Positions 1 through 64,000 are shown, counted from the stretch's first letter. The stretch: 64,000 nt of DNA from Terriglobia bacterium (GCA_020072965.1 JAIQFY010000005.1:62001-126000), one strand, 5' to 3'. Translations and numbers: made by a program. Notes: generated by a model from the letters alone, not told the origin.

Positions 1-63
1 CAGCTCATCTTCTGAAAAAAGAGAATCAATCTCCATGTAATCAACCCCTTTGAATGCTGACAT
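1..63 (-). CDS. acyl-CoA dehydrogenase, N-terminal fragment
   Basis: Only the first 21 codons are inside the window; the gene runs off the left edge. The peptide (FKGVDYMEIDSLFSEDEL after the first residues) resembles the start of glutaryl-CoA-type acyl-CoA dehydrogenases, where a short F-K-G-x-D-Y segment precedes a leucine-rich helix ending in E-E. The ATG is preceded by GAGGAG with a 6-nt spacer, which supports the start. It is divergent from the DsbD-N-like gene at 248. The family call rests on a short stretch and is moderately sure; the existence of the gene is well supported by the Shine-Dalgarno and the coding frame. Confidence 0.6.
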   Translation of the reverse strand, partial: MSAFKGVDYMEIDSLFSEDEL

Positions 64-200
64 CGGTGCGCTCCTCAAATGGTCGTGTATGTTTGCAGCT
101 CGAAAGTGGTTCAAAGCGACAGCAGAGTGTAGACTCAGCCGACTAAAATATCAACTGAACGGGCCGTCCCGGCGTGTCGGCCGAAGAGGCCGAGCGCCTG

Positions 201-209
201 TGCTATAAT
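201..209 (+). promoter_or_regulatory. extended -10 promoter element
   Basis: TGCTATAAT is a perfect extended -10 box (TGn plus TATAAT). No convincing -35 is visible 17 nt upstream, as is usual for extended -10 promoters. Predicted transcription start is near 216, about 30 nt before the ATG at 248. Confidence 0.55.
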
Positions 210-247
210 GCGGCCTTTTCGGGAGGATCAGTCGAGGCAGGGAAGGG

Positions 248-799
248 ATGAAGCTATTGAGGACTGCCATCAAATGGACTGCGGCAAACGCCCTGTGTCT
301 GTGGGCATTTTTATGCAACGGCACTCTTGTTCTCCCCAGGATCATTGAAATGGATTGGGCACCCGCCTCTCAAGAGCGTGGGTTGCACCCCAATCCCGTG
401 CGTGTGCAGGGCGTCGTCGATGATCACCGTGTCGTTCAGGGAAAACCATTTGTGCTTCACCTTCATGTGACAGTTGAAAAAGGCTACCACATCAATTCCA
501 ATCGGCCCCGGGACAAATTCCTGATTCCCACCCAGGTGATTGTGAAGAACACACCAGAGTTCACTTTCATGCCGGCAAAGTTTCCTCCAGCCCTGGACCG
601 CAAACTGGAATTTTCGGAAGAGAAGGTTCTCGTTTTCGAGGGAGAGGTACAGTTCGAAGTGCCCGCGCGGAGCAATGGAAATGCGTCTCCGGGCCAGAAG
701 AACATTTCGGGGAGCTTGAGATACCAGGCGTGTGACGAAAATACCTGCTATCCGCCGAAGACAATACCGTTTGACGTTCCGGTAGAGGTCGTTAAATAG
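248..799 (+). CDS. secreted DsbD alpha-domain-like protein (thiol-disulfide interchange N-terminal domain)
   Basis: A 183-residue protein with an N-terminal hydrophobic signal or anchor (about residues 8-27) followed by a single beta-rich domain (about 55-180). The C-terminal part LRYQACDENTCYPP has the two-cysteine pattern (Cys162, Cys167) found in the N-terminal redox domain of DsbD and in stand-alone proteins of that family, which relay reducing power to periplasmic partners. The transmembrane and thioredoxin parts of full DsbD are absent, so this is a single-domain member. AGGGAAGGG precedes the ATG closely. It is convergent with the aldehyde dehydrogenase gene, and no cytochrome-biogenesis partner is nearby, so the partner is unknown. 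Confidence 0.75.
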   Translation: MKLLRTAIKWTAANALCLWAFLCNGTLVLPRIIEMDWAPASQERGLHPNPVRVQGVVDDHRVVQGKPFVLHLHVTVEKGYHINSNRPRDKFLIPTQVIVKNTPEFTFMPAKFPPALDRKLEFSEEKVLVFEGEVQFEVPARSNGNASPGQKNISGSLRYQACDENTCYPPKTIPFDVPVEVVK

Positions 800-872
800 A
801 CCCGAACCAGCCCCTCGGCCCATGCGACAGGGAGGGGGTCCCCTGTCTGGCTCGTCACAGTTCGGGCCGGTC

Positions 873-2432
873 CTAAAGTTTTTCAGCCACAGCTTTTGAC
901 TGCAGGAAAAGTAAGAGGTAGTCTCGTCCTCCCGCCTTGGAATCCGTTCCACTCATGTTGAATCCGCCGAAAGGATGGACATCCACGAGCGCCCCGGTAC
1001 ATTTGCGGTTGATATAAAGGTTGCCAACATGGAATTCAGTCCGGGCCAACTCAATGTGCGAACGATCGCGTGAATAAAGTGACCCGGTCAGGCCGTACTC
1101 CGTGTTGTTGGCGATCTCGAGGGCATGCGTGAAATCCTTGGCACGCACAGCCGCAAGCACGGGCCCGAATATCTCCTCGCAGGAGATTCGCGCCTTCGGA
1201 TCAACCTTTCCGAAAATGGTCGGCTGGATAAAGAACCCATTTCCCGCGTTGTCATCCTTGCTGCCACCGGAGAGGAGCTTTCCTTCCTTCTTCCCGATTT
1301 CGATGTAACTCAGAATGGATTCATAGGCGGATTTGCTGACGACAGGACCCATGTAGTTCTTTTGGTTCCGGGTGGGCCCTACCGTGATTCTTTGGGTACG
1401 TCCGATAATCTTCTCCATCGTCTTGTCATAAACCTTGTCCTCAATCACAACGCGGGAGCAGGCGGAGCATTTTTGGCCCTGGAAGCCAAATGACGAACTC
1501 ACCACCCCTTCAGCCGCCGAGTCGAGATCAGCGGTCGCATCGACCACAATGGTATCCTTGCCCCCCATTTCCGCAACCACCCGTTTAATCCATTTCTGTC
1601 CCGGTGAAGGTTTTGCGGCAAGTTCGTTGATACGCAGGCCCACAGCCTTTGAACCCGTGAATGAAATAAATCGCGTGCGCGGATGCGACACCAGAAAATC
1701 ACCGATCTGTCCGCCGCTTCCCGCGAGGAAATTGAGGACCCCCGGAGGCAACGAAACGCTTTCCATGAGTTCCGCAAACTTGTACGCGATGAGAGGGGAT
1801 TCACTGGAGGGCTTAAGCACCACACAATTTCCCGCGACAATCGCCGCCGAGGCCATCCCCACGGTAATGGCCAGGGGAAAATTCCAGGGCGGAACCACCA
1901 CGCCCACCCCGAGAGGAATATAGAAGGCATCATTGTGCTCGTCCGGGACAGGAGAAGGGGTCAACGGTTGGGGCTGACCGTAGCGGATGGCTTCGCGAGC
2001 ATAAAACTCCAAGAAGTCGATCGCTTCACTCACATCAGCGTCTGCCTCGAACCAGCTCTTTCCGACCTCAAAGACCATCCAAGACATGAATTCCATTTTG
2101 CGTCGGCGCATTTCAGCCGCTGCGGCAAATAAGTAATTGGCGCGCCGCCGTGCGGGCAATCGGGACCAGCCATGAAATGATTCCCAAGCCGCATCAATGG
2201 CTTTCTCGGCCAAGGGCTGATTCGCGCGGTGAAACGAGCCCAAAACCTGATCCTGCTGTGAAGGATTGATCGATGGGAGCAAGTCTCCGCTCTCGAATCG
2301 TTCTCCACCGATAATTAGAGGATATTTTTGACAAAACTGCTTTTCAACTGCCGTCAGGGCAGCCTCCATGGAGGCCGCATGCTTTGGGTCTGTGAAATCA
2401 ATGAGAGGCTGGTTCTTAAAGGGATGAAACAT
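873..2432 (-). CDS. rocA: L-glutamate gamma-semialdehyde (delta-1-pyrroline-5-carboxylate) dehydrogenase
   Basis: Oxidises glutamate gamma-semialdehyde to glutamate with NAD, the second step of proline catabolism. The 519-residue length and overall layout match the monofunctional RocA/PruA type. The general-base Glu is in VVAEMGGKD (Glu288) and the catalytic Cys in GFQGQKCSACSR (Cys322). The cofactor-binding segment PPWNFPL and the C-terminal HPFGGFNMSG motif are also present. AAAGGA lies 7 nt before the ATG and fixes the start. No proline dehydrogenase gene is adjacent, so the gene stands alone, as is common outside Proteobacteria. Membership of the aldehyde dehydrogenase superfamily is certain and the P5C specificity very likely. 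Confidence 0.93.
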   Translation of the reverse strand: MFHPFKNQPLIDFTDPKHAASMEAALTAVEKQFCQKYPLIIGGERFESGDLLPSINPSQQDQVLGSFHRANQPLAEKAIDAAWESFHGWSRLPARRRANYLFAAAAEMRRRKMEFMSWMVFEVGKSWFEADADVSEAIDFLEFYAREAIRYGQPQPLTPSPVPDEHNDAFYIPLGVGVVVPPWNFPLAITVGMASAAIVAGNCVVLKPSSESPLIAYKFAELMESVSLPPGVLNFLAGSGGQIGDFLVSHPRTRFISFTGSKAVGLRINELAAKPSPGQKWIKRVVAEMGGKDTIVVDATADLDSAAEGVVSSSFGFQGQKCSACSRVVIEDKVYDKTMEKIIGRTQRITVGPTRNQKNYMGPVVSKSAYESILSYIEIGKKEGKLLSGGSKDDNAGNGFFIQPTIFGKVDPKARISCEEIFGPVLAAVRAKDFTHALEIANNTEYGLTGSLYSRDRSHIELARTEFHVGNLYINRKCTGALVDVHPFGGFNMSGTDSKAGGRDYLLLFLQSKAVAEKL

Positions 2433-3100
2433 AGGATAGTCCTTTCAAGAGAGGCTATGATTGAATATCGACCGGAGTCGCTGAAGGGCAGTCTTCGACG
2501 GCTCAAATCCCGACAAAACCCGAACACGCCAGGCAACATAAATATCCTACGCGATTTTGACCGGGCTGCCAAGCGACCCGGGGTGGAGACGTAAGCATCG
2601 CCGGTTGGCCCCTTCGGTTCAAGAGGCCTGGGAAGCGGGACTCTAGGACGGCGAGTATTGCCCCTATAACCCTGCGAGAGCTCATGCCTTGCTCCTCCTG
2701 CGGGATCCTCCTTCCGAGCCGGATCTGACATCCGGCGTGCAGGACAACCGGGGCTGCCCCTCTTCCAGTCTTTGGTTTAATCGAACCAGGAGAACTCCCG
2801 TGGCCGGTCACCTGGCGGAAAACAGAACTGGGACGTTCCAAAATTTGGCAGAGGGGTGTACACTCAAGCCTCTCAGAAATCCGAGATGGAACCCGTGGGT
2901 TACACGGTTTCATGAGGTGGGGAATCACCCTCACCTCCTGGCCTGAAATCACGCATCACCCATATTAATCTCATTTGAAAAATGCGCTGCCTTTGCGCTC
3001 GATCGGCTGTTCAGCCAGCCTTGACGGGAGGTTGGAATTCACATCCGTCAGGGATGAGCACAGCAGGTTGACAACGAGTTGATATTAAGGAGGAGAGTCA
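2433..3100. other. 668-nt intergenic region without a convincing gene
   Basis: Divergent region between rocA and the cyclase gene. Open frames here have no Shine-Dalgarno and an unnatural composition. It must hold both promoters. No clear -35/-10 pair or hairpin stands out. The only firm element is AAGGAGGAG at about 3088-3096, the ribosome-binding site of the cyclase. Confidence 0.5.
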
Positions 3101-4366
3101 ATGGATCTCGCGAAGTTACTTCCCATCCTGACGGGATCAATTGCCGTTCTATCAGCTGCGGTGGGTATCGCGATCTACGTGACAAAATTGCGCTGCGAAA
3201 TCAGCCAATCCCGCCTGGAGAACGAACTCAAAAATCTCCAGGAGCAGCACTCCGATTTGGAGACCAAACATCGGGCCTTGCTGAGTGCGGGGAGCATTGT
3301 TTTTACTCAGAAGAGCGAGATCGACACCCAGCTCGCCACGATTGCCGATGCCATCGAAGCGACGGGAAGCTCGATTCTGGTGCCTTCCCCCTCCATCACG
3401 CGGGCCGGGGAGCCAAAGGAACTCGTTTTTCTGTCGTTAAAGGGGCAGGGTTCAGAGAATCTCAAGCGGTTGCGCGTCTCCTTGGACAGCGTTGCCGGAA
3501 GTGTCTTCAAATCCGCCAAGGCGATCATAACACATGACCCTCGGGGCGAAGGGGGATTCGCCACCAAAGCCGACCAGGTGTCCAAGGCGGACACTCTCGA
3601 GATGCTGGCTGTTCCGCTCATCTACCACGGACGCTGCCTCGGCGTAGCTGAGTTCTTGAATAAAAGGGGCAACAAGCAATTTGATCTGGGAGATCAGCAG
3701 GCCGCCGAACGGCTCATTGCCTCCTTGGTGTTGAAGGTCGGAAATTTTCTCGAAGACCCGGATAACTTTCGATTGTTGGGGATTACTCCCCGGAGAGATG
3801 CTGAGGATGCTGCTGTGCTTTTCTCGGATGTTTCAGGATCCTCCGAGATGGCAAAACATCTCGACGCGTCTGTGGTGATCGACTTGATGAACGAATACTT
3901 CGAGCTGCTTGGTGACGTGGTTCTACGCCATGGAGGGACGATTGACAAGTTTCTCGGCGACGGATTGATGGTGACCTTCAATGTGCCGAAGCCCGTGGTG
4001 GAACCTGGACAGAAGGCGGTTTCGGCTGCCCTCGAAATGCAGAAAAGCTTTGACGGCCTGAAATCGAAGTGGTCCATACTGAAGATCCCCAGGCTTTTTA
4101 ACCGGATCGGGATTGCCCTCGGCCCAGTGCATCGTGCCGAGATGGGCCACTCCCAGTACCGACACATCACGGTGATGGGAGAAGTCGTCAACACGGCGAG
4201 CAACCTGTGCGAACTCGGCAGCAGGGAGAAGAATATCATTTTGGTGGGCGAAGAAATTTACCAGACATTGGCTTCAGACCTCATGGTTGAAGAGTTTAGG
4301 CCCAAAGTTGCGACCAGGACGAAGGGAGGCCTCTCGCACGCCTATGAAGTAAAGTCGCTAAGATAG
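3101..4366 (+). CDS. membrane-anchored GAF-domain class III adenylate/guanylate cyclase
   Basis: Predicted to make cAMP (or cGMP) in response to a ligand bound by its GAF domain. One transmembrane helix (about 8-28) is followed by a short coiled coil (about 30-60), a GAF domain (about 65-220) and a class III cyclase homology domain (about 235-415). The metal-binding aspartates are visible in VLFSDVSG (Asp243) and KFLGDGLM (Asp287), and the motif VMGEVVNTASNLCE carries the transition-state Asn and following residues. A strong AAGGAGGAG precedes the ATG. The gene is monocistronic as far as seen. Substrate (ATP versus GTP) cannot be set from motifs alone. Confidence 0.9.
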   Translation: MDLAKLLPILTGSIAVLSAAVGIAIYVTKLRCEISQSRLENELKNLQEQHSDLETKHRALLSAGSIVFTQKSEIDTQLATIADAIEATGSSILVPSPSITRAGEPKELVFLSLKGQGSENLKRLRVSLDSVAGSVFKSAKAIITHDPRGEGGFATKADQVSKADTLEMLAVPLIYHGRCLGVAEFLNKRGNKQFDLGDQQAAERLIASLVLKVGNFLEDPDNFRLLGITPRRDAEDAAVLFSDVSGSSEMAKHLDASVVIDLMNEYFELLGDVVLRHGGTIDKFLGDGLMVTFNVPKPVVEPGQKAVSAALEMQKSFDGLKSKWSILKIPRLFNRIGIALGPVHRAEMGHSQYRHITVMGEVVNTASNLCELGSREKNIILVGEEIYQTLASDLMVEEFRPKVATRTKGGLSHAYEVKSLR

Positions 4367-4681
4367 CGGTCGACAGCAGACTCCACGGTTTCAGTACTCA
4401 TTGGATTGCCGGTTTCGATCCAAATTCAGCCCCTACCACAGGTTTTCTTAATGGGATGAAGAGATCCTATTTCTAAAAATTCTGGCGGGCATATTTTCTG
4501 ACCCTCTTCCTTACCCTTAGTATAGTGAAATCGGAAGTGGTCCCGAATCTCCGGAGTGATCAGCGGAGAAATCTCAATCGGGAATGCTTCCCTGGATTAT
4601 TTTGAGGTCCTTCAGCAGGCTGGCGTATCCCTTTATCCGTACGCGGCATCGGAATGCGGCAAAATGAAAGGAGTGGGATTC
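4367..4681. other. intergenic region upstream of mini-gene 1
   Basis: Holds TATAGT at 4521-4526, a possible -10 for the mini-gene at 4682, with no clear -35. No hairpin with a T tract follows the cyclase. An open frame enters from 4556, but its first part has no ribosome-binding site and does not match the second mini-gene. Confidence 0.4.
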
Positions 4682-4795
4682 GTGGAAAAACTGATTGAAT
4701 ACAAGAGCGAGCTCAATGGGCGGTCATACACCTGTCTATACAAGCTCGTTTATTCGCAATTTCGAGGCTGTTACACGATGCCCCTTGTTCCCTGA
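4682..4795 (+). CDS. small protein of an unrecognised family, copy 1 (37 aa)
   Basis: The GTG at 4682 is chosen because AAAGGAG ends 8 nt upstream and because homology to the second copy at 5248 begins exactly there. The two products are identical at 19 of 37 aligned positions, sharing GRSYTC, GCY and a final V-P. At 10 of those 19 shared residues the codons differ synonymously, which is the mark of selection on the protein. Two cysteines (positions 18 and 30) and five aligned tyrosines dominate the composition. There is no signal peptide or transmembrane segment. The frame stays open upstream to an ATG at 4556, but that part has no counterpart in copy 2. Function unknown. Confidence 0.65.
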   Translation: MEKLIEYKSELNGRSYTCLYKLVYSQFRGCYTMPLVP

Positions 4796-5247
4796 AGTCT
4801 CCGATGGGAGAGGTAGGAAGGGCCGGTCAAAGAAATGAGACCTGGGCTTTAAGAGTCCCAACCCGAACCTCGCACTCTTAACCACATGAGCTGCTTAAAA
4901 CCGGATATCGGAGACCTCAAGGAGCGGAACAGACTCCCCCTTCGTTAGGCGTGAATACCGTGAATCCTCTCGGCACAAAGACCGCTTAAACTCTTCCCTT
5001 TGCACCCCTCAAAGTCACCGAAGTCACACAATCTACATGGGTTAGTGATGTGAGCGAGAATTCCCCCAGCAAGGCGCAAACAAATTCGTCTAAAGACTAT
5101 TTTCTCGCACGCAAAGATCCCGCGCTACCCCCCGATTGAGACCCCACGATTACACCCGGATCAATCCTGGGATTTGTCATGGTCTTTTCCAACCGTTGAT
5201 CTTTCGACACATTTTAGGAGGATTATTTGAAGTGATTCGGAGGACGT
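4796..5247. other. intergenic region between the two mini-genes
   Basis: 452 nt without a supported gene. It contains the inverted repeat at 4849-4881, listed separately. Nothing else with clear structure was seen before the AGGAGG that precedes copy 2. Confidence 0.4.
4849..4881. repeat. 8-bp inverted repeat
   Basis: TTAAGAGT at 4849-4856 and ACTCTTAA at 4874-4881 form a perfect 8-bp stem around a 17-nt loop, just after mini-gene 1. There is no T tract. It could be an RNA stem-loop or a protein-binding site. The reverse strand looks slightly tRNA-like, but no cloverleaf can be drawn. Confidence 0.35.
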
Positions 5248-5475
5248 ATGGAGACGATCATTGAGTTCAGAAGTTCACTCGATGGGCGATCCTACACATG
5301 CCAGTACAGACGGACCTATTCCGAATGTCTCGGCTGCTACGCCTTCACCATGGTACCCGGAAGTTTGAGGTGGGAGAGTCTCACGTCTTGCGAGAAGGTC
5401 CATGCAGACTCCCGGGAAGTCAAGAATGAGCCCATGAAGCTCAGACCCTTGGTCCTGGTAAGACGAGCAGCGTAG
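5248..5475 (+). CDS. small protein of an unrecognised family, copy 2 (75 aa)
   Basis: Starts at an ATG preceded by CGGAGG with a 4-nt spacer. Its first 38 residues align with the whole of copy 1 (4682-4795; about 51% identical), including DGRSYTCQY, GCY and VP. It then continues for 37 more residues that copy 1 lacks (its stop falls directly after VP). The basic C-terminal tail shows no recognisable domain. Two close paralogues in tandem, each with its own ribosome-binding site, argue for a real gene family. Possible roles such as metal binding or a toxin-like peptide are speculation. Confidence 0.7.
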   Translation: METIIEFRSSLDGRSYTCQYRRTYSECLGCYAFTMVPGSLRWESLTSCEKVHADSREVKNEPMKLRPLVLVRRAA

Positions 5476-5597
5476 TTTCATCACCCCGGACAGAGAACAA
5501 ATTCCTTTGAATTTTCACTCCCCTGCATAGCGGCAGGGCGGCAGCATCGAACCTGAAGAGGCAGAGGGGGAATCGGGCTCTTTAGCAGAAGCTGATC

Positions 5598-6824
5598 TCA
5601 AATCGCCTTCTCACTCCGTGGCCGAACGCCCAGAGCGGCTTCCATCATCGCCCGTAAGAACTGTTGCTTCAGGCGGCGCTTTAAGTGGAGATAGTCCTGC
5701 TCTTCGAAGAGCTGGGTCAGGGTGGAATGAATCGTCCGGGAAGCACGAGCGAACTGTATCATGCGGGTAGTGAACTCGCCCCCCCAGAAGCGTCCCGTGT
5801 AAAACGTGGGCATCAGTTGAGCCGCACGTTGATGATTGAGGCCGAAGTCCTCCTGAACCCTGGCCGGGTACTGATCAACCTGACCTTCCAGCAATGACTG
5901 AACGAGCAGTTCGGCGGATCGAATTGCGAAGTAAATGCCTTCCCCCGTAATGGGATCGACCAATCCTGCGGCATCACCAATGAGGGCCCAACTCGGGCCC
6001 GTTATCTTCAAGCGATGAAGGGTCTCGAGTTCCGGTGTGGGGATCAGGGCGGAATAGAAATAGGCATTTGCGGGAATCCCGCGTCCATAAATTTTTCGGG
6101 CAAAGAGGTGAAGGAACGATTTCAATTCATCGGCACTGTGCTCTGAGAGTTTGGAGCAGATCCCAAGCGAAAGGTGATCACTTCTCGGAAATGTCCAGAT
6201 GTAGCCCTTGAATTGCTTCAGGAATTGAATCCGGATGAAATCTTCGCGGAGGGGGAGGTGATATCCCATCGCGGAGCTATAGTCGGCGGTGGTGAAATTA
6301 TGTCCCAGAGTATCGGCCAGGGAGCTTTTCGCTCCGTTGGCAATGATGACAAAATCAGCTTCAAAAGATCCATGAGAGGTGTGCAGGGTCCAGTGGGGAC
6401 TTGCCTCGCCATCGGAGTCGCCCAATATCATTCCAGCCTTTTTGGGTTCGAGGGCTTTGATGTGGGCTGCCACAAGGCGCGCCCCGCTCGACAACGCCCT
6501 CTGAAGCATGAGTTCATTTAGCGCCTTGCGGGAGTAAATATAGAGGGGGACCCGGAGAGGGAGATGGACGCTGCGATTCTGATGGTCGAGAAGCTCAATG
6601 TGTCGGATCGATTTCTTCTCGATCATCGCATCCAGCAGGAAGGGATAGCGCTCTATCCCTTTCGCCGTAACTCCGCCGCCGCACGGCTTCTCCCAGGCCC
6701 CGCCTTTGCGCTCAAAGAGCAGGACCTCGTGACCGGCTCCAGCGAGCAGGGATGCTGCCATGGATCCAGCGGGACCAGCTCCCACCACGGCAATTTTCTT
6801 CTGAGAGGTTTGAGGGCTGTTCAT
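5598..6824 (-). CDS. NAD(P)/FAD-dependent oxidoreductase, geranylgeranyl reductase family
   Basis: A flavoprotein of about 408 residues, likely reducing isoprenoid double bonds in lipids or quinone side chains. The N-terminal dinucleotide-binding motif VVGAGPAGSMAAS and the later IGDAAGLVDPITGEGI, which contacts the FAD ribityl and phosphate, are diagnostic of the geranylgeranyl-reductase/digeranylgeranylglycerophospholipid-reductase group. The segment KPCGGGVTAKG is the group-specific C-G-G-G motif near the flavin. The start at 6824 is preferred over the upstream in-frame codon at 6914 because the Rossmann motif follows within about 12 residues and AGGA lies upstream. It lies directly downstream of the mscS-like gene on the same strand. 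Confidence 0.85.
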   Translation of the reverse strand: MNSPQTSQKKIAVVGAGPAGSMAASLLAGAGHEVLLFERKGGAWEKPCGGGVTAKGIERYPFLLDAMIEKKSIRHIELLDHQNRSVHLPLRVPLYIYSRKALNELMLQRALSSGARLVAAHIKALEPKKAGMILGDSDGEASPHWTLHTSHGSFEADFVIIANGAKSSLADTLGHNFTTADYSSAMGYHLPLREDFIRIQFLKQFKGYIWTFPRSDHLSLGICSKLSEHSADELKSFLHLFARKIYGRGIPANAYFYSALIPTPELETLHRLKITGPSWALIGDAAGLVDPITGEGIYFAIRSAELLVQSLLEGQVDQYPARVQEDFGLNHQRAAQLMPTFYTGRFWGGEFTTRMIQFARASRTIHSTLTQLFEEQDYLHLKRRLKQQFLRAMMEAALGVRPRSEKAI

Positions 6825-6917
6825 TGGAGTCCTAAGACCCGGGAGAAGGGAGGCCTTCCATTTCAACGGCGCAGACAGGGCTGGCGGGGTCACAGCGCTC
6901 CGTCTTTTCAGCAAAAT

Positions 6918-8258
6918 TCATGGCTTGACTCCCGGGGGCGTGGGAATGGCCCGGGAGGTGGGGTAGGCGAGAGTCAACCCGGGATGCTCTGCGAGCGCCT
7001 TCAGAATGGCGCGGTTCATGGCGTCACGCATCTTGTTGCGCTCGCGAACCCGCGTATAATAAACGAGTCGAACCTCGACGCCGCTCTCAGCGATTCCCGT
7101 GTACACCGCAGGCATCGACGGATTGACGTCGTTCGCCCAGTGCGTGAAGGATTCGTCCTGCGGGATCAACTCCGTTCCTTCCTGTTCTCCTCTGAAAAAC
7201 TCATTCATCACGTTTCGCGCCGTGGCAAGCACTTGATCGACCGCCTCCTGCCAGTCCGTTTCAAAAGTAAACGTCAATTTAAGCTCATCGTTGACGAAGG
7301 GTTGCGGCTTGGTGTAGTTGAAAAAGTAATTCTTAAACACGAAGCTGTTGGGAATGAAGACACGGCGACCCGTGGGCACGTCGTTGCTGATCCAATTGCC
7401 GACTTCATGGACGACGATACGGAGCACGCCGATGTCAACCACGTCCCCCCGCACCCCCGAAACCTCGATGCGGTCCCCAATGGTAAGACCTCGACGGCCG
7501 ATGATGAAGAACCATGCCACGAAGCTCACAATGACATCCTGCAGTGCGATGGCGACCCCGGCGCCGGTGAGTCCAAGCAATGCGGAGAATGAACCAAATT
7601 CCCCAAAGATCGTGTAGAGGAAAATGATCGTCACTACCAGCCGGCCGGTATAGGTGATAAGCTTGTTGATGTAAAATCGGTCCTGTTCCTCTTTGACGAT
7701 GCGCCCCGGGATGCGCCTGAGAAGTCGCGCCAGAATCCAAATGAGGAAGGCAAAAATCAGAAAGAAGAAGATTCGGCGCACGAGAGCGAGCAGCATCGAA
7801 TTCCGCTCGCCCCCAAGCTCCTCCATCGCATCCTCGACCTTGCTCAGTTTCTGATTTGAAGCGCTTATCCTGGTTTGAACCGAGGTTAACTTCCTTTCGA
7901 GAGACTCCCGCTTGGGATTGCTCTCGCCCTTTGGGGTGACGGCCGGGGTCCCCTGGACTCGAGCGGTGAGATCATCTGTTTCCGCCTGAAGCTTTTCGAT
8001 TTCCGCCTGAAGAGTGGATCGCTCCAACCTAAGCTCGCGAAACCGTTGGTGAACCTGGAGGAGACGCTGCAGGATCTCAACAATGGAATTCGACGACGCC
8101 ACTACCGCGGTGCTGCTGGAGGGGTTGCCATCAGCCGAGAGGGGAGGGGAATCGACGGCGAACCCCTTGATCTCGAAACATACGAGCAGCATCGTCGCGA
8201 AGCAAAGAAGGGCTCCTGACCAGCTCCGCTGACCGCGTGCTTTCGGCTGAATTTTCAC
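6918..8258 (-). CDS. MscS-family mechanosensitive ion channel
   Basis: A 446-residue inner-membrane channel protein. It has a signal or first helix (about 12-32), a long coiled-coil periplasmic segment (about 60-140) and three to four transmembrane helices between about 150 and 260. The MscS pore and beta-domain signature follows (LLGLTGAGVAIALQDV, then GDRIEVSGVRGDVVDIG and FIPNSFVFKN). The family releases osmolytes under hypo-osmotic stress. The coiled-coil extension makes it longer than E. coli MscS. It lies upstream of, and possibly in one transcript with, the flavoprotein gene, with a short intergenic gap. Confidence 0.9.
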   Translation of the reverse strand: MKIQPKARGQRSWSGALLCFATMLLVCFEIKGFAVDSPPLSADGNPSSSTAVVASSNSIVEILQRLLQVHQRFRELRLERSTLQAEIEKLQAETDDLTARVQGTPAVTPKGESNPKRESLERKLTSVQTRISASNQKLSKVEDAMEELGGERNSMLLALVRRIFFFLIFAFLIWILARLLRRIPGRIVKEEQDRFYINKLITYTGRLVVTIIFLYTIFGEFGSFSALLGLTGAGVAIALQDVIVSFVAWFFIIGRRGLTIGDRIEVSGVRGDVVDIGVLRIVVHEVGNWISNDVPTGRRVFIPNSFVFKNYFFNYTKPQPFVNDELKLTFTFETDWQEAVDQVLATARNVMNEFFRGEQEGTELIPQDESFTHWANDVNPSMPAVYTGIAESGVEVRLVYYTRVRERNKMRDAMNRAILKALAEHPGLTLAYPTSRAIPTPPGVKP

Positions 8259-8453
8259 AGGACCTCTCAGGATTCAGAATCTTAAGGGCCAGCGGAATTA
8301 TAGGGACGCGATGAGGAAATATAAATCACAATTTACCTTCTTAAAGGGAGGGATCCAAACTGGCTCTCCAAGCCTCGGGAGGGAGCCCGGTAGGGCAGGG
8401 CATGCTGAACCCGGATGGAGTGCGCGGGCCCGCTGTCTCTCTTCTAATGACTG

Positions 8454-8462
8454 TGCTATGAT
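8454..8462 (+). promoter_or_regulatory. extended -10 box positioned for a leaderless transcript
   Basis: TGC TATGAT (8454-8462) is followed by exactly six nucleotides and then the ATG of the gene at 8469. A start site seven nucleotides after the -10 box would fall on the A of the ATG. No Shine-Dalgarno is present. Confidence 0.45.
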
Positions 8463-8468
8463 TTCGCC

Positions 8469-8675
8469 ATGACCTTCGAACTTTTCCACATCAGCTTTGG
8501 TTTTCGCAAGGCCACGGCGATGGCTTACGATGAGGAACGCAAATATACGCAGCTGTATCTCGATCTCCAACAGAAAGTCAGATCAGGGGAGCGCTGGGTA
8601 CTTCCCAAGGAGCTGCAACCAGGGATGCATTTCGAGTTAACCCCGGAAGAGATCACGCAAGCTAAAACGGCCTGA
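8469..8675 (+). CDS. hypothetical protein (68 aa), probably leaderless
   Basis: Unrecognised small soluble protein. It has a mixed-charge helical middle (EERKYTQLYLDLQQKVRSGE) and a P-E-E-I-T-Q-A ending. There is no signal peptide or membrane segment. No ribosome-binding site precedes the ATG; instead an extended -10 box sits at the spacing expected for leaderless translation. An internal ATG at 8520 is an alternative start. The gene is isolated between the mscS-like gene (divergent) and the first TonB receptor (convergent). Confidence 0.55.
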   Translation: MTFELFHISFGFRKATAMAYDEERKYTQLYLDLQQKVRSGERWVLPKELQPGMHFELTPEEITQAKTA

Positions 8676-8798
8676 GCCGAGGGGGCTTCCACTCTGCCGA
8701 CCTATCCCCAAACGGAATTTGATTGAGGGGAAAACGTGAAAGGTAAAGAGGGCTGCCCATGCGAGCCGCCCAAGTCCGTTTGCACCCCCTCCAGCAAA

Positions 8799-11700
8799 TC
8801 AAAAGATCAGTTTCAATGCCATTTGAATATTCCTCGGACCCCCACCCCCCAGGAATGGATTTCCAATCCCTACATCCGGCGTGACTGTGATGGGCAAGAA
8901 CCCGACGCCATGCCCTGTCACTGGATTGATACCATTGAAGCTGGCGTCAGAGGAAAACCCCGGCAGCAAAGGCGAGCTGAAGTTGGGGTGATTGAAGAGA
9001 TTGAAAAATTCGGCGCGAAACTGGAGCTTGACCTTTTCAGTGAGCGGCGTCATCTTCATGATCGCAAAATCGAAGTTCCGATAATTCGGTCCCCGCAGAG
9101 AATTCCGGCCCAGCGTGCCGAAATGCTGCGTCCCCGGGATACAGGACCCGGCGCTTCCGTCCCCGGTGGGGTCCAGGCGGCATGGAACCTGGAACGCAGA
9201 GAGGTTTAAGAAGGCGTCCGGCCCATGCGTTCCGGCAAAGGGATCGCCGACAAGGTCTGGGCGGGGAAAGAACTCCCCAGTTCCGTTGTAGTCATCAAAC
9301 AGGTTCACGTGGAAAGGGGCTCCCGACTGCATTGAAAGGGCGCCGCTGACCTGCCAGCCTGCCGTCAACCTTTTCCAATTTTGTGACCACTGGGGAAGTT
9401 CGTAAGAGAACGTCCACGAGATGCGGTGTCGGATGTCAAAATTGGAATTGGCGCGTTCGAGGTCCGGGCGGAAACTGTTTTCCGGTTGCGTCGCATTGGC
9501 CACATAGTCTTGCCCGTCACTGGCATTATCAATGGAGTGGCCGTATGTCCAGTTCACCGCAGACGTGAAGCCGTGCACACTACGGAAGGAGAGGCTGGTC
9601 TGCAGGCTGTTGTAATTGGAAGCCGCCGAACTCTCCAGGTTGTTGATGTAGAAAAAGGTGCCGCCGGAAGGAGCAAAGGGGCCGTTATCAAAGGGCCGTG
9701 AGGTAGATACTGCGGGGTTGGGCGGCTGATTGATGTCTCGATATCGGAACAGCTTCCGGCCCTGAGATCCGACATATCCCACCTGTAGGACCACGTTCTT
9801 GGCGACCTCCTGTTGGATGTTCAGGCTGAAGTTCTGCACGTAAGGTGTGCGTAGGTCACGTTGCGTAGCGAAGACATCGGAATCGGAGAAACCGGTGAAT
9901 ACAGGGACTCCGTGCTGCAGGGAGTCGGTCGTGGAGAATGAGAAAAGAACCCCGGAGGGTCCAATGGGATTGTAGGCTGCACCGGGATTAAACGTGTTAA
10001 AAGGGAGTTGACCCACAAAAAAATCCTGCGAGAAGGCATCATAGAACAATCCCCATCCTGCCCTTAAAACGGTCTTGCCCTTTCCAGTCAGGTCCCAGGC
10101 GATCGAGAGGCGTGGAGCAAAATTGTTGAGGTCGCGATTGTACAACCTGTCGAGACCATTCGAACCGACGGGGACTAAGCCGAGGCTTGGATCAAAATTG
10201 CTGAACCGATTCCGCTCTTCCCCGATGACCCCGTAATAGTCCCACCGCACTCCATAGTTGAGAGTCAGGTTCCGCCGCACCTGGAAACTGTCTTGGAAAT
10301 ACCACCCGTAAGAGTTTTGGAACGTCCCCCGTTGCGAATCGCCCCGGGCGCTGCGGCCTCCACTCAAATTTCCCTGGAGAAAATCCTGGAGAGAGGCAAA
10401 ATCGAGACGGCCGCGATAGCCGGCATCAAAAAACCCGTTCACGAAGGTGCGCCGGAATTCATAACCCAGTTTGACGTTGTGCTTTGGCAGCTTCCAGGAG
10501 AAGTTGTCGATAAATTGCCAGTTGGTATCGACCCGGCCGCGTGGCACAGACAGCGTGGACCCGATGGAAGCAATCGAAGATCCGAGCGAGGGATCGTTGC
10601 GTATTCGAATGAAGGGCAGGCCAAAATCACGCGGATTGGTGGCGCCTGTATTCAACCCGATGGTACTGGGGTTGAAATCATTGTCTTCGGGGAGAAACTT
10701 TTCCACAAAACGGTTGTAGCCGAACCGGGCTTCGTTGACCTTGGTGGTGGAGAAAATGTGGATGTAAGAGAGTGAGATCAACTGGACCCGGGTCGGGGTC
10801 ACCGTGTTGAACCCGGGAAGCACGTTGCCCGCCAGGATCGCTAGAGGAAAACTCTGGCTGCTGTTTCCATAATAGTATCGGCCGGTCAGCGTGTTGTTGG
10901 CGTTGAAGTTATGATCCAGCTTGGCGATGAAACTGTCGACGTTATTGAAGGCGCGCGTGGTGATGAAAGCGTTGGGAGAGGGATCAAACAGGGGCACCGG
11001 CCGGTTGGGCAGAGGCCACGGGTTTCGCGCCAGAATCCCCTGGATGACGGGATTCGTGGCGCCTCCGAGTGCGGCAATTTCGCGGGGATCGGGAACGCGC
11101 GCCACGCTGCTCAGTCCCACACGCTCCCGCTGGCCCTCATAGTTAACAAGCCAGAACGTCTTGTCATGCACGATGGGACCGCCCAGGACAAACCCAAACT
11201 GGTTGTTCCGAAATGCCGTCTTCGCGTCGGTGTCGGGATTGAAGAAATTACGGGCATCGAGCTTATCGTTTCGAAAGAATTCGTACACGCTGCCGTGAAT
11301 TTGATTCGTCCCCGATTTGGTGACGATGTTGACCACGCTTCCGGCGTTGCGTCCGTATTCCGGCTCGAAGTGCGACAGGACGGCCACCTCGGCGATCGCT
11401 TCGATCGGCAGGATGGTGGCCGGAGTGCCAAAGACCCCCGCCTCGTTGATGGCCGGCAGATTGCGATATCCATCGTTCATGTCGGTGCCATCCAAAAGGT
11501 AATTGTTCGACCGGCCGCGATTGCCGTTGACGCTGAACAAACCAAAGGAACCGGGCGAATCAGTGGTTCCATCGGGCGCCCCACTCGCCCCGGGGACCAG
11601 TACAAGCAGTTTGTTGAAATCGCGACCGTTGACCGGAAGGCTCTCGGCCTGCTGGCTTTCAATTAAGCCCCCCAGGGTGTTATCGGTGGTGTCAACAAGC

Positions 11701-12089
11701 GACACCGAGGCCTCCACTTCCACCCTTTGCTGAAGCGTGCCGGGCCGCAAGGTGACATCCACTCGGCGTTCCACCGCCACTTCGACCTTCAAGTTCGTGA
11801 CCACGGCCTTCTGGAATCCCTTCATTTCAACCGTCAACTCGTAAGTTCCAATGGGGAGCTCTGTCACGACATAATTTCCCACCGTATCTGTGGCCGTTGT
11901 ACGAGTCAGCCCGGTGGCTGAGTTCTTAATCGTGATGCCGGCGCCCGGCACCACCGCCCCCGAATTGTCCAACACCGTTCCGAGAATCGTCCCCCGGAAG
12001 GTTTGGGCAAAACCGAAACTTGTTAAACCAAGGTATACCGCGAGACACACCGCTACGGTCGAACTCGCACGGAATCTTGAGCCACACAT
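8799..12089 (-). CDS. Oar-like TonB-dependent receptor with carboxypeptidase-regulatory domain
   Basis: A 1,096-residue outer-membrane protein. Signal peptide about 1-29 ending S-F-G-F-A-Q. An Ig-like carboxypeptidase-regulatory domain follows (about 32-115: GTVLDNSGAVVPGAGITI, then GNYVVTELPIGTYELTV). Next is a TonB plug (about 130-260) containing VNGRDFNKLL and VNIVTKSGTNQIHG, then the long beta-barrel ending in the aromatic A-L-K-L-I-F typical for BAM recognition. This architecture is greatly expanded in Acidobacteriota and is thought to import oligomeric nutrients; the substrate cannot be told. AGGAGGT lies 4 nt before the ATG. The M20 peptidase gene is divergent, so peptide uptake is one possibility. 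Confidence 0.92.
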   Translation of the reverse strand: MCGSRFRASSTVAVCLAVYLGLTSFGFAQTFRGTILGTVLDNSGAVVPGAGITIKNSATGLTRTTATDTVGNYVVTELPIGTYELTVEMKGFQKAVVTNLKVEVAVERRVDVTLRPGTLQQRVEVEASVSLVDTTDNTLGGLIESQQAESLPVNGRDFNKLLVLVPGASGAPDGTTDSPGSFGLFSVNGNRGRSNNYLLDGTDMNDGYRNLPAINEAGVFGTPATILPIEAIAEVAVLSHFEPEYGRNAGSVVNIVTKSGTNQIHGSVYEFFRNDKLDARNFFNPDTDAKTAFRNNQFGFVLGGPIVHDKTFWLVNYEGQRERVGLSSVARVPDPREIAALGGATNPVIQGILARNPWPLPNRPVPLFDPSPNAFITTRAFNNVDSFIAKLDHNFNANNTLTGRYYYGNSSQSFPLAILAGNVLPGFNTVTPTRVQLISLSYIHIFSTTKVNEARFGYNRFVEKFLPEDNDFNPSTIGLNTGATNPRDFGLPFIRIRNDPSLGSSIASIGSTLSVPRGRVDTNWQFIDNFSWKLPKHNVKLGYEFRRTFVNGFFDAGYRGRLDFASLQDFLQGNLSGGRSARGDSQRGTFQNSYGWYFQDSFQVRRNLTLNYGVRWDYYGVIGEERNRFSNFDPSLGLVPVGSNGLDRLYNRDLNNFAPRLSIAWDLTGKGKTVLRAGWGLFYDAFSQDFFVGQLPFNTFNPGAAYNPIGPSGVLFSFSTTDSLQHGVPVFTGFSDSDVFATQRDLRTPYVQNFSLNIQQEVAKNVVLQVGYVGSQGRKLFRYRDINQPPNPAVSTSRPFDNGPFAPSGGTFFYINNLESSAASNYNSLQTSLSFRSVHGFTSAVNWTYGHSIDNASDGQDYVANATQPENSFRPDLERANSNFDIRHRISWTFSYELPQWSQNWKRLTAGWQVSGALSMQSGAPFHVNLFDDYNGTGEFFPRPDLVGDPFAGTHGPDAFLNLSAFQVPCRLDPTGDGSAGSCIPGTQHFGTLGRNSLRGPNYRNFDFAIMKMTPLTEKVKLQFRAEFFNLFNHPNFSSPLLPGFSSDASFNGINPVTGHGVGFLPITVTPDVGIGNPFLGGGGPRNIQMALKLIF

Positions 12090-12168
12090 GGTGACCTCCT
12101 ATTGCCGGAACGAATGGTTAGTGACTGACGATTTGTAGTCGGTTTTGATCTTAGTGGAATACACGCTG

Positions 12169-12174
12169 ATTATA
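12169..12174 (-). promoter_or_regulatory. candidate -10 box of the TonB receptor gene
   Basis: Reverse strand reads TATAAT, giving a leader of about 73 nt before the ATG at 12089. The -35 region is weak. Confidence 0.4.
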
Positions 12175-12301
12175 AACAAAAACAGAAGGAGGACAGAAGC
12201 GTTTCTTTTCAAAAAAAATCAGGGGCGAGATAATTTTGGATTGAACCTTGACTTTGGCTTCGCCGGGATGAAATGATTCATTCGTTCCGTTTGAGGGATG
12301 A

Positions 12302-13444
12302 ATGGTCGGCAAGAGAATGAATCTCATTGAATACTTCAGAGAGCAGCAGGAGGAATTGGTCGGGATGATTGGTGAGCTGGTGGAAATGGAATCGCCCTCG
12401 GATGATAAGGCGGCCATTGACCAGCTTGTGGACCGGCTGGCGAGAAAGTTTCGCTCGATTGGGGTATTACCCAAGGTGCATCACATCGGACGGTTTGGGA
12501 ATCATCTCTGGCTGGGGGCCGGTCGGGGCGGGGGACAGGTCTTCGTTCTGGGCCACACGGATACCGTCTGGCCAAGGGGAACGCTGAAAACGCTTCCTTT
12601 CAAGATTGAAGGGAACAGGGCAAGAGGGCCGGGTATTTTTGACATGAAGGCCAGTATCGCGGCTTTCTATTTCGCCTTGAAGGCCATTCGGGATTTGAAA
12701 CTCGAAACTCCACGGCGCATCGTTGCGCTGTTTGATTCCGACGAAGAAGTAGGGAGCCACTCATCGCGAAAGCTTATCCTCTCGGAAGCCAGGAAGAGCG
12801 ATCACGTTTTTGTGCTGGAGCCATCGATTTCGCCTCACGGAGGTTTGAAGACGTCGCGCAAAGGGGTGGGGGTCTTCCGGCTGAAAGTCCGCGGGATTGC
12901 GGTTCATGCAGGGATCGCCCACGAAGCCGGTGTGAATGCCATTGAGGAGGTGTCCCGCCAAGTGTTAAGGCTTCAAGCCATGACGAACCGCAGGACAGGG
13001 ACGACGGTGAATGTGGGACTCATCAATGGCGGGACGCGCTCGAACGTTGTTCCCGCTGAAGCGGAGATAGAAATCGATGTGCGTGTGAAAACCGCGCGGG
13101 AAGGGAAACACGTTACCGGACGGATCTACGGCCTGAGACCTTTGAACCCGCAGGCGAGACTCGAGGTCTCCGGAGGCATCAATCGCCCACCTCTGGAGCG
13201 CACCGCCAGGATCGCTGCTCTGTTTAAACGGGCCAAGTCGATCGGCCGGGAGCTCGGCATCAAGCTCTCGGAAGGCTCGACCGGCGGGGGCAGCGACGGC
13301 AATTTCACGGCAGCCCTCGGGGTCCCCACCCTGGATGGACTCGGGGTGATCGGCGACGGGGCACACTCCGTTGATGAGTTCATTCAACTGGATCGACTGC
13401 CGGAGCGGGTCGCGTTGCTCACCCGCCTGTTGACGATGGAGTAG
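12302..13444 (+). CDS. M20-family metallopeptidase (glutamate carboxypeptidase-like)
   Basis: A 380-residue dinuclear zinc amidohydrolase of the carboxypeptidase G2 type, predicted to remove C-terminal glutamate-like residues from peptides or folates. The zinc ligands and catalytic residues are in order: LGHTDTVWP (His, Asp), GIFDMKAS (bridging Asp), SDEEVGS (catalytic Glu pair), and the C-terminal GDGAHSVDE His. The dimerisation (lid) domain lies between about 175 and 290. The start at 12302 follows GAGGG, and an ATG at 12317 is an alternative. There is no signal peptide, so it acts in the cytoplasm. It is divergent from the TonB receptor. Confidence 0.88.
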   Translation: MVGKRMNLIEYFREQQEELVGMIGELVEMESPSDDKAAIDQLVDRLARKFRSIGVLPKVHHIGRFGNHLWLGAGRGGGQVFVLGHTDTVWPRGTLKTLPFKIEGNRARGPGIFDMKASIAAFYFALKAIRDLKLETPRRIVALFDSDEEVGSHSSRKLILSEARKSDHVFVLEPSISPHGGLKTSRKGVGVFRLKVRGIAVHAGIAHEAGVNAIEEVSRQVLRLQAMTNRRTGTTVNVGLINGGTRSNVVPAEAEIEIDVRVKTAREGKHVTGRIYGLRPLNPQARLEVSGGINRPPLERTARIAALFKRAKSIGRELGIKLSEGSTGGGSDGNFTAALGVPTLDGLGVIGDGAHSVDEFIQLDRLPERVALLTRLLTME

Positions 13445-13592
13445 GAAACTCCGGAGGTCCATCAGGCTTCGACCGCGTATTCAACGTCATGCTGAATTTC
13501 AGAACACACTTCTCCATTCAATCGGTCTCATGCCCTTTCAAATTCTCTCTCGCATTTTGAAACCGCGAACTCTAAAATCGACAGAGGTTCTT

Positions 13593-14559
13593 TTGAAAAC
13601 CTACCTACATGTGTTCGTTGCACTTTTGACGGGCGCTTGCCTGCTGTGCGGCCCTCTTGCTCTTGCTCAAAAGAAGAAGAAAGAGACTCTCGAGCCTCAA
13701 GAGACCAGCCAGCCTCCGATTCGAGTGCAGGTGGATCTCGTTAATCTTCACACCACGGTTTTCGATCAGAATGGAAAGATCGTCTCCGGATTGACGAAGG
13801 CTGATTTCAGCGTCTTCGAAGACAATGTGCAACAGGACATCGCCCTCTTTGGTGTGGAGACCGACACCCCTGTCACAGTAGGAATCCTCATCGATACCAG
13901 CGGAAGCATGGCCAACGGCAAGCTGGAAAAGGCCGAGGAAGCCGCACAATTGCTCGCAAAGACCCTTTCGCCCAAGGATGAAATCTTTGTCATGGGATTT
14001 ACCGATCAATTCTATCCCCTGGTTGATTTCACCCCCGCCGACTCAGACTTCAGCCGGATTCTCGCCCGGTTGGTCGCTCAGGGTGGCACCTCGGTGGGGG
14101 CGGGGGTCGAAGAGGCGATTTTCAAGATGCGCGATGCCTCCAATAAGAAACAGGCGATTGTCGTGATTTCGGATGGTCTAGATATTCCCGGTGGCGGAGT
14201 GATCGACAAGATTCGCAGCCACGAAGCCCTGGTCTACGCCATCGGCCTCAAGGGCGTTGGCGGCATTATGGGATTGGCCTCCCATATTCAGGCCCTCAAT
14301 GTCCACGGCTCATCCCTCAATGTGTATGCGAACGAGAGTGGAGGCAAGGCGATCTTTGTGAAGTCGCTCGACGAAGTCGCTCGACGAAGTCCCTCAGGCG
14401 TGTCAAGACATCGTCTATGATCTCAAAGGACAATATCAAATCGGTTATTATCCCTCCAATACAGCCCGGGACGGCAAGTACCGGCGCATCAAGGTACTGG
14501 TTCATCATCCCGAATTCACGGTACGGTTCCGTCGCGGCTATTACGCGCCTCGACGCTGA
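13593..14559 (+). pseudogene. VWFA-related secreted protein, frameshifted by a 13-bp tandem duplication
   Basis: Secreted von Willebrand A protein of the acidobacterial VWFA-related type. The TTG at 13593 gives a clean signal peptide (KTYLHVFVALLTGACLLCGP then LALAQ) with AGAGG 5 nt upstream; an ATG at 13530 is also in frame. The MIDAS motif DTSGSM and GFTDQFY are intact. At 14361-14386 the 13-mer AAGTCGCTCGACG is duplicated in tandem, shifting the frame so translation ends at 14420. Removing one copy restores a frame to the TGA at 14557-14559 with the family's C-terminal pattern (QYQIGYYPSN, DGKYRRIKV, VRFRRGYYAP). This is a recent duplication or an assembly error in an otherwise well-preserved gene. 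Confidence 0.85.
14361..14386. repeat. 13-bp tandem duplication causing a frameshift
   Basis: Two adjacent exact copies of AAGTCGCTCGACG (14361-14373 and 14374-14386), followed by a partial third (AAGTC). Thirteen is not a multiple of three. Deleting one copy reconstitutes the expected VWFA-related reading frame through to 14559. Confidence 0.92.
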
Positions 14560-14635
14560 AAAACCACAGGCTGAAACAGACCCGGGCATGATCCTGTTGA
14601 CAGCCGTCCTGTCCCAGCGCTAGATTCTTCCATGC

Positions 14636-14657
14636 AAAACGATCGAGCGTTCGTTTT
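14636..14657 (+). terminator. possible intrinsic terminator after the VWA gene
   Basis: AAAACGA and TCGTTTT can pair around an 8-nt loop, followed by more T residues. The same stretch contains GCGTTCGTTTTT, which resembles a sequence upstream of the TetR gene, so it could instead be an operator for the fabG-like gene. Confidence 0.35.
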
Positions 14658-14725
14658 TTTAATTTTACAGAGGGGATTGCCGGACTGTTTCTCACAGGCT
14701 GAAAGTGAGGGAGGAGGCTGCCACC

Positions 14726-15508
14726 ATGAAAGAGACGGGACTCAAAAATAAGGTCGTGATTGTCACAGGCGCATCGGCCGGGATCGGCCGGGCGACAGCC
14801 CATCGATTTGCACAGGAGGGGTGCCGGATCGGCGCGTGGGACGTGAATGAGACGGCCGCTCCGGCCCTGCTGGAAGGGCTGAAGTCGGCGGGAGGAGAGG
14901 CGATATTTCGCCGGGTGGATGTGACTGATACGGCCGCCGTGGAAGCCGCCGTTCAGGAAGTAGTGGAACGATGGGGCAGGGTCGACGTTTTGGTCAACAA
15001 CGCCGGGATTACCCACGACGCGCAGATCGTCAAATGGCAGGAGGGAGCGGTGGCCTCGACGATGACAGAGGAGGCATTTGATACAGTTATCGCAGTGAAC
15101 CTTAAGGGAGTTTTCCTCTGCACCCGCGCGGTGATCCCTCATATGATCAAGGCGGGCTCGGGGGTTATATTAAATGCCTCTTCGGTGGTGGGCCTGTACG
15201 GGAACTTTGGCCAAACGAATTATGCCTCGACGAAGGCGGGAGTGATCGCCATGACCCGGACGTGGGCGCGGGAGTTGGGACGCTACAGTATTCGGGTCAA
15301 CGCGGTCGCCCCCGGATTCATCGCCACGGAGATGGTTAGGGCAATGCCGGAAAAGGTGATTCAGTCGATGGTTTCACACACACCCTTGGGACGTATGGGC
15401 GATCCAGAGGACATTGCCAATGCTTACGTGTGGCTTGCTTCGGACGCGGCGACGTACATCCATGGAGCGGTCTTGTCTGTGGATGGTGGAATTGTGTTGG
15501 GAACCTAG
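14726..15508 (+). CDS. fabG: SDR-family 3-oxoacyl-ACP/3-hydroxyacyl-CoA reductase (FabG-like)
   Basis: A 260-residue short-chain dehydrogenase. The NAD(P) motif VTGASAGIGRA lies near residue 15, NNAG near 92, the catalytic Ser in LNASSVVG, and Y-x-x-x-K in NYASTKAGVI. The C-terminal substrate loop (APGFIATEM) and the end SVDGGIVLG are typical of FabG. The ATG at 14726 is chosen because GGAGG lies 8 nt upstream; an in-frame GTG at 14705 overlaps that ribosome-binding site. It is first in a co-directional set with a KAS III-like protein, an acyl-CoA ligase and a thiolase, which suggests fatty-acid or polyketide-like chain metabolism rather than housekeeping FAS II. Confidence 0.88.
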   Translation: MKETGLKNKVVIVTGASAGIGRATAHRFAQEGCRIGAWDVNETAAPALLEGLKSAGGEAIFRRVDVTDTAAVEAAVQEVVERWGRVDVLVNNAGITHDAQIVKWQEGAVASTMTEEAFDTVIAVNLKGVFLCTRAVIPHMIKAGSGVILNASSVVGLYGNFGQTNYASTKAGVIAMTRTWARELGRYSIRVNAVAPGFIATEMVRAMPEKVIQSMVSHTPLGRMGDPEDIANAYVWLASDAATYIHGAVLSVDGGIVLGT

Positions 15509-15546
15509 CAGCCTATGCTATGACCACATTGCAAAGGACAAATGTT

Positions 15547-16538
15547 ATGAACCGTTACGGATCGATCGTCTCGACGGGACGTTTTCTGCCCGAAATTGAA
15601 GTCAGCAATGATACCCTGCGAAAACAATTGGCCCACTGCCCGACTTTGTGAACAAGATGGAATCCGGGACCGGGATTTTGACGCGCTGGCACGCCCCGGA
15701 AGGCTGGAGTACCTCCGACGTCGCGTTGCCGGCCGCACGACAGGCGCTGGAGCGGGCGCATCGGAACCCTGAAGAAGTGGACCTGATTATTCTCGGAACA
15801 GACTCGCCGGATTACATCACGCCCTCCACTTCAGTCGTCCTCCAGCACAAACTCGGCGCTAAAAACGCGGGCACTTTCGACGTCGGTTGCGCCTGTGCCT
15901 CCTTTCCGACGGGACTCAACGCGGCGGCTGGCCTGATCGCAACTAATCCCTCGCTGCGTACGGTTCTGGTCGTCGGTGTTTATCTGATGCACAAGCTGGC
16001 GGACTCAACGGATCCCATGATCTTCTTTTACGGAGATGGTGCCGGCGCCGCCGTGGTGGAGCCTGCTGAAAGTCCGGGGTTCATTGCCAGCGCGTTTCAT
16101 GCCGATGGGTCGTATCATAATTACTGGGGCATTTACTCGGGTGGAACCTTCGAGCCGGCCAATGAGGATTCCCTTCGTGCCGGCCGGACGCAGGTGCGCA
16201 TGATCAATCGATATCCTCCGGAGATCAACGATCAGGGCTGGCCCAAAATAGTCCGTCGTTTGGCTGAAAACGGAGGGTTTGAAATCGAGGAAATCGATTT
16301 CATCATCTTTACACAGGTGCGCAAGCCCACCATTGAGCTGGTCATGAAGGATCTAGGGTTGCCGATGGAACGCACTCACACGGTGATGCAGAAGTTTGGT
16401 TACACCGGCTCCGCGTGCATCGGGATGGCTCTGGATGACGCCCTCGAACAGCACAAAATTCACTCTGGGGATCTGCTGGTCCTAGTGGGTTCCGGGGTGG
16501 GTTACAATCAGGCGGCTACAGCAATCCGTATGATGTGA
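15547..16538 (+). pseudogene. KAS III-like (3-oxoacyl-ACP synthase III family) protein with a one-base frameshift
   Basis: A thiolase-superfamily enzyme related to FabH. The ATG at 15547 follows AAAGGA with an 8-nt spacer, and the first 27 codons (MNRYGSIVSTGRFLPEIEV and onward) match a KAS III start. The frame then stops at 15651, while the family sequence continues in another frame as GPLPDFVNKMESGTGILT. One missing base near 15625 (in CAATTGGCCC) explains this. The nucleophile is kept in DVGCACASF. The His-Asn pair of FabH is replaced: HQAN becomes TQVR and GNTSAAS becomes GYTGSAC, so it is not a canonical decarboxylating condensing enzyme. If the frameshift is real, only a truncated product starting near 15648 could be made. 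Confidence 0.8.
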
Positions 16539-16567
16539 ACCAACATGATTCAGCCCTGAAATAATCC

Positions 16568-18121
16568 ATGATTACCGCTGATATCCTCGGAGAACGTTCT
16601 CGTCTCACACCAGAGAAAACGGCGCTCGTGTATGTCCCGACTCAGGAACGATTCACGTATCGAGAACTGAATGAGCGGGCCGTTCGGTGCGGTCGAATGT
16701 TGCTCGAGGGGTGCGGTTTGAAGAAAGGCGACCGGGTGGGCATCCTGGCCCACAATCGAGTCGAGTTTCTGGAGGTCTTCTTCGCCGCCGGGAAAACAGG
16801 TCTCGTTCTGGTTCCACTCAATACTCGCCTCACACCTCACGAGCTCGGATTCATCGTCCGCGACTGCGCCTTAAGTGCTCTCCTTTACGGGGGTGAATTC
16901 TCGGAGACGATTGAGGCCCTAAAAGAAGAGATACACCTGAATCACTGGCTTTCACTTGATGAACCGCTGAACAGACTGGATACCAGTTACGGGCGGGCGA
17001 TCGGAGCTATGGGGCCTTCGGCCTGGGTCGGTCCTCCTTGCGATCCGGAGGACCTTTATTGCCTGCTGTATACCAGCGGCACGACCGGAAAACCCAAAGG
17101 GGTCATGATCCCACATCGCATGGTGGCTTGGAATGGCTACAACACGGCAGTTTCCTGGCAGCTTCGCGAAGAGGATGTCGCCCCAATTTTTACGCCCCTG
17201 TTTCACGCCGGAGGATTGGGCGTATTCCTGGTCCCTCTTTTTGTAATGGGAGGAACCATCGTCCTCCACAGGGGATTCGAGGCCTCCGAGGTCTGGCGTA
17301 CCATCGAAAAAGAGAAATGTACGGTCGTGTTTGGAGTTCCAACCATTTTCAAAATGTTGATGGAAGCCCCCGAGTTCTCTCAGGTTGACCTGGCGCACGT
17401 ACGCTGGTTTATAAGTGGGGGCGCCCCGTTGCCACTCTACATTTTTGAGGCCTACCAGAGGCGGGGGATCATTTTCAAACAAGGCTATGGTCTGACCGAG
17501 GTGGGTGTGAATTGCTTTTCAATGACCCTCGAAGAGTCCATCCGCAGGGTGGGTTCCGTTGGGAAGCCGATGATGTTGACGGAAGCGAGACTGGTCGATC
17601 CCCAGGGCCGCACCACCTCTGTGGGCGAGGTCGGAGAACTGCTCTTGCGGGGTCCTCATGTCAGCCCGGGGTATTGGAACAATCCTGCCGCCACGGCGGC
17701 CGCGCTCGACCCGGAAGGCTGGTTTCATACGAGCGACCTGGCGAGGCGTGATGAGGAGGGGTTCTATTACATCGCCGGTCGAATGAAGGACATGATCATC
17801 AGTGGCGGCGTCAATATCTATCCCGCTGAGATCGAGGGGGAACTGCTTCTCCATCCTGAAATCAAAGATGCCGCAGTGATCGGGGTACCGGATCCTACCT
17901 GGGGAGAGGTCAGTGTGGCATTTTTGGTGGGTCGCGAGGGATGTACGGTCTCCAAGGAGGAGTTGTCCCGCTTTCTCTCAAATCGCCTCGCCAAATACAA
18001 AATTCCCAGGGAATTTATCTATACAAAGGCGCTTCCCCGGACGCCTTATGGAAAAGTTGTGAAATCGGAACTGAAGGAGCAATATCTAAAAGACAGGGAT
18101 GAAAAATCTTTGAGCCATTGA
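16568..18121 (+). CDS. acyl-CoA synthetase (AMP-forming, long-chain fatty acid-CoA ligase family)
   Basis: A 517-residue ANL-superfamily ligase that activates a carboxylic acid to acyl-AMP and then acyl-CoA. The P-loop LLYTSGTTGKPKGVM, the A5 motif KQGYGLTEVG, the A7/A8 motifs WFHTSDLARRDEEG and GRMKDMIISGGVNIYP, and the C-terminal catalytic lysine in PRTPYGKVVKSEL are all present. The N-terminal half binds ATP and substrate; the last ~110 residues form the swivelling lid. It starts 30 nt after the KAS III-like gene. A CoA-ligase role fits the neighbouring SDR and thiolase, but the acid used cannot be told from motifs. Confidence 0.9.
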   Translation: MITADILGERSRLTPEKTALVYVPTQERFTYRELNERAVRCGRMLLEGCGLKKGDRVGILAHNRVEFLEVFFAAGKTGLVLVPLNTRLTPHELGFIVRDCALSALLYGGEFSETIEALKEEIHLNHWLSLDEPLNRLDTSYGRAIGAMGPSAWVGPPCDPEDLYCLLYTSGTTGKPKGVMIPHRMVAWNGYNTAVSWQLREEDVAPIFTPLFHAGGLGVFLVPLFVMGGTIVLHRGFEASEVWRTIEKEKCTVVFGVPTIFKMLMEAPEFSQVDLAHVRWFISGGAPLPLYIFEAYQRRGIIFKQGYGLTEVGVNCFSMTLEESIRRVGSVGKPMMLTEARLVDPQGRTTSVGEVGELLLRGPHVSPGYWNNPAATAAALDPEGWFHTSDLARRDEEGFYYIAGRMKDMIISGGVNIYPAEIEGELLLHPEIKDAAVIGVPDPTWGEVSVAFLVGREGCTVSKEELSRFLSNRLAKYKIPREFIYTKALPRTPYGKVVKSELKEQYLKDRDEKSLSH

Positions 18122-18163
18122 GGGCAAGGCCTATCGGGACCGACAGCGACAGGGGAAAGCGTA

Positions 18164-18169
18164 TATAAT
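18164..18169 (+). promoter_or_regulatory. candidate -10 box of the thiolase gene
   Basis: TATAAT in GCGTATATAATC, 84 nt before the thiolase ATG. No good -35 is visible. It suggests that the thiolase also has its own promoter. Confidence 0.35.
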
Positions 18170-18252
18170 CTTTTTCGAGGATTTGGACTAGAATACGCCT
18201 TCATGGGACCCGTTATCTTTTCTGGTCATCAAAACGAGGAGAGTGAGACGTT

Positions 18253-19461
18253 ATGTTAAAACCCATCTACATTGCATCGTACCACCAATCAAAGTTCGGG
18301 AAGCTCATGGGCATGACGGTTCCTGAGATCGTCAGGAATTCTGTTGAGGGGGTTTGCAAGATGATCGGGGTGGAAGCCTCGATCTTGGATGTGGGCTCCA
18401 TTGGCGCGGCCTGTAATTTCTCCCTAAACAGGCAAGGGCTCTTATCCGGGCTGATGGCGAGCGTGCCGGGGATGGAAGGAAAACCGATTGAAGCGGTCGA
18501 AAATGCCTGCGCCACCGGCGGTCAGGCAATTCTTTCGGTCATCCAAAAGCTCCAGATGGGCCTGGGTGAAGTGGGTGTCGCTGTGGGATATGAAAAAATG
18601 CGCGATGCCGAGGGGAAAATGGATGGCAAGCTCATCGGGGAGGTGTTGGGATACTTTTCCCATCCGGACGAAAGGGAGGGAAAAGTTTTTATTTTTCCTC
18701 ACATCTTTGCGGAAGTCATGCACTGTTATATGAAGGTTCACCAGGTCAGCGAGGAAGCCCTGGCCCAGATCGCAGTGGACGAGTATGGAAACGCCAGGCA
18801 CAATCCATTTGCCCAAATGCAGAAGGTCCAGATTACCCTGGACCAGGCCATGAAGATCGAAGGGATCAACCGTTATGTCGTCGAGGGTCTGCCGTTGAAG
18901 ACTTACGATTGCTCACAGATTACGGATGGTTATGCGGCCATGATCCTGGCGACCGAAGATGGGCTGAAAAAACTGGGTGTCCCCCGCTCAAGCTGTGTTG
19001 AAATTGCCGGATACGCCCAAGCCACGGATCCCCTGAAGAAAGTGGGGCGCGATGTCCTCAAGCCGGCGGGTGCTTTTGCGGCGATGGGAAAAGCCTATGC
19101 CATGGCGCGGATCACTCCATCGGATGTGAACGTGGCCGAAATTCATGATTGCTTTACCGTCATGGGCGCCATCGGGACTGAAGTGATCGGCAAAGCCGCC
19201 TATGGCAGAGGGGCCCAATACTGGGTCGAAGGGAAAGCGAGAGTGGATGGGGAATGTGGGATCAACACTTCGGGCGGACTCATTGCCAAGGGTCACCCGG
19301 TCGGGGCGACCGGGGTGGCCATGGTTGGTTGGGCAGCGCAACAACTGCTCGGCAAGGTCCCGCCGGAGCTGCAAGTGAAAAATGCCAAGGCCGCTGCCAC
19401 ATTCAACATCGGCGGACCCATTTGCGCGTCCGTGTGTACTGTCCTGAAACCCGCGGCGTGA
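18253..19461 (+). CDS. SCP2-type thiolase (acetyl-CoA acetyltransferase family)
   Basis: A 402-residue non-decarboxylating thiolase of the SCP-x group, which cleaves 3-oxoacyl-CoA or condenses acyl-CoA units. The nucleophilic Cys is in VENACATGG (about residue 86). The other conserved blocks are VAEIHDCFTV, with the SCP2-type His-Asp-Cys, and GGLIAKGHPVGATG with the active-site His. GAGGAG lies about 10 nt upstream of the ATG. It closes the SDR / KAS III-like / ligase set, so the four genes could activate, reduce and cleave a common acyl chain. A DUF35 partner, frequent with this thiolase group, is not present next to it. Confidence 0.88.
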   Translation: MLKPIYIASYHQSKFGKLMGMTVPEIVRNSVEGVCKMIGVEASILDVGSIGAACNFSLNRQGLLSGLMASVPGMEGKPIEAVENACATGGQAILSVIQKLQMGLGEVGVAVGYEKMRDAEGKMDGKLIGEVLGYFSHPDEREGKVFIFPHIFAEVMHCYMKVHQVSEEALAQIAVDEYGNARHNPFAQMQKVQITLDQAMKIEGINRYVVEGLPLKTYDCSQITDGYAAMILATEDGLKKLGVPRSSCVEIAGYAQATDPLKKVGRDVLKPAGAFAAMGKAYAMARITPSDVNVAEIHDCFTVMGAIGTEVIGKAAYGRGAQYWVEGKARVDGECGINTSGGLIAKGHPVGATGVAMVGWAAQQLLGKVPPELQVKNAKAAATFNIGGPICASVCTVLKPAA

Positions 19462-19659
19462 TCTGGATACGAACCGGTCGGAGCCCGATCCTTCGCGAAT
19501 CTTGAGTGGAATATTTCCCGGCTCGGACCCCTAGAGTGGTGATGGTTTGACCTGATTGCAGGCGCGCTGGAATCCTGCGGATAACACCAGTTCGCCATCA
19601 AAGCATATCCATGCCAGAGATGCTAGGCGACGACAATGCCCTCAGACCTTAAGGAAGGT

Positions 19660-19863
19660 TTAGTGTTTCGATGAGTGCAACGGCTCGGGTTTTGGAACGG
19701 GCTCGTAGACCGTGCAGTCACCACACTTTTCGAGGGTCCAGTCAACGCGCATCTTCGGGTGATCGCAGTGGTGGCGGGTATCATGAAAGGGTTCGTCCCG
19801 CTTCGGGGCTTCGGGTGCCTTGGAAAAGCGACATGATTTGAGTTTTTTGATCAGCGTGTTCAT
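19660..19863 (-). CDS. small Cys/His-rich protein (67 aa), unknown
   Basis: Unrecognised basic protein with four cysteines: one at residue 11, one in HHCDHP, and a pair in EKCGDCTVYEP. It also has several histidines, a pattern compatible with a small metal-binding (zinc-ribbon-like) fold. Composition is coding-like, with a proline-rich end. The Shine-Dalgarno is weak. It lies between the thiolase and mobA on the opposite strand. The metal-binding idea is inference. Confidence 0.55.
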   Translation of the reverse strand: MNTLIKKLKSCRFSKAPEAPKRDEPFHDTRHHCDHPKMRVDWTLEKCGDCTVYEPVPKPEPLHSSKH

Positions 19864-20013
19864 AGTTTATGTGCCTGCAGATTTAGTCTCTAACATTATA
19901 GACCATTTTTGGACGCGAGATGTGTTGGAATCCGCCCAGTGTTTGAACGGCGAGAGGAGCCGGAGAGGAATCATGATCACGGGCCGGCGCTGGCAATTCC
20001 AGGGGACAGGTCG

Positions 20014-20622
20014 ATGACATCCATTCTTCCCATAGCAGGGTTTGTGTTGGCGGGTGGAAAAAGCTCCCGGATGGGTGAAGACAAAGCCTTGATCGAGGTT
20101 AGCGGGCAGACGCTGGTGGCGCGTTCGCTAGGGCTTTTGAAATCGGTGTGCGAATCCACCACATTGATAGGGCCGAGGGACCGGTACTCCGGTTTAGGTC
20201 TGGACGTTGAAATCGTTGAAGACGCGGTAGAGCCGTGTGGCCCCCTGGGGGGAATTCTCACGGGGCTGCGTCACTCGAAGCACGATTACGCCCTTTTTCT
20301 CGCCTGTGATTTGCCATTCATGACAGACAGATTTCTCCGTTATCTGGTGGGCGCCGCCATGGTCGAGAAGCCGGACATCGTCGTGCCCGTTGACGGGTCA
20401 GGAGAATACCAGCCGCTATGCGCGGCATACTCCCGGACGTGCCTGCCCGCGATTGAGTCTGCCATTGCGGCCCGGCAGTACAAGGTGAGCTCGTTTTATA
20501 GTTCCCTCCAGAAGTTGCGAGTAATTGGTACAGGAGAGATCAGACATTTCTCGCCAGATTTTAGGATTTTTACAAACGTAAATACTCCCGAGGAATTATT
20601 GGCTGCAAAAAAGGAAAGTTGA
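20014..20622 (+). CDS. mobA: molybdenum cofactor guanylyltransferase
   Basis: Attaches GMP to molybdopterin to make Mo-bis-MGD cofactor in the cytoplasm. The start motif IAGFVLAGGKSSRMGEDKA is the classical nucleotidyltransferase P-loop with G-G-x-S-R-M-G-x-D-K. LACDLPFMTDRFL supplies the metal-binding Asp, and the C-terminal FTNVNTPEEL is conserved. The ATG at 20014 is preferred over an upstream in-frame codon at 19909 because the family motif begins about nine residues later. It is about 200 residues long, as usual. It is followed closely by an ABC ATPase gene whose TTG alternative start overlaps its stop, so the two may share a transcript. Confidence 0.9.
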   Translation: MTSILPIAGFVLAGGKSSRMGEDKALIEVSGQTLVARSLGLLKSVCESTTLIGPRDRYSGLGLDVEIVEDAVEPCGPLGGILTGLRHSKHDYALFLACDLPFMTDRFLRYLVGAAMVEKPDIVVPVDGSGEYQPLCAAYSRTCLPAIESAIAARQYKVSSFYSSLQKLRVIGTGEIRHFSPDFRIFTNVNTPEELLAAKKES

Positions 20623-20657
20623 GGCCAAACAATCCGGGCGGCTGTGGAAGCACCCTC

Positions 20658-21458
20658 ATGAATGAATCTGGTCAGTCGATGTTAAGGGTTGAGGACGAGA
20701 CCCCGTTCATACAGTTTGAGCACGTTTACAAGTCCTTCGACGAAAAAGAGGTCCTGATCGACGTGTCCTTCGACCTGCGTAAAGGGGAGACCCTGGCGAT
20801 CCTGGGTCGCAGCGGGGTGGGCAAGAGCGTGACCTTGATGCACATGGTCGGATTCATGAAGCCCGACCGTGGCAAGATCAATGTCAAGGGGCAGGACATC
20901 GTAACTCTGGACGAGCGTCAGTTGAGCTCGCTGCGCCGATGTATCTCGCTGGTGTCCCAGTCGGGAGGGTTATTTGATTCCCTGTCGGTTGCCGAAAACG
21001 TAACCTACGCTGTGAATGAAAAGCATCCTCTCAGCGATGAGGAGACTCGCCGCGAGGCCATCCGGTTCTTGAAAATGGTGGACCTTGAGGATCTCGTGGA
21101 TCTGTACCCGAAAGATTTGTCAACCGGCCACAAGCGCTGTGTCGCTATCGCCCGCGCCCTGGCAGCAGAGCCGGAGGCCATCCTTTATGACGAGCCGACC
21201 ACCATGGTCGACCCGATCCAATCGCAGCTCGTCGCGCGGCTGATCCAGCGCCTCCACAACCAGTACAAATTGACCGCGGTCGTGGTCACGCATGATTTGA
21301 AATTGACCCGGCGAGTGGCTGAGCGAGTGGTACTTCTGGAGGAAGGGCGCGTCCATTTCCTGGGGACGCGCGATGAGTTTTTTGCCTCAGGCGATCCGCT
21401 TGTCCATGAGTTCGTGATGCGCGATCACGTCGTGGCGCTCGAGGCCGGCGCGTTGTAG
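20658..21458 (+). CDS. MlaF/Ttg2A-like ABC transporter ATP-binding protein with altered signature motif
   Basis: An ATPase of the phospholipid/organic-solvent ABC transport group. Walker A is GRSGVGKS, the Q-loop SLVSQSGGLF, Walker B AILYDEPTT followed by the MlaF-type MVDP, and the switch His is in VVTHD. The ABC signature, normally LSGGM or LSGGQ, reads LSTGHKR. The ATG at 20658 (GGAAG 7 nt upstream) is chosen; a TTG at 20619 that overlaps the mobA stop is possible. The permease (MlaE) and MCE (MlaD) genes normally found beside it are missing from this window, so it is an orphan ATPase or works with distant partners. Confidence 0.85.
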   Translation: MNESGQSMLRVEDETPFIQFEHVYKSFDEKEVLIDVSFDLRKGETLAILGRSGVGKSVTLMHMVGFMKPDRGKINVKGQDIVTLDERQLSSLRRCISLVSQSGGLFDSLSVAENVTYAVNEKHPLSDEETRREAIRFLKMVDLEDLVDLYPKDLSTGHKRCVAIARALAAEPEAILYDEPTTMVDPIQSQLVARLIQRLHNQYKLTAVVVTHDLKLTRRVAERVVLLEEGRVHFLGTRDEFFASGDPLVHEFVMRDHVVALEAGAL

Positions 21459-21558
21459 AAGACTGACTCTACCATGAGCCGCAGGGTAGCATAGAGACAT
21501 CCACCCCAATCAGACGTAAGGATTTGTGCTTAGGCGTTGAGTGCTCCTTTGTGGCGCT

Positions 21559-22830
21559 CTATGCGGTGCTTAACCTCTCCACCTTGGCCCCCAAAGCGGA
21601 AAGCTTCTCCTCAATCTGTTCATAACCGCGGTCTAGATGGTAAATGCGGTCGATCACGGTCTCCCCCTGGGCTGCGAGGGCGGCGAGCACCAGGGAGGCG
21701 GAGGCGCGAAGATCGGAGGCAATCACGCTGGCGCCGCTCAAGGGAGTCGGGCCGCGGACAATAGCGCGGCGTCCTTCGATGGAAATGTCGGCCCCCATGC
21801 GGATGAGCTCCAGTGCATGCAGAAAGCGGTTTTCGAAGATCGTTTCCGTGATGATGGAACTACCTTGAGCCTGCGTCATCAGGGCCATGAATTGGGCCTG
21901 CAGATCAGTGGCAAAGCCGGGATACTCATAGGTGGTTAGATCGACTGCCCGGATCGAGGTGTGATTGCAATAATGGATGGTGGTTGAATCGGGAATCTCA
22001 ATGCGTACTCCGGCTTCAATGAGTTTTCCCACTACAGACGTCAGGTGGGAAGCGTTGCAGCCATGGAGGGTCACGTCGCCGCCGGTGATGGCAGCCGCAA
22101 TCAAGAAAGTGCCGGCTTCGATGCGATCCGGGATGATTTGATGGGTGGCTCCGTGAAGCGCTTCGACTCCTTCGATAGTAATCGTGTCCGTTCCAGCGCC
22201 CTCGATCCGGGCTCCCATCGCGGTCAACAAAGCTGCCAGGTCCACAATCTCAGGCTCCCGGGCCACATTCCGCAATGTGGTTTTGCCCTTGGCCAGCGTC
22301 GCCGCCATCATGATATTCTCGGTGCCTGTGACGGTAATTTTATCGAAGTGGATGTCGGCGCCATGCAGGGACTCCGCCTTGGCCACCACGTAGCCGTGCG
22401 AAGTGGAAATTTTGGCTCCGAGTTTCCGCAAGGCCTTGATATGCAAATCAATGGGGCGGGCCCCGATGGCGCACCCCCCGGGCAAGGAGACTCGGGCCTG
22501 GCCAAAGCGCGCGACGAGCGGTCCCAGGACGAGCACCGAAGCACGCATGGTCTTGACGAGATCGTAGGGGGCTTCCAGCGAGGAGAGTCGTTCGGCGCGG
22601 ATCGAGCATCGGTGAGCCGCCAGATCTTCGCGGGGGGAGATCTCAGCCCCCATGACTTCGAGGAGCCGCCGGAGCGTTCGAATGTCCCAGACATGAGGCA
22701 CGTTTTCGAGGTGCACCTCCTCCGGGGTCAGAAGCGCTGCAGCCATGGCCGGAAGCGCGGCGTTTTTCGCACCGCCGATCTCGACCGCGCCCCGAAGAGG
22801 GGTTCCACCCCCAATCCGAAGTTGATCCAT
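21559..22830 (-). CDS. murA: UDP-N-acetylglucosamine 1-carboxyvinyltransferase
   Basis: Transfers enolpyruvate from PEP to UDP-GlcNAc, the first committed step of peptidoglycan synthesis. The 423-residue protein has GGAKNAALP near the start (PEP/UDP-GlcNAc Lys-Asn) and the active-site Cys in [16 protein letters not shown] (Cys120), so it should be fosfomycin-sensitive. [15 protein letters not shown] is the other conserved block. The ATG at 22830 matches the family start; upstream in-frame codons to 22977 add 49 residues without homology. It is convergent with the ABC ATPase gene. Confidence 0.93.
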
Positions 22831-23177
22831 GACAGTCTTGATCCTTTCCCTTTGCGGCGCGATGGTAACACAGCCGGTCCTCGGCAGCCAAGGTCCGTAA
22901 TCCAAGGCCAACTTCGCGGGGTTGAGAGGGAAGGTCCCCGTTGGAACGAACGCGGAGGAATGACCCGCCCGCCTCATTCCCTGCGCTAATCCGTCCCCCC
23001 ATGCACTGCCGGTTTAGCCCCCCGGGTGGAGTCTTCGATCTGCATTAAATTCACAACCTCAAAAAAGACTTGACAAGAACCGAGAAAATTATTAAAAAAC
23101 AAACGTTCATTTTTGTTGAGTGCATCCGAAATCACCACATTTCAACCGGAGCGTCGATCCCGTCCGGAGAGGAATAA
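22831..23177. other. intergenic region upstream of murA and the TetR gene
   Basis: 347 nt between divergent genes. The right half holds the TTGACA promoter and the CGTTC-containing element of the TetR gene, listed separately. The left half continues an in-frame extension of murA that lacks family homology. Confidence 0.5.
23070..23117 (+). promoter_or_regulatory. promoter and probable autoregulatory operator of the TetR gene
   Basis: TTGACA (23070-23075) is a perfect -35. An A/T-rich -10 (TTAAAA or TAAAAA) sits 16-17 nt later. Directly downstream, AACAAA and TTTGTT flank CGTTCATT (about 23098-23117), a dyad well placed for repression. ACGTTCATTTTT matches GCGTTCGTTTTT upstream of the fabG-like gene at 10 of 12 positions. 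Confidence 0.45.
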
Positions 23178-23792
23178 ATGCCCAAGCTCCACCCCACAGT
23201 CATTGATGCGAATCGCGAAAAAATCGAACAGGTCGCGTTGAGATTGTTCTGTGTGCAGGGTTTTCACGGAACCTCCATGCGCCAGATCGCCCAGCGGTCC
23301 AGGGTTTCCCTCGGGAACATTTACAATTATTATAGAACGAAGGATGAACTGTTTACCTCGATCGTCAATCACTATGCGGTGGTGATGAACCGGGAGAGGC
23401 AGAAACTGCTCGATTCCGTCAAGAACCCCTTCGATGCCCGGCAGGTGAAGGCCATGGCCCGAATGATCCGGGATCTGGTGTATCGTCACGGCGATTTCTG
23501 GCTGTTGATGTATGTCGATGTGACGGAATTCGGGAACCGGCATTTCAAAAAGTTTTTTCCGGGGTTGACTGACCTCTTCCGGCGCCATTACGGCAAACAG
23601 TTCACCCAAAGGGTGCGGCGGCGAGGAAAGGGCGAGCTCGATCCCGCAGTCGTCTTTGCTGCCATGTGGATGCAGTTCTTTAACTACTTCCTGGTGGAGC
23701 GACTGTTTCGCGGCTCGCACCATTTGGGATTGAGTGACGAGCGGGTGATTGATACATTTTCAGATTTCTACAGGCGGCTTCAGGGTTGTTGA
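23178..23792 (+). CDS. TetR/AcrR-family transcriptional regulator
   Basis: A 204-residue repressor. The N-terminal helix-turn-helix is the TetR type: ALRLFCVQGFHGTSMRQIAQ, then RVSLGNIYNYYRTKDELF (about 18-62). The remaining helices form a ligand-binding and dimerisation domain without a recognisable ligand signature. It lies just upstream of the second TonB receptor on the same strand, and may also control the fabG-ligase-thiolase set, since a related sequence motif occurs there. Many TetR proteins with similar context sense acyl-CoA; that is inference here. Confidence 0.88.
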   Translation: MPKLHPTVIDANREKIEQVALRLFCVQGFHGTSMRQIAQRSRVSLGNIYNYYRTKDELFTSIVNHYAVVMNRERQKLLDSVKNPFDARQVKAMARMIRDLVYRHGDFWLLMYVDVTEFGNRHFKKFFPGLTDLFRRHYGKQFTQRVRRRGKGELDPAVVFAAMWMQFFNYFLVERLFRGSHHLGLSDERVIDTFSDFYRRLQGC

Positions 23793-23886
23793 CGGGGACA
23801 TGAGTTTCGAGGTGAGCTGCAGAACCCTTGGCCGAGGTCCATTTGTGAAGGGCTGCTCCGTAAAGTGGTCTATTCAGGAGGATGTT

Positions 23887-26800
23887 ATGAGCATAGGAAA
23901 GATGATGATTTTCTTGCTGGCAGTGACGCTGGTTCTCGGGGGGCTTGCCACCTCCTCGCTGCGGGCGCAGGCGACCACTGGAACACTGCGCGGGGTGATT
24001 TCAGACGCGACAGGCGCCGTTATCCCGGGCGTCGGCGTTGTCCTGATTTCCGAAGCGGGCGAACGACGTACCTTGACGACGGATGCGACCGGGAACTATG
24101 TGGCAGCATTGCTCCGCCCCGGAGCATACACCGTCGAGCTTTCGATGAAGGGATTTACCACCAAAAAGATCGTAGGCGTCAAGGTAGCCGTCACGGAAGC
24201 GCGCGACCTCGACGTGCAGTTGGAGGTGTCCCAGACTCAGGAGACAGTCACCGTGACTGCCAATGCGGACATCGTGCAGACCTCTACACCAACCGAGGGG
24301 CGGGTGATCGAAGAATCGACCATTCGGCAGTTGCCTCTTCCGACGCGCAACTTTCAGCAGCTTCTGACGCTTTCCCCGGGCACGGTTTCTTCGCTTTCCA
24401 ACAACACCGAACTCGGCCGTGGCGACACAACGATCTCGGTCAATGGCCAGCGGACCACTTCCAACGATGTCCGGATCAACGGGGTGGACGCGAACTCCAT
24501 TGGAACTAACTCAACGCCCAACATTGCCACGCCTTCCACAGATTCTTTGCAGGAGTTTAAGGTTCAAACCAGTTTGTATGATGCCTCTGGAGGACGCAAT
24601 GCCGGCGGGGCGGTGGCCGCCATCACCAAGTCGGGAACCAACGGCTTTCATGGCGACTTATATGAGTTTTTCCGTAACCGCGTTCTCAACGCCAACGATT
24701 TCTTCTTGAATTCTGCCGGTCAGCCCAAACCCGTTCTGACAAGAAACCAATTTGGGGCGACCTTGGGCGGCCCTCTCAAAAAGGATCGCACCTTCTTTTT
24801 TGTGTCTTATCAGGGAACCCGGGAGCGGAATGGGGCCTCACTCTCCAACTCGATTGCCTCAGCGTTCATCGACCCCCATTTGACCGACACCAACCGGTCG
24901 AAAGCCGGACTGGCTGCTGCATTCGGTCTGCCCGCGGCCGCCATCAGCGATGTTTCGGTGGCGCTTCTGAATGCCAAGCTTCCCAATGGGCAGTTTGCAA
25001 TCCCCTCGGCCTCGACTCCCAGTGGTTTGACCCCCATCTCGGCGGTCTCCCGGTTCCGTGAAGATCAGTTCAATATCAACCTGGATCACCGGCTCAGCGA
25101 CCGCGATAGCCTTTCGGGGAAGTTCTTTTTCGCGACCAATCCGACCTTCCAGGCCCTGTTCAGCTTTGCGGGATTGTTCAATGCGAACCAGCTTCCGGGC
25201 TTCGGCGGCAACCTTGAGAATGAACAGCGGCTGTTGAGCCTTGATGAGACCCACATCTTCAGTCCGACCCTGATCAATGTCTTTCGCTTCGGATTCAGCC
25301 GCTTGAGGGTCACCTCGACGCCTGAAGAGCCATTCACCAATGCCCAATTCGGCATTTCGAATCCGATTGCGAGCTTTTTCCCGGGCATGTCCACTATCGG
25401 CGTAGTGGGTCAGTGGACGATCGGGTCGAACGCCTTTGCAGATCAATCCTCACGCATCAACATGTTTCAAATCGGCGATGCCGTCTCGTTGACTCATGGC
25501 CGACACCAGATCCGGATCGGGGGCGAGGCGCGACGTGCCCAGGTCAATTTCTTCTTTAATGCCTTTACACGGGGCCAGATGAACTTTGCGTCAATGCCCG
25601 CGTTTCTTTTGGGAGCAGGGGTGGGTATCCTGGGCTCGGGGGTCAACAACCGGGCTCTGCGAACCCTCGACTGGAGTGGTTTCGTTCAGGATGATTTCAA
25701 GGTCAGTGAACGACTCACGCTAAATCTTGGCCTCCGCTATGACCTGTACGGTGGAGCGAGTGACATCCACGGGCGGTTGGTGAACTTCCTGCCGTCGCAA
25801 TTCGTGGGTGGAAGCATTGCCTCCCCGGCGGGTCCGCCCAACGGATTTGTGCAGGCGGGCAATGCGGATCCCGGTTTGCCCGGAGTGCCCAAGGTCGACG
25901 ATGCCCTGATCCCCAATGACAGGAACAACTTCGCTCCGCGATTTGGTTTTGCCTGGCAGCCATTTCGCGGTTCGCACCTGGCCATTCGAGGCGGGTATGG
26001 AATCTATTACGACCGCACCTCCACGCGCATCTACAACACGTCGTTCCTCAACTATCCCTATTACTCAGTGGCCATCGCCGTGGCCAAGCCGTTTTCGAAC
26101 CCTTTCCCAGCACTTCCTGTGCCGACCCAATTCCCGGTGAATTCGACAATCCCCTCTACGCTGCCGGGCTTCCCGCCGCCGTTCCCAGCGGGTATCGCGG
26201 GTGTCTTTTACAATCCCGACTACCGCACCCCGTATGTCCAGCAGTTCAATTTGAATATCCAGTGGGAGCCTTTCAAGGACTACCTGCTGGAAGTGGGTTA
26301 CGTGGGATCCAAGGGGACCAAGTTGCTACAGGTCTTCAGCTTCAATCAGCCGATTTATACGTCTGCCCTCGCGCCTCCGATCGTTCCGTTCTCTTGTGGA
26401 TTGGCCGTTCCTTGTCTATCCACTCAGAAAAACGTCACGGGCGGCGTCCAGCAGGTGGAATCCAGCGGTAATGCGCACTATGACTCCTTGCAAGTGAGTT
26501 TGACCAAGCGTTTCAGCCGTGGTCTGCAGTTTCTGGCGTCTTACACCTACGCCAACTCCATTGATACCTATTCCGGCTCCGCGATCAACGAAGTATTCAA
26601 TGCGCCGGGAGACCAGCGTAACCTGGGGGTGAACCGGGGAAAGTCGGATTTCATCAGAACGCAACGCTTTGTGACGTCGTTGGTCTACGATTTACCGCCC
26701 CTGGCGGATGAGGGGACAAAAGCCGGCAAGTACTTGGCGAACCATTGGCAGATTTCGTCGATTATCACTTTGCAATCCGGTCTTCCTTTCCCAGTGATTG

Positions 26801-27237
26801 AATCGAATGGAACCTCAATTATCTCGCGGGCAAACTTTGCGCCAGGTGCGACGGCGGCGAGCGCGGTCACCAGCGGTTCGGTCGACTCGAGGTTGAATAA
26901 TTACATCAACCTGGGATCGTTCGGCTCATCCCAGCAGTTCATCGGGACCCCAGCCGCCGCGAATCCCAACTTCAGCCTGGGAGAGCCTTTCGGGACGACG
27001 GGGCGAAATATCTTCATTGGCCCCGATCAGCGGAACATGGATTTTGCGATCATCAAATTCTTCCCAATGAGCGAGAATCGCCGGCTGGAGTTCCGGACGG
27101 AGTTCTTCAACATTTTCAATACGGTGAATTTTGCTCAGCCCCAGGCGAACCTGCTGACACCCACGACATTTGGAAAGATCCTGTCAACAGCATCCGGCCC
27201 CCGGGTGATCCAATTCGCATTGAAGTATTCTTTCTGA
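23887..27237 (+). CDS. Oar-like TonB-dependent receptor with carboxypeptidase-regulatory domain
   Basis: A 1,116-residue outer-membrane receptor paralogous in architecture to the one at 8799. Signal peptide about 5-27 ending S-L-R-A-Q. Carboxypeptidase-regulatory domain about 28-110 (GVISDATGAVIPGVGVVLI, GNYVAALLRPGAYTVEL). Plug with PLPTRNFQQLLTLSPG and AAITKSGTNGFHG, and a barrel ending in F-A-L-K-Y-S-F. AGGAGG lies 5 nt before the ATG at 23887. In-frame codons from 23749 overlap the TetR gene and are rejected. A strong terminator follows. The TetR neighbour upstream is the likely regulator; the substrate is unknown. Confidence 0.92.
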   Translation: MSIGKMMIFLLAVTLVLGGLATSSLRAQATTGTLRGVISDATGAVIPGVGVVLISEAGERRTLTTDATGNYVAALLRPGAYTVELSMKGFTTKKIVGVKVAVTEARDLDVQLEVSQTQETVTVTANADIVQTSTPTEGRVIEESTIRQLPLPTRNFQQLLTLSPGTVSSLSNNTELGRGDTTISVNGQRTTSNDVRINGVDANSIGTNSTPNIATPSTDSLQEFKVQTSLYDASGGRNAGGAVAAITKSGTNGFHGDLYEFFRNRVLNANDFFLNSAGQPKPVLTRNQFGATLGGPLKKDRTFFFVSYQGTRERNGASLSNSIASAFIDPHLTDTNRSKAGLAAAFGLPAAAISDVSVALLNAKLPNGQFAIPSASTPSGLTPISAVSRFREDQFNINLDHRLSDRDSLSGKFFFATNPTFQALFSFAGLFNANQLPGFGGNLENEQRLLSLDETHIFSPTLINVFRFGFSRLRVTSTPEEPFTNAQFGISNPIASFFPGMSTIGVVGQWTIGSNAFADQSSRINMFQIGDAVSLTHGRHQIRIGGEARRAQVNFFFNAFTRGQMNFASMPAFLLGAGVGILGSGVNNRALRTLDWSGFVQDDFKVSERLTLNLGLRYDLYGGASDIHGRLVNFLPSQFVGGSIASPAGPPNGFVQAGNADPGLPGVPKVDDALIPNDRNNFAPRFGFAWQPFRGSHLAIRGGYGIYYDRTSTRIYNTSFLNYPYYSVAIAVAKPFSNPFPALPVPTQFPVNSTIPSTLPGFPPPFPAGIAGVFYNPDYRTPYVQQFNLNIQWEPFKDYLLEVGYVGSKGTKLLQVFSFNQPIYTSALAPPIVPFSCGLAVPCLSTQKNVTGGVQQVESSGNAHYDSLQVSLTKRFSRGLQFLASYTYANSIDTYSGSAINEVFNAPGDQRNLGVNRGKSDFIRTQRFVTSLVYDLPPLADEGTKAGKYLANHWQISSIITLQSGLPFPVIESNGTSIISRANFAPGATAASAVTSGSVDSRLNNYINLGSFGSSQQFIGTPAAANPNFSLGEPFGTTGRNIFIGPDQRNMDFAIIKFFPMSENRRLEFRTEFFNIFNTVNFAQPQANLLTPTTFGKILSTASGPRVIQFALKYSF

Positions 27238-27246
27238 GTGAGTTGA

Positions 27247-27287
27247 GGGGCAGGCTTTTGGCCATTGAGAAAGCTTGTCCCTTTTTT
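27247..27287 (+). terminator. intrinsic terminator of the TonB receptor gene
   Basis: GGGGCAGGCTTT pairs with AAAGCTTGTCCC over 12 positions (two G-T pairs) around an 11-nt loop, followed by TTTTTTATTTT. It starts ten nucleotides after the receptor's stop codon. It also shows that the hydrolase downstream must start after this point. Confidence 0.85.
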
Positions 27288-27365
27288 ATTTTGGGGCGTC
27301 ATGGGTCCCTCTCCTTCCTTCGCGGTCAAATCTTTCAATCGGGTATTTCCAAAAAAAGGCCAGAT

Positions 27366-28187
27366 GTGGCAACCATCAAAGGGAACGGCATTGAGATTTA
27401 TTATGAGGAGCACGGTGAGGGTCAGCCCCTGCTCCTTATCCAAGGTCTGAGCTATGCCACGCCGATGTGGTATTGGCAGGTCGCCGGGCTAATGGACTCC
27501 TTCCGGGTGATTACCTTCGACAATCGCGGATCGGGTCAGTCCGCGAAGCCTGACATTCCGTATTCAATGAAGATGTTTGCCGATGATGCGGTGAGTCTGC
27601 TGGATGCGCTGAAGATCTCTCAGGTCAGCGTCCTGGGCATCTCCATGGGGGGGATCATCGCACAGGAAGTGGCGCTCTCCTATCCCGGCCGTGTGACTCA
27701 TCTGATCCTTTGCTCCACCCTTTTTGGAGGCTCCACGGCGTCACAGCCGGATACAGAGACGCTCGCCTATCTGGCGGAGTATCAGGAAAGCGTCAGTGAC
27801 GAACTCTCCCGCCTCGAGATCGCCTATGGGACAGCTCCCGGGTTCGGGGAGCGGCACCCTGATCGTGTTGCCGCATTGGTGGAGTTTAAACGACAGTCGC
27901 GGCCTCCCCGGTTTGCCTACTTCCGACAATTGATGTCCGCCATGGGATACGTCAGTGAAACCCGGCTGCCCTCCCTAAGCATTCCGACCCTAATTATTGC
28001 AGGGAGCGAAGACCGCATCATCCCTCCTGACAATTCCAGGCGCCTTCATCAAATAATTCCCAATTCAAAGATAAAGGTTTTTGACAACGCTGGACACCAC
28101 GTTCATATTGAATATCCTGAGGAATTCAATCAGGCGGTGATCGAATTTCTCAGCCCGACTTCCATTCCCGGAAGACTCACGATTTGA
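27366..28187 (+). CDS. alpha/beta-fold hydrolase
   Basis: A 273-residue alpha/beta hydrolase of the 3-oxoadipate enol-lactonase/RsbQ-like type. The nucleophile elbow is VLGISMGG, the acid is in IAGSEDRIIP, and the catalytic His is in NAGHHVHIE. The oxyanion region LLLIQGLSYA lies near the N-terminus. The GTG at 27366 is chosen: AAAGG is 6 nt upstream, family homology (IKGNGIEIYYEEHGEG) begins immediately, and the in-frame extension back to 27243 runs through the terminator of the preceding gene. There is no signal peptide. Substrate unknown. Confidence 0.85.
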   Translation: MATIKGNGIEIYYEEHGEGQPLLLIQGLSYATPMWYWQVAGLMDSFRVITFDNRGSGQSAKPDIPYSMKMFADDAVSLLDALKISQVSVLGISMGGIIAQEVALSYPGRVTHLILCSTLFGGSTASQPDTETLAYLAEYQESVSDELSRLEIAYGTAPGFGERHPDRVAALVEFKRQSRPPRFAYFRQLMSAMGYVSETRLPSLSIPTLIIAGSEDRIIPPDNSRRLHQIIPNSKIKVFDNAGHHVHIEYPEEFNQAVIEFLSPTSIPGRLTI

Positions 28188-28277
28188 AATCCATGCCCGG
28201 ATGCCAGAGTTGAATTATTCTCGGAGCCGCGCAGCGGCCCGCCAAGTCAGGCGGGTGGCCTCGCGGCGAGAGGCGTG

Positions 28278-28299
28278 AGACGCAGGAAAGGCGTCTTTT
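28278..28299. terminator. possible terminator between convergent genes
   Basis: AGACGC and GCGTCT form a 6-bp stem with a 7-nt loop followed by TTT, between the hydrolase and nagA. A second GC-rich hairpin (CCCGCC/GGCGGG, about 28231-28248) lies upstream without a T tract. Confidence 0.35.
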
Positions 28300-28460
28300 G
28301 CCGATCCATGGGCCTCCCGCGGCGCCGGGTATAACAATTTTGGATTGCAGCTGAACGGTATCGATCCCTTCACATTCAAGCTCTCTGAACAAAACGATGA
28401 TCTTTGAATTTGAAATTCAAGCGGTGGGTCTGACGGCGGATGAAAACTCGCGGAAATACA

Positions 28461-29630
28461 CTAGAGGATTTTCGCTTCCACGAACTTCAGATTCTCGTCA
28501 TAGAAGTTGAATCGCGCCAACGAACCCTCGGCGATTCGCCCGTGGTGCGCTTCGACTCCCATGAGGCGGGCGATGTTCAGCGTGGTGGTCTGGACGGCTT
28601 CCCGGAAATTGCAGCAATGCCAATCGACAAAATGTTTCACGACTCGATCCTGCGTCAGGGTTGAACCTGCCAGCTGGCCGTCCGGCCCGAGGCACACGCC
28701 GCCCTTTACTTTAATTTCAAATCCCGCCAGTTTATAGCGTCCGTCCGGCATGGAGGTGGCACTGGTGGCATCCGTAACCCCCAGTATCCTCTCATAGGAC
28801 TTTTGTCGAAAGGCTATTTGGACATTCAGGGGATGGACATGGATCCCATCCGCAATGACCTCGCACGACAGGCGCGGATCAGCGAGCGCGGTCCCTACAA
28901 TCCCCGGATCGCGATGATTCCAGGGTCGCATCGCATTGAACAAGTGGACGACATGGGTCGCACCCGCATTAATGGCCCTCTCTGTTTCCTCAAAGGTGGC
29001 GTTACTGTGACCCAAACCGATTTTGAGGTCCAGCGATCTTGCATAACGTATGAATTCAACCGCGCCCTCGATCTCCGGAGCGACCGTGAGGATTTCGATG
29101 CGTTCGTCGGAAGCATCGAGCAGGTCGTTGAGAAACTCCTTGGAAGGGGGCGTGATGTATTGGATGGGGTGAGTCCCACGCTTTGCAGGATTGATGAATG
29201 GCCCCTCGAGGTGGATGCCGAGCGGGATGGCCATCGGCTCCTGATTCTGCCCGGGAAACTCTCCCGTCTCAATCCTCTTGATGGCCTGGCCCAGGAACTC
29301 AACCGCCCGAAGGGTCTGGTCCCTCGAGGCGGACACTGTGGTCGGATAGAAAGCAGTCGTGCCGTGGCGGTAGAGTGACGTCGAAACGGCCGAAAGTGAC
29401 TCATCTGAAGCGTGCATCACATCATGTCCCGCCCCGCCATGCACATGAAGGTCGAGAAATCCCGGCACAACGGTCTTGTCATGCGCGTCGACGATCCTCG
29501 CGTCTGCGGGAATCTCCAGTTCCGTCTTGGAGGCGACGCGCTTGACAATGCCCTCCTCAACCAGAATCACGGCTTCCTGGATTTCTTCCAGGGGCGTAAT
29601 AACGGACTTCGTTCGAACGGCAGTCAACAT
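28461..29630 (-). CDS. nagA: N-acetylglucosamine-6-phosphate deacetylase
   Basis: Removes acetate from GlcNAc-6-phosphate to give glucosamine-6-phosphate. The amidohydrolase fold is shown by GFLDLHVHGGAGHDV (metal-site H-x-H), HLEGPFINPAKRGTH (Glu ligand), LGHSNATFEE, and THVVHLFNAM (His ligand). The catalytic Asp lies in VTDATSAT. The ATG at 29630 gives 389 residues, a normal length; an in-frame codon at 29744 would overlap murQ and adds basic residues of no homology. It is the last gene of a minus-strand set (SIS protein, kinase, symporter, membrane protein, MurQ, NagA), where it processes the product of MurQ. Confidence 0.93.
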   Translation of the reverse strand: MLTAVRTKSVITPLEEIQEAVILVEEGIVKRVASKTELEIPADARIVDAHDKTVVPGFLDLHVHGGAGHDVMHASDESLSAVSTSLYRHGTTAFYPTTVSASRDQTLRAVEFLGQAIKRIETGEFPGQNQEPMAIPLGIHLEGPFINPAKRGTHPIQYITPPSKEFLNDLLDASDERIEILTVAPEIEGAVEFIRYARSLDLKIGLGHSNATFEETERAINAGATHVVHLFNAMRPWNHRDPGIVGTALADPRLSCEVIADGIHVHPLNVQIAFRQKSYERILGVTDATSATSMPDGRYKLAGFEIKVKGGVCLGPDGQLAGSTLTQDRVVKHFVDWHCCNFREAVQTTTLNIARLMGVEAHHGRIAEGSLARFNFYDENLKFVEAKIL

Positions 29631-29688
29631 AGTTTCTCTTTCGCTCTTGATAGACAGTCTGGGTCCAACTGAGGTTGAGACTCTATAA

Positions 29689-30612
29689 TCACTTCTCCGT
29701 GCGTGTGGTTTTCTCCAGCGCCTTCCGCAGATTTCCCTTTTCACGGTTCAGGATGCTTCGCGCCAACGTGGCGTTACACTTTCGTCCTAACATTACCGCC
29801 GCGACCTTCAGGTTGCCACGGGCCGACGACAGTGCCTTCCTGGCCTCCTGCTCGCCAACCCCTGTGATTTCGCGCAGGATGGTGAGACCACGGTTCAGCA
29901 ACTTCTCGTTCTTCATGTGGACATTTATCATCAGGTTCGAATAGGCAGCGCCGAGCCGCACCAGGGCGGCGGTTGTAAGGATATTGCAAATCATTTTTTG
30001 GGCTGTGCCCGCCTTCATGCGGGTTGAGCCCGTCAGGGCTTCCGGGCCGGTAAGAGCTTCAATGGTCAGATCGGCAATCCTCTTCATTTCCGTGCCGGGG
30101 TTGTTCACAATGGCGATGGTCTTCGCGCCCATTGATTTGGCAAACCGCAAGGCCCCGCAGGTATAGGGAGTACGTCCACTCGCCGCAATTCCCACGACGA
30201 CATCCTGTGCGGAGACCGCCTTTTTGAGCAGGTCGCGCGCCCCCGCGTCGGCATCATCCTCGTTCGCCTCCACGGCTCGATAGCAGCCCTCAAACCCGCC
30301 CGCGATCATCCCTTGGATTTGCTCCGGATCGGTGTTAAAGGTGGGGACACATTCGACGGCATCAAGGATTCCAATCCTCCCGCTGGTCCCCGCGCCGACG
30401 TAAATCAAACGCCCTCCCGCGGCCATTTGCTTCGAGATCATCTCGACCGCGCGGGTGACCTGAGGCAAGGAGCGCTTGACGGCCTTGGCGACATTATGAT
30501 CCTCAAGATTGATGAGTTCAACAAGGCGGCTCGTCGGCACAATGTCAAGCCGACGCGTCCTTGGATTGCGAGCCTCTGTCGCGAGCTGGTTGAATCTTTC
30601 TTTGCTTCTCAT
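29689..30612 (-). CDS. murQ: N-acetylmuramic acid 6-phosphate etherase
   Basis: Cleaves the lactyl ether of MurNAc-6-phosphate to GlcNAc-6-phosphate and D-lactate, the committing step of peptidoglycan-sugar recycling. The 307-residue SIS-fold protein has the signature IYVGAGTSGRIGILDAVEC and AGSTRMKAGTAQK-like segments (LTGSTRMKAGTAQKM), plus the C-terminal helical bundle EQEARKALSSA. It sits 58 nt upstream of nagA on the same strand, which fits their consecutive reactions. MurQ presence implies a source of MurNAc-6-P; no PTS MurP is nearby, so the adjacent BadF-type kinase may supply it. Confidence 0.95.
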   Translation of the reverse strand: MRSKERFNQLATEARNPRTRRLDIVPTSRLVELINLEDHNVAKAVKRSLPQVTRAVEMISKQMAAGGRLIYVGAGTSGRIGILDAVECVPTFNTDPEQIQGMIAGGFEGCYRAVEANEDDADAGARDLLKKAVSAQDVVVGIAASGRTPYTCGALRFAKSMGAKTIAIVNNPGTEMKRIADLTIEALTGPEALTGSTRMKAGTAQKMICNILTTAALVRLGAAYSNLMINVHMKNEKLLNRGLTILREITGVGEQEARKALSSARGNLKVAAVMLGRKCNATLARSILNREKGNLRKALEKTTRTEK

Positions 30613-30628
30613 GGGTCAACTGATCTCA

Positions 30629-31120
30629 TTAATTGCCGGAAGCTTCGAGGCGCTGCTGCAGGAAACCCCGGCATTCCTCCAAAACCTTTTGCCTCGTCTT
30701 TCCATCCGGCACTTCAAGGATGATCCAAACCGAGTCATTCGGCAAGGTTTCCGATGCACTAATCCTCAGCTTCACCATCCCCAAAACCGGGACCGTAGAA
30801 ATCCGTTCAATATCCGCGAAAACGATTTCATAAGACGGTAGATGGGAAGCGAGCACCCGCAAGCTGTATTTGGAAATTTCGACATGCTTGAGGCGGCTTC
30901 CCATCGGGGCTATTCCTGCGACGACGCCCAGGATCGCCAGCAGTACGGCGGTCCTGACAAAAGGATCAGTAATGAGCTTCTCATAAATGACATAGCTCCC
31001 CAATAAAATCAGGAAGAGCGGGCCAGCAATCGATAACAGGTGCAAGGTGTCCGTAAGCCCAGTTGATGAGCGGAAGAGAAGGATTGGGTTCTGCGCGGAT
31101 TTGTCAGAATAACTGCTCAT
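30629..31120 (-). CDS. membrane protein with PH-like domain, unknown (163 aa)
   Basis: Two transmembrane helices (about 30-50 and 57-75) are followed by a cytoplasmic domain of about 85 residues. The domain contains the pattern SLRVLASHLPSYEIVFADIE and RISTVPVLGMVKLRI, similar in layout to bacterial PH-like domains. No enzyme motif is visible. The ATG at 31120 is preferred; in-frame codons up to 31210 add residues without character and start next to the symporter's stop codon. It lies between the symporter and murQ in a tight co-directional set, so it is probably co-transcribed, but a role in amino-sugar uptake is only guilt by association. Confidence 0.65.
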   Translation of the reverse strand: MSSYSDKSAQNPILLFRSSTGLTDTLHLLSIAGPLFLILLGSYVIYEKLITDPFVRTAVLLAILGVVAGIAPMGSRLKHVEISKYSLRVLASHLPSYEIVFADIERISTVPVLGMVKLRISASETLPNDSVWIILEVPDGKTRQKVLEECRGFLQQRLEASGN

Positions 31121-31228
31121 TCCATTCAAGCGGCGACCGGACCACCGGGGCGGTTCGCGGAACCCGACAAACCGCTGCCATTTCGAACATTCCACTTTGG
31201 AGCTCATCAAAGCTCAACAAAGGGAAGG

Positions 31229-33016
31229 CTACTCGAGGACCGTCTTCCAACCCCGGCGGTTGAGGTCCCAATAGATGACATAGCCCGCGGCTGCGGCGAT
31301 CACTAGGAAAACAATGCCGGTTCCCATCTGTCCGAAGATGATCTTTCCCACGCCGAACAGGGTCATATAGACCAGGACGCAGCCGGAGATCCAGTCAAGG
31401 AAATTGAACAAGGCGTCATGACTGGGTGTAACGTCGACGGCTTCCGCGGCGATAGGCCCCCACAATGCAGCGCTTGGTCGAACACGACGATAAAATGAAA
31501 GCAAGATCTCTTTTTTTTCAGAGGCGGTCATCAGGGTCACAGCAAGCCAGACCGTTGTCGAACAAGCGACCGTAATTATAACGATCCACGCAAAGTCGCG
31601 AGGGTTGTCACTGCTCAGTTTAAAGTAAAACTGCAGCATGAGCGACACGAAAAAGGAGCACGCCATAGCCGCGACCTCGCTCCAGGCGTTGATGCGCCAC
31701 CAGAACCAGCGCAGGATGTAAACACTGCCGGTTCCAGCTCCGATGGCAATCAGAAATTTCCATGCACCGGAGATCGAATCCTGGTAGTAAGTGACGACGC
31801 ACGAAATCAACATAATGAGAATCGTGGTTGCCTGGGAGACCCTGACATAATGCTTCTCGCGTCGCCCTTTCAGCAAGAAGCGCTTGTAGAAGTCATTGAC
31901 CAGGTAAGAGGCCCCCCAGTTGAGTTGTGTTCCAATCGTAGACATGTAAGCCGCGGCAAAGGCGGCGATCATCACCCCGCGCAGGGCCACGGGAAAAACG
32001 TTGGGATCGACGATGGTCTTGATGAATCCTGATTCCTTATCAACGAGAGTAGGGTACAAAACCAGCGAACAAAGTGCGGTCAAAATCCAGGGCCAAGGCC
32101 GCATGGCGTAGTGGGCGATATTGAACCAGAGGGTGGCCAGCAGGGAGTTCTTCTCATCTTTGGCGCAAAAGATCCGCTGGGCAATGTAACCACCGCCTCC
32201 CGGTTCCGCGCCGGGATACCAAGTCGCCCACCAATTGATCGCGATATACACAAAAAAAGTGATCATGGGCATCCATGGAGAACCGACGGTTGGCAAAAAC
32301 GAGAGAATCGAACCTTGTCCCCCGCTTGCCGCTTCCTTCGCCGCGTCCAGCACCATCAGTTTCTCCTTCAGTGCCCCCATACCACCAACCGCCTTGACAG
32401 AGAAATAAGCGAGGATAATGACCATGCCCATCTTTAAGACAAATTGGAAGAGATCCATGACCAGCACGCCCCAAAGCCCGGATAGGGTCGAAATCATTGC
32501 GGTGACCAACATGATGGCAAACACGAGCATGAGGGCGTGAAGTTTGGTGACGCCAAAGATGATGATTAAGATCTTGACCATGGCGAGATTGACCCATCCC
32601 ATGATGATGCAGTTAATGGGGAGTCCGAGGTATAGAGATCGGAACCCACGGAGGAATGCGGCCGGTTTGCCGCCGTACCGGATTTCCGCAAATTCGACAT
32701 CCGTGAGCACGCCGGCACGGCGCCACAAACGGGCATAAAAGAACACCGTCAGCATGCCACTCATCAGCATGCTCCACCACAACCAATTCCCTGCAATGCC
32801 ATAACTGGCCACCATTCCGGTGACCGCCAGGGGCGTATCCGCAGCAAACGTTGTGGCCACCATTGAGGTTCCGGCCAGCCACCAGGACACATTGCGACCA
32901 CTGATAAAGAAGTCTTCGGTCGAACCCGTCGCCCGCTTGCGGTAATAGAGACCAATGAGGATGTTGAATAGAAAATAAGCCGCGATGGCGAGCCAGTCAA
33001 TCCATGTGAGTTGCAA
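31229..33016 (-). CDS. sodium:solute symporter (SSS/SLC5 family)
   Basis: A 595-residue inner-membrane symporter with about 13-14 helices. The N-terminal WLAIAAYFLFNILIGLYYRK and the following SWWLAGTSMVATTFAADTPL region form the LeuT-fold core with the Na2-site serines/threonines. The middle motif AAYMSTIGTQLNWGASYLV is characteristic of sugar and sialic-acid type members. The start is a TTG at 33016 with GGAGG 6 nt upstream. Its place between a BadF-type sugar kinase and MurQ/NagA suggests that it brings in free amino sugars (MurNAc, GlcNAc or anhydro-MurNAc) without phosphorylation. Confidence 0.88.
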   Translation of the reverse strand: MQLTWIDWLAIAAYFLFNILIGLYYRKRATGSTEDFFISGRNVSWWLAGTSMVATTFAADTPLAVTGMVASYGIAGNWLWWSMLMSGMLTVFFYARLWRRAGVLTDVEFAEIRYGGKPAAFLRGFRSLYLGLPINCIIMGWVNLAMVKILIIIFGVTKLHALMLVFAIMLVTAMISTLSGLWGVLVMDLFQFVLKMGMVIILAYFSVKAVGGMGALKEKLMVLDAAKEAASGGQGSILSFLPTVGSPWMPMITFFVYIAINWWATWYPGAEPGGGGYIAQRIFCAKDEKNSLLATLWFNIAHYAMRPWPWILTALCSLVLYPTLVDKESGFIKTIVDPNVFPVALRGVMIAAFAAAYMSTIGTQLNWGASYLVNDFYKRFLLKGRREKHYVRVSQATTILIMLISCVVTYYQDSISGAWKFLIAIGAGTGSVYILRWFWWRINAWSEVAAMACSFFVSLMLQFYFKLSSDNPRDFAWIVIITVACSTTVWLAVTLMTASEKKEILLSFYRRVRPSAALWGPIAAEAVDVTPSHDALFNFLDWISGCVLVYMTLFGVGKIIFGQMGTGIVFLVIAAAAGYVIYWDLNRRGWKTVLE

Positions 33017-33165
33017 GTGAAGCCTCCAATAATATCAGATCTGAAAGTAAGGCCCTCCCGGGCCCACCCCAACGATTTCCACTGAGTTGCCCCCAGGAGT
33101 GTTGAGCATGTCCTCCTCAGCTTCTATCTGGAGCCGGGGGCAGACAGGTCGATCAACGATTGGCA

Positions 33166-34101
33166 CTAGAATACTTTTCTTCCCTGAAAATTTGTCCGGG
33201 CGAGCATGAGGGCTCCCTCTACTGCTGACTTCCTGGGAAAACAGACATTCGCGCGCGGGGCGAACCGGTGGACGTACCAGGCGAAGGAGTCGCGAACCTG
33301 CCGGCTGGATTGAAACACTCCGCCCGTCGTTCCGCAGATGAACTCCTGGTTGTATAGGTCCAGTTTACGGACGACGGCTTCTGCCGTGGAAGAAAGATCA
33401 TGCCCTGCCCGCTCGAGAAGCTTATTGGCAATGATATCACCCCCATCAGCGACGGACTGGACAAGAGGAAACAAGGAAGCGATTTTACCCGCGGTCGTGA
33501 AATCCCGGTGAATCGCGATCAGCAGATTGTCCACATTCTCGGCGCTGAGGGCGTCGAGGAAAGCTTGCGAGAGACGGGTCGGGGGCTCCAGCCCATCGTG
33601 AGCCCGAAAGACTTCGTTGAAGGCGTTACGGACAATATCATAACCGCTTCCGAAGTCATCGACGATATGCCCCCATCCACCCGCACGGGCGCGTTGACGC
33701 TGAGCATTCATGCCATAAGCGATGGACCCGGTTCCGGAAATGACCACCATTCCCGGTTCCCCCTCCGTGGCTCCCATCAATGCCGTCGTCGCATCGCCCA
33801 CCACTGAGATCTTGTCGATAGGAACAATCCGGTACAGGATATCGGTAATCTGTTTTTGGATGGTAGGGCGATCGACCCCGGCTAAACCGGCGCATATTGA
33901 GACGACATCCGACCGGCGGGCACGGGCTTTCGTCAAGGAGCCATCAATGACGTTTTCGAGGGCCGTGGCAGAGGCGGCGGAGTCGACCTTGAAGACGTTC
34001 GATGGCCCCGCTTCAAACGTAGCAATGATTACGCCTTCCTCGGTCGCCGCAGCGGCTTCTGTCTTCGTCCCGCCCCCGTCAATTCCGATGAGAATCTTCA
34101 T
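33166..34101 (-). CDS. BadF/BadG/BcrA/BcrD-type ATPase, N-acetylglucosamine/N-acetylmuramic acid kinase-like
   Basis: A 311-residue ASKHA-fold kinase. The phosphate-1 motif IGIDGGGTKTEAAA is at the N-terminus, VVISGTGSIAYGM is the phosphate-2 motif, and GGWGHIVDDFGSGYDIVRNA is the sugar kinase segment seen in eukaryotic-type NAGK and in the MurK group. It should phosphorylate an amino sugar with ATP. Between a symporter and a SIS-domain deaminase/isomerase, and upstream of MurQ and NagA, it is the natural candidate to make MurNAc-6-P and/or GlcNAc-6-P. The sugar specificity cannot be read from the motifs. Confidence 0.87.
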   Translation of the reverse strand: MKILIGIDGGGTKTEAAAATEEGVIIATFEAGPSNVFKVDSAASATALENVIDGSLTKARARRSDVVSICAGLAGVDRPTIQKQITDILYRIVPIDKISVVGDATTALMGATEGEPGMVVISGTGSIAYGMNAQRQRARAGGWGHIVDDFGSGYDIVRNAFNEVFRAHDGLEPPTRLSQAFLDALSAENVDNLLIAIHRDFTTAGKIASLFPLVQSVADGGDIIANKLLERAGHDLSSTAEAVVRKLDLYNQEFICGTTGGVFQSSRQVRDSFAWYVHRFAPRANVCFPRKSAVEGALMLARTNFQGRKVF

Positions 34102-34236
34102 AGGATTACTTCTTCCGACGGATGCCCTCTGAGTTCAGGCCTCTGCAAGCGACGGATCTCATGGCGGCCCGTTGTGATGGCATTCAGCTTCATTGTCAAA
34201 CGGGTTGTCTCCGACCTCAGGTACCACCTGAGATCA

Positions 34237-35277
34237 TCAGATTGTTTGCGTGATCTTGCTAAGCGACCGGGGTGTGTCAGGGCTCAACCCTTTCGTTTCC
34301 GCAAGCAATGCCGCGAAGATTTGGCCGGGAACTATGTAGGGGATTGGAGAATAGAGATCATCAATCCGGTCACGCACCTTCAAAGCGCGCGTTGCGAATT
34401 TAAGTATCTGAGCCTCACTGGAGATGACGACAGTCTCGGCCTTCAATTGCGTCAAGCGACGTGTGAGTCTGAGCATGTCGCGGAAGGCTTTTCCGGGCGC
34501 AGCAAAGAGAATGACGGGGAACCCGCCTTCAACCATAGCGATCGGGCCATGCAGGAAATCTGCTGACGAAAAACGCTCTGCCATGACGTAGCAGGTCTCC
34601 ATCAGCTTAATCGCCAACTCAAAAGCATTGGCATAATTAAGGCCGCGACCGACCACCGCGCACTGCCGCATGAAGCGGTAACGCTCCACAATTTCGCGAA
34701 TGGTCGCCTTTAACAAGAGAGACCGCGCGGTCCATCCTGGGATCCGCGAAAGGGATTTACTCCACCCATTGGGAAACCCCCGAAGACCAGCCGCCAAAAG
34801 GTAAAGCACCATGAGCTGGGCGGTATAAGTCTTGGTTGCGGCCACGCTTCTTTCCTGGCCAGCACGCGTGATAAAGATTTCATCCACAAGGGCGGCCAGG
34901 GTGGACCGGGAATCATTGGTGATCCCGACGGTCATTGCCCCGCACTCTTTGGCGTGCTGTATCGTCAGATTAATGTCGGTGGATTCTCCCGATTGAGAGA
35001 TCCCTATGGCAAGCGCGTTGGAAAGGCGTAGCCTGGCATGGTACAACGTGTGGACTGAAGGGGCCGCCAGGGACACCGGGATCCCGGTCGTAATTTCCAA
35101 GAGGTAGCGACCAAATTGGGCGGCGTTGTCGGAAGTTCCTCGGGCCACCAGCACGATGAGGGATGGATTCCGCTTCGCAAGAACTCGGCTCAGTTGCTCG
35201 GCATGTTTCCATTCCGCATTCAGAGTGCGCTCGAGGACGCCGGGTTGCTCATCGATTTCCTGAAGCATCAGAGACAT
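34237..35277 (-). CDS. double-SIS-domain aminosugar isomerase/deaminase (GlmS C-terminal-like, NagB-II type)
   Basis: A 346-residue protein with two SIS domains and no glutaminase domain. The first domain carries VLVARGTSDNAAQFG and IGISQSGESTDI (sugar-phosphate loop); the second has VVGRGLNYANAFELAIKLMET and FLHGPIAMVEGG. GlmS-like proteins without the N-terminal amidotransferase act as glucosamine-6-phosphate deaminases/isomerases (NagB-II, AgaS, FrlB groups). It is the first gene of the amino-sugar set, so it likely converts the GlcN-6-P made by NagA into fructose-6-phosphate. GAGGAG lies 11 nt before the ATG. Confidence 0.87.
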   Translation of the reverse strand: MSLMLQEIDEQPGVLERTLNAEWKHAEQLSRVLAKRNPSLIVLVARGTSDNAAQFGRYLLEITTGIPVSLAAPSVHTLYHARLRLSNALAIGISQSGESTDINLTIQHAKECGAMTVGITNDSRSTLAALVDEIFITRAGQERSVAATKTYTAQLMVLYLLAAGLRGFPNGWSKSLSRIPGWTARSLLLKATIREIVERYRFMRQCAVVGRGLNYANAFELAIKLMETCYVMAERFSSADFLHGPIAMVEGGFPVILFAAPGKAFRDMLRLTRRLTQLKAETVVISSEAQILKFATRALKVRDRIDDLYSPIPYIVPGQIFAALLAETKGLSPDTPRSLSKITQTI

Positions 35278-35346
35278 GAAGGTGTTTGCTCCTCAGTCAG
35301 GCGAGTCTTCCGTTGCGGGAATCCCGTAATCCCCAAAAGTTCGGGA

Positions 35347-35355
35347 ATTGTAACA
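35347..35355 (-). promoter_or_regulatory. extended -10 promoter for the amino-sugar gene set
   Basis: The reverse strand reads TGT TACAAT, an extended -10. It predicts a leader of roughly 60 nt before the SIS gene at 35277. No clear -35. Confidence 0.4.
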
Positions 35356-35503
35356 CAAAATAACCTTCAAAAGGATTGACGCTCAACCATCGGGTAGCGG
35401 CATGGTGGCTGCCTAACTGAAGCATTCATCCCCCTAATCTCTTAAGGGGGTAGAAATGAGAATTGATCGTGTGAACGCGGATTCAATCGAGGCAGGAAGG
35501 TAT

Positions 35504-36478
35504 TCATCTCTTGGGTTTGAGCGCGTCGTTCAAACCCTCCCCCACCAGGTTGAAGGCCAACACCACTAGAAAGATTGCAGCGCCGGGTGCGAGAATCCAC
35601 GGTCTTTCCGTTAGCGCAGTGATGTCAAGGGCTGAGGCCAGCATGTTGCCCCAGCTTGGATTGGGTTCCTGGATCCCCAGTCCCAGGAACGATAGGGCGA
35701 TTTCGCCCAGGATGTAATACGGGATACTCAACAAGGCCTGAGTCACTAGAAATGGGGCCGTGTTGGGAAGGATATGGCGGGAAAGGACTCGTGCTCTTGA
35801 AGCACCTACCGCCCGGGCGGCCTCAACGAAATCGTTTTCACGTAACGAAAGAACCATTCCGCGGATAACGCGGGCAATGGAACCCCAGTTCACGAGGGAA
35901 AGAATACTGATGATCAGAAAAAAGCTTGCAGTAGGCGAAAGCTGTTTAGGGAAAATGGAGCGCAGGGTCAGGAGCAAGTAAAGGCCGGGCAACGCCATAA
36001 ACAGCTCCGAACCCCGCATGGTAATTTGGTCAATCCATCCTCCCAAAAATCCCGAAATTCCTCCCAGCAGCATCCCAACAGAGAAAGATATGACAACGCC
36101 CAGGAAACCGACGAGCAGCGAAATCCGTGCCCCAAAGACCAGTCGGGAGAAGATATCACGGCCGAATTCGTCACTTCCAAGGAGGAAGACCTGGTTCCCA
36201 ACCTCGGAACCAAACAGATGCCAGCGGGATGGGACGAATCCAAGCCATCGGTAAGAATCCCCGGCAACAAAAAGCCGGACTGCCGGAGTAGCAGCGTTCG
36301 GCCGGGAGCTGTCTGCCAAGGGCGCCGAGTTGAATGAGCTACGATATTGATTGGAAGGGGGATAAGGAGCCACAAAGTCCGCACCTAAGGCAACCAGGAT
36401 GAAGAATAGGAGTAGAGCGGATCCCCAGAGCATCTTTTGATTCCACAAAAGGGTTCTCTTCATACCAGGAAGGTCCAC
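35504..36478 (-). CDS. oligopeptide/dipeptide ABC transporter permease (OppC/DppC-like)
   Basis: A 324-residue permease. It has the N-terminal helix (about 13-32), a periplasmic loop, and five more helices. The EAA loop motif is REAARAVGASRARVLSRHILPN-like (VEAARAVGASRARVLSRH), and the C-terminus has LSFLGLGIQEPNPSWG, both hallmarks of the DppC subfamily. The start may be GTG at 36478 or the ATG at 36463. It follows the DppB-like gene with 79 nt between them. The ATPase subunits OppD/F are absent here. A matching binding protein gene lies at 51933, about 15 kb away. Confidence 0.88.
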   Translation of the reverse strand: MDLPGMKRTLLWNQKMLWGSALLLFFILVALGADFVAPYPPSNQYRSSFNSAPLADSSRPNAATPAVRLFVAGDSYRWLGFVPSRWHLFGSEVGNQVFLLGSDEFGRDIFSRLVFGARISLLVGFLGVVISFSVGMLLGGISGFLGGWIDQITMRGSELFMALPGLYLLLTLRSIFPKQLSPTASFFLIISILSLVNWGSIARVIRGMVLSLRENDFVEAARAVGASRARVLSRHILPNTAPFLVTQALLSIPYYILGEIALSFLGLGIQEPNPSWGNMLASALDITALTERPWILAPGAAIFLVVLAFNLVGEGLNDALKPKR

Positions 36479-36557
36479 TTCCAGGACTAATGCATGGTCC
36501 CCTGAATCTTGAACTCAAACCCTGCAACCAATTCCGTCGCCTCAGCCAGGAAAGATT

Positions 36558-37529
36558 CTAAATAGAGCTGATTTTGATTCTTGGATCGTTCCACGTCATC
36601 AAAAAGTCGGCCAATAGATTTCCACCGATCAACATCAGAGAGGCCAGGGTGAGAGATCCCATTACAAGGTATAAATCGCGACTGAGAAGGGCCTCGTAGG
36701 TCAGCCGACCCAATCCGGGCCAGGACATAATAATTTCCACAAGGAATGCTCCATTAAGCAGGTTTGCGACTGAAAATCCGAAAAGAGAAATGAGAGGATT
36801 CAACGCGTTGCGCATGGCGTGACTCAACAAAATGCGGAGGGGGTGCAGGCCCTTGGCCCGGGCTGTCATAATGAACGGGTCGTCTAATACGGAAGAGAGA
36901 TTATTGCGGGTCTGTCGAAAATAGATGATGGCCGGATTGACCGCCAGTACCAGGGCCGGAAGGACGAGGTGGTAAAGCAGATCCCGGCCACGGTCGAACC
37001 AGCCCAATTCCGCTGCATCCAGCCGCTCGCGGCCTCCAATGGGAAACCAGCCCGTCTTGGCCGCAAACAGAATGGCGAACAGGGCGAGAAGGAGCGTGGG
37101 CAACGACACACCAACCGAGGAGACCAGATGGAGGGCCCGATCTATCCATGAGTTTCTCTTGACAGCACAGAGGATCCCCAATGGGAATGCCACAATCAGC
37201 GCGAGGAGGAGTGCGGCGACGGACAGTAACAGGGTGTTGACGACATACGATCCAATGATCTCGATGACAGGCCGCTGGTAGGCAAACGAATACCCGAAAT
37301 TTCCCCGGGAAATCTGCGCGATCCATTTGAAGTATTGAACATACCAGGGCTGATTCAACCCGAATTTTGTGCGCGCGGCCTCAATGGTAGCGGGGTCAAT
37401 CTGCGGATTCAACTGCATCGAAGAAAGAAAATCGCCCTGGGCTGTGTGCATCAGCAGAAATGAGAGAAGGGTGACTCCAAATAAGAGGGGGATGGATGCA
37501 AACATCCGTGGCATGAGTCGACTGAACAT
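36558..37529 (-). CDS. oligopeptide/dipeptide ABC transporter permease (OppB/DppB-like), probably leaderless
   Basis: A 323-residue permease with six helices. The N-terminal helix SIPLLFGVTLLSFLLMH, the segment FGLNQPWYVQYFKWI, and the EAA loop MTARAKGLHPLRILLSHAMRNAL are typical of DppB. The ATG at 37529 is chosen because the family start falls there. The reverse strand shows TATAAT exactly six nucleotides upstream of this ATG and no Shine-Dalgarno, which points to a leaderless mRNA. It is first of two permease genes, followed by the DppC-like gene. Muropeptide import would fit the neighbouring cell-wall salvage genes but is inference. Confidence 0.87.
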   Translation of the reverse strand: MFSRLMPRMFASIPLLFGVTLLSFLLMHTAQGDFLSSMQLNPQIDPATIEAARTKFGLNQPWYVQYFKWIAQISRGNFGYSFAYQRPVIEIIGSYVVNTLLLSVAALLLALIVAFPLGILCAVKRNSWIDRALHLVSSVGVSLPTLLLALFAILFAAKTGWFPIGGRERLDAAELGWFDRGRDLLYHLVLPALVLAVNPAIIYFRQTRNNLSSVLDDPFIMTARAKGLHPLRILLSHAMRNALNPLISLFGFSVANLLNGAFLVEIIMSWPGLGRLTYEALLSRDLYLVMGSLTLASLMLIGGNLLADFLMTWNDPRIKISSI

Positions 37530-37535
37530 GCTGCG

Positions 37536-37541
37536 ATTATA
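37536..37541 (-). promoter_or_regulatory. -10 box placed for a leaderless permease transcript
   Basis: TATAAT on the reverse strand, followed by six nucleotides (CGCAGC) and the ATG at 37529, so the predicted transcription start is the A of the start codon. This is the same geometry as at 8457-8469. Confidence 0.45.
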
Positions 37542-37583
37542 TCGGGCGGGTCGAGAATTATGAATGGAAAACAAGAGAGGCGC

Positions 37584-37617
37584 AAAAAAAACCTGCGCGG
37601 AGGAGGAGACGCGCAGG
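37584..37617 (-). terminator. intrinsic terminator of the HD-GYP gene
   Basis: On the reverse strand CCTGCGCG and CGCGCAGG form a perfect 8-bp stem with a 10-nt loop, directly followed by eight T residues. It lies 48 nt after the stop codon of the HD-GYP gene. Confidence 0.88.
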
Positions 37618-37664
37618 GTCAAGTTGTTGCGTTGAATGGAAGAGAGAAATTTAGTGGTCCGACT

Positions 37665-40145
37665 TCACTGGACTGGAAACGGTTTCTCCTCTTCGGGGGT
37701 ATCCATGGCAAATGCAATCTGCTGGCGGCGTTTCTTTTGCGTGAACTTGTCAGCGTACATCCGGGAATCGGCGACCGACAGCAAGGTATCGGCGTCATTC
37801 CCGTCCTGCGGGAAGGTGGCGGATCCGATGCTAAGGGAAAGCTTGATAAACCGGCCGAACCGTTTTTCGGATTGGATCCCTTCGATAGCTGCTTGCACCT
37901 GTTGGATTTTCTTTTCGATGTCCTCTCCGACAAGCCCCGGCAGGGCCGCCATAAACTCATCCCCCCCGAGACGGGCTACAAAGTCGTAGTCCCGCAATGT
38001 GTTTTTGAAATACTTTGCAATTTGGCGCAGCACCTTGTCGCCGACGGCGTGCCCAAAGGTGTCGTTCACCTCCTTGAAGGAGTTCAAGTCCATAGCCAGG
38101 ATGGTCAACGCGGTCCCGTTACGACGGGCTCGTGCGATTTCCTCGTCCAGCTTGAGAAACATATGCCGCGAATTGGGAAGGCCGGTCAAATCATCCGTCA
38201 AGGAGTTTTCATAGGTTTGTTCAAACGTAATCGCATTCTTGATGGCGAGCGCAGTCTTGGAAGCAATGAGTTCCAGCACACGGAGGTTGTCTCCCACGAA
38301 CTTGTTGGGGGTCTCATCATAAAGCGTGATGACGCTGAGCACCTCTTCATTCACCTTGAGGGGGACCGACAGGGCGGACCGCATCAGAGTGAACCGTGCC
38401 GCGTCGCCCAGGTAGCCGAATTCCACCAGCGGATTGGAATTGATCAGAGGCCGTTTGTTTTCAGCCACCCAGCCGGTAACTCCTTCTCCCAGGGGGATGG
38501 CAAGGTCAGAGAAGGTTTCCTTCTCCTTCCCGTCGATGTATTGGGGCACAAGCTTCTCGTCCTGGCGCAGGTAGGCAACGCAGCAATCGCAGGGAATCAC
38601 CTTTCTGATCTTCGAAGCGATAAGGTTCAGCGTCTCAACAAGATTGAGACTGGTGCCCACAGTTTGAATCAGTTCGTACAGCGAATAAACTTCCTGATTC
38701 GAAGCGGCGATGTTTTGTAAATGATGAATCTGGGTGGACTCGCTGTATCCGGTTGCCGGGTGTGCCTGGGCCCCCTTAGGATTCGTTTTGAATGAAAAAG
38801 AGGGCAGATTGGCCGAGATCCGGTGGGCTTCCAGAGCAGCGGCCCGGGCTTCCTGTTCAAGGCTGGGATAAAGGCTTTCGAAGAGTTCGACGACCTTTGG
38901 ATCAAATGCTTTTCCCTTCTGTTCGTGAATGTACTTCATTGCCTCTTCAAGAGGCAGGGCCCGGCGGTAGGGACGATCCGAAGCCAGCGCATCGAAACAA
39001 TCCACCACGGAAAGGATACGCGCCGTAATGGGGATTTCTTCTCCTGCCAGCCCGTTCGGGTATCCTGTGCCATCATATTTTTCATGATGACACAGAACCA
39101 CCGGCACAACAGGATATGGGAAATTGACTGCGGAGAGAATTTCTGCCCCTACGAGGGGGTGAACTTTCATGCGCTCGAATTCTTCCGGGGTCAATCTCCC
39201 GGGTTTATTGAGAATATATTCCGGCACGGCCAGCTTCCCCACATCATGAAGCAGCGCCCCTGCCTTGATGGAATTGAGTTCGTCGTCACCCAGGCCCAAT
39301 GCCGTGCCAAGTCCAGTGGCAAAGATGCGAACCCGTTGTAGATGCAAATGCGTGGTTTCGTCCTTCGCATCAATGGCCAAAGCCAGCGTCTCAATGGTGC
39401 GCAGATGAAGATCGGCCATGTCGCGCAAGTGCAAATGGCTTTCCTCCAGGCGGCCCATGTACATCTTGTGGGTGAAATAAGTAAGGTAGAGTGGGGGAAG
39501 GGCAAGGAAGATAACGGCTATTCCATACCGCTGATAAAAGACCGTCAGCGCCCAGGCGATGGATGCACCCACATAAAAGCTGGGAGCAGTCCAATAGAAG
39601 TTCTCCAGCCAGACGCGTCTGAACCCCTTCGATTCACTGAGGGAAATGACGAGGCTGACAAGACATGTGCTAATGAAAAAATATATTGAAGTTCCAGTTA
39701 GCAATGGCAGGATCTGGATGCTATTTCGGAACCAAGCCAAATCCTTATTAAGGGCGTGTATTGCGGTGCAAGCGATTGCAACACTAACGACGAGATTACC
39801 AACATTGAATGTGAATTGATCTATGCGGAACCGAGGCTTCTCTGCTTTCGTATATTGGATGACCGCACAAATAGCTGCGATGAGAATGGACTCATTCGTT
39901 CCAAGCAGGAGCATGCTGGTAAAGACAAACGCATAAGATACTGAGATTGTGCCTGAAGAGGGGAGAACAACCTGAATCGACGCCGATATCGCTCCGAGGA
40001 TTGCCAGAGTAATCAGCTCTTTCCAGTGGGTAGAATATGTTACCCGGACGGCAGCGTTAACGAGGAAGTAACCGCCCAAAATAGACGTCAACGCAATCAG
40101 AAAGCTTAAGAGCCGTGTTTCTTTGGTCGGGTTGTTCAAGTCCAA
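37665..40145 (-). CDS. membrane HD-GYP / GAF / GGDEF protein (bifunctional c-di-GMP enzyme)
   Basis: An 826-residue inner-membrane protein with both a c-di-GMP phosphodiesterase and a diguanylate cyclase domain. About seven transmembrane helices (10-230) lead to an HD-GYP domain (about 240-430) with HDVGK and CHHEKYDGTGYPNG intact. A GAF domain follows (about 480-640), then a C-terminal GGDEF domain (about 650-805) with RLGGDEF intact and an RxxD inhibitory site (RDYD) five residues before it. HD-GYP and GGDEF with a GAF between is unusual; GGDEF-EAL is the common pairing. Start is a TTG with GAGGGGG 5 nt upstream. A strong terminator follows. It begins 84 nt after the subtilase gene on the same strand. 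Confidence 0.9.
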   Translation of the reverse strand: MDLNNPTKETRLLSFLIALTSILGGYFLVNAAVRVTYSTHWKELITLAILGAISASIQVVLPSSGTISVSYAFVFTSMLLLGTNESILIAAICAVIQYTKAEKPRFRIDQFTFNVGNLVVSVAIACTAIHALNKDLAWFRNSIQILPLLTGTSIYFFISTCLVSLVISLSESKGFRRVWLENFYWTAPSFYVGASIAWALTVFYQRYGIAVIFLALPPLYLTYFTHKMYMGRLEESHLHLRDMADLHLRTIETLALAIDAKDETTHLHLQRVRIFATGLGTALGLGDDELNSIKAGALLHDVGKLAVPEYILNKPGRLTPEEFERMKVHPLVGAEILSAVNFPYPVVPVVLCHHEKYDGTGYPNGLAGEEIPITARILSVVDCFDALASDRPYRRALPLEEAMKYIHEQKGKAFDPKVVELFESLYPSLEQEARAAALEAHRISANLPSFSFKTNPKGAQAHPATGYSESTQIHHLQNIAASNQEVYSLYELIQTVGTSLNLVETLNLIASKIRKVIPCDCCVAYLRQDEKLVPQYIDGKEKETFSDLAIPLGEGVTGWVAENKRPLINSNPLVEFGYLGDAARFTLMRSALSVPLKVNEEVLSVITLYDETPNKFVGDNLRVLELIASKTALAIKNAITFEQTYENSLTDDLTGLPNSRHMFLKLDEEIARARRNGTALTILAMDLNSFKEVNDTFGHAVGDKVLRQIAKYFKNTLRDYDFVARLGGDEFMAALPGLVGEDIEKKIQQVQAAIEGIQSEKRFGRFIKLSLSIGSATFPQDGNDADTLLSVADSRMYADKFTQKKRRQQIAFAMDTPEEEKPFPVQ

Positions 40146-40228
40146 TCTTTCCCCCTCATTAAGCCGTCAATCCCAAGGACTGCGTTGACAAAGAAGGAAA
40201 TGGCTTCAATCGACGAGAGAGTTTTGAG

Positions 40229-42184
40229 TTAATCTTCACCCTGAATTGAGAATGATGAGCTCCAGAGCACATTGCTGTTGCTCCAAAGAACATTGCTGCT
40301 TGCGGCTATCGGCATCCCTCCCTGAAAGTCGGGACTCCATAGTGAGCTGGACATTAGGACGGGATTTAGAGATTGTGCAGCACCTGCACCAATATAACTC
40401 CCACCTGTTGCAATATTTCCACCCCAGATGACACTACTACCCCACAGCACATTTCCACTGCTCCAAAGTACGTTGCTGCTTCCCCACAACACATTACCAC
40501 TACTCCATAACGCGTTGCCATTACTCCACAGCACATTGCCGCTTCCCCAGGCAACCTGATTGCTCCAGATCGCCAAATTGTTCTCAATGATACCACCCCA
40601 CAGCAGATTTTCTCCCCAAATAATGTTGCCCCCCCAATTAACAGTTTCCCCCTGGATTGAGTTTTGCGTGCTCAACGCTTTTCCATTGTCAATGAGCTGC
40701 GAAGAACCCATTGGAGTCCTGGTCGACGTGAGGTTCTGTGCTAGCATCACCGCACCATAAGTGTTCAAGTACCCTGCGCCCTGAACAACGAAGGGCAACC
40801 GGAGGTCCTGCGCCGTGACCATGAGGATGGCTTTGACCAAATTCGGGGTCAGATCGGGATGGGCTTGCAGCATCAGGGCGACTGTGCCCGACACTACGGC
40901 GGTGGCCATGGATGTTCCGCTCAGGGTGAAGTAATGAACCTTTTTAATCTCAGTTCCCCCAGGCGAACTGTAATAAGACGGGTCCACACGATTCTGGGGA
41001 AAGAGATCGAATAAATCGTTCATATTCGGGCTGGGATCGGCGATCGATTTCACCCGGTTTCCAGCTGCAACCAGGTCCGGCTTGGAAAGGAGATCAAAGG
41101 CCGTGGGGCCTCGCGAACTGTAGTCCGCGATGGCGTCGTCTGAACGGAAGGGTGTTCCCTGGGACTTCGTCGCGCCCACAGTAATGACCTGCGGATCATG
41201 CCCGGGGCTTGTAATTCCGCCATACACTATTTTTCCAAATTCATCTTTACCATAGTTGCCCGCCGCAACAACAACTACAATCCCGGCCCTGACAGCGGCC
41301 TCACATGCTTGCGCAAGGGGATCCGTCTTGTAAGATTCCGTTACCGGATGCCCCAGGGAAAGGTTAATGATCCGAATGTTGTACTTGAATCTATTTTGAA
41401 TTACCCATTGGATCCCTTCGATGACGTCACTTACATAACCTGATCCGTCATCTCCCAGGACCTTGACACTGATGACTTTCGCCTTCGGCGCGATACCCGA
41501 AAGCGCTCCATCGGATTCCCCTCCGCTACCGGCAATGATCCCAGCGACGTGGGTTCCATGACCATAACTGTCGTCCATTGATCCGGCGTTCGCCAGGGCG
41601 TTGCCAGTGGACCCAACTGTGCTCCATTGAACGAGGATTCGGCTGCCGGTCCGAGGAGAACCATCCAGGTCTCTGCCATGGGGAGATACGCCGGAATCGA
41701 GTACGGCGATCCCGATACCATTTCCTTCGACCCCATACTCCATTCGGGCAATATCCGCGCCGACGGCCTTGACAGTGATGTCATTCGAAGGTCTTACAAC
41801 ATGATCCTCCGAGATTCCTTCGATTCCCGGGATTTGGGCCAACTCATCCAGTCCCCTGATCTCCACTTCGGCGGCCAGTCCAGTGATTACCCAGAATTCC
41901 TTTTTGACTCGTCCCCCGTGCCCTTCAAGCCTATCGTAAAGGGCCTGGTTAAGCCGCGATTTTGAACGGGTCGAATCGTCCGGCAATGGCGCAGTCCGGA
42001 TGATGATCGGGACTGTGCCGCGGTCCCCCCGCCTCACTCTGTCGCGAAGGGATTCGTCCAGTTTGTCCAAGCCTCCCCCTAAGCAGACCATTGGCAGCGA
42101 TAACGCTACCACCATGAACAGCCATAGAATAGGATGTCGGTGTCGCATGGACCCAGTTCTCCAATCAGTGAATTGTTGTTTCAT
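40229..42184 (-). CDS. subtilisin-like S8 peptidase with C-terminal tandem N-V-L-W repeats
   Basis: A secreted serine protease of 651 residues. Signal peptide with hydrophobic core WLFMVVALSLPMVC. An I9-like propeptide region (about 40-130) is followed by the catalytic domain with Asp in GIAVLDSGV, His in SYGHGTHVAGI and Ser in LSGTSMATAVVSG. After the catalytic domain, about 12 copies of a 6-7-residue unit (consensus N-V-L-W-S/G-S-G) run from about residue 515 to 590, with two more near the end; the tail ends SIQGED. The ATG at 42184 overlaps the stop of the 69-codon gene (ATGA), implying translational coupling. An ATG at 42148 is an alternative. It probably matures or degrades peptides exported by the locus. 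Confidence 0.88.
   Translation of the reverse strand: MKQQFTDWRTGSMRHRHPILWLFMVVALSLPMVCLGGGLDKLDESLRDRVRRGDRGTVPIIIRTAPLPDDSTRSKSRLNQALYDRLEGHGGRVKKEFWVITGLAAEVEIRGLDELAQIPGIEGISEDHVVRPSNDITVKAVGADIARMEYGVEGNGIGIAVLDSGVSPHGRDLDGSPRTGSRILVQWSTVGSTGNALANAGSMDDSYGHGTHVAGIIAGSGGESDGALSGIAPKAKVISVKVLGDDGSGYVSDVIEGIQWVIQNRFKYNIRIINLSLGHPVTESYKTDPLAQACEAAVRAGIVVVVAAGNYGKDEFGKIVYGGITSPGHDPQVITVGATKSQGTPFRSDDAIADYSSRGPTAFDLLSKPDLVAAGNRVKSIADPSPNMNDLFDLFPQNRVDPSYYSSPGGTEIKKVHYFTLSGTSMATAVVSGTVALMLQAHPDLTPNLVKAILMVTAQDLRLPFVVQGAGYLNTYGAVMLAQNLTSTRTPMGSSQLIDNGKALSTQNSIQGETVNWGGNIIWGENLLWGGIIENNLAIWSNQVAWGSGNVLWSNGNALWSSGNVLWGSSNVLWSSGNVLWGSSVIWGGNIATGGSYIGAGAAQSLNPVLMSSSLWSPDFQGGMPIAASSNVLWSNSNVLWSSSFSIQGED
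40424..40639. repeat. tandem 18-21-bp repeats coding for the N-V-L-W units
   Basis: Degenerate tandem units in the 3' part of the subtilase gene, each coding for one N-x-x-W-S/G-S/G-(G) unit. Two further units lie at about 40262-40297. Codon differences between units show that they are not a very recent expansion. Confidence 0.75.
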
Positions 42185-42390
42185 TCGACGAAGAACTGAC
42201 TCGACTCGCCTAGAGAGAAGATCGGCTGGAAGTCCGCCGGGCCAGGGGAATTCCAAACCAGACGCGCACCACGAAAAGTCATTGAATTGAACTCAAAATC
42301 TCCAACTGATCCGAGTGACTGCAAGGGCGGATTTTTTCGACGGCGGTCTCCGCTCTTTTGATCCCGAGTTTTTGATTTGTTTGGGGCCAT
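42181..42390 (-). CDS. 69-residue peptide, candidate substrate or partner of the adjacent subtilase
   Basis: Small gene with a perfect AGGAGG 7-8 nt before its ATG. Its TGA overlaps the ATG of the subtilase (ATGA). The N-terminal third is strongly basic (APNKSKTRDQKSGDRRRK), the middle and C-terminal part are uncharged and aromatic (FNSMTF, RLVWNS, FQPIF, SSQFFVE). It has no signal peptide, transmembrane helix or cysteine. The basic start followed by a neutral, aromatic, Ser/Gly/Pro-rich tail resembles a precursor peptide with leader and core, but no family is recognised. Tight coupling to the protease suggests that the two products act together, as substrate, inhibitor or chaperone. Confidence 0.7.
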   Translation of the reverse strand: MAPNKSKTRDQKSGDRRRKNPPLQSLGSVGDFEFNSMTFRGARLVWNSPGPADFQPIFSLGESSQFFVE

Positions 42391-42993
42391 TGATTTTCCT
42401 CCTCAAATTGTATTCGTACTCTCACACATTCCCGGCGCGAAACTGTTTGAGTATGGGCACTACTGCAGTTACAGTTCAGCAACCTGTACGCCAAGCTTGG
42501 TCCTATGGGATTTCAACGGGTTACAAGGGGAAATCGTCAATACGCTCAGGTTTGTGGTCAAAATGACCGACAGAATTTCAGTCAATGTGACTGAATTATA
42601 GAATTCGGATCCAGTGCCAGAGATAAGCGTTTTGGCGAAAAAAGGAGAACCTACCAGAGGCAAAACTCAAGGTGAAGGAGGACCTTATATCACCCCTGAT
42701 GATGGAATCTGGAGGAAGCCTTATGGGTTGAAGGAAAGGGTATCGGGATTCGTTCCTCACCTGAGGACAGACTCCATCCGACAATCAGTTGGATTTAGAT
42801 TGAATGGGGAGGAAATCCCTTTCATACCCCAACGGTTTCGAGGGAGGGACAAAGGCAGGAGAGGGCTCTCTTGGGGTAGGTTATATTGAAGGTATTCGGG
42901 TGTCCGGGGTAACCAATCCGTATGCTGGAGCGCACTCCGAACTGGCCCCGATGACGGAGCGAGGAGGTGTAGTGAGCAATTGAAGGGCAGGAA
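42391..42993. other. 603-nt intergenic region upstream of the 69-residue peptide gene
   Basis: Separates the peptide/subtilase pair from the M50-HlyD gene. Open frames on both strands (for example plus-strand 42614-42889) lack ribosome-binding sites and composition typical of genes here. AGGAGG-like stretches at 42676 and 42711 on the plus strand are not followed by usable starts. Composition is somewhat more A/T-rich than the flanks. Confidence 0.45.
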
Positions 42994-45384
42994 TTAGAAC
43001 CAAGACCAGAATTCTGTGCGAATAAATCTTACCAGTCTCCGGGAGACAAGCTCTCCAATGGTTCGTTTTCCGCAGTATATCTTGGCGTAGCCCGTCATTT
43101 CAGGTTTTAGAAGAAGGTCGGGGTTGTTTATCTCACTTCTGACCATGAGGATTCGTCCATTCTTATCCTGTGGGTCGGCAATATCGGATATCTGCGTCAC
43201 TTTTCCATCAAACTCTTTGCTAGGATAGGCATTAGCTTTTAATCGCACATAAAAACCGATCTTCACGTCCCCAACTTCTTTTTCCGGGACGGGAATTTCG
43301 GTGAGTACCTTCTGTGTGTTCGCCACCTGGCAGATTACGTCCCCCTGTTCCAGATAGGCTTTTTCCTGTTGCTTAAGAAAATGCGTCGTAATGATGCCAT
43401 CGATAGGACTTCGGATCGCAGTATAGGTACTTTCAGTATCAAGCAGGGTCCGTTGGGAGACCAATCCTTCAATCTGAGCCCGCTTTGCCTCGATTTCCTC
43501 AGCACGTGTCCCTGCCATCACTTTGGCCAGGGCCTTGCGGGCCTCCTGGTATAACCTTCGCTTCTCCTCGACGTCGTGCTGAACCTCGTCGAATTCCCGC
43601 TTTCGAATATTGAGGTCACGCTGGGCTTCATCGAAAGACATCGAAGCGAGGAGCTTCTCGTCAAACAGTCTTTTCACCCGCTCGTAATTCTTGTTCGCAT
43701 AATCCAGCCGTTCGCGGGCAATGGGCGCTTGAGCTTCCGCCTTTTTGATGGAGGCTTCTGCCCGATCGACCTGGGATTGCGCCAGGGCGATCTCTTCCTT
43801 GGAAGGGCCTGCCACCATCAGTTGCAATCGCGCCTGGGCTTCTGAAATATCCGCCGAAGTCTTGGCCTTCTCTCCGCTGTACTTGTAATCCGCAAGACGG
43901 GCGATGACATCGCCCTTGTGAACGGTCTGCCCCTCGTCGAAATAGATTTGCTCAATTGTTCCTGGAACCTCTGCTCTAACATCCGCCCGTTCGAAAGGAA
44001 TCAAGCTGCATTCGCTGGCCACCTTGAGCTCCCACCGGCCCAAGGTAAGCACGAGAAAGCCGCATAGGCAAAAAAAACCGGTGACAAAAAGATTCCTGTA
44101 TCTCGACACGCTCTGCTTCTTTTCGGTCATTTTCCTGGGAAGGATGTGTTCAATCGTCTGGACCAGCGGATCGCTCACCACGAACAATGCGACGCCCCAG
44201 AACAGTATAAAACCTGTTCCTTGATATTGCTCAACAAAAAACTGTTCAAACCTCAGAACAAAATATTTGATCAGGCTGAATGAATAGATGAAGGCGATCA
44301 TCCCGTAGAGCCAATAGATTCTCCGCTCTCGCCGTGAAAGACCCCCGATGGCGCCCGATGTTCCCGTGATGATTGATTTTGACTTTGCCCGAAGCCAGGC
44401 AAAGGATTTCGACCGCAGATTCGGGATTGAAAAGAGTTCGGACAGAATGTAGTACCCGTCAAGCTTGATGAGCGGATTGAATTGAAGGATCGTGACGAAC
44501 CCTGTTATCGCAACATTGATAAAAATGAATTGGGCGATCAAGCTTTCAGGAGTCAATATCCGCCAAAGAAGGGTTAAGAGAGCCCAAAGGAAAGTCTGAA
44601 TGTAAACGCCGGCAGTCATCACCCAGAGTCGCTGAGATTTTTTCGCGAAAACATAGCTGTCGCTGACATTGCAGAAACATGCAGGTTGGAAGTACAGGAG
44701 AAGGAATCCCATCTCGTGTACCTCTCCCCCAAAATATTTACAGGCCAATCCATGGGCCATTTCATGAAGGATAAGAATTGGCATCATGATAACAAGCGCC
44801 CAGAGGACGGATGTCGTTGAATACAAGGTCCGAACCTGGTCCGTGATTTCGGTCCAATTGAATGCGGTCACACACGCTGCAGCCAGGATTGTTACAATGA
44901 CAAGAAATAAGAAGGTGGACGTGAAGAGAAATCTGGTATGAGGCAACAACCGGTTGAAGAGCGTGTCGGGATCGAAATAGGCAATCTTCCAAAACAATAA
45001 TCTGCCCAGGCGGGAACGTTTCTTATTTTCACGGGAAAACGAATAGTAGGGCGAGGTGCGGGCAAGGGGCAGCAAAGCGGGTTGCCCTGTTTGTGATGTT
45101 TCCTGTTCATTTGTCTCAAGTAAATGCTTAGCGCCCAGCTTATCAACGAAGTTCGAAAGTCCTTCTACAGTGACGTTGAGATGCAGCTCGTCTTTGAGAC
45201 GAGCTGCTACTTGGTCGATGGTCAGCGTCCCCCCAAATTGATTCGCGATCAAAAATTCGTGATGCCTTAACCGAAAAAACCTTCTCGATTGGGGGTCCTT
45301 TATGATGTAGACAGTCTGATCCCCCTCAGCCTGTTCGGCTATGATCAAATCGCGCCGCAATTTTGGGTAATATGAAGATTCCAT
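42994..45384 (-). CDS. PqqD-like / M50 site-2 protease / HlyD fusion, peptide processing and export protein
   Basis: A 796-residue membrane protein. The first about 85 residues form a PqqD-like winged-helix domain (IIKDPQSRRFFRLRHHEFLI, then TIDQVAARL), the fold that binds RiPP leader peptides. A membrane M50 metalloprotease core follows, with the zinc motif LHEMAHGLACKYFGGE and the second site FNPLIKLDGYY, and about 8-9 helices (about 130-430). The last part is a HlyD membrane-fusion adaptor with biotinyl-lipoyl halves (VPGTIEQIYFDEGQTVHKGD and IRSPIDGIIT) flanking a long coiled coil. This combination is the putative peptide zinc metalloprotease type found with RiPP and bacteriocin loci. The ATG at 45384 is chosen; a TTG at 45414 is in frame. 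No clear Shine-Dalgarno. Confidence 0.85.
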   Translation of the reverse strand: MESSYYPKLRRDLIIAEQAEGDQTVYIIKDPQSRRFFRLRHHEFLIANQFGGTLTIDQVAARLKDELHLNVTVEGLSNFVDKLGAKHLLETNEQETSQTGQPALLPLARTSPYYSFSRENKKRSRLGRLLFWKIAYFDPDTLFNRLLPHTRFLFTSTFLFLVIVTILAAACVTAFNWTEITDQVRTLYSTTSVLWALVIMMPILILHEMAHGLACKYFGGEVHEMGFLLLYFQPACFCNVSDSYVFAKKSQRLWVMTAGVYIQTFLWALLTLLWRILTPESLIAQFIFINVAITGFVTILQFNPLIKLDGYYILSELFSIPNLRSKSFAWLRAKSKSIITGTSGAIGGLSRRERRIYWLYGMIAFIYSFSLIKYFVLRFEQFFVEQYQGTGFILFWGVALFVVSDPLVQTIEHILPRKMTEKKQSVSRYRNLFVTGFFCLCGFLVLTLGRWELKVASECSLIPFERADVRAEVPGTIEQIYFDEGQTVHKGDVIARLADYKYSGEKAKTSADISEAQARLQLMVAGPSKEEIALAQSQVDRAEASIKKAEAQAPIARERLDYANKNYERVKRLFDEKLLASMSFDEAQRDLNIRKREFDEVQHDVEEKRRLYQEARKALAKVMAGTRAEEIEAKRAQIEGLVSQRTLLDTESTYTAIRSPIDGIITTHFLKQQEKAYLEQGDVICQVANTQKVLTEIPVPEKEVGDVKIGFYVRLKANAYPSKEFDGKVTQISDIADPQDKNGRILMVRSEINNPDLLLKPEMTGYAKIYCGKRTIGELVSRRLVRFIRTEFWSWF

Positions 45385-45482
45385 TTGCGTCTTGGAAAGA
45401 TTGATGTCTCTCAATAGAAGGCTTGAGCAGGATCACCCACTATCGAATGAGATTCGCGGGCCGCTGGCTTCATGAATGCTTC

Positions 45483-45725
45483 TTAGTAGATTGAATTGCG
45501 CCTGCCCCGCCTGGGGTGGATCCATAGAAACAATTCAGATTTTGCAGTGAGAATTCCCAAACTGCTAAGGAGAGCTAAGAACAGAAGCAGTGTCAAATAC
45601 TGGGGACCGACAACGCAGAGCAGTGTAACCTCCAACAATACGCAGAGAAAGCAGACAAACTTAAGATAATGCGAAGGTCTTTTCATTGCAGTCGTGTCGC
45701 GCCTCCTGTCGCCTTTCCACCCCAT
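45483..45725 (-). CDS. small two-helix membrane protein (66-80 aa), unknown
   Basis: Contains two closely spaced hydrophobic helices (FVCFLCVLLEVTLLCVV and LTLLLFLALLSSLGIL) and a strongly basic end (HPRRGRRNS). The ATG at 45725 gives 80 residues but lacks a ribosome-binding site. The ATG at 45686 gives 66 residues starting with MKRPSHYLKF; AGGAGG lies about 15 nt upstream of it. It lies between the 24-codon peptide gene and the M50-HlyD gene on the same strand. Small membrane proteins in peptide-secretion loci often serve as immunity or accessory factors; that role is inference. Confidence 0.6.
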   Translation of the reverse strand: MGWKGDRRRDTTAMKRPSHYLKFVCFLCVLLEVTLLCVVGPQYLTLLLFLALLSSLGILTAKSELFLWIHPRRGRRNSIY

Positions 45726-45737
45726 CAGGTATTCGAA

Positions 45738-45783
45738 GGCGGCTCGTATTTTATAGTCTTTTTTAATTAGTCAATGAGCCGCC
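45738..45783 (-). promoter_or_regulatory. stem-loop between the 24-codon peptide gene and downstream genes
   Basis: GGCGGCTC (45738-45745) and GAGCCGCC (45776-45783) form a perfect 8-bp GC-rich stem around a 30-nt A/T-rich loop, 28 nt after the peptide's stop. In precursor-peptide operons such a structure often stabilises the short precursor mRNA or attenuates read-through; here that is inference. Confidence 0.4.
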
Positions 45784-45810
45784 CCAAACGACCAACGATC
45801 TTCCTCAATT

Positions 45811-45885
45811 CTAGCTAACCCAGATTACATTCGGAGCTATCTTTTCCTCGAGCTCCTCAACCTCAAGAACCAGATTCTCTTCCAT
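45811..45885 (-). CDS. 24-residue peptide, candidate RiPP precursor
   Basis: A 25-codon gene with AGGAGG exactly 7 nt (all A) before the ATG, the strongest ribosome-binding site in the region. The product has an acidic helical first part (LEVEELEEKIAP) and a short hydrophobic end NVIWVS. Acidic E-L-E-E-K-I-A-P type sequences look like leader peptides, and the six-residue tail would be the core. It stands at the head of a co-directional set with a small membrane protein and a PqqD-M50-HlyD exporter/protease. The tail resembles the N-V-L-W-S-S repeats of the subtilase at 40229. No modifying enzyme such as a radical SAM or YcaO protein is in the window. The assignment as a precursor is inference; the gene itself is well supported. 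Confidence 0.7.
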   Translation of the reverse strand: MEENLVLEVEELEEKIAPNVIWVS

Positions 45886-46430
45886 TTTTTTTCCTCCTCA
45901 AGAACGAGCAGATTCAATTTCAGCGAGCGCATCTCAAATTCTAAAAACCCTGTCAATTCTCTTTTGGGGTCATACTGAAATCATTTGGTTGACGGGAACT
46001 TGGGTTTCCCGCTTGGGACCTCCCTCGTCCCCGTCTCCCCCTCCCCTCGTCACTGAGGAGATCTATGAGCGGAGAAGCGAAGGTACCTTCTCTACGACTC
46101 CAGAGTTGATTCTCTCAACTCTTTGAAACTATTTGTCTTTGTTATATACACGAGTAAGGCCAATCTCTACTCATTTGATAAATTTATATAAGCTATTTAA
46201 AATAAATGCTTTATTTATAAATGCGTGGGCAGTGACGAATGGGTAAATATATTGAAACCGAAAATAACTTATCAGTATAAGTGATTATAATTCTTGGAGG
46301 TGATTTATTATTAAGAAGTCGACTCCATTTGACGGATACTTAGTTGTAGAGTTTATTTCAAACAGACAGGTTGGGGATTGATATCTGATTTGGAGGAGGT
46401 GTGTCAAGGCAGCGAGTTATCGGGTGCGGC
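45886..46430. other. 545-nt A/T-rich regulatory region
   Basis: The stretch 46120-46400 is strikingly A/T-rich compared with the rest of the window. On the plus strand TTGAAA (46252) and TATAAG (46276) are spaced by 18 nt, with GGAGG at 46296 and again at 46391. On the minus strand TTGACA occurs about 70-80 nt upstream of the 24-codon peptide gene without a good -10. It probably holds the promoter(s) of the peptide locus. Confidence 0.45.
46252..46281 (+). promoter_or_regulatory. sigma-70-like promoter pointing away from the peptide locus
   Basis: TTGAAA (46252-46257), an 18-nt spacer, TATAAG (46276-46281). It would drive a transcript antisense to the 3' end of the kinase-regulator gene. A ribosome-binding-like GGAGG follows at 46296-46300 but no usual start codon. 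Confidence 0.35.
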
Positions 46431-49400
46431 TCAGGCAGAGGAGATTTTTTGACGGTAGGGCTTATAGTCAACCTGACAGGAATGTTTTTTCAAAAAATTC
46501 ATAAATACAGTATATTCAGTAACTTGAAGATGAAACGGTTCCAGGAGGTCTTTATATCTTCCTTTGGACTCCTCCAATCCGAGCTTGACTACCTCCCGTA
46601 CCAGTTCCTTAGAAATTTCTCTTTTCATGAAAGGTTCCTTTACAACCTTCCAAAAGGAGACTTTTTCCTGCTTCATCTGTCGGAACAAGACCATGGCTTG
46701 TCCTTTTTCCTCGCTACTTTGTTCGCTAATTGAAGGGGCGAGAATTGGCCGAAGAGAATCTTCCACAGCGTGGATCGGTGAAGCGACCTCAGGAGCGCCT
46801 GGTTTCCCCTCGAGTTGAGAAATCTCAGGTGGAAAGTCGACGACCTGAATTTCCACCTGCTGAGCCATATAAAAAGCACTCTCCACAAGGTTTTCCAACT
46901 CGCGTACATTCCCTGGGAAAGGATACTCCATCAGCAATTGAAGAGCATCATGATCGATCGTGTGGCGCATCGTGGGATTCTGCTCTTCAAGCTGTTTCAG
47001 GAGATGATTCACCAGCAAGGGGATGTCTTCTTTGTGGTCCCTGAGAGGAGGAACTTGAAGGGCCAACACATTGAGCCGGTAGAAGAGGTCCTCGCGGAAA
47101 TCACCGTTTTGGACCATATGCTTGAGATCCCGGTTCGTCGCGGCAATAATTCGCACGTCCACTTTGCGGTCTTGAGAATCTCCCACTCTGCGGATCTCTC
47201 GCTCCTGGATCACCCGAAGGAGCTTGGCTTGTAAGGCGCGACTCGTGTTCGTAATTTCGTCCAGGAAAATCGTCCCCCCGTCTGCCTCCTCAAACAACCC
47301 CTTCTTGTCGAAGATAGCACCAGTGAATGCACCTCTCTTATAGCCGAACAGTTCACTCTCAATGAGGTTTTCCGGGATCGCACCGCAATCAATGGCGATG
47401 AACCTTTTTTCCTTGCGGGCGCCGTTGTAGTGGATGGCGCGGGCGATGAGTTCCTTTCCGGTCCCACTGTCTCCCGAAATCAGGACATTGGCCGAGCTGT
47501 TTACAACGTTGTCCAGCCTTCGGAACAAATCCGTCATCTTGGGGCTACGGCCCACAATATTCTCATACGCGTACTTGCCTCGCACCTCTTGGCGAAGATA
47601 GATATTCTCCAGGCTCAGTTTCTCGTATAACCGCGAGTTCTCAATTGCGATCGCGAAGAGATTGGTAAAAGATAATAGGAAGTTGACCTCCTCCTCATTA
47701 AACGGGAGAGTAGCCACAGGGTTGTCAATATAAACTGCCCCCACGATTTTCTCCTTAACCTTCAGGGGGATGCATAACACCATTCCTATTCCAAAATCGA
47801 CAATGGAATGGCGGTCCCGAAGACGCAAATCATCACGGGCGTTTACTGAAATCAGGGGTTTACCGCCGTGCATAACCTCTTCGAGCACCGTCTTGCTGAT
47901 TGCCGTGGCGTCGTCCAGTGTGGCCTTGCTGATGTTTCGAGCGGCCTTCACCTCTAGTTCGCCTGACACCTCGTCCACCAGGAGTATCAGACCGCGTTCC
48001 ACACGAATCGCCTCTAACACCAAATCCATCACACGTTCCAGCAAATCGTTGAGATTCAAAATGGAATTGACGATCTTGGAAATTTGAAAGAGAGTGAGAG
48101 AATAACTTTGACGGGTTGCAAGAGGGTCAGCAAGGTTTTTGGCGGTCATGATGAAGTTCTTGCCCCCTCTAGTGACTCCCGCAGACGGTTCCAGTGGTCC
48201 CAATATAGCGGCCCGTGGCTTCTTTTCCAAATACTTTTTTCTCAGGGCCTCCGGAAGTCTCCCTGCAATACCCGTGATGATAGACCGTGCATGTTGTGCC
48301 TGGACACCGGCGTTATGGGGGTCGCCCTGGGCCTGATACCAAAGACTCAAGGAGTATCTTGCCTCTGCGAGCAGGTCAGCTTCCTGGGTCATTTCCGCAA
48401 AACGAAGAGCCTGGTGCAAGTCCTCAGCACCCGAATGCTGAAACGGATCCGTTTTGGCAAGGGCCAATCGGCCTCGTAATAAATGGAATTGTGCCTTCAA
48501 GAGTGGATTTTGCGTCCCTTCTGCGAGTGATGACAATTCTTCGACGGTCGGTTGGTGTCGATCAGGAAGGGCCCTGCTTAAAGCAGCATTGCTGCCAAGC
48601 AGTAATATCTGGAGGAGCCAATCGCGATGATTGAGTTTTTTGGCAAGGGTCATAGCCTGAGCAACAGAGCTCTCGGCCTTTGACCACTCCTCCTGATCAA
48701 TCTTTATCTTCGTCAAGTTAACCCGGCCGATTAGCTCTTCAAGCTGGCTCCCGGTCTTTACGGAAAGACCGATCGCGTCGTCAGCAAAGGCTTGAGCGTG
48801 CTCGGTGTCTCCGACCTTTTCGTACCATTCAGTCATGCGATTAAGAATTGAGATCTTTGCTTGCTCGTTGTGCGTTTCATTTGCCAAACTAAGGGCTCTA
48901 TTTAAGGCATTTAACGCCTTTTCAAGTTCTCCCAAGTGTGTCCAGTTTTCGCCGCGGTTTAGCCACACTAACATTTCAACAAATTTCTCTGGAATAATCT
49001 TATTTAGTTTTTCAGCAAGATCTACATACTCAAGTGATGTGGTGTATTCACCAAGCTTGGAATGGATGCTCGATATATTTATATAAGACTGCTTCATGCC
49101 GCGGTGGTTGAATATTTTCTCCCGAAGATGTAAGGAGCGACGTTGGTAATCAAGGGCTCTCCTATAGTCATGAAGATAATCCTCGTAGAGCGCGCCCAAA
49201 TTTGCTGTGACTCCTGCTATCCCTGTCATCCAGCCAAACCTTGTGAAGACTGCTATCGCGCGATGCCCAGCCTCGATGGCTCTTTTGTATTCACCTAAGC
49301 AGAAGTAGATTGCAAATTGACTATTGAAAATATCCCCAAGGCCAAAAAAATTCTCTAATTGTTCCACCTCGATCAATGCGCGATTTACATATTCAAGCGC

Positions 49401-51914
49401 TATGTGAAAATCGGACAAGTGTTGATATTGCCAGCCAATTCTCGAAAGGATTTCAGCCCTTGTCATAGGTTCTGGAAGGGACTGAATCAAAGTGAGACCT
49501 CTGTTAAAAATATCGATCGCCTTACGATAATCCCCGCTGATTTCGGCGAGCATTCCCAACCGCAAATGCAATTTTGCGGTTCTGCCTGGTGTAAGGTGCT
49601 TTTCACCTTCGTTCACCAGAAAACGATATATTCGTTCCGCTTCATCGACGTTGCCCAATTGATAATGACAGAAAGCAATTTTCTCCCTAATCTCAAGTAA
49701 TGGCAAATCAGATGTTCCAGTGAACTCTTCGGCCATTCGATAGGCGGTAATTGCATTTGCATAGGAAAAGAGCTGGCGTAATTTGTCCCCCGCTCGGACG
49801 GAGTAGAGTCTTCCTTTCTCTTGGTTACCAGCAGCTCCAAAATGGTACGCGAGTGTCTCAGAATGATCCGATAATCTCGAAGCCGGATCTTCCTCGAAAA
49901 ACTGGGCGATTCTTGAGTGCAACGTTATCGAGTAGTCGCTAGTTACCCCTGATTCCAGAGTTTTCTTCATTTGAGAATGCTGGAAGAAGTAATGGGGGTC
50001 CTCGACGGCATCTATTCGGGCCAGAATTGCTCGTTCTACGAGTTTGTCCAGTTCTGCCTTGACATGAGCCAGAGGCCTGCCTAACACGAAGGAAAGAGCT
50101 GCCAGGGAAGCGGGCTTGATGAAGAGAGCGAGAGTCTGAAGCAGATCCCGCTCGGAGGACGAAAGATACCCGATGCGGCGGAGAAAGGCATCAGCCATGG
50201 TCTGGGGAACCTGAAGGGAATCCAGTACGGCCGGCTCCGCGTCCCACGTTCCCGATCTGGGGGAGAGAATCTTTTCTTCCATCCAGGTCCAAATGACTTC
50301 CTGGATAAAGAACGGATTTCCCTTTGTTTCATCGACTATTCGCTGAACCAAAGGGGCAGGGGCCCGTTCGGTGCCGATCATTGAATTGACGAGATCGCTG
50401 ACCTCGTGAGGCGAAAGAGGTTTCAGCACGAGGGTGTCGGTCGACTCGAGACTGCTCAAGACAGGTAATGCAGGTTCAAGTGCTGAGCCCATGACCTCAT
50501 CGGACCGGTAACTAACGCCAAGAATCAGGCGCTGGGATTGAAGTCCCCGGGCGATGCGCTCGATGAGCTGCAATGAGAGCGGGTCGGCCCAGTGAATGTC
50601 CTCGATCAAGATAAGCGTGGGATGATCTGCACAGACTTCGAGGACAAAAGCGGCCAGTGATTCCAAAAGCAATTCCTTCTCATTCGCGGAGGGGGGTGTC
50701 GCGGGTTGGAGCTTGCCTTCAAAGAGCCCAGGAAGAACCCGGCTCAGGGCCGCCTCGTACTTATCGGGAACTGCCCGCTGTGCTGAGGTCACTTGTTGAG
50801 TGCTCAGAACCATGGGACGGAGAACGTCGATCAAACACTGGAACGGCTGCGTTATTTTTTCATAGGCGGCGCCAGCGAAGGTCCTGGCCCCTTCTAATTG
50901 AGCTTGAATTTTCAGCTCATCCAAAAGGCGAGTCTTCCCGACGCCACTCTCCCCGCCCACCAAAACGAGGCGACCTCCCGTCCCCTTCAGCACCTGTTGA
51001 AGCATCTTCTTCAGTTGCGCCTGTTCCGTCGCGCGTCCAACGAACTTGCCGCTGCGGACATAGTCCTTCGCCGTCTCCTGCGTCTCGATTTCAAATTGAT
51101 AGCCCAGGCTTTGGTTGAATGCCTTGATCAACTCATCAGGAGTTTGAAACCGGTTATCAGGATCCCGGTCCAAAAGCCGTAGCACGATCGTATCGATCGC
51201 CACCGGCAGGGTTCCGTCCTTTTCGGTCGGCGGGTCAGGATTCACGTTCAGTTTCATATCGACGAGCAATTCCGGATCGATGTCGCCAAATGGAAGCTGC
51301 CGGCTAAAGAGCTGATAGAAGACCACCCCCAGGGCGTAAAGGTCCGAGCGCGCATCCAGTGGCCGTCCTTTGATGGCCTCGGGGGCAAGATAGGCAAAAG
51401 TGCCGCTCAAGCGATGCCTCGCCTGGTCATCGATATGGCGAGCCAGTCCGAAATCCAGCACCTTGGTACTGGCTTCGCCCGGCCGTGTGCCAGTAAGCAC
51501 CAGGATATTCTCGGGCTTTAAATCTGCGTGAATGTAGCCTCTCGCATGAATGTAAGTGAGCGCGCGGCAAATCTCGACAGCGCGCTCCAGTTTCTCACTG
51601 AAGCCCATTTGAGCCGTTCCCGTGATCAAGTCCTCCCCGACACAATACTCGGACGTAAAAAAGGGATCGCCTTGAACGGTGTATCCGAAATCATATACCG
51701 AGGACAAGTTGGGGTGACGAAGCTGCTTAAGCGCGGTGAATTCACGCATGAAGAACTCACGGGTTCCCTCCGAGAGAATGCCGCGCTGGAGTTTCTTCAA
51801 AGCGACCTGCCGGCCATTCTCCCAGAGATCCTCGACGAGGAAAACTTCACCCATTCCGCCTTCGCCGAGCGGGCGTACGATCTGGTAGCGTTTCGTAATC
51901 ATGTTCCGGGGCAT
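46431..51914 (-). CDS. Ser/Thr kinase - AAA ATPase - TPR - GAF - sigma-54 activator fusion protein
   Basis: An 1,827-residue one-piece signalling protein. The N-terminal kinase (about 8-270) has GEGGMGEVF, VALKKL, HADLKPEN (HAD in place of HRD) and DFGLAR. A PknK/MalT-like AAA ATPase domain follows (Walker A GGESGVGKT near 320, LILIEDIHWADP), then a long TPR-rich region (about 700-1190) and a GAF domain (about 1250-1400). Next is a complete sigma-54 interaction AAA+ domain (about 1440-1670) with GDSGTGKE, GAFTGA and PGNVRELENLVE. The C-terminus (about 1750-1827, KGRYKDLLEPFHLQ) is not a Fis-type helix-turn-helix. It should activate sigma-54 promoters in response to kinase, GAF and TPR inputs. 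It starts 18 nt after the peptide-binding lipoprotein gene and is upstream of the peptide locus. Confidence 0.88.
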   Translation of the reverse strand: MPRNMITKRYQIVRPLGEGGMGEVFLVEDLWENGRQVALKKLQRGILSEGTREFFMREFTALKQLRHPNLSSVYDFGYTVQGDPFFTSEYCVGEDLITGTAQMGFSEKLERAVEICRALTYIHARGYIHADLKPENILVLTGTRPGEASTKVLDFGLARHIDDQARHRLSGTFAYLAPEAIKGRPLDARSDLYALGVVFYQLFSRQLPFGDIDPELLVDMKLNVNPDPPTEKDGTLPVAIDTIVLRLLDRDPDNRFQTPDELIKAFNQSLGYQFEIETQETAKDYVRSGKFVGRATEQAQLKKMLQQVLKGTGGRLVLVGGESGVGKTRLLDELKIQAQLEGARTFAGAAYEKITQPFQCLIDVLRPMVLSTQQVTSAQRAVPDKYEAALSRVLPGLFEGKLQPATPPSANEKELLLESLAAFVLEVCADHPTLILIEDIHWADPLSLQLIERIARGLQSQRLILGVSYRSDEVMGSALEPALPVLSSLESTDTLVLKPLSPHEVSDLVNSMIGTERAPAPLVQRIVDETKGNPFFIQEVIWTWMEEKILSPRSGTWDAEPAVLDSLQVPQTMADAFLRRIGYLSSSERDLLQTLALFIKPASLAALSFVLGRPLAHVKAELDKLVERAILARIDAVEDPHYFFQHSQMKKTLESGVTSDYSITLHSRIAQFFEEDPASRLSDHSETLAYHFGAAGNQEKGRLYSVRAGDKLRQLFSYANAITAYRMAEEFTGTSDLPLLEIREKIAFCHYQLGNVDEAERIYRFLVNEGEKHLTPGRTAKLHLRLGMLAEISGDYRKAIDIFNRGLTLIQSLPEPMTRAEILSRIGWQYQHLSDFHIALEYVNRALIEVEQLENFFGLGDIFNSQFAIYFCLGEYKRAIEAGHRAIAVFTRFGWMTGIAGVTANLGALYEDYLHDYRRALDYQRRSLHLREKIFNHRGMKQSYINISSIHSKLGEYTTSLEYVDLAEKLNKIIPEKFVEMLVWLNRGENWTHLGELEKALNALNRALSLANETHNEQAKISILNRMTEWYEKVGDTEHAQAFADDAIGLSVKTGSQLEELIGRVNLTKIKIDQEEWSKAESSVAQAMTLAKKLNHRDWLLQILLLGSNAALSRALPDRHQPTVEELSSLAEGTQNPLLKAQFHLLRGRLALAKTDPFQHSGAEDLHQALRFAEMTQEADLLAEARYSLSLWYQAQGDPHNAGVQAQHARSIITGIAGRLPEALRKKYLEKKPRAAILGPLEPSAGVTRGGKNFIMTAKNLADPLATRQSYSLTLFQISKIVNSILNLNDLLERVMDLVLEAIRVERGLILLVDEVSGELEVKAARNISKATLDDATAISKTVLEEVMHGGKPLISVNARDDLRLRDRHSIVDFGIGMVLCIPLKVKEKIVGAVYIDNPVATLPFNEEEVNFLLSFTNLFAIAIENSRLYEKLSLENIYLRQEVRGKYAYENIVGRSPKMTDLFRRLDNVVNSSANVLISGDSGTGKELIARAIHYNGARKEKRFIAIDCGAIPENLIESELFGYKRGAFTGAIFDKKGLFEEADGGTIFLDEITNTSRALQAKLLRVIQEREIRRVGDSQDRKVDVRIIAATNRDLKHMVQNGDFREDLFYRLNVLALQVPPLRDHKEDIPLLVNHLLKQLEEQNPTMRHTIDHDALQLLMEYPFPGNVRELENLVESAFYMAQQVEIQVVDFPPEISQLEGKPGAPEVASPIHAVEDSLRPILAPSISEQSSEEKGQAMVLFRQMKQEKVSFWKVVKEPFMKREISKELVREVVKLGLEESKGRYKDLLEPFHLQVTEYTVFMNFLKKHSCQVDYKPYRQKISSA

Positions 51915-51932
51915 GGCGGTGGATGAAGAAGC

Positions 51933-53729
51933 TTACTTCAAATAGAGTTGCTCACAATTCCAGAGGGTATGATGGTCCAGAACAGTCGGGCGAAAGTTTC
52001 CGACCCGGCTCTTTGCCGCGACGAGAACGTCGCGGGAGATCAGGTAGATGAAGGGAAGCTGTTCGGTGACGATCAACTGGACTTCATCGAATGCCTTCTT
52101 GCGCTCGTCATTGCTTGGAGCAGTCGATTGGCCGAGCATTAACTCGTCGAGGCGCTCCTCCCAGGGGGTGGCTGGTTTCTTTTGATTGGGGAACCACTGG
52201 TGGTTGGGTGCGCCCGATAGCCACAGATTCATTTGACCGCTGGGATCTGTGTCCACGTTGGTGGGGCCCAACAGGCACGCATCATAATCAAAGTTTTCCA
52301 TAATCCGCCCGATCAAAGAACTGAATTCGAGAGGGGTGAAGTCGACTTGAATTCCAATTTTCTCCAGGTCATTTTGCACCAGGGCCCCAATTTTCTCCCG
52401 GTTTCGGTTTCCGGCGTTGGTGATCATTGAAAACCGGACAGGCCGCTGTGCGCCATCCTTCAGTTGGAGTTGACCCTTGACGGTGGACCAATGGAAGCCC
52501 GCTTCAGAGAGCAATTTCTTCGCTTGATCCACATCATAGGGATACTGCTTGATGGATGGGTTGTACCAGAACTTGTTTGAGATGGTCAGTGGTCCGTAAG
52601 CCTCTGTGGCGCGACCCTGGTACACCAACTCGACGAGGCTTTTCCGGTTTATGGCATAGGAAATAGCCTGCCGGAACTGCGTACTGGTGAACCAGTCCAG
52701 CTTGGACCGGCTCACAAAGGGTCGGTGGGTTTTGGGGTCTATGTCCCGGTTTTGGTTGAACCAGAGAAGTTCACTGCCCAGGCTCGGTCCGAGATCCTTC
52801 GCCACGACCTCAGAAGAGCCCGATTCCCTTGTAAGGATGGAATAATCTTCCGCCCGAAGATCATTGAGGACATCCAGATCTCCCGACTTGAAATTTAGGA
52901 ACTGTGTCTCCCGATTCGGTATGATTACGAGGATCAAGCGGGACAGGTAGGGAAGCCTTCTGCTTTTGGCGTCAACCTTCCAGTAGTGAGGATTTCGCTC
53001 CAGCTCCAACCTTTGGCCCGGCGTGTATCGGCTGAATCTGAAGGGCCCCAGCCCCACAATCTCGCCCGGGGGGGACGTCAAAGACCAGGCCGAAGCAAAA
53101 CTCCCGGCGTTATAGGCCGGTTCCAACTTGTGTTTTGGCAGAATAAACACAGAATCAAAGACCCGCTCGAGTCCGGCGGCAGGTTGTGAAAACGTGAACT
53201 CAATCTCATGGTCTCCCATCTTCTTGAGTGCGAAGGGCTGTCCGTGTACCTTCAACTGATCTGCCTGGGGGGAGTTGACCTTGGGATCATAAATCACCTG
53301 AAAGGTAAACATTACGTCATCTGCTGTAAACGGCCGGCCGTCGGAAAAGAGGATTCCTTCTCTCAAGTGCATAGTCATGGTCCGCCTGTCCGGCGAATAT
53401 TCCCAGGATTTCGCCAGAGACGGCTCAGGACGTTGGGTTTCACGATTAATATGGATCAAATCCGCGAAGATTCGATCGGCGATATCTGCAGTGGCCGTAT
53501 CACTGGATACTATCCGATTGAAGGAGCGAGGCTCCTGTCCGATGGCAGTGACCAGGGTACCGCCGTACCGTCCGGCGGTACCATCCATCAGGAGAGCATC
53601 CTTGGAGAGGGGCCCCCAGTTTTCCACCTGGTCTTGGGGCGGCTTTTTTCGCGAGCAGCCGGAATTCAAGCATAAGCCAACGAGCAAGATAGCCATACCC
53701 ATCCAACATCCGGCAATTCTACGCTTCAT
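51933..53729 (-). CDS. peptide ABC transporter substrate-binding lipoprotein
   Basis: A 598-residue SBP_bac_5 family protein. Lipoprotein signal AILLVGLCLNSGC places it on the outer face of the inner membrane. The family pattern is clear: LAKSWEYSPDRRTMTMHLREG near the start and FRQAISYAINRKSLVELVYQG in the middle. It should bind oligopeptides or muropeptides. The ATG at 53729 is chosen because GAGGAG lies 5 nt upstream and the signal peptide starts there; an in-frame extension to 53864 is rejected. No permease is adjacent. Instead, the kinase-sigma-54 regulator follows within 18 nt, suggesting that the binding protein serves in sensing, or works with the permeases at 35504-37529. Confidence 0.88.
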   Translation of the reverse strand: MKRRIAGCWMGMAILLVGLCLNSGCSRKKPPQDQVENWGPLSKDALLMDGTAGRYGGTLVTAIGQEPRSFNRIVSSDTATADIADRIFADLIHINRETQRPEPSLAKSWEYSPDRRTMTMHLREGILFSDGRPFTADDVMFTFQVIYDPKVNSPQADQLKVHGQPFALKKMGDHEIEFTFSQPAAGLERVFDSVFILPKHKLEPAYNAGSFASAWSLTSPPGEIVGLGPFRFSRYTPGQRLELERNPHYWKVDAKSRRLPYLSRLILVIIPNRETQFLNFKSGDLDVLNDLRAEDYSILTRESGSSEVVAKDLGPSLGSELLWFNQNRDIDPKTHRPFVSRSKLDWFTSTQFRQAISYAINRKSLVELVYQGRATEAYGPLTISNKFWYNPSIKQYPYDVDQAKKLLSEAGFHWSTVKGQLQLKDGAQRPVRFSMITNAGNRNREKIGALVQNDLEKIGIQVDFTPLEFSSLIGRIMENFDYDACLLGPTNVDTDPSGQMNLWLSGAPNHQWFPNQKKPATPWEERLDELMLGQSTAPSNDERKKAFDEVQLIVTEQLPFIYLISRDVLVAAKSRVGNFRPTVLDHHTLWNCEQLYLK

Positions 53730-53790
53730 ACGTACTCCTCGTGGTCTAAGAAAAGGTAAGTGAAGGTAACCTCCAGGGGAGGCGGGGAGG

Positions 53791-53809
53791 ACAAAATGCG
53801 ACATTTTGT
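53791..53809. promoter_or_regulatory. palindromic operator in the divergent promoter region
   Basis: ACAAAATG-CGA-CATTTTGT is a perfect 8-bp inverted repeat with a 3-nt centre. It lies between the divergent binding-protein and NtrC-like genes. Overlapping it, TTGTGAAGTTTT (53806) and TTGTGACAATTT (53826) form an imperfect direct repeat 20 nt apart, two helical turns. Both patterns fit binding by a dimeric or oligomeric regulator. Confidence 0.5.
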
Positions 53810-53971
53810 GAAGTTTTGACTCGGGTTGTGACAATTTCGTAAAGAATCCGAGCAAAGATTCCAATGCAAGGTGACGAAAGGGTTAACAGGGTCGCCTCCT
53901 CGGAAAGTTCTCCTCTCAGGAGGAACACTCTCCAACGCATTTTAAAACACTTTACTCTAGTGAACAACATT

Positions 53972-55426
53972 ATGAGCAATTCGTCAAATGCCTTAGATGA
54001 AATGCCTGCAAGTGGCCCGGGCACCATAAAGGAATCATCGGCCAGTGGAACACAATCAAAGAAGATGAGGGTTCTTGTAGTTGACAATGATTTGACGACG
54101 ATCCGTCTTCTGCAGCAGCACTATCCGCAAAAAGATTGTGTTTTCGTCTTGGCAAACAACGGGCTTTCAGCGATTGAATTAATCCAAAGCGAGGAATTTG
54201 ACGTTCTCGTCGCCGAGTTAATGCTTCCTCGTATGACCGGGCTGCAATTACTCTCCAAGATCAAAGCGCAGGAGAATGGGCCGGAGGTGATTCTGGTTTC
54301 GAGCCATCCGGCCGTGGAGGCTGCTGTGGAGGCGATCCGGATGGGCGCAGTGGACTTCCTGATCAAACCTCTCCGTCTTCCGCTCCTCCAAGATGCGATT
54401 AATCGAGCTTACGAGAAGCGTCGACTGGTCGTCGAAAACAATCCCGCCATCAGGAGACCCCGGGGTCCCCAATACATCATCCCTTCGATGACCCGTAGTT
54501 CCAAAATGAAGGAGATTGCGCTGCTGGTAACCCGCGTCGCGAAGAGCAATTCGACCATATTGATCACCGGAGACAGTGGAGTGGGGAAGGAAGTCATTGC
54601 CCGCGCCATTCACGCCGAATCTTTGCGCTGTAATAATCCTTTTACTGATATCAGCTGCGCCGCGATCCCGGAAACATTGCTGGAAAGTGAAATGTTCGGC
54701 TATGAGAAAGGCTCTTTCACGGGAGCCGACAGCTCCAAGCCGGGTCTGTTTGAACTGGCGACGGGAGGAACATTATTTTTGGATGAGATTGGAGAGATCG
54801 GACCGGTCCTTCAAACCAAACTCCTTCGCGTTATCGAAACACGATCGTTCTACCGTGTCGGCGGGACAAAACAGATTACCGTGGATGTTCGCATCCTGGC
54901 CGCGACAAACAAGGACCTGAAGCAGGCGGTCAAGGAGGGAAAATTTCGAAAGGACTTGTTCTACCGGCTAAACACGATCAATATTGAGATTCCTCCTCTC
55001 CGGGAGCGTCGGGATGACATACCCCTCCTCATCCAGCAGTTTCTCGAGGAGTTTGATCGAACGCACCAGCGGCGCTTTTCTGATCCTGCAATGGAACTCC
55101 TGAATCGTTATCCGTGGCCCGGCAATGTGCGTGAGGTCCGTAACATGGTTGAGCGCGTTCTGTTGATTTCTCCGCAGATGCTGATTGATGTGGAGGATTT
55201 GCCGCAGGACGTCCTGGATTTCAAATCTGCCGGAGGGAGAGAGACCGAAGGGAATGCCGGCGACGCGGTATCGCTTGTCGAAATGGAGAAGCGTCAAATC
55301 GCAAGCATTCTCCAGAAGACCCACTGGCATCGCGGCAAGGCGGCAGAGCTCCTTGCCATCTCCCCGAAGACGCTCTACCGCAAGATCAAACAGTACGATC
55401 TCGACAAATTCTGTGAGGCTTACTAG
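53972..55426 (+). CDS. NtrC-family sigma-54 response regulator with non-phosphorylatable receiver
   Basis: A protein of about 484 residues: receiver domain (about 30-150), sigma-54 AAA+ domain (about 180-410; GDSGVGKE, ELLES-type SEMFGYEKGSFTGA, PWPGNVREVRNMVERV) and a Fis-type helix-turn-helix (HWHRGKAAELLAISPKTLYRKI). GSFTGA replaces GAFTGA, a common variant. In the receiver the phospho-acceptor Asp is Glu (VLVAELMLPRMTG) and the second acidic-pocket residue is Asn (VVDND), while Ser in VSSHP and Lys in LIKPL remain. It may be constitutively active or controlled otherwise. No histidine kinase is adjacent. The start is uncertain: ATG 53972 or ATG 53864, neither with a good Shine-Dalgarno. 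Confidence 0.87.
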   Translation: MSNSSNALDEMPASGPGTIKESSASGTQSKKMRVLVVDNDLTTIRLLQQHYPQKDCVFVLANNGLSAIELIQSEEFDVLVAELMLPRMTGLQLLSKIKAQENGPEVILVSSHPAVEAAVEAIRMGAVDFLIKPLRLPLLQDAINRAYEKRRLVVENNPAIRRPRGPQYIIPSMTRSSKMKEIALLVTRVAKSNSTILITGDSGVGKEVIARAIHAESLRCNNPFTDISCAAIPETLLESEMFGYEKGSFTGADSSKPGLFELATGGTLFLDEIGEIGPVLQTKLLRVIETRSFYRVGGTKQITVDVRILAATNKDLKQAVKEGKFRKDLFYRLNTINIEIPPLRERRDDIPLLIQQFLEEFDRTHQRRFSDPAMELLNRYPWPGNVREVRNMVERVLLISPQMLIDVEDLPQDVLDFKSAGGRETEGNAGDAVSLVEMEKRQIASILQKTHWHRGKAAELLAISPKTLYRKIKQYDLDKFCEAY

Positions 55427-55543
55427 AGATTATCTCATCAATATCCTCCCTCCTCGCAGGACCTCGATCCCGGAATTACAGAAGGTAGTCCTCCGCTCAT
55501 TCTTCCCCAGCCAGCAGTGAATATCGAAGCGAGTCCTTGCCAA

Positions 55544-55573
55544 TTGACATTTCCAACTGGATGACGCTATAAG
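55544..55573 (+). promoter_or_regulatory. sigma-70 promoter of the namZ gene
   Basis: TTGACA (55544-55549), an 18-nt spacer, TATAAG (55568-55573). The predicted start is about 33 nt before the ATG at 55613. Confidence 0.65.
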
Positions 55574-55612
55574 ACATGAGGCCCCACGAGACTGGGGGAG
55601 GAGTTTGATACG

Positions 55613-56977
55613 ATGCCGACTGGACGCCTAAATCCAGCAATTCTCGAGCGTGTCCAAAAGTGTATTCAAAGCAAGGCCCCGTTTTCAAATGGCGCAACAC
55701 CCCCGCGACCGGCTCAGCGGCGGATTCTGGCAGGCAGGGAGCTGAGCTCTATCCCGGGACGGCACCTGTCGGGCCTTGGGATTTGGTTCTCCCTTCTGGG
55801 CCTGCTCCTGCTGATCCTGTTGCCGACGACATCGACCGCGGCCGACGTTCAAACAGGTCTGGAAGTCCTCATCGCTTCCGACTTTTCTCAGCTCCAGGGG
55901 CGTCGAATCGGCTTGATTACAAACCAGAGCGGCATCAATCACGGGTGGACCAGCACGATTGACCTGCTTTCGAAAGCGCCGGGTGTCAAGCTCGTCGCAC
56001 TTTTTTCTCCGGAACATGGAATTCGTGGCGTCGAAGACCGGCCGGTGCCTTCCACCGTGGATGAGAGAACTGGTCTGCCTGTTTACAGTTTGTATTCGGA
56101 AAAACAGAAGCGACCGACCGATGAGATGTTGCAGGGGATCGATACCCTTGTGTACGACATTCAGGACGTTGGAACCCGTTTTTATACGTTTAGCACCACC
56201 CTGGCTTACACCATGGAAGCGGCGGCGCAGCACCACCTCAAATACGTTGTGCTCGATCGGCCTGATCCCATTACGGGGCTGAGAGTGGAAGGCCCGGCAC
56301 TCGACACAAAGCATGTGTCGTTCGTGGGCTACTTCCCCGGGATGCCCATCCGCCATGGTATGACAGTGGGCGAGTTGGCCCAAATGTTCAATGAGGAAAA
56401 GAAGATCGGGGCTGACCTGGTAGTGATTCAAATGCGGGGATGGCGACGGTGGCAATGGTACGATGAAACCGGGCTCCCATGGGTTCATCCCTCTCCCAAC
56501 ATGCGGAATATGAACGAAGCGCTCCTGTATCCTGCTGTGGCAGTCCTGGAGGGGGCGAATGTCTCAGTCGGGCGTGGAACCGACACTCCTTTTGAATTGT
56601 TTGGCGCTCCGTGGATTGATGGGATCCAGCTGGCAAAAAAGGTTCTCGCCGCGCGGGTGGCCGGGTTGCGAGTTTATCCCATTCGATTTACGCCCAGCGC
56701 CAAGCCCTTTGCGAATGAGCATTGTGGCGGCATTTTTCTTATGGTGGTTGAGCGGGATTCTTTCGATACGGGAAAGGCGATGCTGGCCCTCGTCTCAGCC
56801 TTGCAGCAACTCTATCCCGGCAAGTTTCAGATTGAGAAGATTCTCCCGCTCCTAGGTAGCGAAGCGCTTTTGCAACAGTTGAAAGATGGCGCTGAGATGA
56901 AGAGCCTCCACCAGTCTTTGTCGGCCGATGAAGATCGTTTCAAGAAAATCCGCGAGAAATACCTGATCTATAAGTAG
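55613..56977 (+). CDS. namZ: exo-beta-N-acetylmuramidase NamZ-like protein (DUF1343)
   Basis: DUF1343 proteins include NamZ, which releases terminal MurNAc from peptidoglycan chains. The 454-residue protein has a membrane signal near residues 53-77 (GIWFSLLGLLLLILLPTTST). The domain signatures follow: RIGLITNQSGINH, LFSPEHGIRG with the family's conserved S-P-E-H-G, DIQDVGTRFYTF, DRPDPITG, and SPNMRNMNEALLYPAV-GRGTDTPFE. GGAGG is 11 nt before the ATG; the ~50 residues before the signal are unusual, so translation may begin later. It is followed by a beta-lactamase-like serine hydrolase. Its product, MurNAc, could feed the MurQ cluster at 28.4-35.3 kb. Confidence 0.85.
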   Translation: MPTGRLNPAILERVQKCIQSKAPFSNGATPPRPAQRRILAGRELSSIPGRHLSGLGIWFSLLGLLLLILLPTTSTAADVQTGLEVLIASDFSQLQGRRIGLITNQSGINHGWTSTIDLLSKAPGVKLVALFSPEHGIRGVEDRPVPSTVDERTGLPVYSLYSEKQKRPTDEMLQGIDTLVYDIQDVGTRFYTFSTTLAYTMEAAAQHHLKYVVLDRPDPITGLRVEGPALDTKHVSFVGYFPGMPIRHGMTVGELAQMFNEEKKIGADLVVIQMRGWRRWQWYDETGLPWVHPSPNMRNMNEALLYPAVAVLEGANVSVGRGTDTPFELFGAPWIDGIQLAKKVLAARVAGLRVYPIRFTPSAKPFANEHCGGIFLMVVERDSFDTGKAMLALVSALQQLYPGKFQIEKILPLLGSEALLQQLKDGAEMKSLHQSLSADEDRFKKIREKYLIYK

Positions 56978-57012
56978 CGATCTATAGCTTCTTCCCCAAA
57001 TAAGGTGAATGC

Positions 57013-57948
57013 ATGCGTCGCCTCAAGAGCCTTCTTTATGCGGTTCCCGCTCTCCTTCTCTTTGCCCCGGGGGGACAATGGGACTACGCACGAACAAGCA
57101 CCCCAGACCCTCGCGTCCAAATTCAACAAATTATCAGTGCCTTTAAAGGAAATGTCGCCCTCGCCGCCAAGAACCTCCGTACCGGTGAGCTCATAGAGAT
57201 CAATGCCCACCAGGAAGTGCAGACTGCCAGTGTCATCAAACTCCCGATCATGGTGGAAGCGTTCTATCAGGCCCGGGAAGGACGGACGCCTCTGGATTCA
57301 CTGCTCTTGCTGGATAAGGAGAACGTGGTTCAGGGCTCCGGCATCCTGCAGGATCTTTCCGAAGGTCTGATCCTGCCATTGCAGGACGCACTCACTTTGA
57401 TGATCGTCCTGAGCGATAACACCGCCACGAACATGGTGATTGATTCCGTTGGCCTTGATGCCGTGAACTCACGGATGAAAAATTTGGGATTGGTTCATAC
57501 CCGGCTCTTCAAGAAAGTATTCCTTCCGCCTCCAAAGCCAAGTGAGGACCAGAAGAAGTTTGGACTGGGGGTCACCACGCCTGCAGAAATGCTCAGGCTC
57601 TTGGAACTGCTGGCACGCGGCGACCTTGTCGACAAGGCCAGTTCCGAAGCCATGATTTCGATTCTTAAGAAGCAGCGAGACCGCGATCAGATTCCCCGCT
57701 ACATCAGTTATGACAACCTCGAGGGAACCGCGAGGGGCATTCAGGTCGCGAATAAAACAGGGGCGTTGGATCACGTGCGAAACGATGTGGGATTAGTCTT
57801 CTCCCCAAGAGGGACTTATCTAATGGCTATCTTCGCATGGAATTCTAAAGACGCCCGGTGGACGCCTGACAATGCCGCTACCCTTACAATAGCCGAACTG
57901 GCCAGGGTCCTCTTCGAACATTTTGAAAATGCGGGGGCCAACCCATAA
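57013..57948 (+). CDS. class A beta-lactamase-like serine hydrolase
   Basis: A 311-residue secreted or periplasmic protein (signal peptide about 1-20). The serine-hydrolase triad of the penicillin-binding fold is complete: S-V-I-K (Ser73, Lys76), S-D-N (134-136) and K-T-G (247-249). The omega-loop Glu (E-x-x-L-N) used by class A beta-lactamases for deacylation is not recognisable; that segment reads FLPPPKPSEDQKKFG. It is therefore more likely a peptidase/transpeptidase-like hydrolase or a slow beta-lactamase. AAGG lies 6-7 nt before the ATG. It lies 35 nt after namZ and is probably co-transcribed, which supports a cell-wall role. Confidence 0.85.
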   Translation: MRRLKSLLYAVPALLLFAPGGQWDYARTSTPDPRVQIQQIISAFKGNVALAAKNLRTGELIEINAHQEVQTASVIKLPIMVEAFYQAREGRTPLDSLLLLDKENVVQGSGILQDLSEGLILPLQDALTLMIVLSDNTATNMVIDSVGLDAVNSRMKNLGLVHTRLFKKVFLPPPKPSEDQKKFGLGVTTPAEMLRLLELLARGDLVDKASSEAMISILKKQRDRDQIPRYISYDNLEGTARGIQVANKTGALDHVRNDVGLVFSPRGTYLMAIFAWNSKDARWTPDNAATLTIAELARVLFEHFENAGANP

Positions 57949-57958
57949 AAGTTTTCTC

Positions 57959-57987
57959 TTGAATTTTAGCTTTGCCAGAACTAGGAT
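57959..57987 (+). promoter_or_regulatory. sigma-70 promoter
   Basis: TTGAAT, a 17-nt spacer and TAGGAT upstream of the small secreted protein gene at 58137. Confidence 0.5.
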
Positions 57988-58136
57988 AGATTTCTAAACG
58001 ATCAGGCGGTGGTCAACGCCTCTCGTCCCGAGGGACCGGGGGACGGTGGTTTGAATGGACAGGGTTGCATGACCTGCCAGAGAACATGCAGGGATCCGAT
58101 TCCAGTCAGCATGGCGAGCCGGGCCAAGAGACTCTG

Positions 58137-58514
58137 ATGAACACAGCGGTGATTATCGCCCTTCGTGAAAATCGCGGCGTTTCGGTCATGAGCGTCATTG
58201 TCCTGGTGTTTTTGTTATTTCCCACTTTCTCCACGGCCGACGATTTTCACGTTTGTCACCTTTCCATCGCTCATTTCTTTGACACGACCCGGGCCGACGC
58301 ATCCCTTCGTACGGATTCTCACAAAAGGGATCCGGAGAAGGCGACCGTTTGTATCGCCTGTTTGTGGTCCACTTTTGAGGGCACCCCTCCATCAACCCCG
58401 GTAATTCTGGATCCGGCTCCCTCAAGAGTCGAATGCTGCCAAACCCCCGAACCGGCTTTGCCGTTTGTCGAGACTTTTTCCTCCCTCTCTGAACGCGCCC
58501 CTCCCTTCGTATAA
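58137..58514 (+). CDS. small secreted Cys-containing protein, unknown (125 aa)
   Basis: The ATG at 58137 has AAGAG 7 nt upstream; an in-frame ATG at 58065 is less likely. A hydrophobic signal segment (VMSVIVLVFLLFPTFSTADD) is followed by a mature part of about 85 residues with the motif ATVCIACLW and a C-C pair in VECCQTPEP. The C-x-x-C-x-W pattern resembles short Cys motifs of secreted metal- or heme-handling small proteins, but no family can be named. The end is proline- and aromatic-rich. It sits alone, with a promoter upstream. Confidence 0.6.
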   Translation: MNTAVIIALRENRGVSVMSVIVLVFLLFPTFSTADDFHVCHLSIAHFFDTTRADASLRTDSHKRDPEKATVCIACLWSTFEGTPPSTPVILDPAPSRVECCQTPEPALPFVETFSSLSERAPPFV

Positions 58515-58687
58515 GGTTTCCTTTCTGCAGGGCTCTCAGTTCTGAAATTTATTTTGTGACGCAGCTTCTCCTGTCGCCTGGAATTTTGCAACGGGGCAAC
58601 ACTCTCCACCACCTGGCTGCGAGTGAAATTGCTAGTGGTTGGAGTCCCTTGGGGCTTCACAAGGTTGAGTGAGAAGGACCCGAATTT

Positions 58688-58786
58688 ATGCGTGGAATCC
58701 TGATTCGATATCTCTTCATAAAGAGGTTCAAGTATTCACTGGCTCTCCTATCCCCAGTCCTCTCTCAAACTACCTCTGTAAAATAA
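58688..58786 (+). CDS. 32-residue basic hydrophobic peptide, unknown
   Basis: A short ORF with AGAAGGA 9 nt before its ATG and a strong intrinsic terminator 13 nt after its stop. The product begins MRGILIRYLFIKRFKYS and continues with a hydrophobic stretch LALLSPVLSQTTSVK. This is a basic N-terminus plus hydrophobic segment, like a tiny membrane peptide or a signal peptide on its own. The placement right before a terminator suggests a short dedicated transcript. It could also be part of a small RNA. Coding status is moderately supported. Confidence 0.45.
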   Translation: MRGILIRYLFIKRFKYSLALLSPVLSQTTSVK

Positions 58787-58798
58787 ACGCCCACCCGT

Positions 58799-58832
58799 AA
58801 AACGGAGGAGATCGGCGGTCTCCTCCGTTTTT
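58799..58832 (+). terminator. intrinsic terminator
   Basis: AAAACGGAGGAGA (58799-58811) and TCTCCTCCGTTTT (58819-58831) form a perfect 13-bp stem with a 7-nt loop, ending in a T run. It is effective mainly on the plus strand; on the minus strand the A run also gives a T tract, so it may be bidirectional. Confidence 0.9.
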
Positions 58833-59011
58833 AAGTTTCTTCAATTCACCGTAGACAGGGTAAGTTTCATACCCTCGAAGAGCCCGGGATCTGGGGAGCG
58901 AAGGAAGTGTGTATTGGGATTCTTTGGGGGACCAGGCGGTCACATCGCCCGAGCTCTTTAGTTATTTGAAGTTTGATCCGAGATTAGAACTGGCTATCCC
59001 CGTGAATTCAA

Positions 59012-59446
59012 TTACTGTCGACTCGATCCCACCCGACTTTGCATGAGGGTCGTCAGGCTCGAATGCAAGATGCGGTATTCTGCCCTGTGCTCATGAACGA
59101 GGCGTTCCAGCATCCGTTCCCCCTTGACTGTCAACTCAATGAAAACCTGGCGGCGATCGTCCGTACTGGGGCGCCGTTTGACCAGGCCGAGCCGCTCGGT
59201 TCGGTTAATCAGCTCCACCACACTGTGATGGTTGCGTTGAAGCTGTTCGGCGAGTTCTCCGACTGAAGCGAAGTTCCTCTTGGGGAACCCTTTGATGGCA
59301 AGGATAAGGTGATATTGTTGGGGGGTGACCCCTTGGGTGCGAACCGCACTCTCGCTGTTGCGTAAAAAGCGACGCAGAGCATGCCGGAAGGCGGCAATCC
59401 GCTCAAAGTGTCGCTTCGTTAAGGGCATTTGAAGGGCTGCGGTCAT
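59012..59446 (-). CDS. MarR-family transcriptional regulator
   Basis: A 144-residue winged-helix regulator. GVTPQQYHLILAIKGFPKRN leads into the winged-helix core (FASVGELAEQLQRNHHSVVELINRTERLGLVKRRPSTDDRRQVFI), followed by the dimerisation helix. The D-D-R-R wing motif is intact. The ATG at 59446 has GGGAGG 7 nt upstream; in-frame codons up to 59590 run through the promoter and operator and are rejected. A perfect 7-bp inverted repeat overlaps its -10 box, so it is very likely autorepressed. Possible targets and ligand are unknown; no efflux or catabolic gene is adjacent. Confidence 0.9.
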   Translation of the reverse strand: MTAALQMPLTKRHFERIAAFRHALRRFLRNSESAVRTQGVTPQQYHLILAIKGFPKRNFASVGELAEQLQRNHHSVVELINRTERLGLVKRRPSTDDRRQVFIELTVKGERMLERLVHEHRAEYRILHSSLTTLMQSRVGSSRQ

Positions 59447-59931
59447 CCCGTAACCTCCCGCTGAATTATCCGAGAATATTATATCGTTGCACGATATTAC
59501 GAGCAACGGTTCTCTACGATGCGAGTGGAAGCCTGAAGGGAGTGTGACCTTCGCGATCTTATCGCCAGCGGTGCCCATCACCTGCCTCAAGCCATGGCCG
59601 GTGAATTATAGGGGAGAGCTGGATGGGAGTCAAAACCTCGCATGACTCCGGGTGTCAGAAGTCCATCCTCACACCGGGGAGGTAGGGCATTAAGAGTCAG
59701 AAGAGCCGTTGATTGATTTTCAATTTGACTTGTGAGAGACTCGGCCAATCGAAGACCACACTGTTTGAATTCGGCGCCGTGGCCAGGCGCTCCATTGCGT
59801 AGAGGCGGCGAGGGCGGGGATTGAGTCGGCCTTTTTGGAGGCGGATCGTGCGGCACTGTTGAGGGCAGATGAAGCAGGATGAGGGGACGAGGAATTTCAA
59901 CGTTGGCAGATGATCACGGCATTCCAAGTAT
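59447..59931. other. intergenic region between marR and the HAD phosphatase gene
   Basis: Apart from the marR promoter and operator at 59478-59506, no supported gene or structure is seen. Short open frames lack ribosome-binding sites. Confidence 0.5.
59478..59506 (-). promoter_or_regulatory. marR promoter with overlapping MarR operator
   Basis: On the reverse strand TTGCTC (59501-59506), a 17-nt spacer and TATAAT (59478-59483). The inverted repeat ATATCGT-TGC-ACGATAT (59481-59497) overlaps the -10 and the spacer. The sequence closely resembles known MarR-family operators of the ATCGTTGCACGAT type. Confidence 0.75.
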
Positions 59932-60750
59932 ATGACAGAGTTACGCGGTTTGGTGGTTTCTGATGTCGATGGAACCTTGATTACACCCAATCATGAGATC
60001 ACAGCCCGGGCGAAGCGGGCTGTGCTTCGTCTCAAGGAACATGCCATCGGCTTTACAATAGCGAGTTCTCGCCCCCCGCGTGGCCTCGAAATGCTCCTCG
60101 AAGCCCTCGATATCGTGCTCCCATTCGCTCCATTTAACGGCGCCCAGATAGCCTCGCCGGAGGGGAGAGTGCTTGAAAAGCAGATTATTCCCGTCGCTTC
60201 CATCGGCCGGGTTTGGAGCATCGCCGAAGAATTTCACCTGAACCTTTGGGCTTATCGCGGATGGAAGTGGTTTGCCCGGCGCCGTGATGAATTTGTCGAA
60301 CGTGAGGAACACACCGTTGGATTCACGGCGAGGGTTTTCGAACGGATTGAGGACTGCTTTGAAGACTGTCCCAAGCTGACGGTCGTCGGAATGCCGGAGA
60401 TTGTCGCGTTGTGCGCGCAGACGATCCGGCAGGAGCTGGGGTCAGAACTTGCGGCCACCCAGTCACAACCCCGGTTCATCGACATCACCGTCAAGGGCGC
60501 AAATAAAGGTTCAGTGATCACGAGTCTTTCCCGGATTCTTCAAATTCCCGTCGAACGGGTCGCCGCCATCGGTGACGGGCCGAACGATGTGGAGATGTTT
60601 GCACGAGCAGGCCTCTCGATCGCCATGGGCAACGGCAGTGAGGTTGTCCAGAAGGCAGCCCGATACGTGACAACCTCTAACGCGGAAGAAGGTTTCGCAA
60701 ACGGAATTGAAACGTACGTCCTCGAAGGCGCCATGGTAGCCGGTGGCTAG
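59932..60750 (+). CDS. HAD-superfamily Cof-type phosphatase
   Basis: A 272-residue HAD hydrolase of the Cof/IIB type, acting on sugar phosphates or nucleotides. Motif I is VSDVDGTLI (nucleophile Asp plus acid Asp), motif III the lysine in VKGANKGSVI, motif IV AIGDGPNDVEMFARAG. The cap domain lies between about 85 and 185. No Shine-Dalgarno is visible before the ATG. It precedes transketolase by 168 nt on the same strand, consistent with sugar phosphate metabolism. Substrate cannot be assigned. Confidence 0.88.
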   Translation: MTELRGLVVSDVDGTLITPNHEITARAKRAVLRLKEHAIGFTIASSRPPRGLEMLLEALDIVLPFAPFNGAQIASPEGRVLEKQIIPVASIGRVWSIAEEFHLNLWAYRGWKWFARRRDEFVEREEHTVGFTARVFERIEDCFEDCPKLTVVGMPEIVALCAQTIRQELGSELAATQSQPRFIDITVKGANKGSVITSLSRILQIPVERVAAIGDGPNDVEMFARAGLSIAMGNGSEVVQKAARYVTTSNAEEGFANGIETYVLEGAMVAGG

Positions 60751-60918
60751 CGGATCATATTGAAGGTGCGCGGGACCTGGGAAGGATTATGGTCGGGACT
60801 TGATCTATACAACGGAAGGCCCGCGAGACACCTCATCTTAAGAGAAATGTCCACTGGGCTCTGTGGTCGCCTTGGGCCTTAAGAAGAATCAGGAGTTCAG
60901 ATAACTTTGGGAGGGCGC

Positions 60919-62937
60919 ATGAGTGTCGCCGTTGTTGATCAAAAACAGACCGACGAGCTTTGTATCAACACCATCCGCACTTTAGCAATGGATGCGGTTC
61001 AGAAGGCGAATTCGGGTCATCCCGGCATGCCCATGGGGGCGGCCCTGATGGCTTACGTTCTCTGGGATCGTTTTTTGCGTCACAATCCCGCTAATCCCAA
61101 GTGGCCCAATCGGGATCGCTTCATCCTTTCCCCCGGGCATGGGTGCATGCTGCTTTATGCGTTGCTCCATCTGACGGGATACGATCTCCCCATGGAACAG
61201 CTCAAGCAGTTTCGGCAGGCGGGTTCGATCACACCGGGCCATCCGGAATACGGCGTGACGCCGGGGATTGAGTGCACGACGGGACCCCTCGGTCAGGGGT
61301 TTGCCAATGGCGTCGGTATGGCCATCGCCCAGAAATTTTTGGCGTCCTACTTCAACCGCCCACCGTATTCCATATTCGATTACCACATCTACGCCATCGT
61401 CAGTGACGGCGATCTCATGGAGGGCGTGACTTCCGAGGCGGCGTCGCTGGCCGGACACCTTGGGCTGGGAAATCTCATTTATCTCTACGATGATAATCAC
61501 ATCAGCATTGAGGGTGATACTGCCTTGGCCTTCACTGAAAGCGTGGATGAGCGTTTTGCCGCTTACCGGTGGCATGTGCAACGCGTGGACGGCAATGACA
61601 TCGAAGGAGTTCACAAGGCCATTGAAGCCGCGCGTGAAGAGAAAGGGCGTCCCTCCATCATTTGTTGCCGAACCCATATCGCCTTTGGGAGCCCTCACAA
61701 GCAGGATACGGCGGGTGCCCACGGTTCTCCATTGGGAGCAGACGAGGTGAAGCTCACGAAAAGAAATCTGGGCTGGCCGGAGGAAGCGCAGTTTTATGTT
61801 CCTCCTGAGGCCCTTGCCCACTTTCGCGAGGCCACCCGACGGGGCCAGGCCTTGGAGTCGGATTGGAAGTCCAACTTTGAGCGGTACGCCGGGGATTATC
61901 CCGAGATGGCTGCACAATGGAGTCTGATTCAGGAAGGGAAACTTCCCGCTGGGTGGGAAAAATCATTGCCCGTCTTTGGAGTTTCGGCCGGATCCCTGGC
62001 GACCCGCGAAGCTTCAGGCAAGGTGCTTAATGCGGTCGCCCTGATCCTCCCATGGCTGGTGGGTGGGTCCGGGGATTTGGCGCCTTCAACGGAGACGCTC
62101 TTGAAAGGCTACGGGGATTTTGAAAAAGGGAATTACCAGGGGCGGAACTTCCATTTCGGAGTGCGTGAGCATGCCATGGGGTCGATTACCAACGGGATTG
62201 CCCTGAGTGGATTGATCCCCTTCAGCGCCACGTTTTTGCAGTTTTCCGATTACATGCGCCCACCCATCCGGTTGGCTGCATTCAGCGAGTATCCCTCGAT
62301 TTTTGTTTTCACCCATGATTCTCTGGGACTGGGAGAAGATGGTCCCACGCATCAGCCCGTCGAGCACCTGGCTGCCTTGCGGGCAATTCCGAACCTGACC
62401 GTGATTCGGCCAGCCGATGGAGACGAAACGGGCCAGGCCTGGAAATTTGCCCTCGAGAACCGGAAGTCACCTACAGCCTTAGTTCTCACGCGTCAGAAAC
62501 TCCCTCCCATTGATCGAGCAAAGTACGCGCCGGCGATGGGCCTTCTGAATGGCGCCTATGTCCTGGCAGAGGCGGAAGGAGGAGCTCCCGATATTATTCT
62601 GATTGCGACTGGGTCTGAGGTGTCTCTTGCCATCGAGAGTCGGCTCGAACTGGCAAAGAGGGGAATTCGAGCACGAGTCGTCTCCATGCCTAGTTGGGAA
62701 CTATTTGAGCAACAATCGCAGGCTTACCGTGATTCAGTGTTGCCCCCGGCGGTGAGATTGCGGTTGGCCGTCGAAATGGCGGGACCCATGGGTTGGCGGA
62801 AATGGATCGGAGAGGCCGGGGACATGATCTGTGTTGATGGGTATGGTATCTCGGCCCCACTCAAGGCGATCCTGGAGACCTTTGGATTCACTGTCGATAA
62901 CGTGGTGACTCGAGCTCGGAAACTGGTCAGCCGCTGA
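60919..62937 (+). CDS. tkt: transketolase
   Basis: A 672-residue thiamine-diphosphate enzyme of the non-oxidative pentose phosphate pathway. The N-terminal [19 protein letters not shown], the TPP motif [20 protein letters not shown], and the transketolase signature [19 protein letters not shown] with the pyrimidine domain are intact. [11 protein letters not shown] holds the catalytic Glu that activates the cofactor. The ATG at 60919 has GGAGG 4 nt upstream and is preferred to the in-frame codon at 60907. It is followed by zwf on the same strand, so both branches of the pentose phosphate pathway are together here. Confidence 0.96.
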
Positions 62938-63154
62938 GGACTGCACGATGAATCGGGCGGCGGACACGCCGTGAAGGCTGCGACAAAATGATTCCGAGGG
63001 ATTGAAGCACGCAGCTCCGAGCCCGGAGAATGGTCATGGGGTGGCGGAATGAAGCCCATCCTGCAGGAACAGGATACCGCCCTCAAGGGAGCCTCGTCCG
63101 CCGAGTTGTGGGGGCGGTCCCTGCAAGTGGACCCGTGTGGTCGCCGGCACTTTG

Positions 63155-63183
63155 AAAAAGGATCGATTTATCCGATCTTTTTT
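63155..63183 (+). terminator. possible intrinsic terminator after transketolase
   Basis: AAAAAGGATCG (63155-63165) and CGATCTTTTTT (63173-63183) can pair with one G-T pair around a 7-nt loop, ending in T residues, 24 nt before the zwf ATG. Its closeness to zwf means that it could instead act as an attenuator. Confidence 0.45.
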
Positions 63184-63206
63184 CCTTTTTGATTCCCGAG
63201 GAGATC

Positions 63207-64000
63207 ATGACATCTACAACACTACTGACTAATCCCCTTCGCGAGGGATTACAGGTGGAGCGTTCGGCGGACCCGTGCGTCGTTGTCATTTTCGGGGCAA
63301 CCGGAGATCTTACCAAGCGGAAATTGATCCCGGCCCTTTTCAGTCTGGCGGAACATCAATTGCTCCCTCCCTCGTTTGGCATCGTGGGTTTCTCGCGTAA
63401 AGCCTGGACCGACGACGGGTTCCGCCAGGCGCAGCGCGAGTTCATTGAAGACGAACGGCTCAACACACCTGTATGGAAGTCCTTTGAAGAGGGGATGTTC
63501 TATTGCCCCTCCGAATTCTCGGATGCTTCGGGATATAGAAAGCTGGGCGAGCTCCTTGCCCGAATCGATCGTGAGAGAGGGACACAGACCAACCGTTTGT
63601 TTTATCTCTCGACTCCGCCCGACGCCTATTCAGAAATTATTCGACAGTTAGGGGCGGCCAGGTTGGTGGCCGGAAGCGGATCCAAGAACTGGACCCGGAT
63701 TATTATTGAAAAACCCTTCGGGCGAGATACTGAAAGCGCCCATGCCTTGAACGAGGAAGTCAACAGTGTCTTCAGAGAAGATCAGGTGTATCGCATTGAT
63801 CATTACCTGGGCAAGGAGACTGTCCAGAACATTATGGTCTTTCGCTTCGCCAACGGAATTTTCGAGCCGATCTGGAACCGGCGGTACATCGATCATGTAC
63901 AAATCGCCGTGGCCGAGACCCTGGGAGTGGAACATCGTGCCTCCTATTACGAAAGATCGGGGGCCGCGCGCGACATGATCCAAAACCATATGCTGCAAGT
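63207..64000 (+). CDS. zwf: glucose-6-phosphate 1-dehydrogenase (partial, runs off the right edge)
   Basis: The first 264 codons of G6PDH. The NADP-binding motif VIFGATGDLTKRKLIPALF, the substrate-binding IIIEKPFGRDTESA, and the active-site signature RIDHYLGKETVQNI are all intact, followed by FRFANGIFEPIWNRRYIDHVQI. It oxidises glucose-6-phosphate to 6-phosphogluconolactone, making NADPH. GAGGAG precedes the ATG by 3-4 nt. It stands downstream of tkt. Confidence 0.96.
   Translation, partial: MTSTTLLTNPLREGLQVERSADPCVVVIFGATGDLTKRKLIPALFSLAEHQLLPPSFGIVGFSRKAWTDDGFRQAQREFIEDERLNTPVWKSFEEGMFYCPSEFSDASGYRKLGELLARIDRERGTQTNRLFYLSTPPDAYSEIIRQLGAARLVAGSGSKNWTRIIIEKPFGRDTESAHALNEEVNSVFREDQVYRIDHYLGKETVQNIMVFRFANGIFEPIWNRRYIDHVQIAVAETLGVEHRASYYERSGAARDMIQNHMLQ

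Follow-up and report, generated by a model that had tools for sequence, protein, structure and literature searches.

The closest described systems are the daptides, which have been reported from Actinomycetota, Bacillota and one Pseudomonadota cluster and on which haemolysis assays were run (PMC10036551). Their precursors (MpaA/DapA) carry an ELExMEAP motif, and MpaP/DapP, a site-2 protease with a fused RRE, cleaves off the leader, whose proline is position -1 (PMC10036551). A dimethyl-propanediamine C-terminus is a further mark of the daptide class. The locus considered here comes from a Terriglobia bacterium (GCA_020072965.1, JAIQFY010000005.1:62001-126000) and encodes a 24-aa peptide near an 806-aa protease fusion. 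The window is the whole 64,000-nucleotide stretch that was analysed; positions are counted from its first nucleotide, and all features lie on the minus strand.

The likeness to daptides is one of type and is not letter-exact: the window's EELEEKIAP fits E-L-E-x-x-x-A-P, and ELEEKIAP aligns gap-free with ELExMEAP, but with K in place of M at position -4 and I in place of E at position -3. In both systems an RRE and a site-2 protease are joined in one protein, and in both the precursors are short and often several per locus. The 806-aa protein matches the NCBIfam model daptide_HExxH (NF041824) with E 4e-56 over residues 25-409, at a score of 190.7 bits that lies below the curated cut-off of 300 bits. 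Unlike the daptide protease, the window type is fused to HlyD; its predicted product of about six residues contains Trp, has no branched-chain stretch and lacks the invariant C-terminal Thr, the window core ending in Ser and those of its orthologs in Val and Asn. No MpaB/C/D/M-type daptide enzyme was found beside the fusion gene among the scanned window proteins, nor a conserved neighbour of that kind at homologous loci, and the product is therefore probably unmodified. Radical SAM, YcaO and LanM enzymes, which the preliminary description of the locus had reported missing, were likewise not found in Pfam and NCBIfam scans of nearly all sizeable window ORFs, although a modifying enzyme may be encoded outside the window, elsewhere in the genome. 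The YydF/YydH epipeptide system also has an M50 protease in its peptide locus, and there is a weak match to NF058609; the window cassette differs from it by a different leader, the HlyD fusion and the lack of a radical SAM enzyme. The daptide logic of leader and protease would extend to peptides without daptide enzymes.

The cassette and its fusion protein

The cassette is a row of five genes, and all of these ORFs were found where the preliminary description had placed them. The first encodes the 24-mer (45811..45885), MEENLVLEVEELEEKIAPNVIWVS, of which residues 1-18 (45885-45832) form the leader, MEENLVLEVEELEEKIAP, and residues 19-24 (45831-45814) the predicted product, NVIWVS. A perfect AGGAGG (45893..45898) stands 7 nt before its ATG, and the 69-mer has one at the same spacing; perfect sites had been claimed for both tiny genes. 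The cassette is present in a same-genus and a same-family genome, with RRE-protease parts 82% and 50% identical to the window's, and the 24-mer orthologs there (MEENLVLEVEELEEIVAPNILWGV and MEEILVLEVEELEDKTAPNVIWTGN) keep the Shine-Dalgarno site AGGAGG, the leader and the N-[VI]-[IL]-W core. When the window's gene is compared with the family ortholog, seven synonymous and three non-synonymous codon changes are counted over the 18 codons of the leader, and third codon positions take 9 of the 12 leader base changes, while the flanks have diverged. A search of the 5.9-Mb genome with a degenerate leader pattern gave a single occurrence, and the reversed control gave none. It is because of this comparative evidence (orthologs with mainly synonymous change) that the 24-mer is judged to be a true gene.

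Next in the row is a small membrane protein of 80 aa (45483..45725) with two hydrophobic stretches, whose start may be an internal ATG; its orthologs are 68% and 38% identical. It is followed by the 806-aa protein (42994..45414), which had been described as a PqqD-like fold, a site-2 protease and a HlyD adaptor in a single chain, and searches of Pfam, NCBIfam and the PDB bear this out. Pfam places HlyD_D23 (E 7e-23) and M50 (E 2e-4) on it. A profile of the N-terminal domain built from 14 homologs (about residues 15-103; 45106..45372) had matches to five PDB chains at E 10 or better, all PqqD/RRE (3g2b, the best, at E 0.017, 5v1u at 0.027, 6jx3, 5sxy and 5vrd), matches that are weak singly and consistent together; a single-sequence AF2 model of the domain shows, with low confidence (pLDDT 56), an EEE-HHH topology. 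In the site-2 protease, the HExxH zinc motif (residues 217-221, H217, E218 and H221; 44752..44766) and the LDG aspartate (D319) are invariant in 20 aligned homologs. The membrane-fusion part (about residues 470-806; 42994..44007) matches HlyD_D23 and RND_mfp and is EmrA/MacA-like in the PDB, and a scan of genome contigs with the single fusion protein gave an HlyD-level match only. Judged by these searches, the protein is a PqqD/RRE domain joined to an intact site-2 protease and HlyD.

The last two genes encode the 69-mer (42181..42390), with a conserved FRGARxxWN...FQPxF, and a secreted subtilase (40229..42184; ORF 40229-42256). The ATG of the subtilase at 42184 confirms the ATGA overlap said to tie it to the 69-mer. 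The 69-mer is 85% conserved in the genus and has a divergent ortholog in the family. Neither it nor the 80-aa protein was seen outside the window's family, and searches of PHROGs, Pfam and NCBIfam with the small peptides gave no meaningful match.

Leader-bearing ORFs beside homologous genes

Of 396 genomes in the phylum, 65 proved to have a relative of the fusion protein, and the neighbourhoods of about 60 such relatives were scanned for short ORFs with a leader. The preliminary description took the 24-mer to be bound, cut and exported by the PqqD-M50-HlyD protein and held that an absence of similar leaders beside homologous genes would refute this; the scan came out in its favour: ELExxxAP-type ORFs numbered 47 in 318 kb near the fusion gene (-1.5 to +4.2 kb), 3 in 567 kb farther off and 0 in 189 kb of control loci, ratios that are somewhat favourable, since the regular expression and the pattern had been modelled on the earliest examples. 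Counted genome-wide, the strict leader pattern is present in 20 of the 65 genomes that have the fusion protein and in 19 of the 331 that do not (Fisher, one-sided, p 8e-8), counts in which related genomes are not independent and many loci come from fragmented assemblies. Of eight further places examined in genomes with the protein, six carry an additional ORF resembling a precursor, and one of these lies near a second fusion gene.

The short ORFs have a common leader, E-L-E-x-[KR]-x-[AT]-P, and individual leaders are closely alike (VEELEERIAP, IEELEQRIAP, VERLEKRIAP, VQELESRIAP, IEILETRETP), while the parts that follow vary by clade. One kind has five to nine residues with a conserved Trp (SVLWI, VIVWT, MIVWY, GVLWTIGQP, NVIWVS), and such short products recur in two separate clades; others are GYEGQPGNQ repeats, TRAAIAMG, stretches rich in Gly, Ser and Lys, and a tail of about 80 residues. 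Peptide types track the tree of the protease region with five changes, the minimum. In the main clade of 33 proteins, nine loci are without a peptide, and each of the nine is truncated on one flank where its contig ends. It is very likely that the pairing of leader-bearing precursor and fusion protease holds.

The preliminary description had put the system forward as a candidate undescribed one. This stands for the precursor family, a widespread one for which no Pfam or NCBIfam model was found and on which literature searches (leader string, LEPR-XLL and fusion architecture) returned nothing; it does not stand for the recognition and protease half, which is known, the leader being of the daptide ELExxxAP type. 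For proteins named 'PqqD family peptide modification chaperone', the family offers a substrate rule that can be tested, ELExxxAP with cleavage after Pro.

Mechanism and role of the product

Because ELEEKIAP aligns with the daptide motif, the most economical reading is that the leader, LVLEVEELEEKIAP, would be bound by the PqqD-like RRE domain and that the fused site-2 protease would cut the 24-mer after Ala-Pro, a site taken from the daptide work, freeing NVIWVS. The corresponding peptides in the two relatives would be NILWGV and NVIWTGN. The HlyD part may then pass the freed hydrophobic peptide outwards, to the periplasm or beyond, so that the 24-mer would probably give rise to an unmodified, exported mini-peptide. 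Its likeliest role would be that of a signal feeding the neighbouring TPR/sigma-54 regulator. We consider this reading as a whole, from RRE binding to export with signalling as the likeliest role, moderately probable. Several points stand against it: unlike in type I secretion, no ABC transporter, TolC or other energised partner lies next to the window's fusion gene; a related M50-HlyD clade (15 rows in the tree) has no ELExxxAP-type peptides; and several precursors have long hydrophilic or ~80-residue tails and are not mini-peptides, so a signal role cannot be general. The predicted products are short enough for direct synthesis and testing.

The strongest functional neighbour is the 1827-aa Ser/Thr kinase-AAA16-TPR-GAF-sigma-54 activator (46431..51914), homologs of which adjoin the fusion gene in families f1, f4 and f30, at full length in f1 and over most or large parts in f4 and f30, with ~22-49% identity by segment. 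Searching the genome of the window with it gave no second full-length match. In the window's family, the flanks of the cassette further hold an oligopeptide ABC transporter substrate-binding protein (SBP family 5; 51933..53864), with synteny seen in the genus, and two Opp/Dpp-type permease genes (36558-37622, matching BPD_transp_1, and 35504-36478; together 35504..37622), with synteny in genus and family. Opp relatives were not found at the fusion loci of other families, and the Opp genes here adjoin amino-sugar/peptidoglycan-recycling genes, which they may serve. A MASE9-HD-GYP-GAF-GGDEF protein (37665..40145) has relatives beside the fusion gene in families f1, f4, f12 and f30; its adjacency was judged weak as support alone, because the HD-GYP/GGDEF family is present in 113 of 396 genomes.

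A cluster of short peptide, secreted subtilase, Opp and TPR protein recalls RRNPP signalling (Rap/PlcR/NprR), and the window's family has, as neighbours, genes that could serve every step of such a scheme, in which an exported peptide would be taken up again by Opp and bound by a TPR receptor. There are differences: the window's regulator is a kinase-sigma-54 activator, the precursor has no signal peptide and the Opp linkage is limited to one family. Even if the pairing of precursor and protease is right, the proposal that the peptide acts as a signal is put forward tentatively.

Plasmid homologs, the subtilase and other readings of the peptide

A second explanation, possible though less favoured, is that the fusion protein serves generally for leader-directed secretion, of cargo from mini-peptides to giant surface proteins, and that the window peptide is its cargo here, with a structural or unspecified role; it overlaps the mini-peptide reading except for the role of the product. 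The downstream parts of the phylum's precursors, spanning 5 to about 80 aa, point this way, as do plasmid-borne homologs of the fusion protein in Alphaproteobacteria and in one enterobacterium; several bear the name 'PqqD family peptide modification chaperone'. Their operons carry giant proteins, DUF3467 and a further HlyD, and some loci SecA-like proteins or TolC. Five of the giant proteins begin with a LETFEPRVLLSAD-like sequence and a sixth with SLEPRMLFDGA, and the two that were tested match the LEPR-XLL model NF012209 (E 1e-6 and 6e-8). The RRE-M50-HlyD proteins are homologous and an N-terminal E-x-[LFIM]-E-x-R-[IVL] motif is common to both systems, but the plasmid cargo is thousands of residues long and its motif ends in LLSAD as against AP in the leader. 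An hhalign comparison of LExRIAP with LEPR-XLL, spanning 12 columns, gave p 0.001, with 21 of 5000 in a permutation test, and one precursor of the phylum, KFEELEPRIAPS, is intermediate between the two forms. Against this, the likeness of the motifs is suggestive only, and giant protein L172 lacks the LEPR-XLL motif at its annotated start. NF012209, a 24-aa model, had no match at E 10 to the 24-mer or to a ~95-aa precursor. A possible purpose of the LEPR-XLL domain is suggested. The two explanations can also be combined, with RRE-S2P-HlyD as a general machine for which ELExRxAP, LEPR-XLL and ELExMEAP would tag cargo from 6 to more than 10,000 residues, the mini-peptide of the window's lineage being a signal for the TPR/sigma-54 regulator; this broader proposal is doubtful at present.

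It is unlikely that the released NVIW peptide acts instead on the neighbouring subtilase, as inhibitor, assembly partner or substrate mimic. The subtilase (S8, E 4e-53 in Pfam) carries a series of N[VI][IL]W units at its C-terminus (about 40236-40640), and in the three family genomes the peptide cores NVIW, NILW and NVIW stand against repeats NVLW, NIIW and NVIW, with peptide and subtilase genes in one cluster. However, f30 loci have W-core peptides without a subtilase, and of the 17 genomes (of 396) with NxxW-repeat proteins, 16 have no match to the fusion protein. The preliminary description had made the subtilase a dedicated part of the peptide system; because NxxW-repeat proteins are distributed independently of the fusion protein, the W-repeat subtilase appears to be a separate module that lies in the same cluster in the window's family. 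A match to the subtilase domain was found at 14 of 16 NxxW-repeat loci examined elsewhere, and no counterpart of the 69-mer was seen upstream of W-subtilases there. A few of these loci have a sigma-54 regulator and an HD-GYP protein in the vicinity.

Somewhat less likely still is a membrane-active or antimicrobial role for the products, the kind of activity that daptides are believed to have. The leader and protease type are those of the haemolysis-assayed daptides and some loci have multiple precursor copies, but an unmodified product of six residues is too short to span a membrane, no immunity gene was recognised, and the tandem copies (three each at L053 and L058) have silent differences with identical products, so that the cores are kept without diversification. 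That the 24-mer, very short as it is, should be a chance ORF or never be processed is highly improbable, given the start, Shine-Dalgarno site, leader and core conserved in two relatives with mainly synonymous change, the single occurrence of the leader pattern in the genome, and the phylum-wide pairing of leader and fusion protein.

An Rfam search of 40000-46700 found no RNA family, and in a consensus promoter scan nothing clearly exceeded chance; a canonical terminator was also not found. A hairpin lies just 3' of the 24-mer gene (45734..45787 in the window, where it has no U-tract) in all three family genomes, with a different sequence in each and z values of -4.0, -5.2 and -4.7, and is a possible attenuator or 3' stabiliser.

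Precursor-like peptides in other genomes

The precursors of one family (L079, L104, L106, L107 and L108) yield a different kind of product: behind the leader they carry a tail of roughly 80 residues (GLFGFLQSLA...), which is conserved. Loci L173, L174, L175, L176, L178 and L179 hold additional precursor-like ORFs that share the leader of the precursors encoded with the fusion gene; across several genomes they lie mostly away from the genome's best match to the fusion gene. Those of L173 include a tandem pair, and the sequence of the L179 ORF is KFEELEPRIAPS.

Homologs of the fusion protein and the subtilase

At proteobacterial plasmid loci (L161, L162, L163, L166, L167, L170 and L171), homologs of the fusion protein adjoin giant proteins that carry a LEPR-XLL-like motif at the N-terminus. 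This motif resembles the LExRIAP leader of the precursor peptides, a sequence likeness that suggests a possible function for the LEPR-XLL domain. A related M50-HlyD clade is found without leader peptides (L068-L070, L073-L076, L098, L100 and L101), and its M50-HlyD genes are often preceded by other HlyD-type genes. Subtilases bearing long tails of NIVW/NVLW-type repeats occur in genomes without the fusion protein (L142-L156), sometimes close to a sigma-54 regulator and an HD-GYP protein.

Surroundings of the cassette

The stretch 45940-46130, between the regulator and the 24-mer, is GC-rich and contains inverted repeats (AGAGTTGA...TCAACTCT); this block is highly conserved inside the genus and gave no match in Rfam. 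The Opp genes of the window (51933-53864 and 35504-37622) may serve muropeptide uptake, because the genes that flank the cluster (28461-35277 and 55613-57948) include a class A beta-lactamase-like gene and genes for amino-sugar and peptidoglycan recycling (NagA, MurQ, NagK-like, NagB-like and NamZ).
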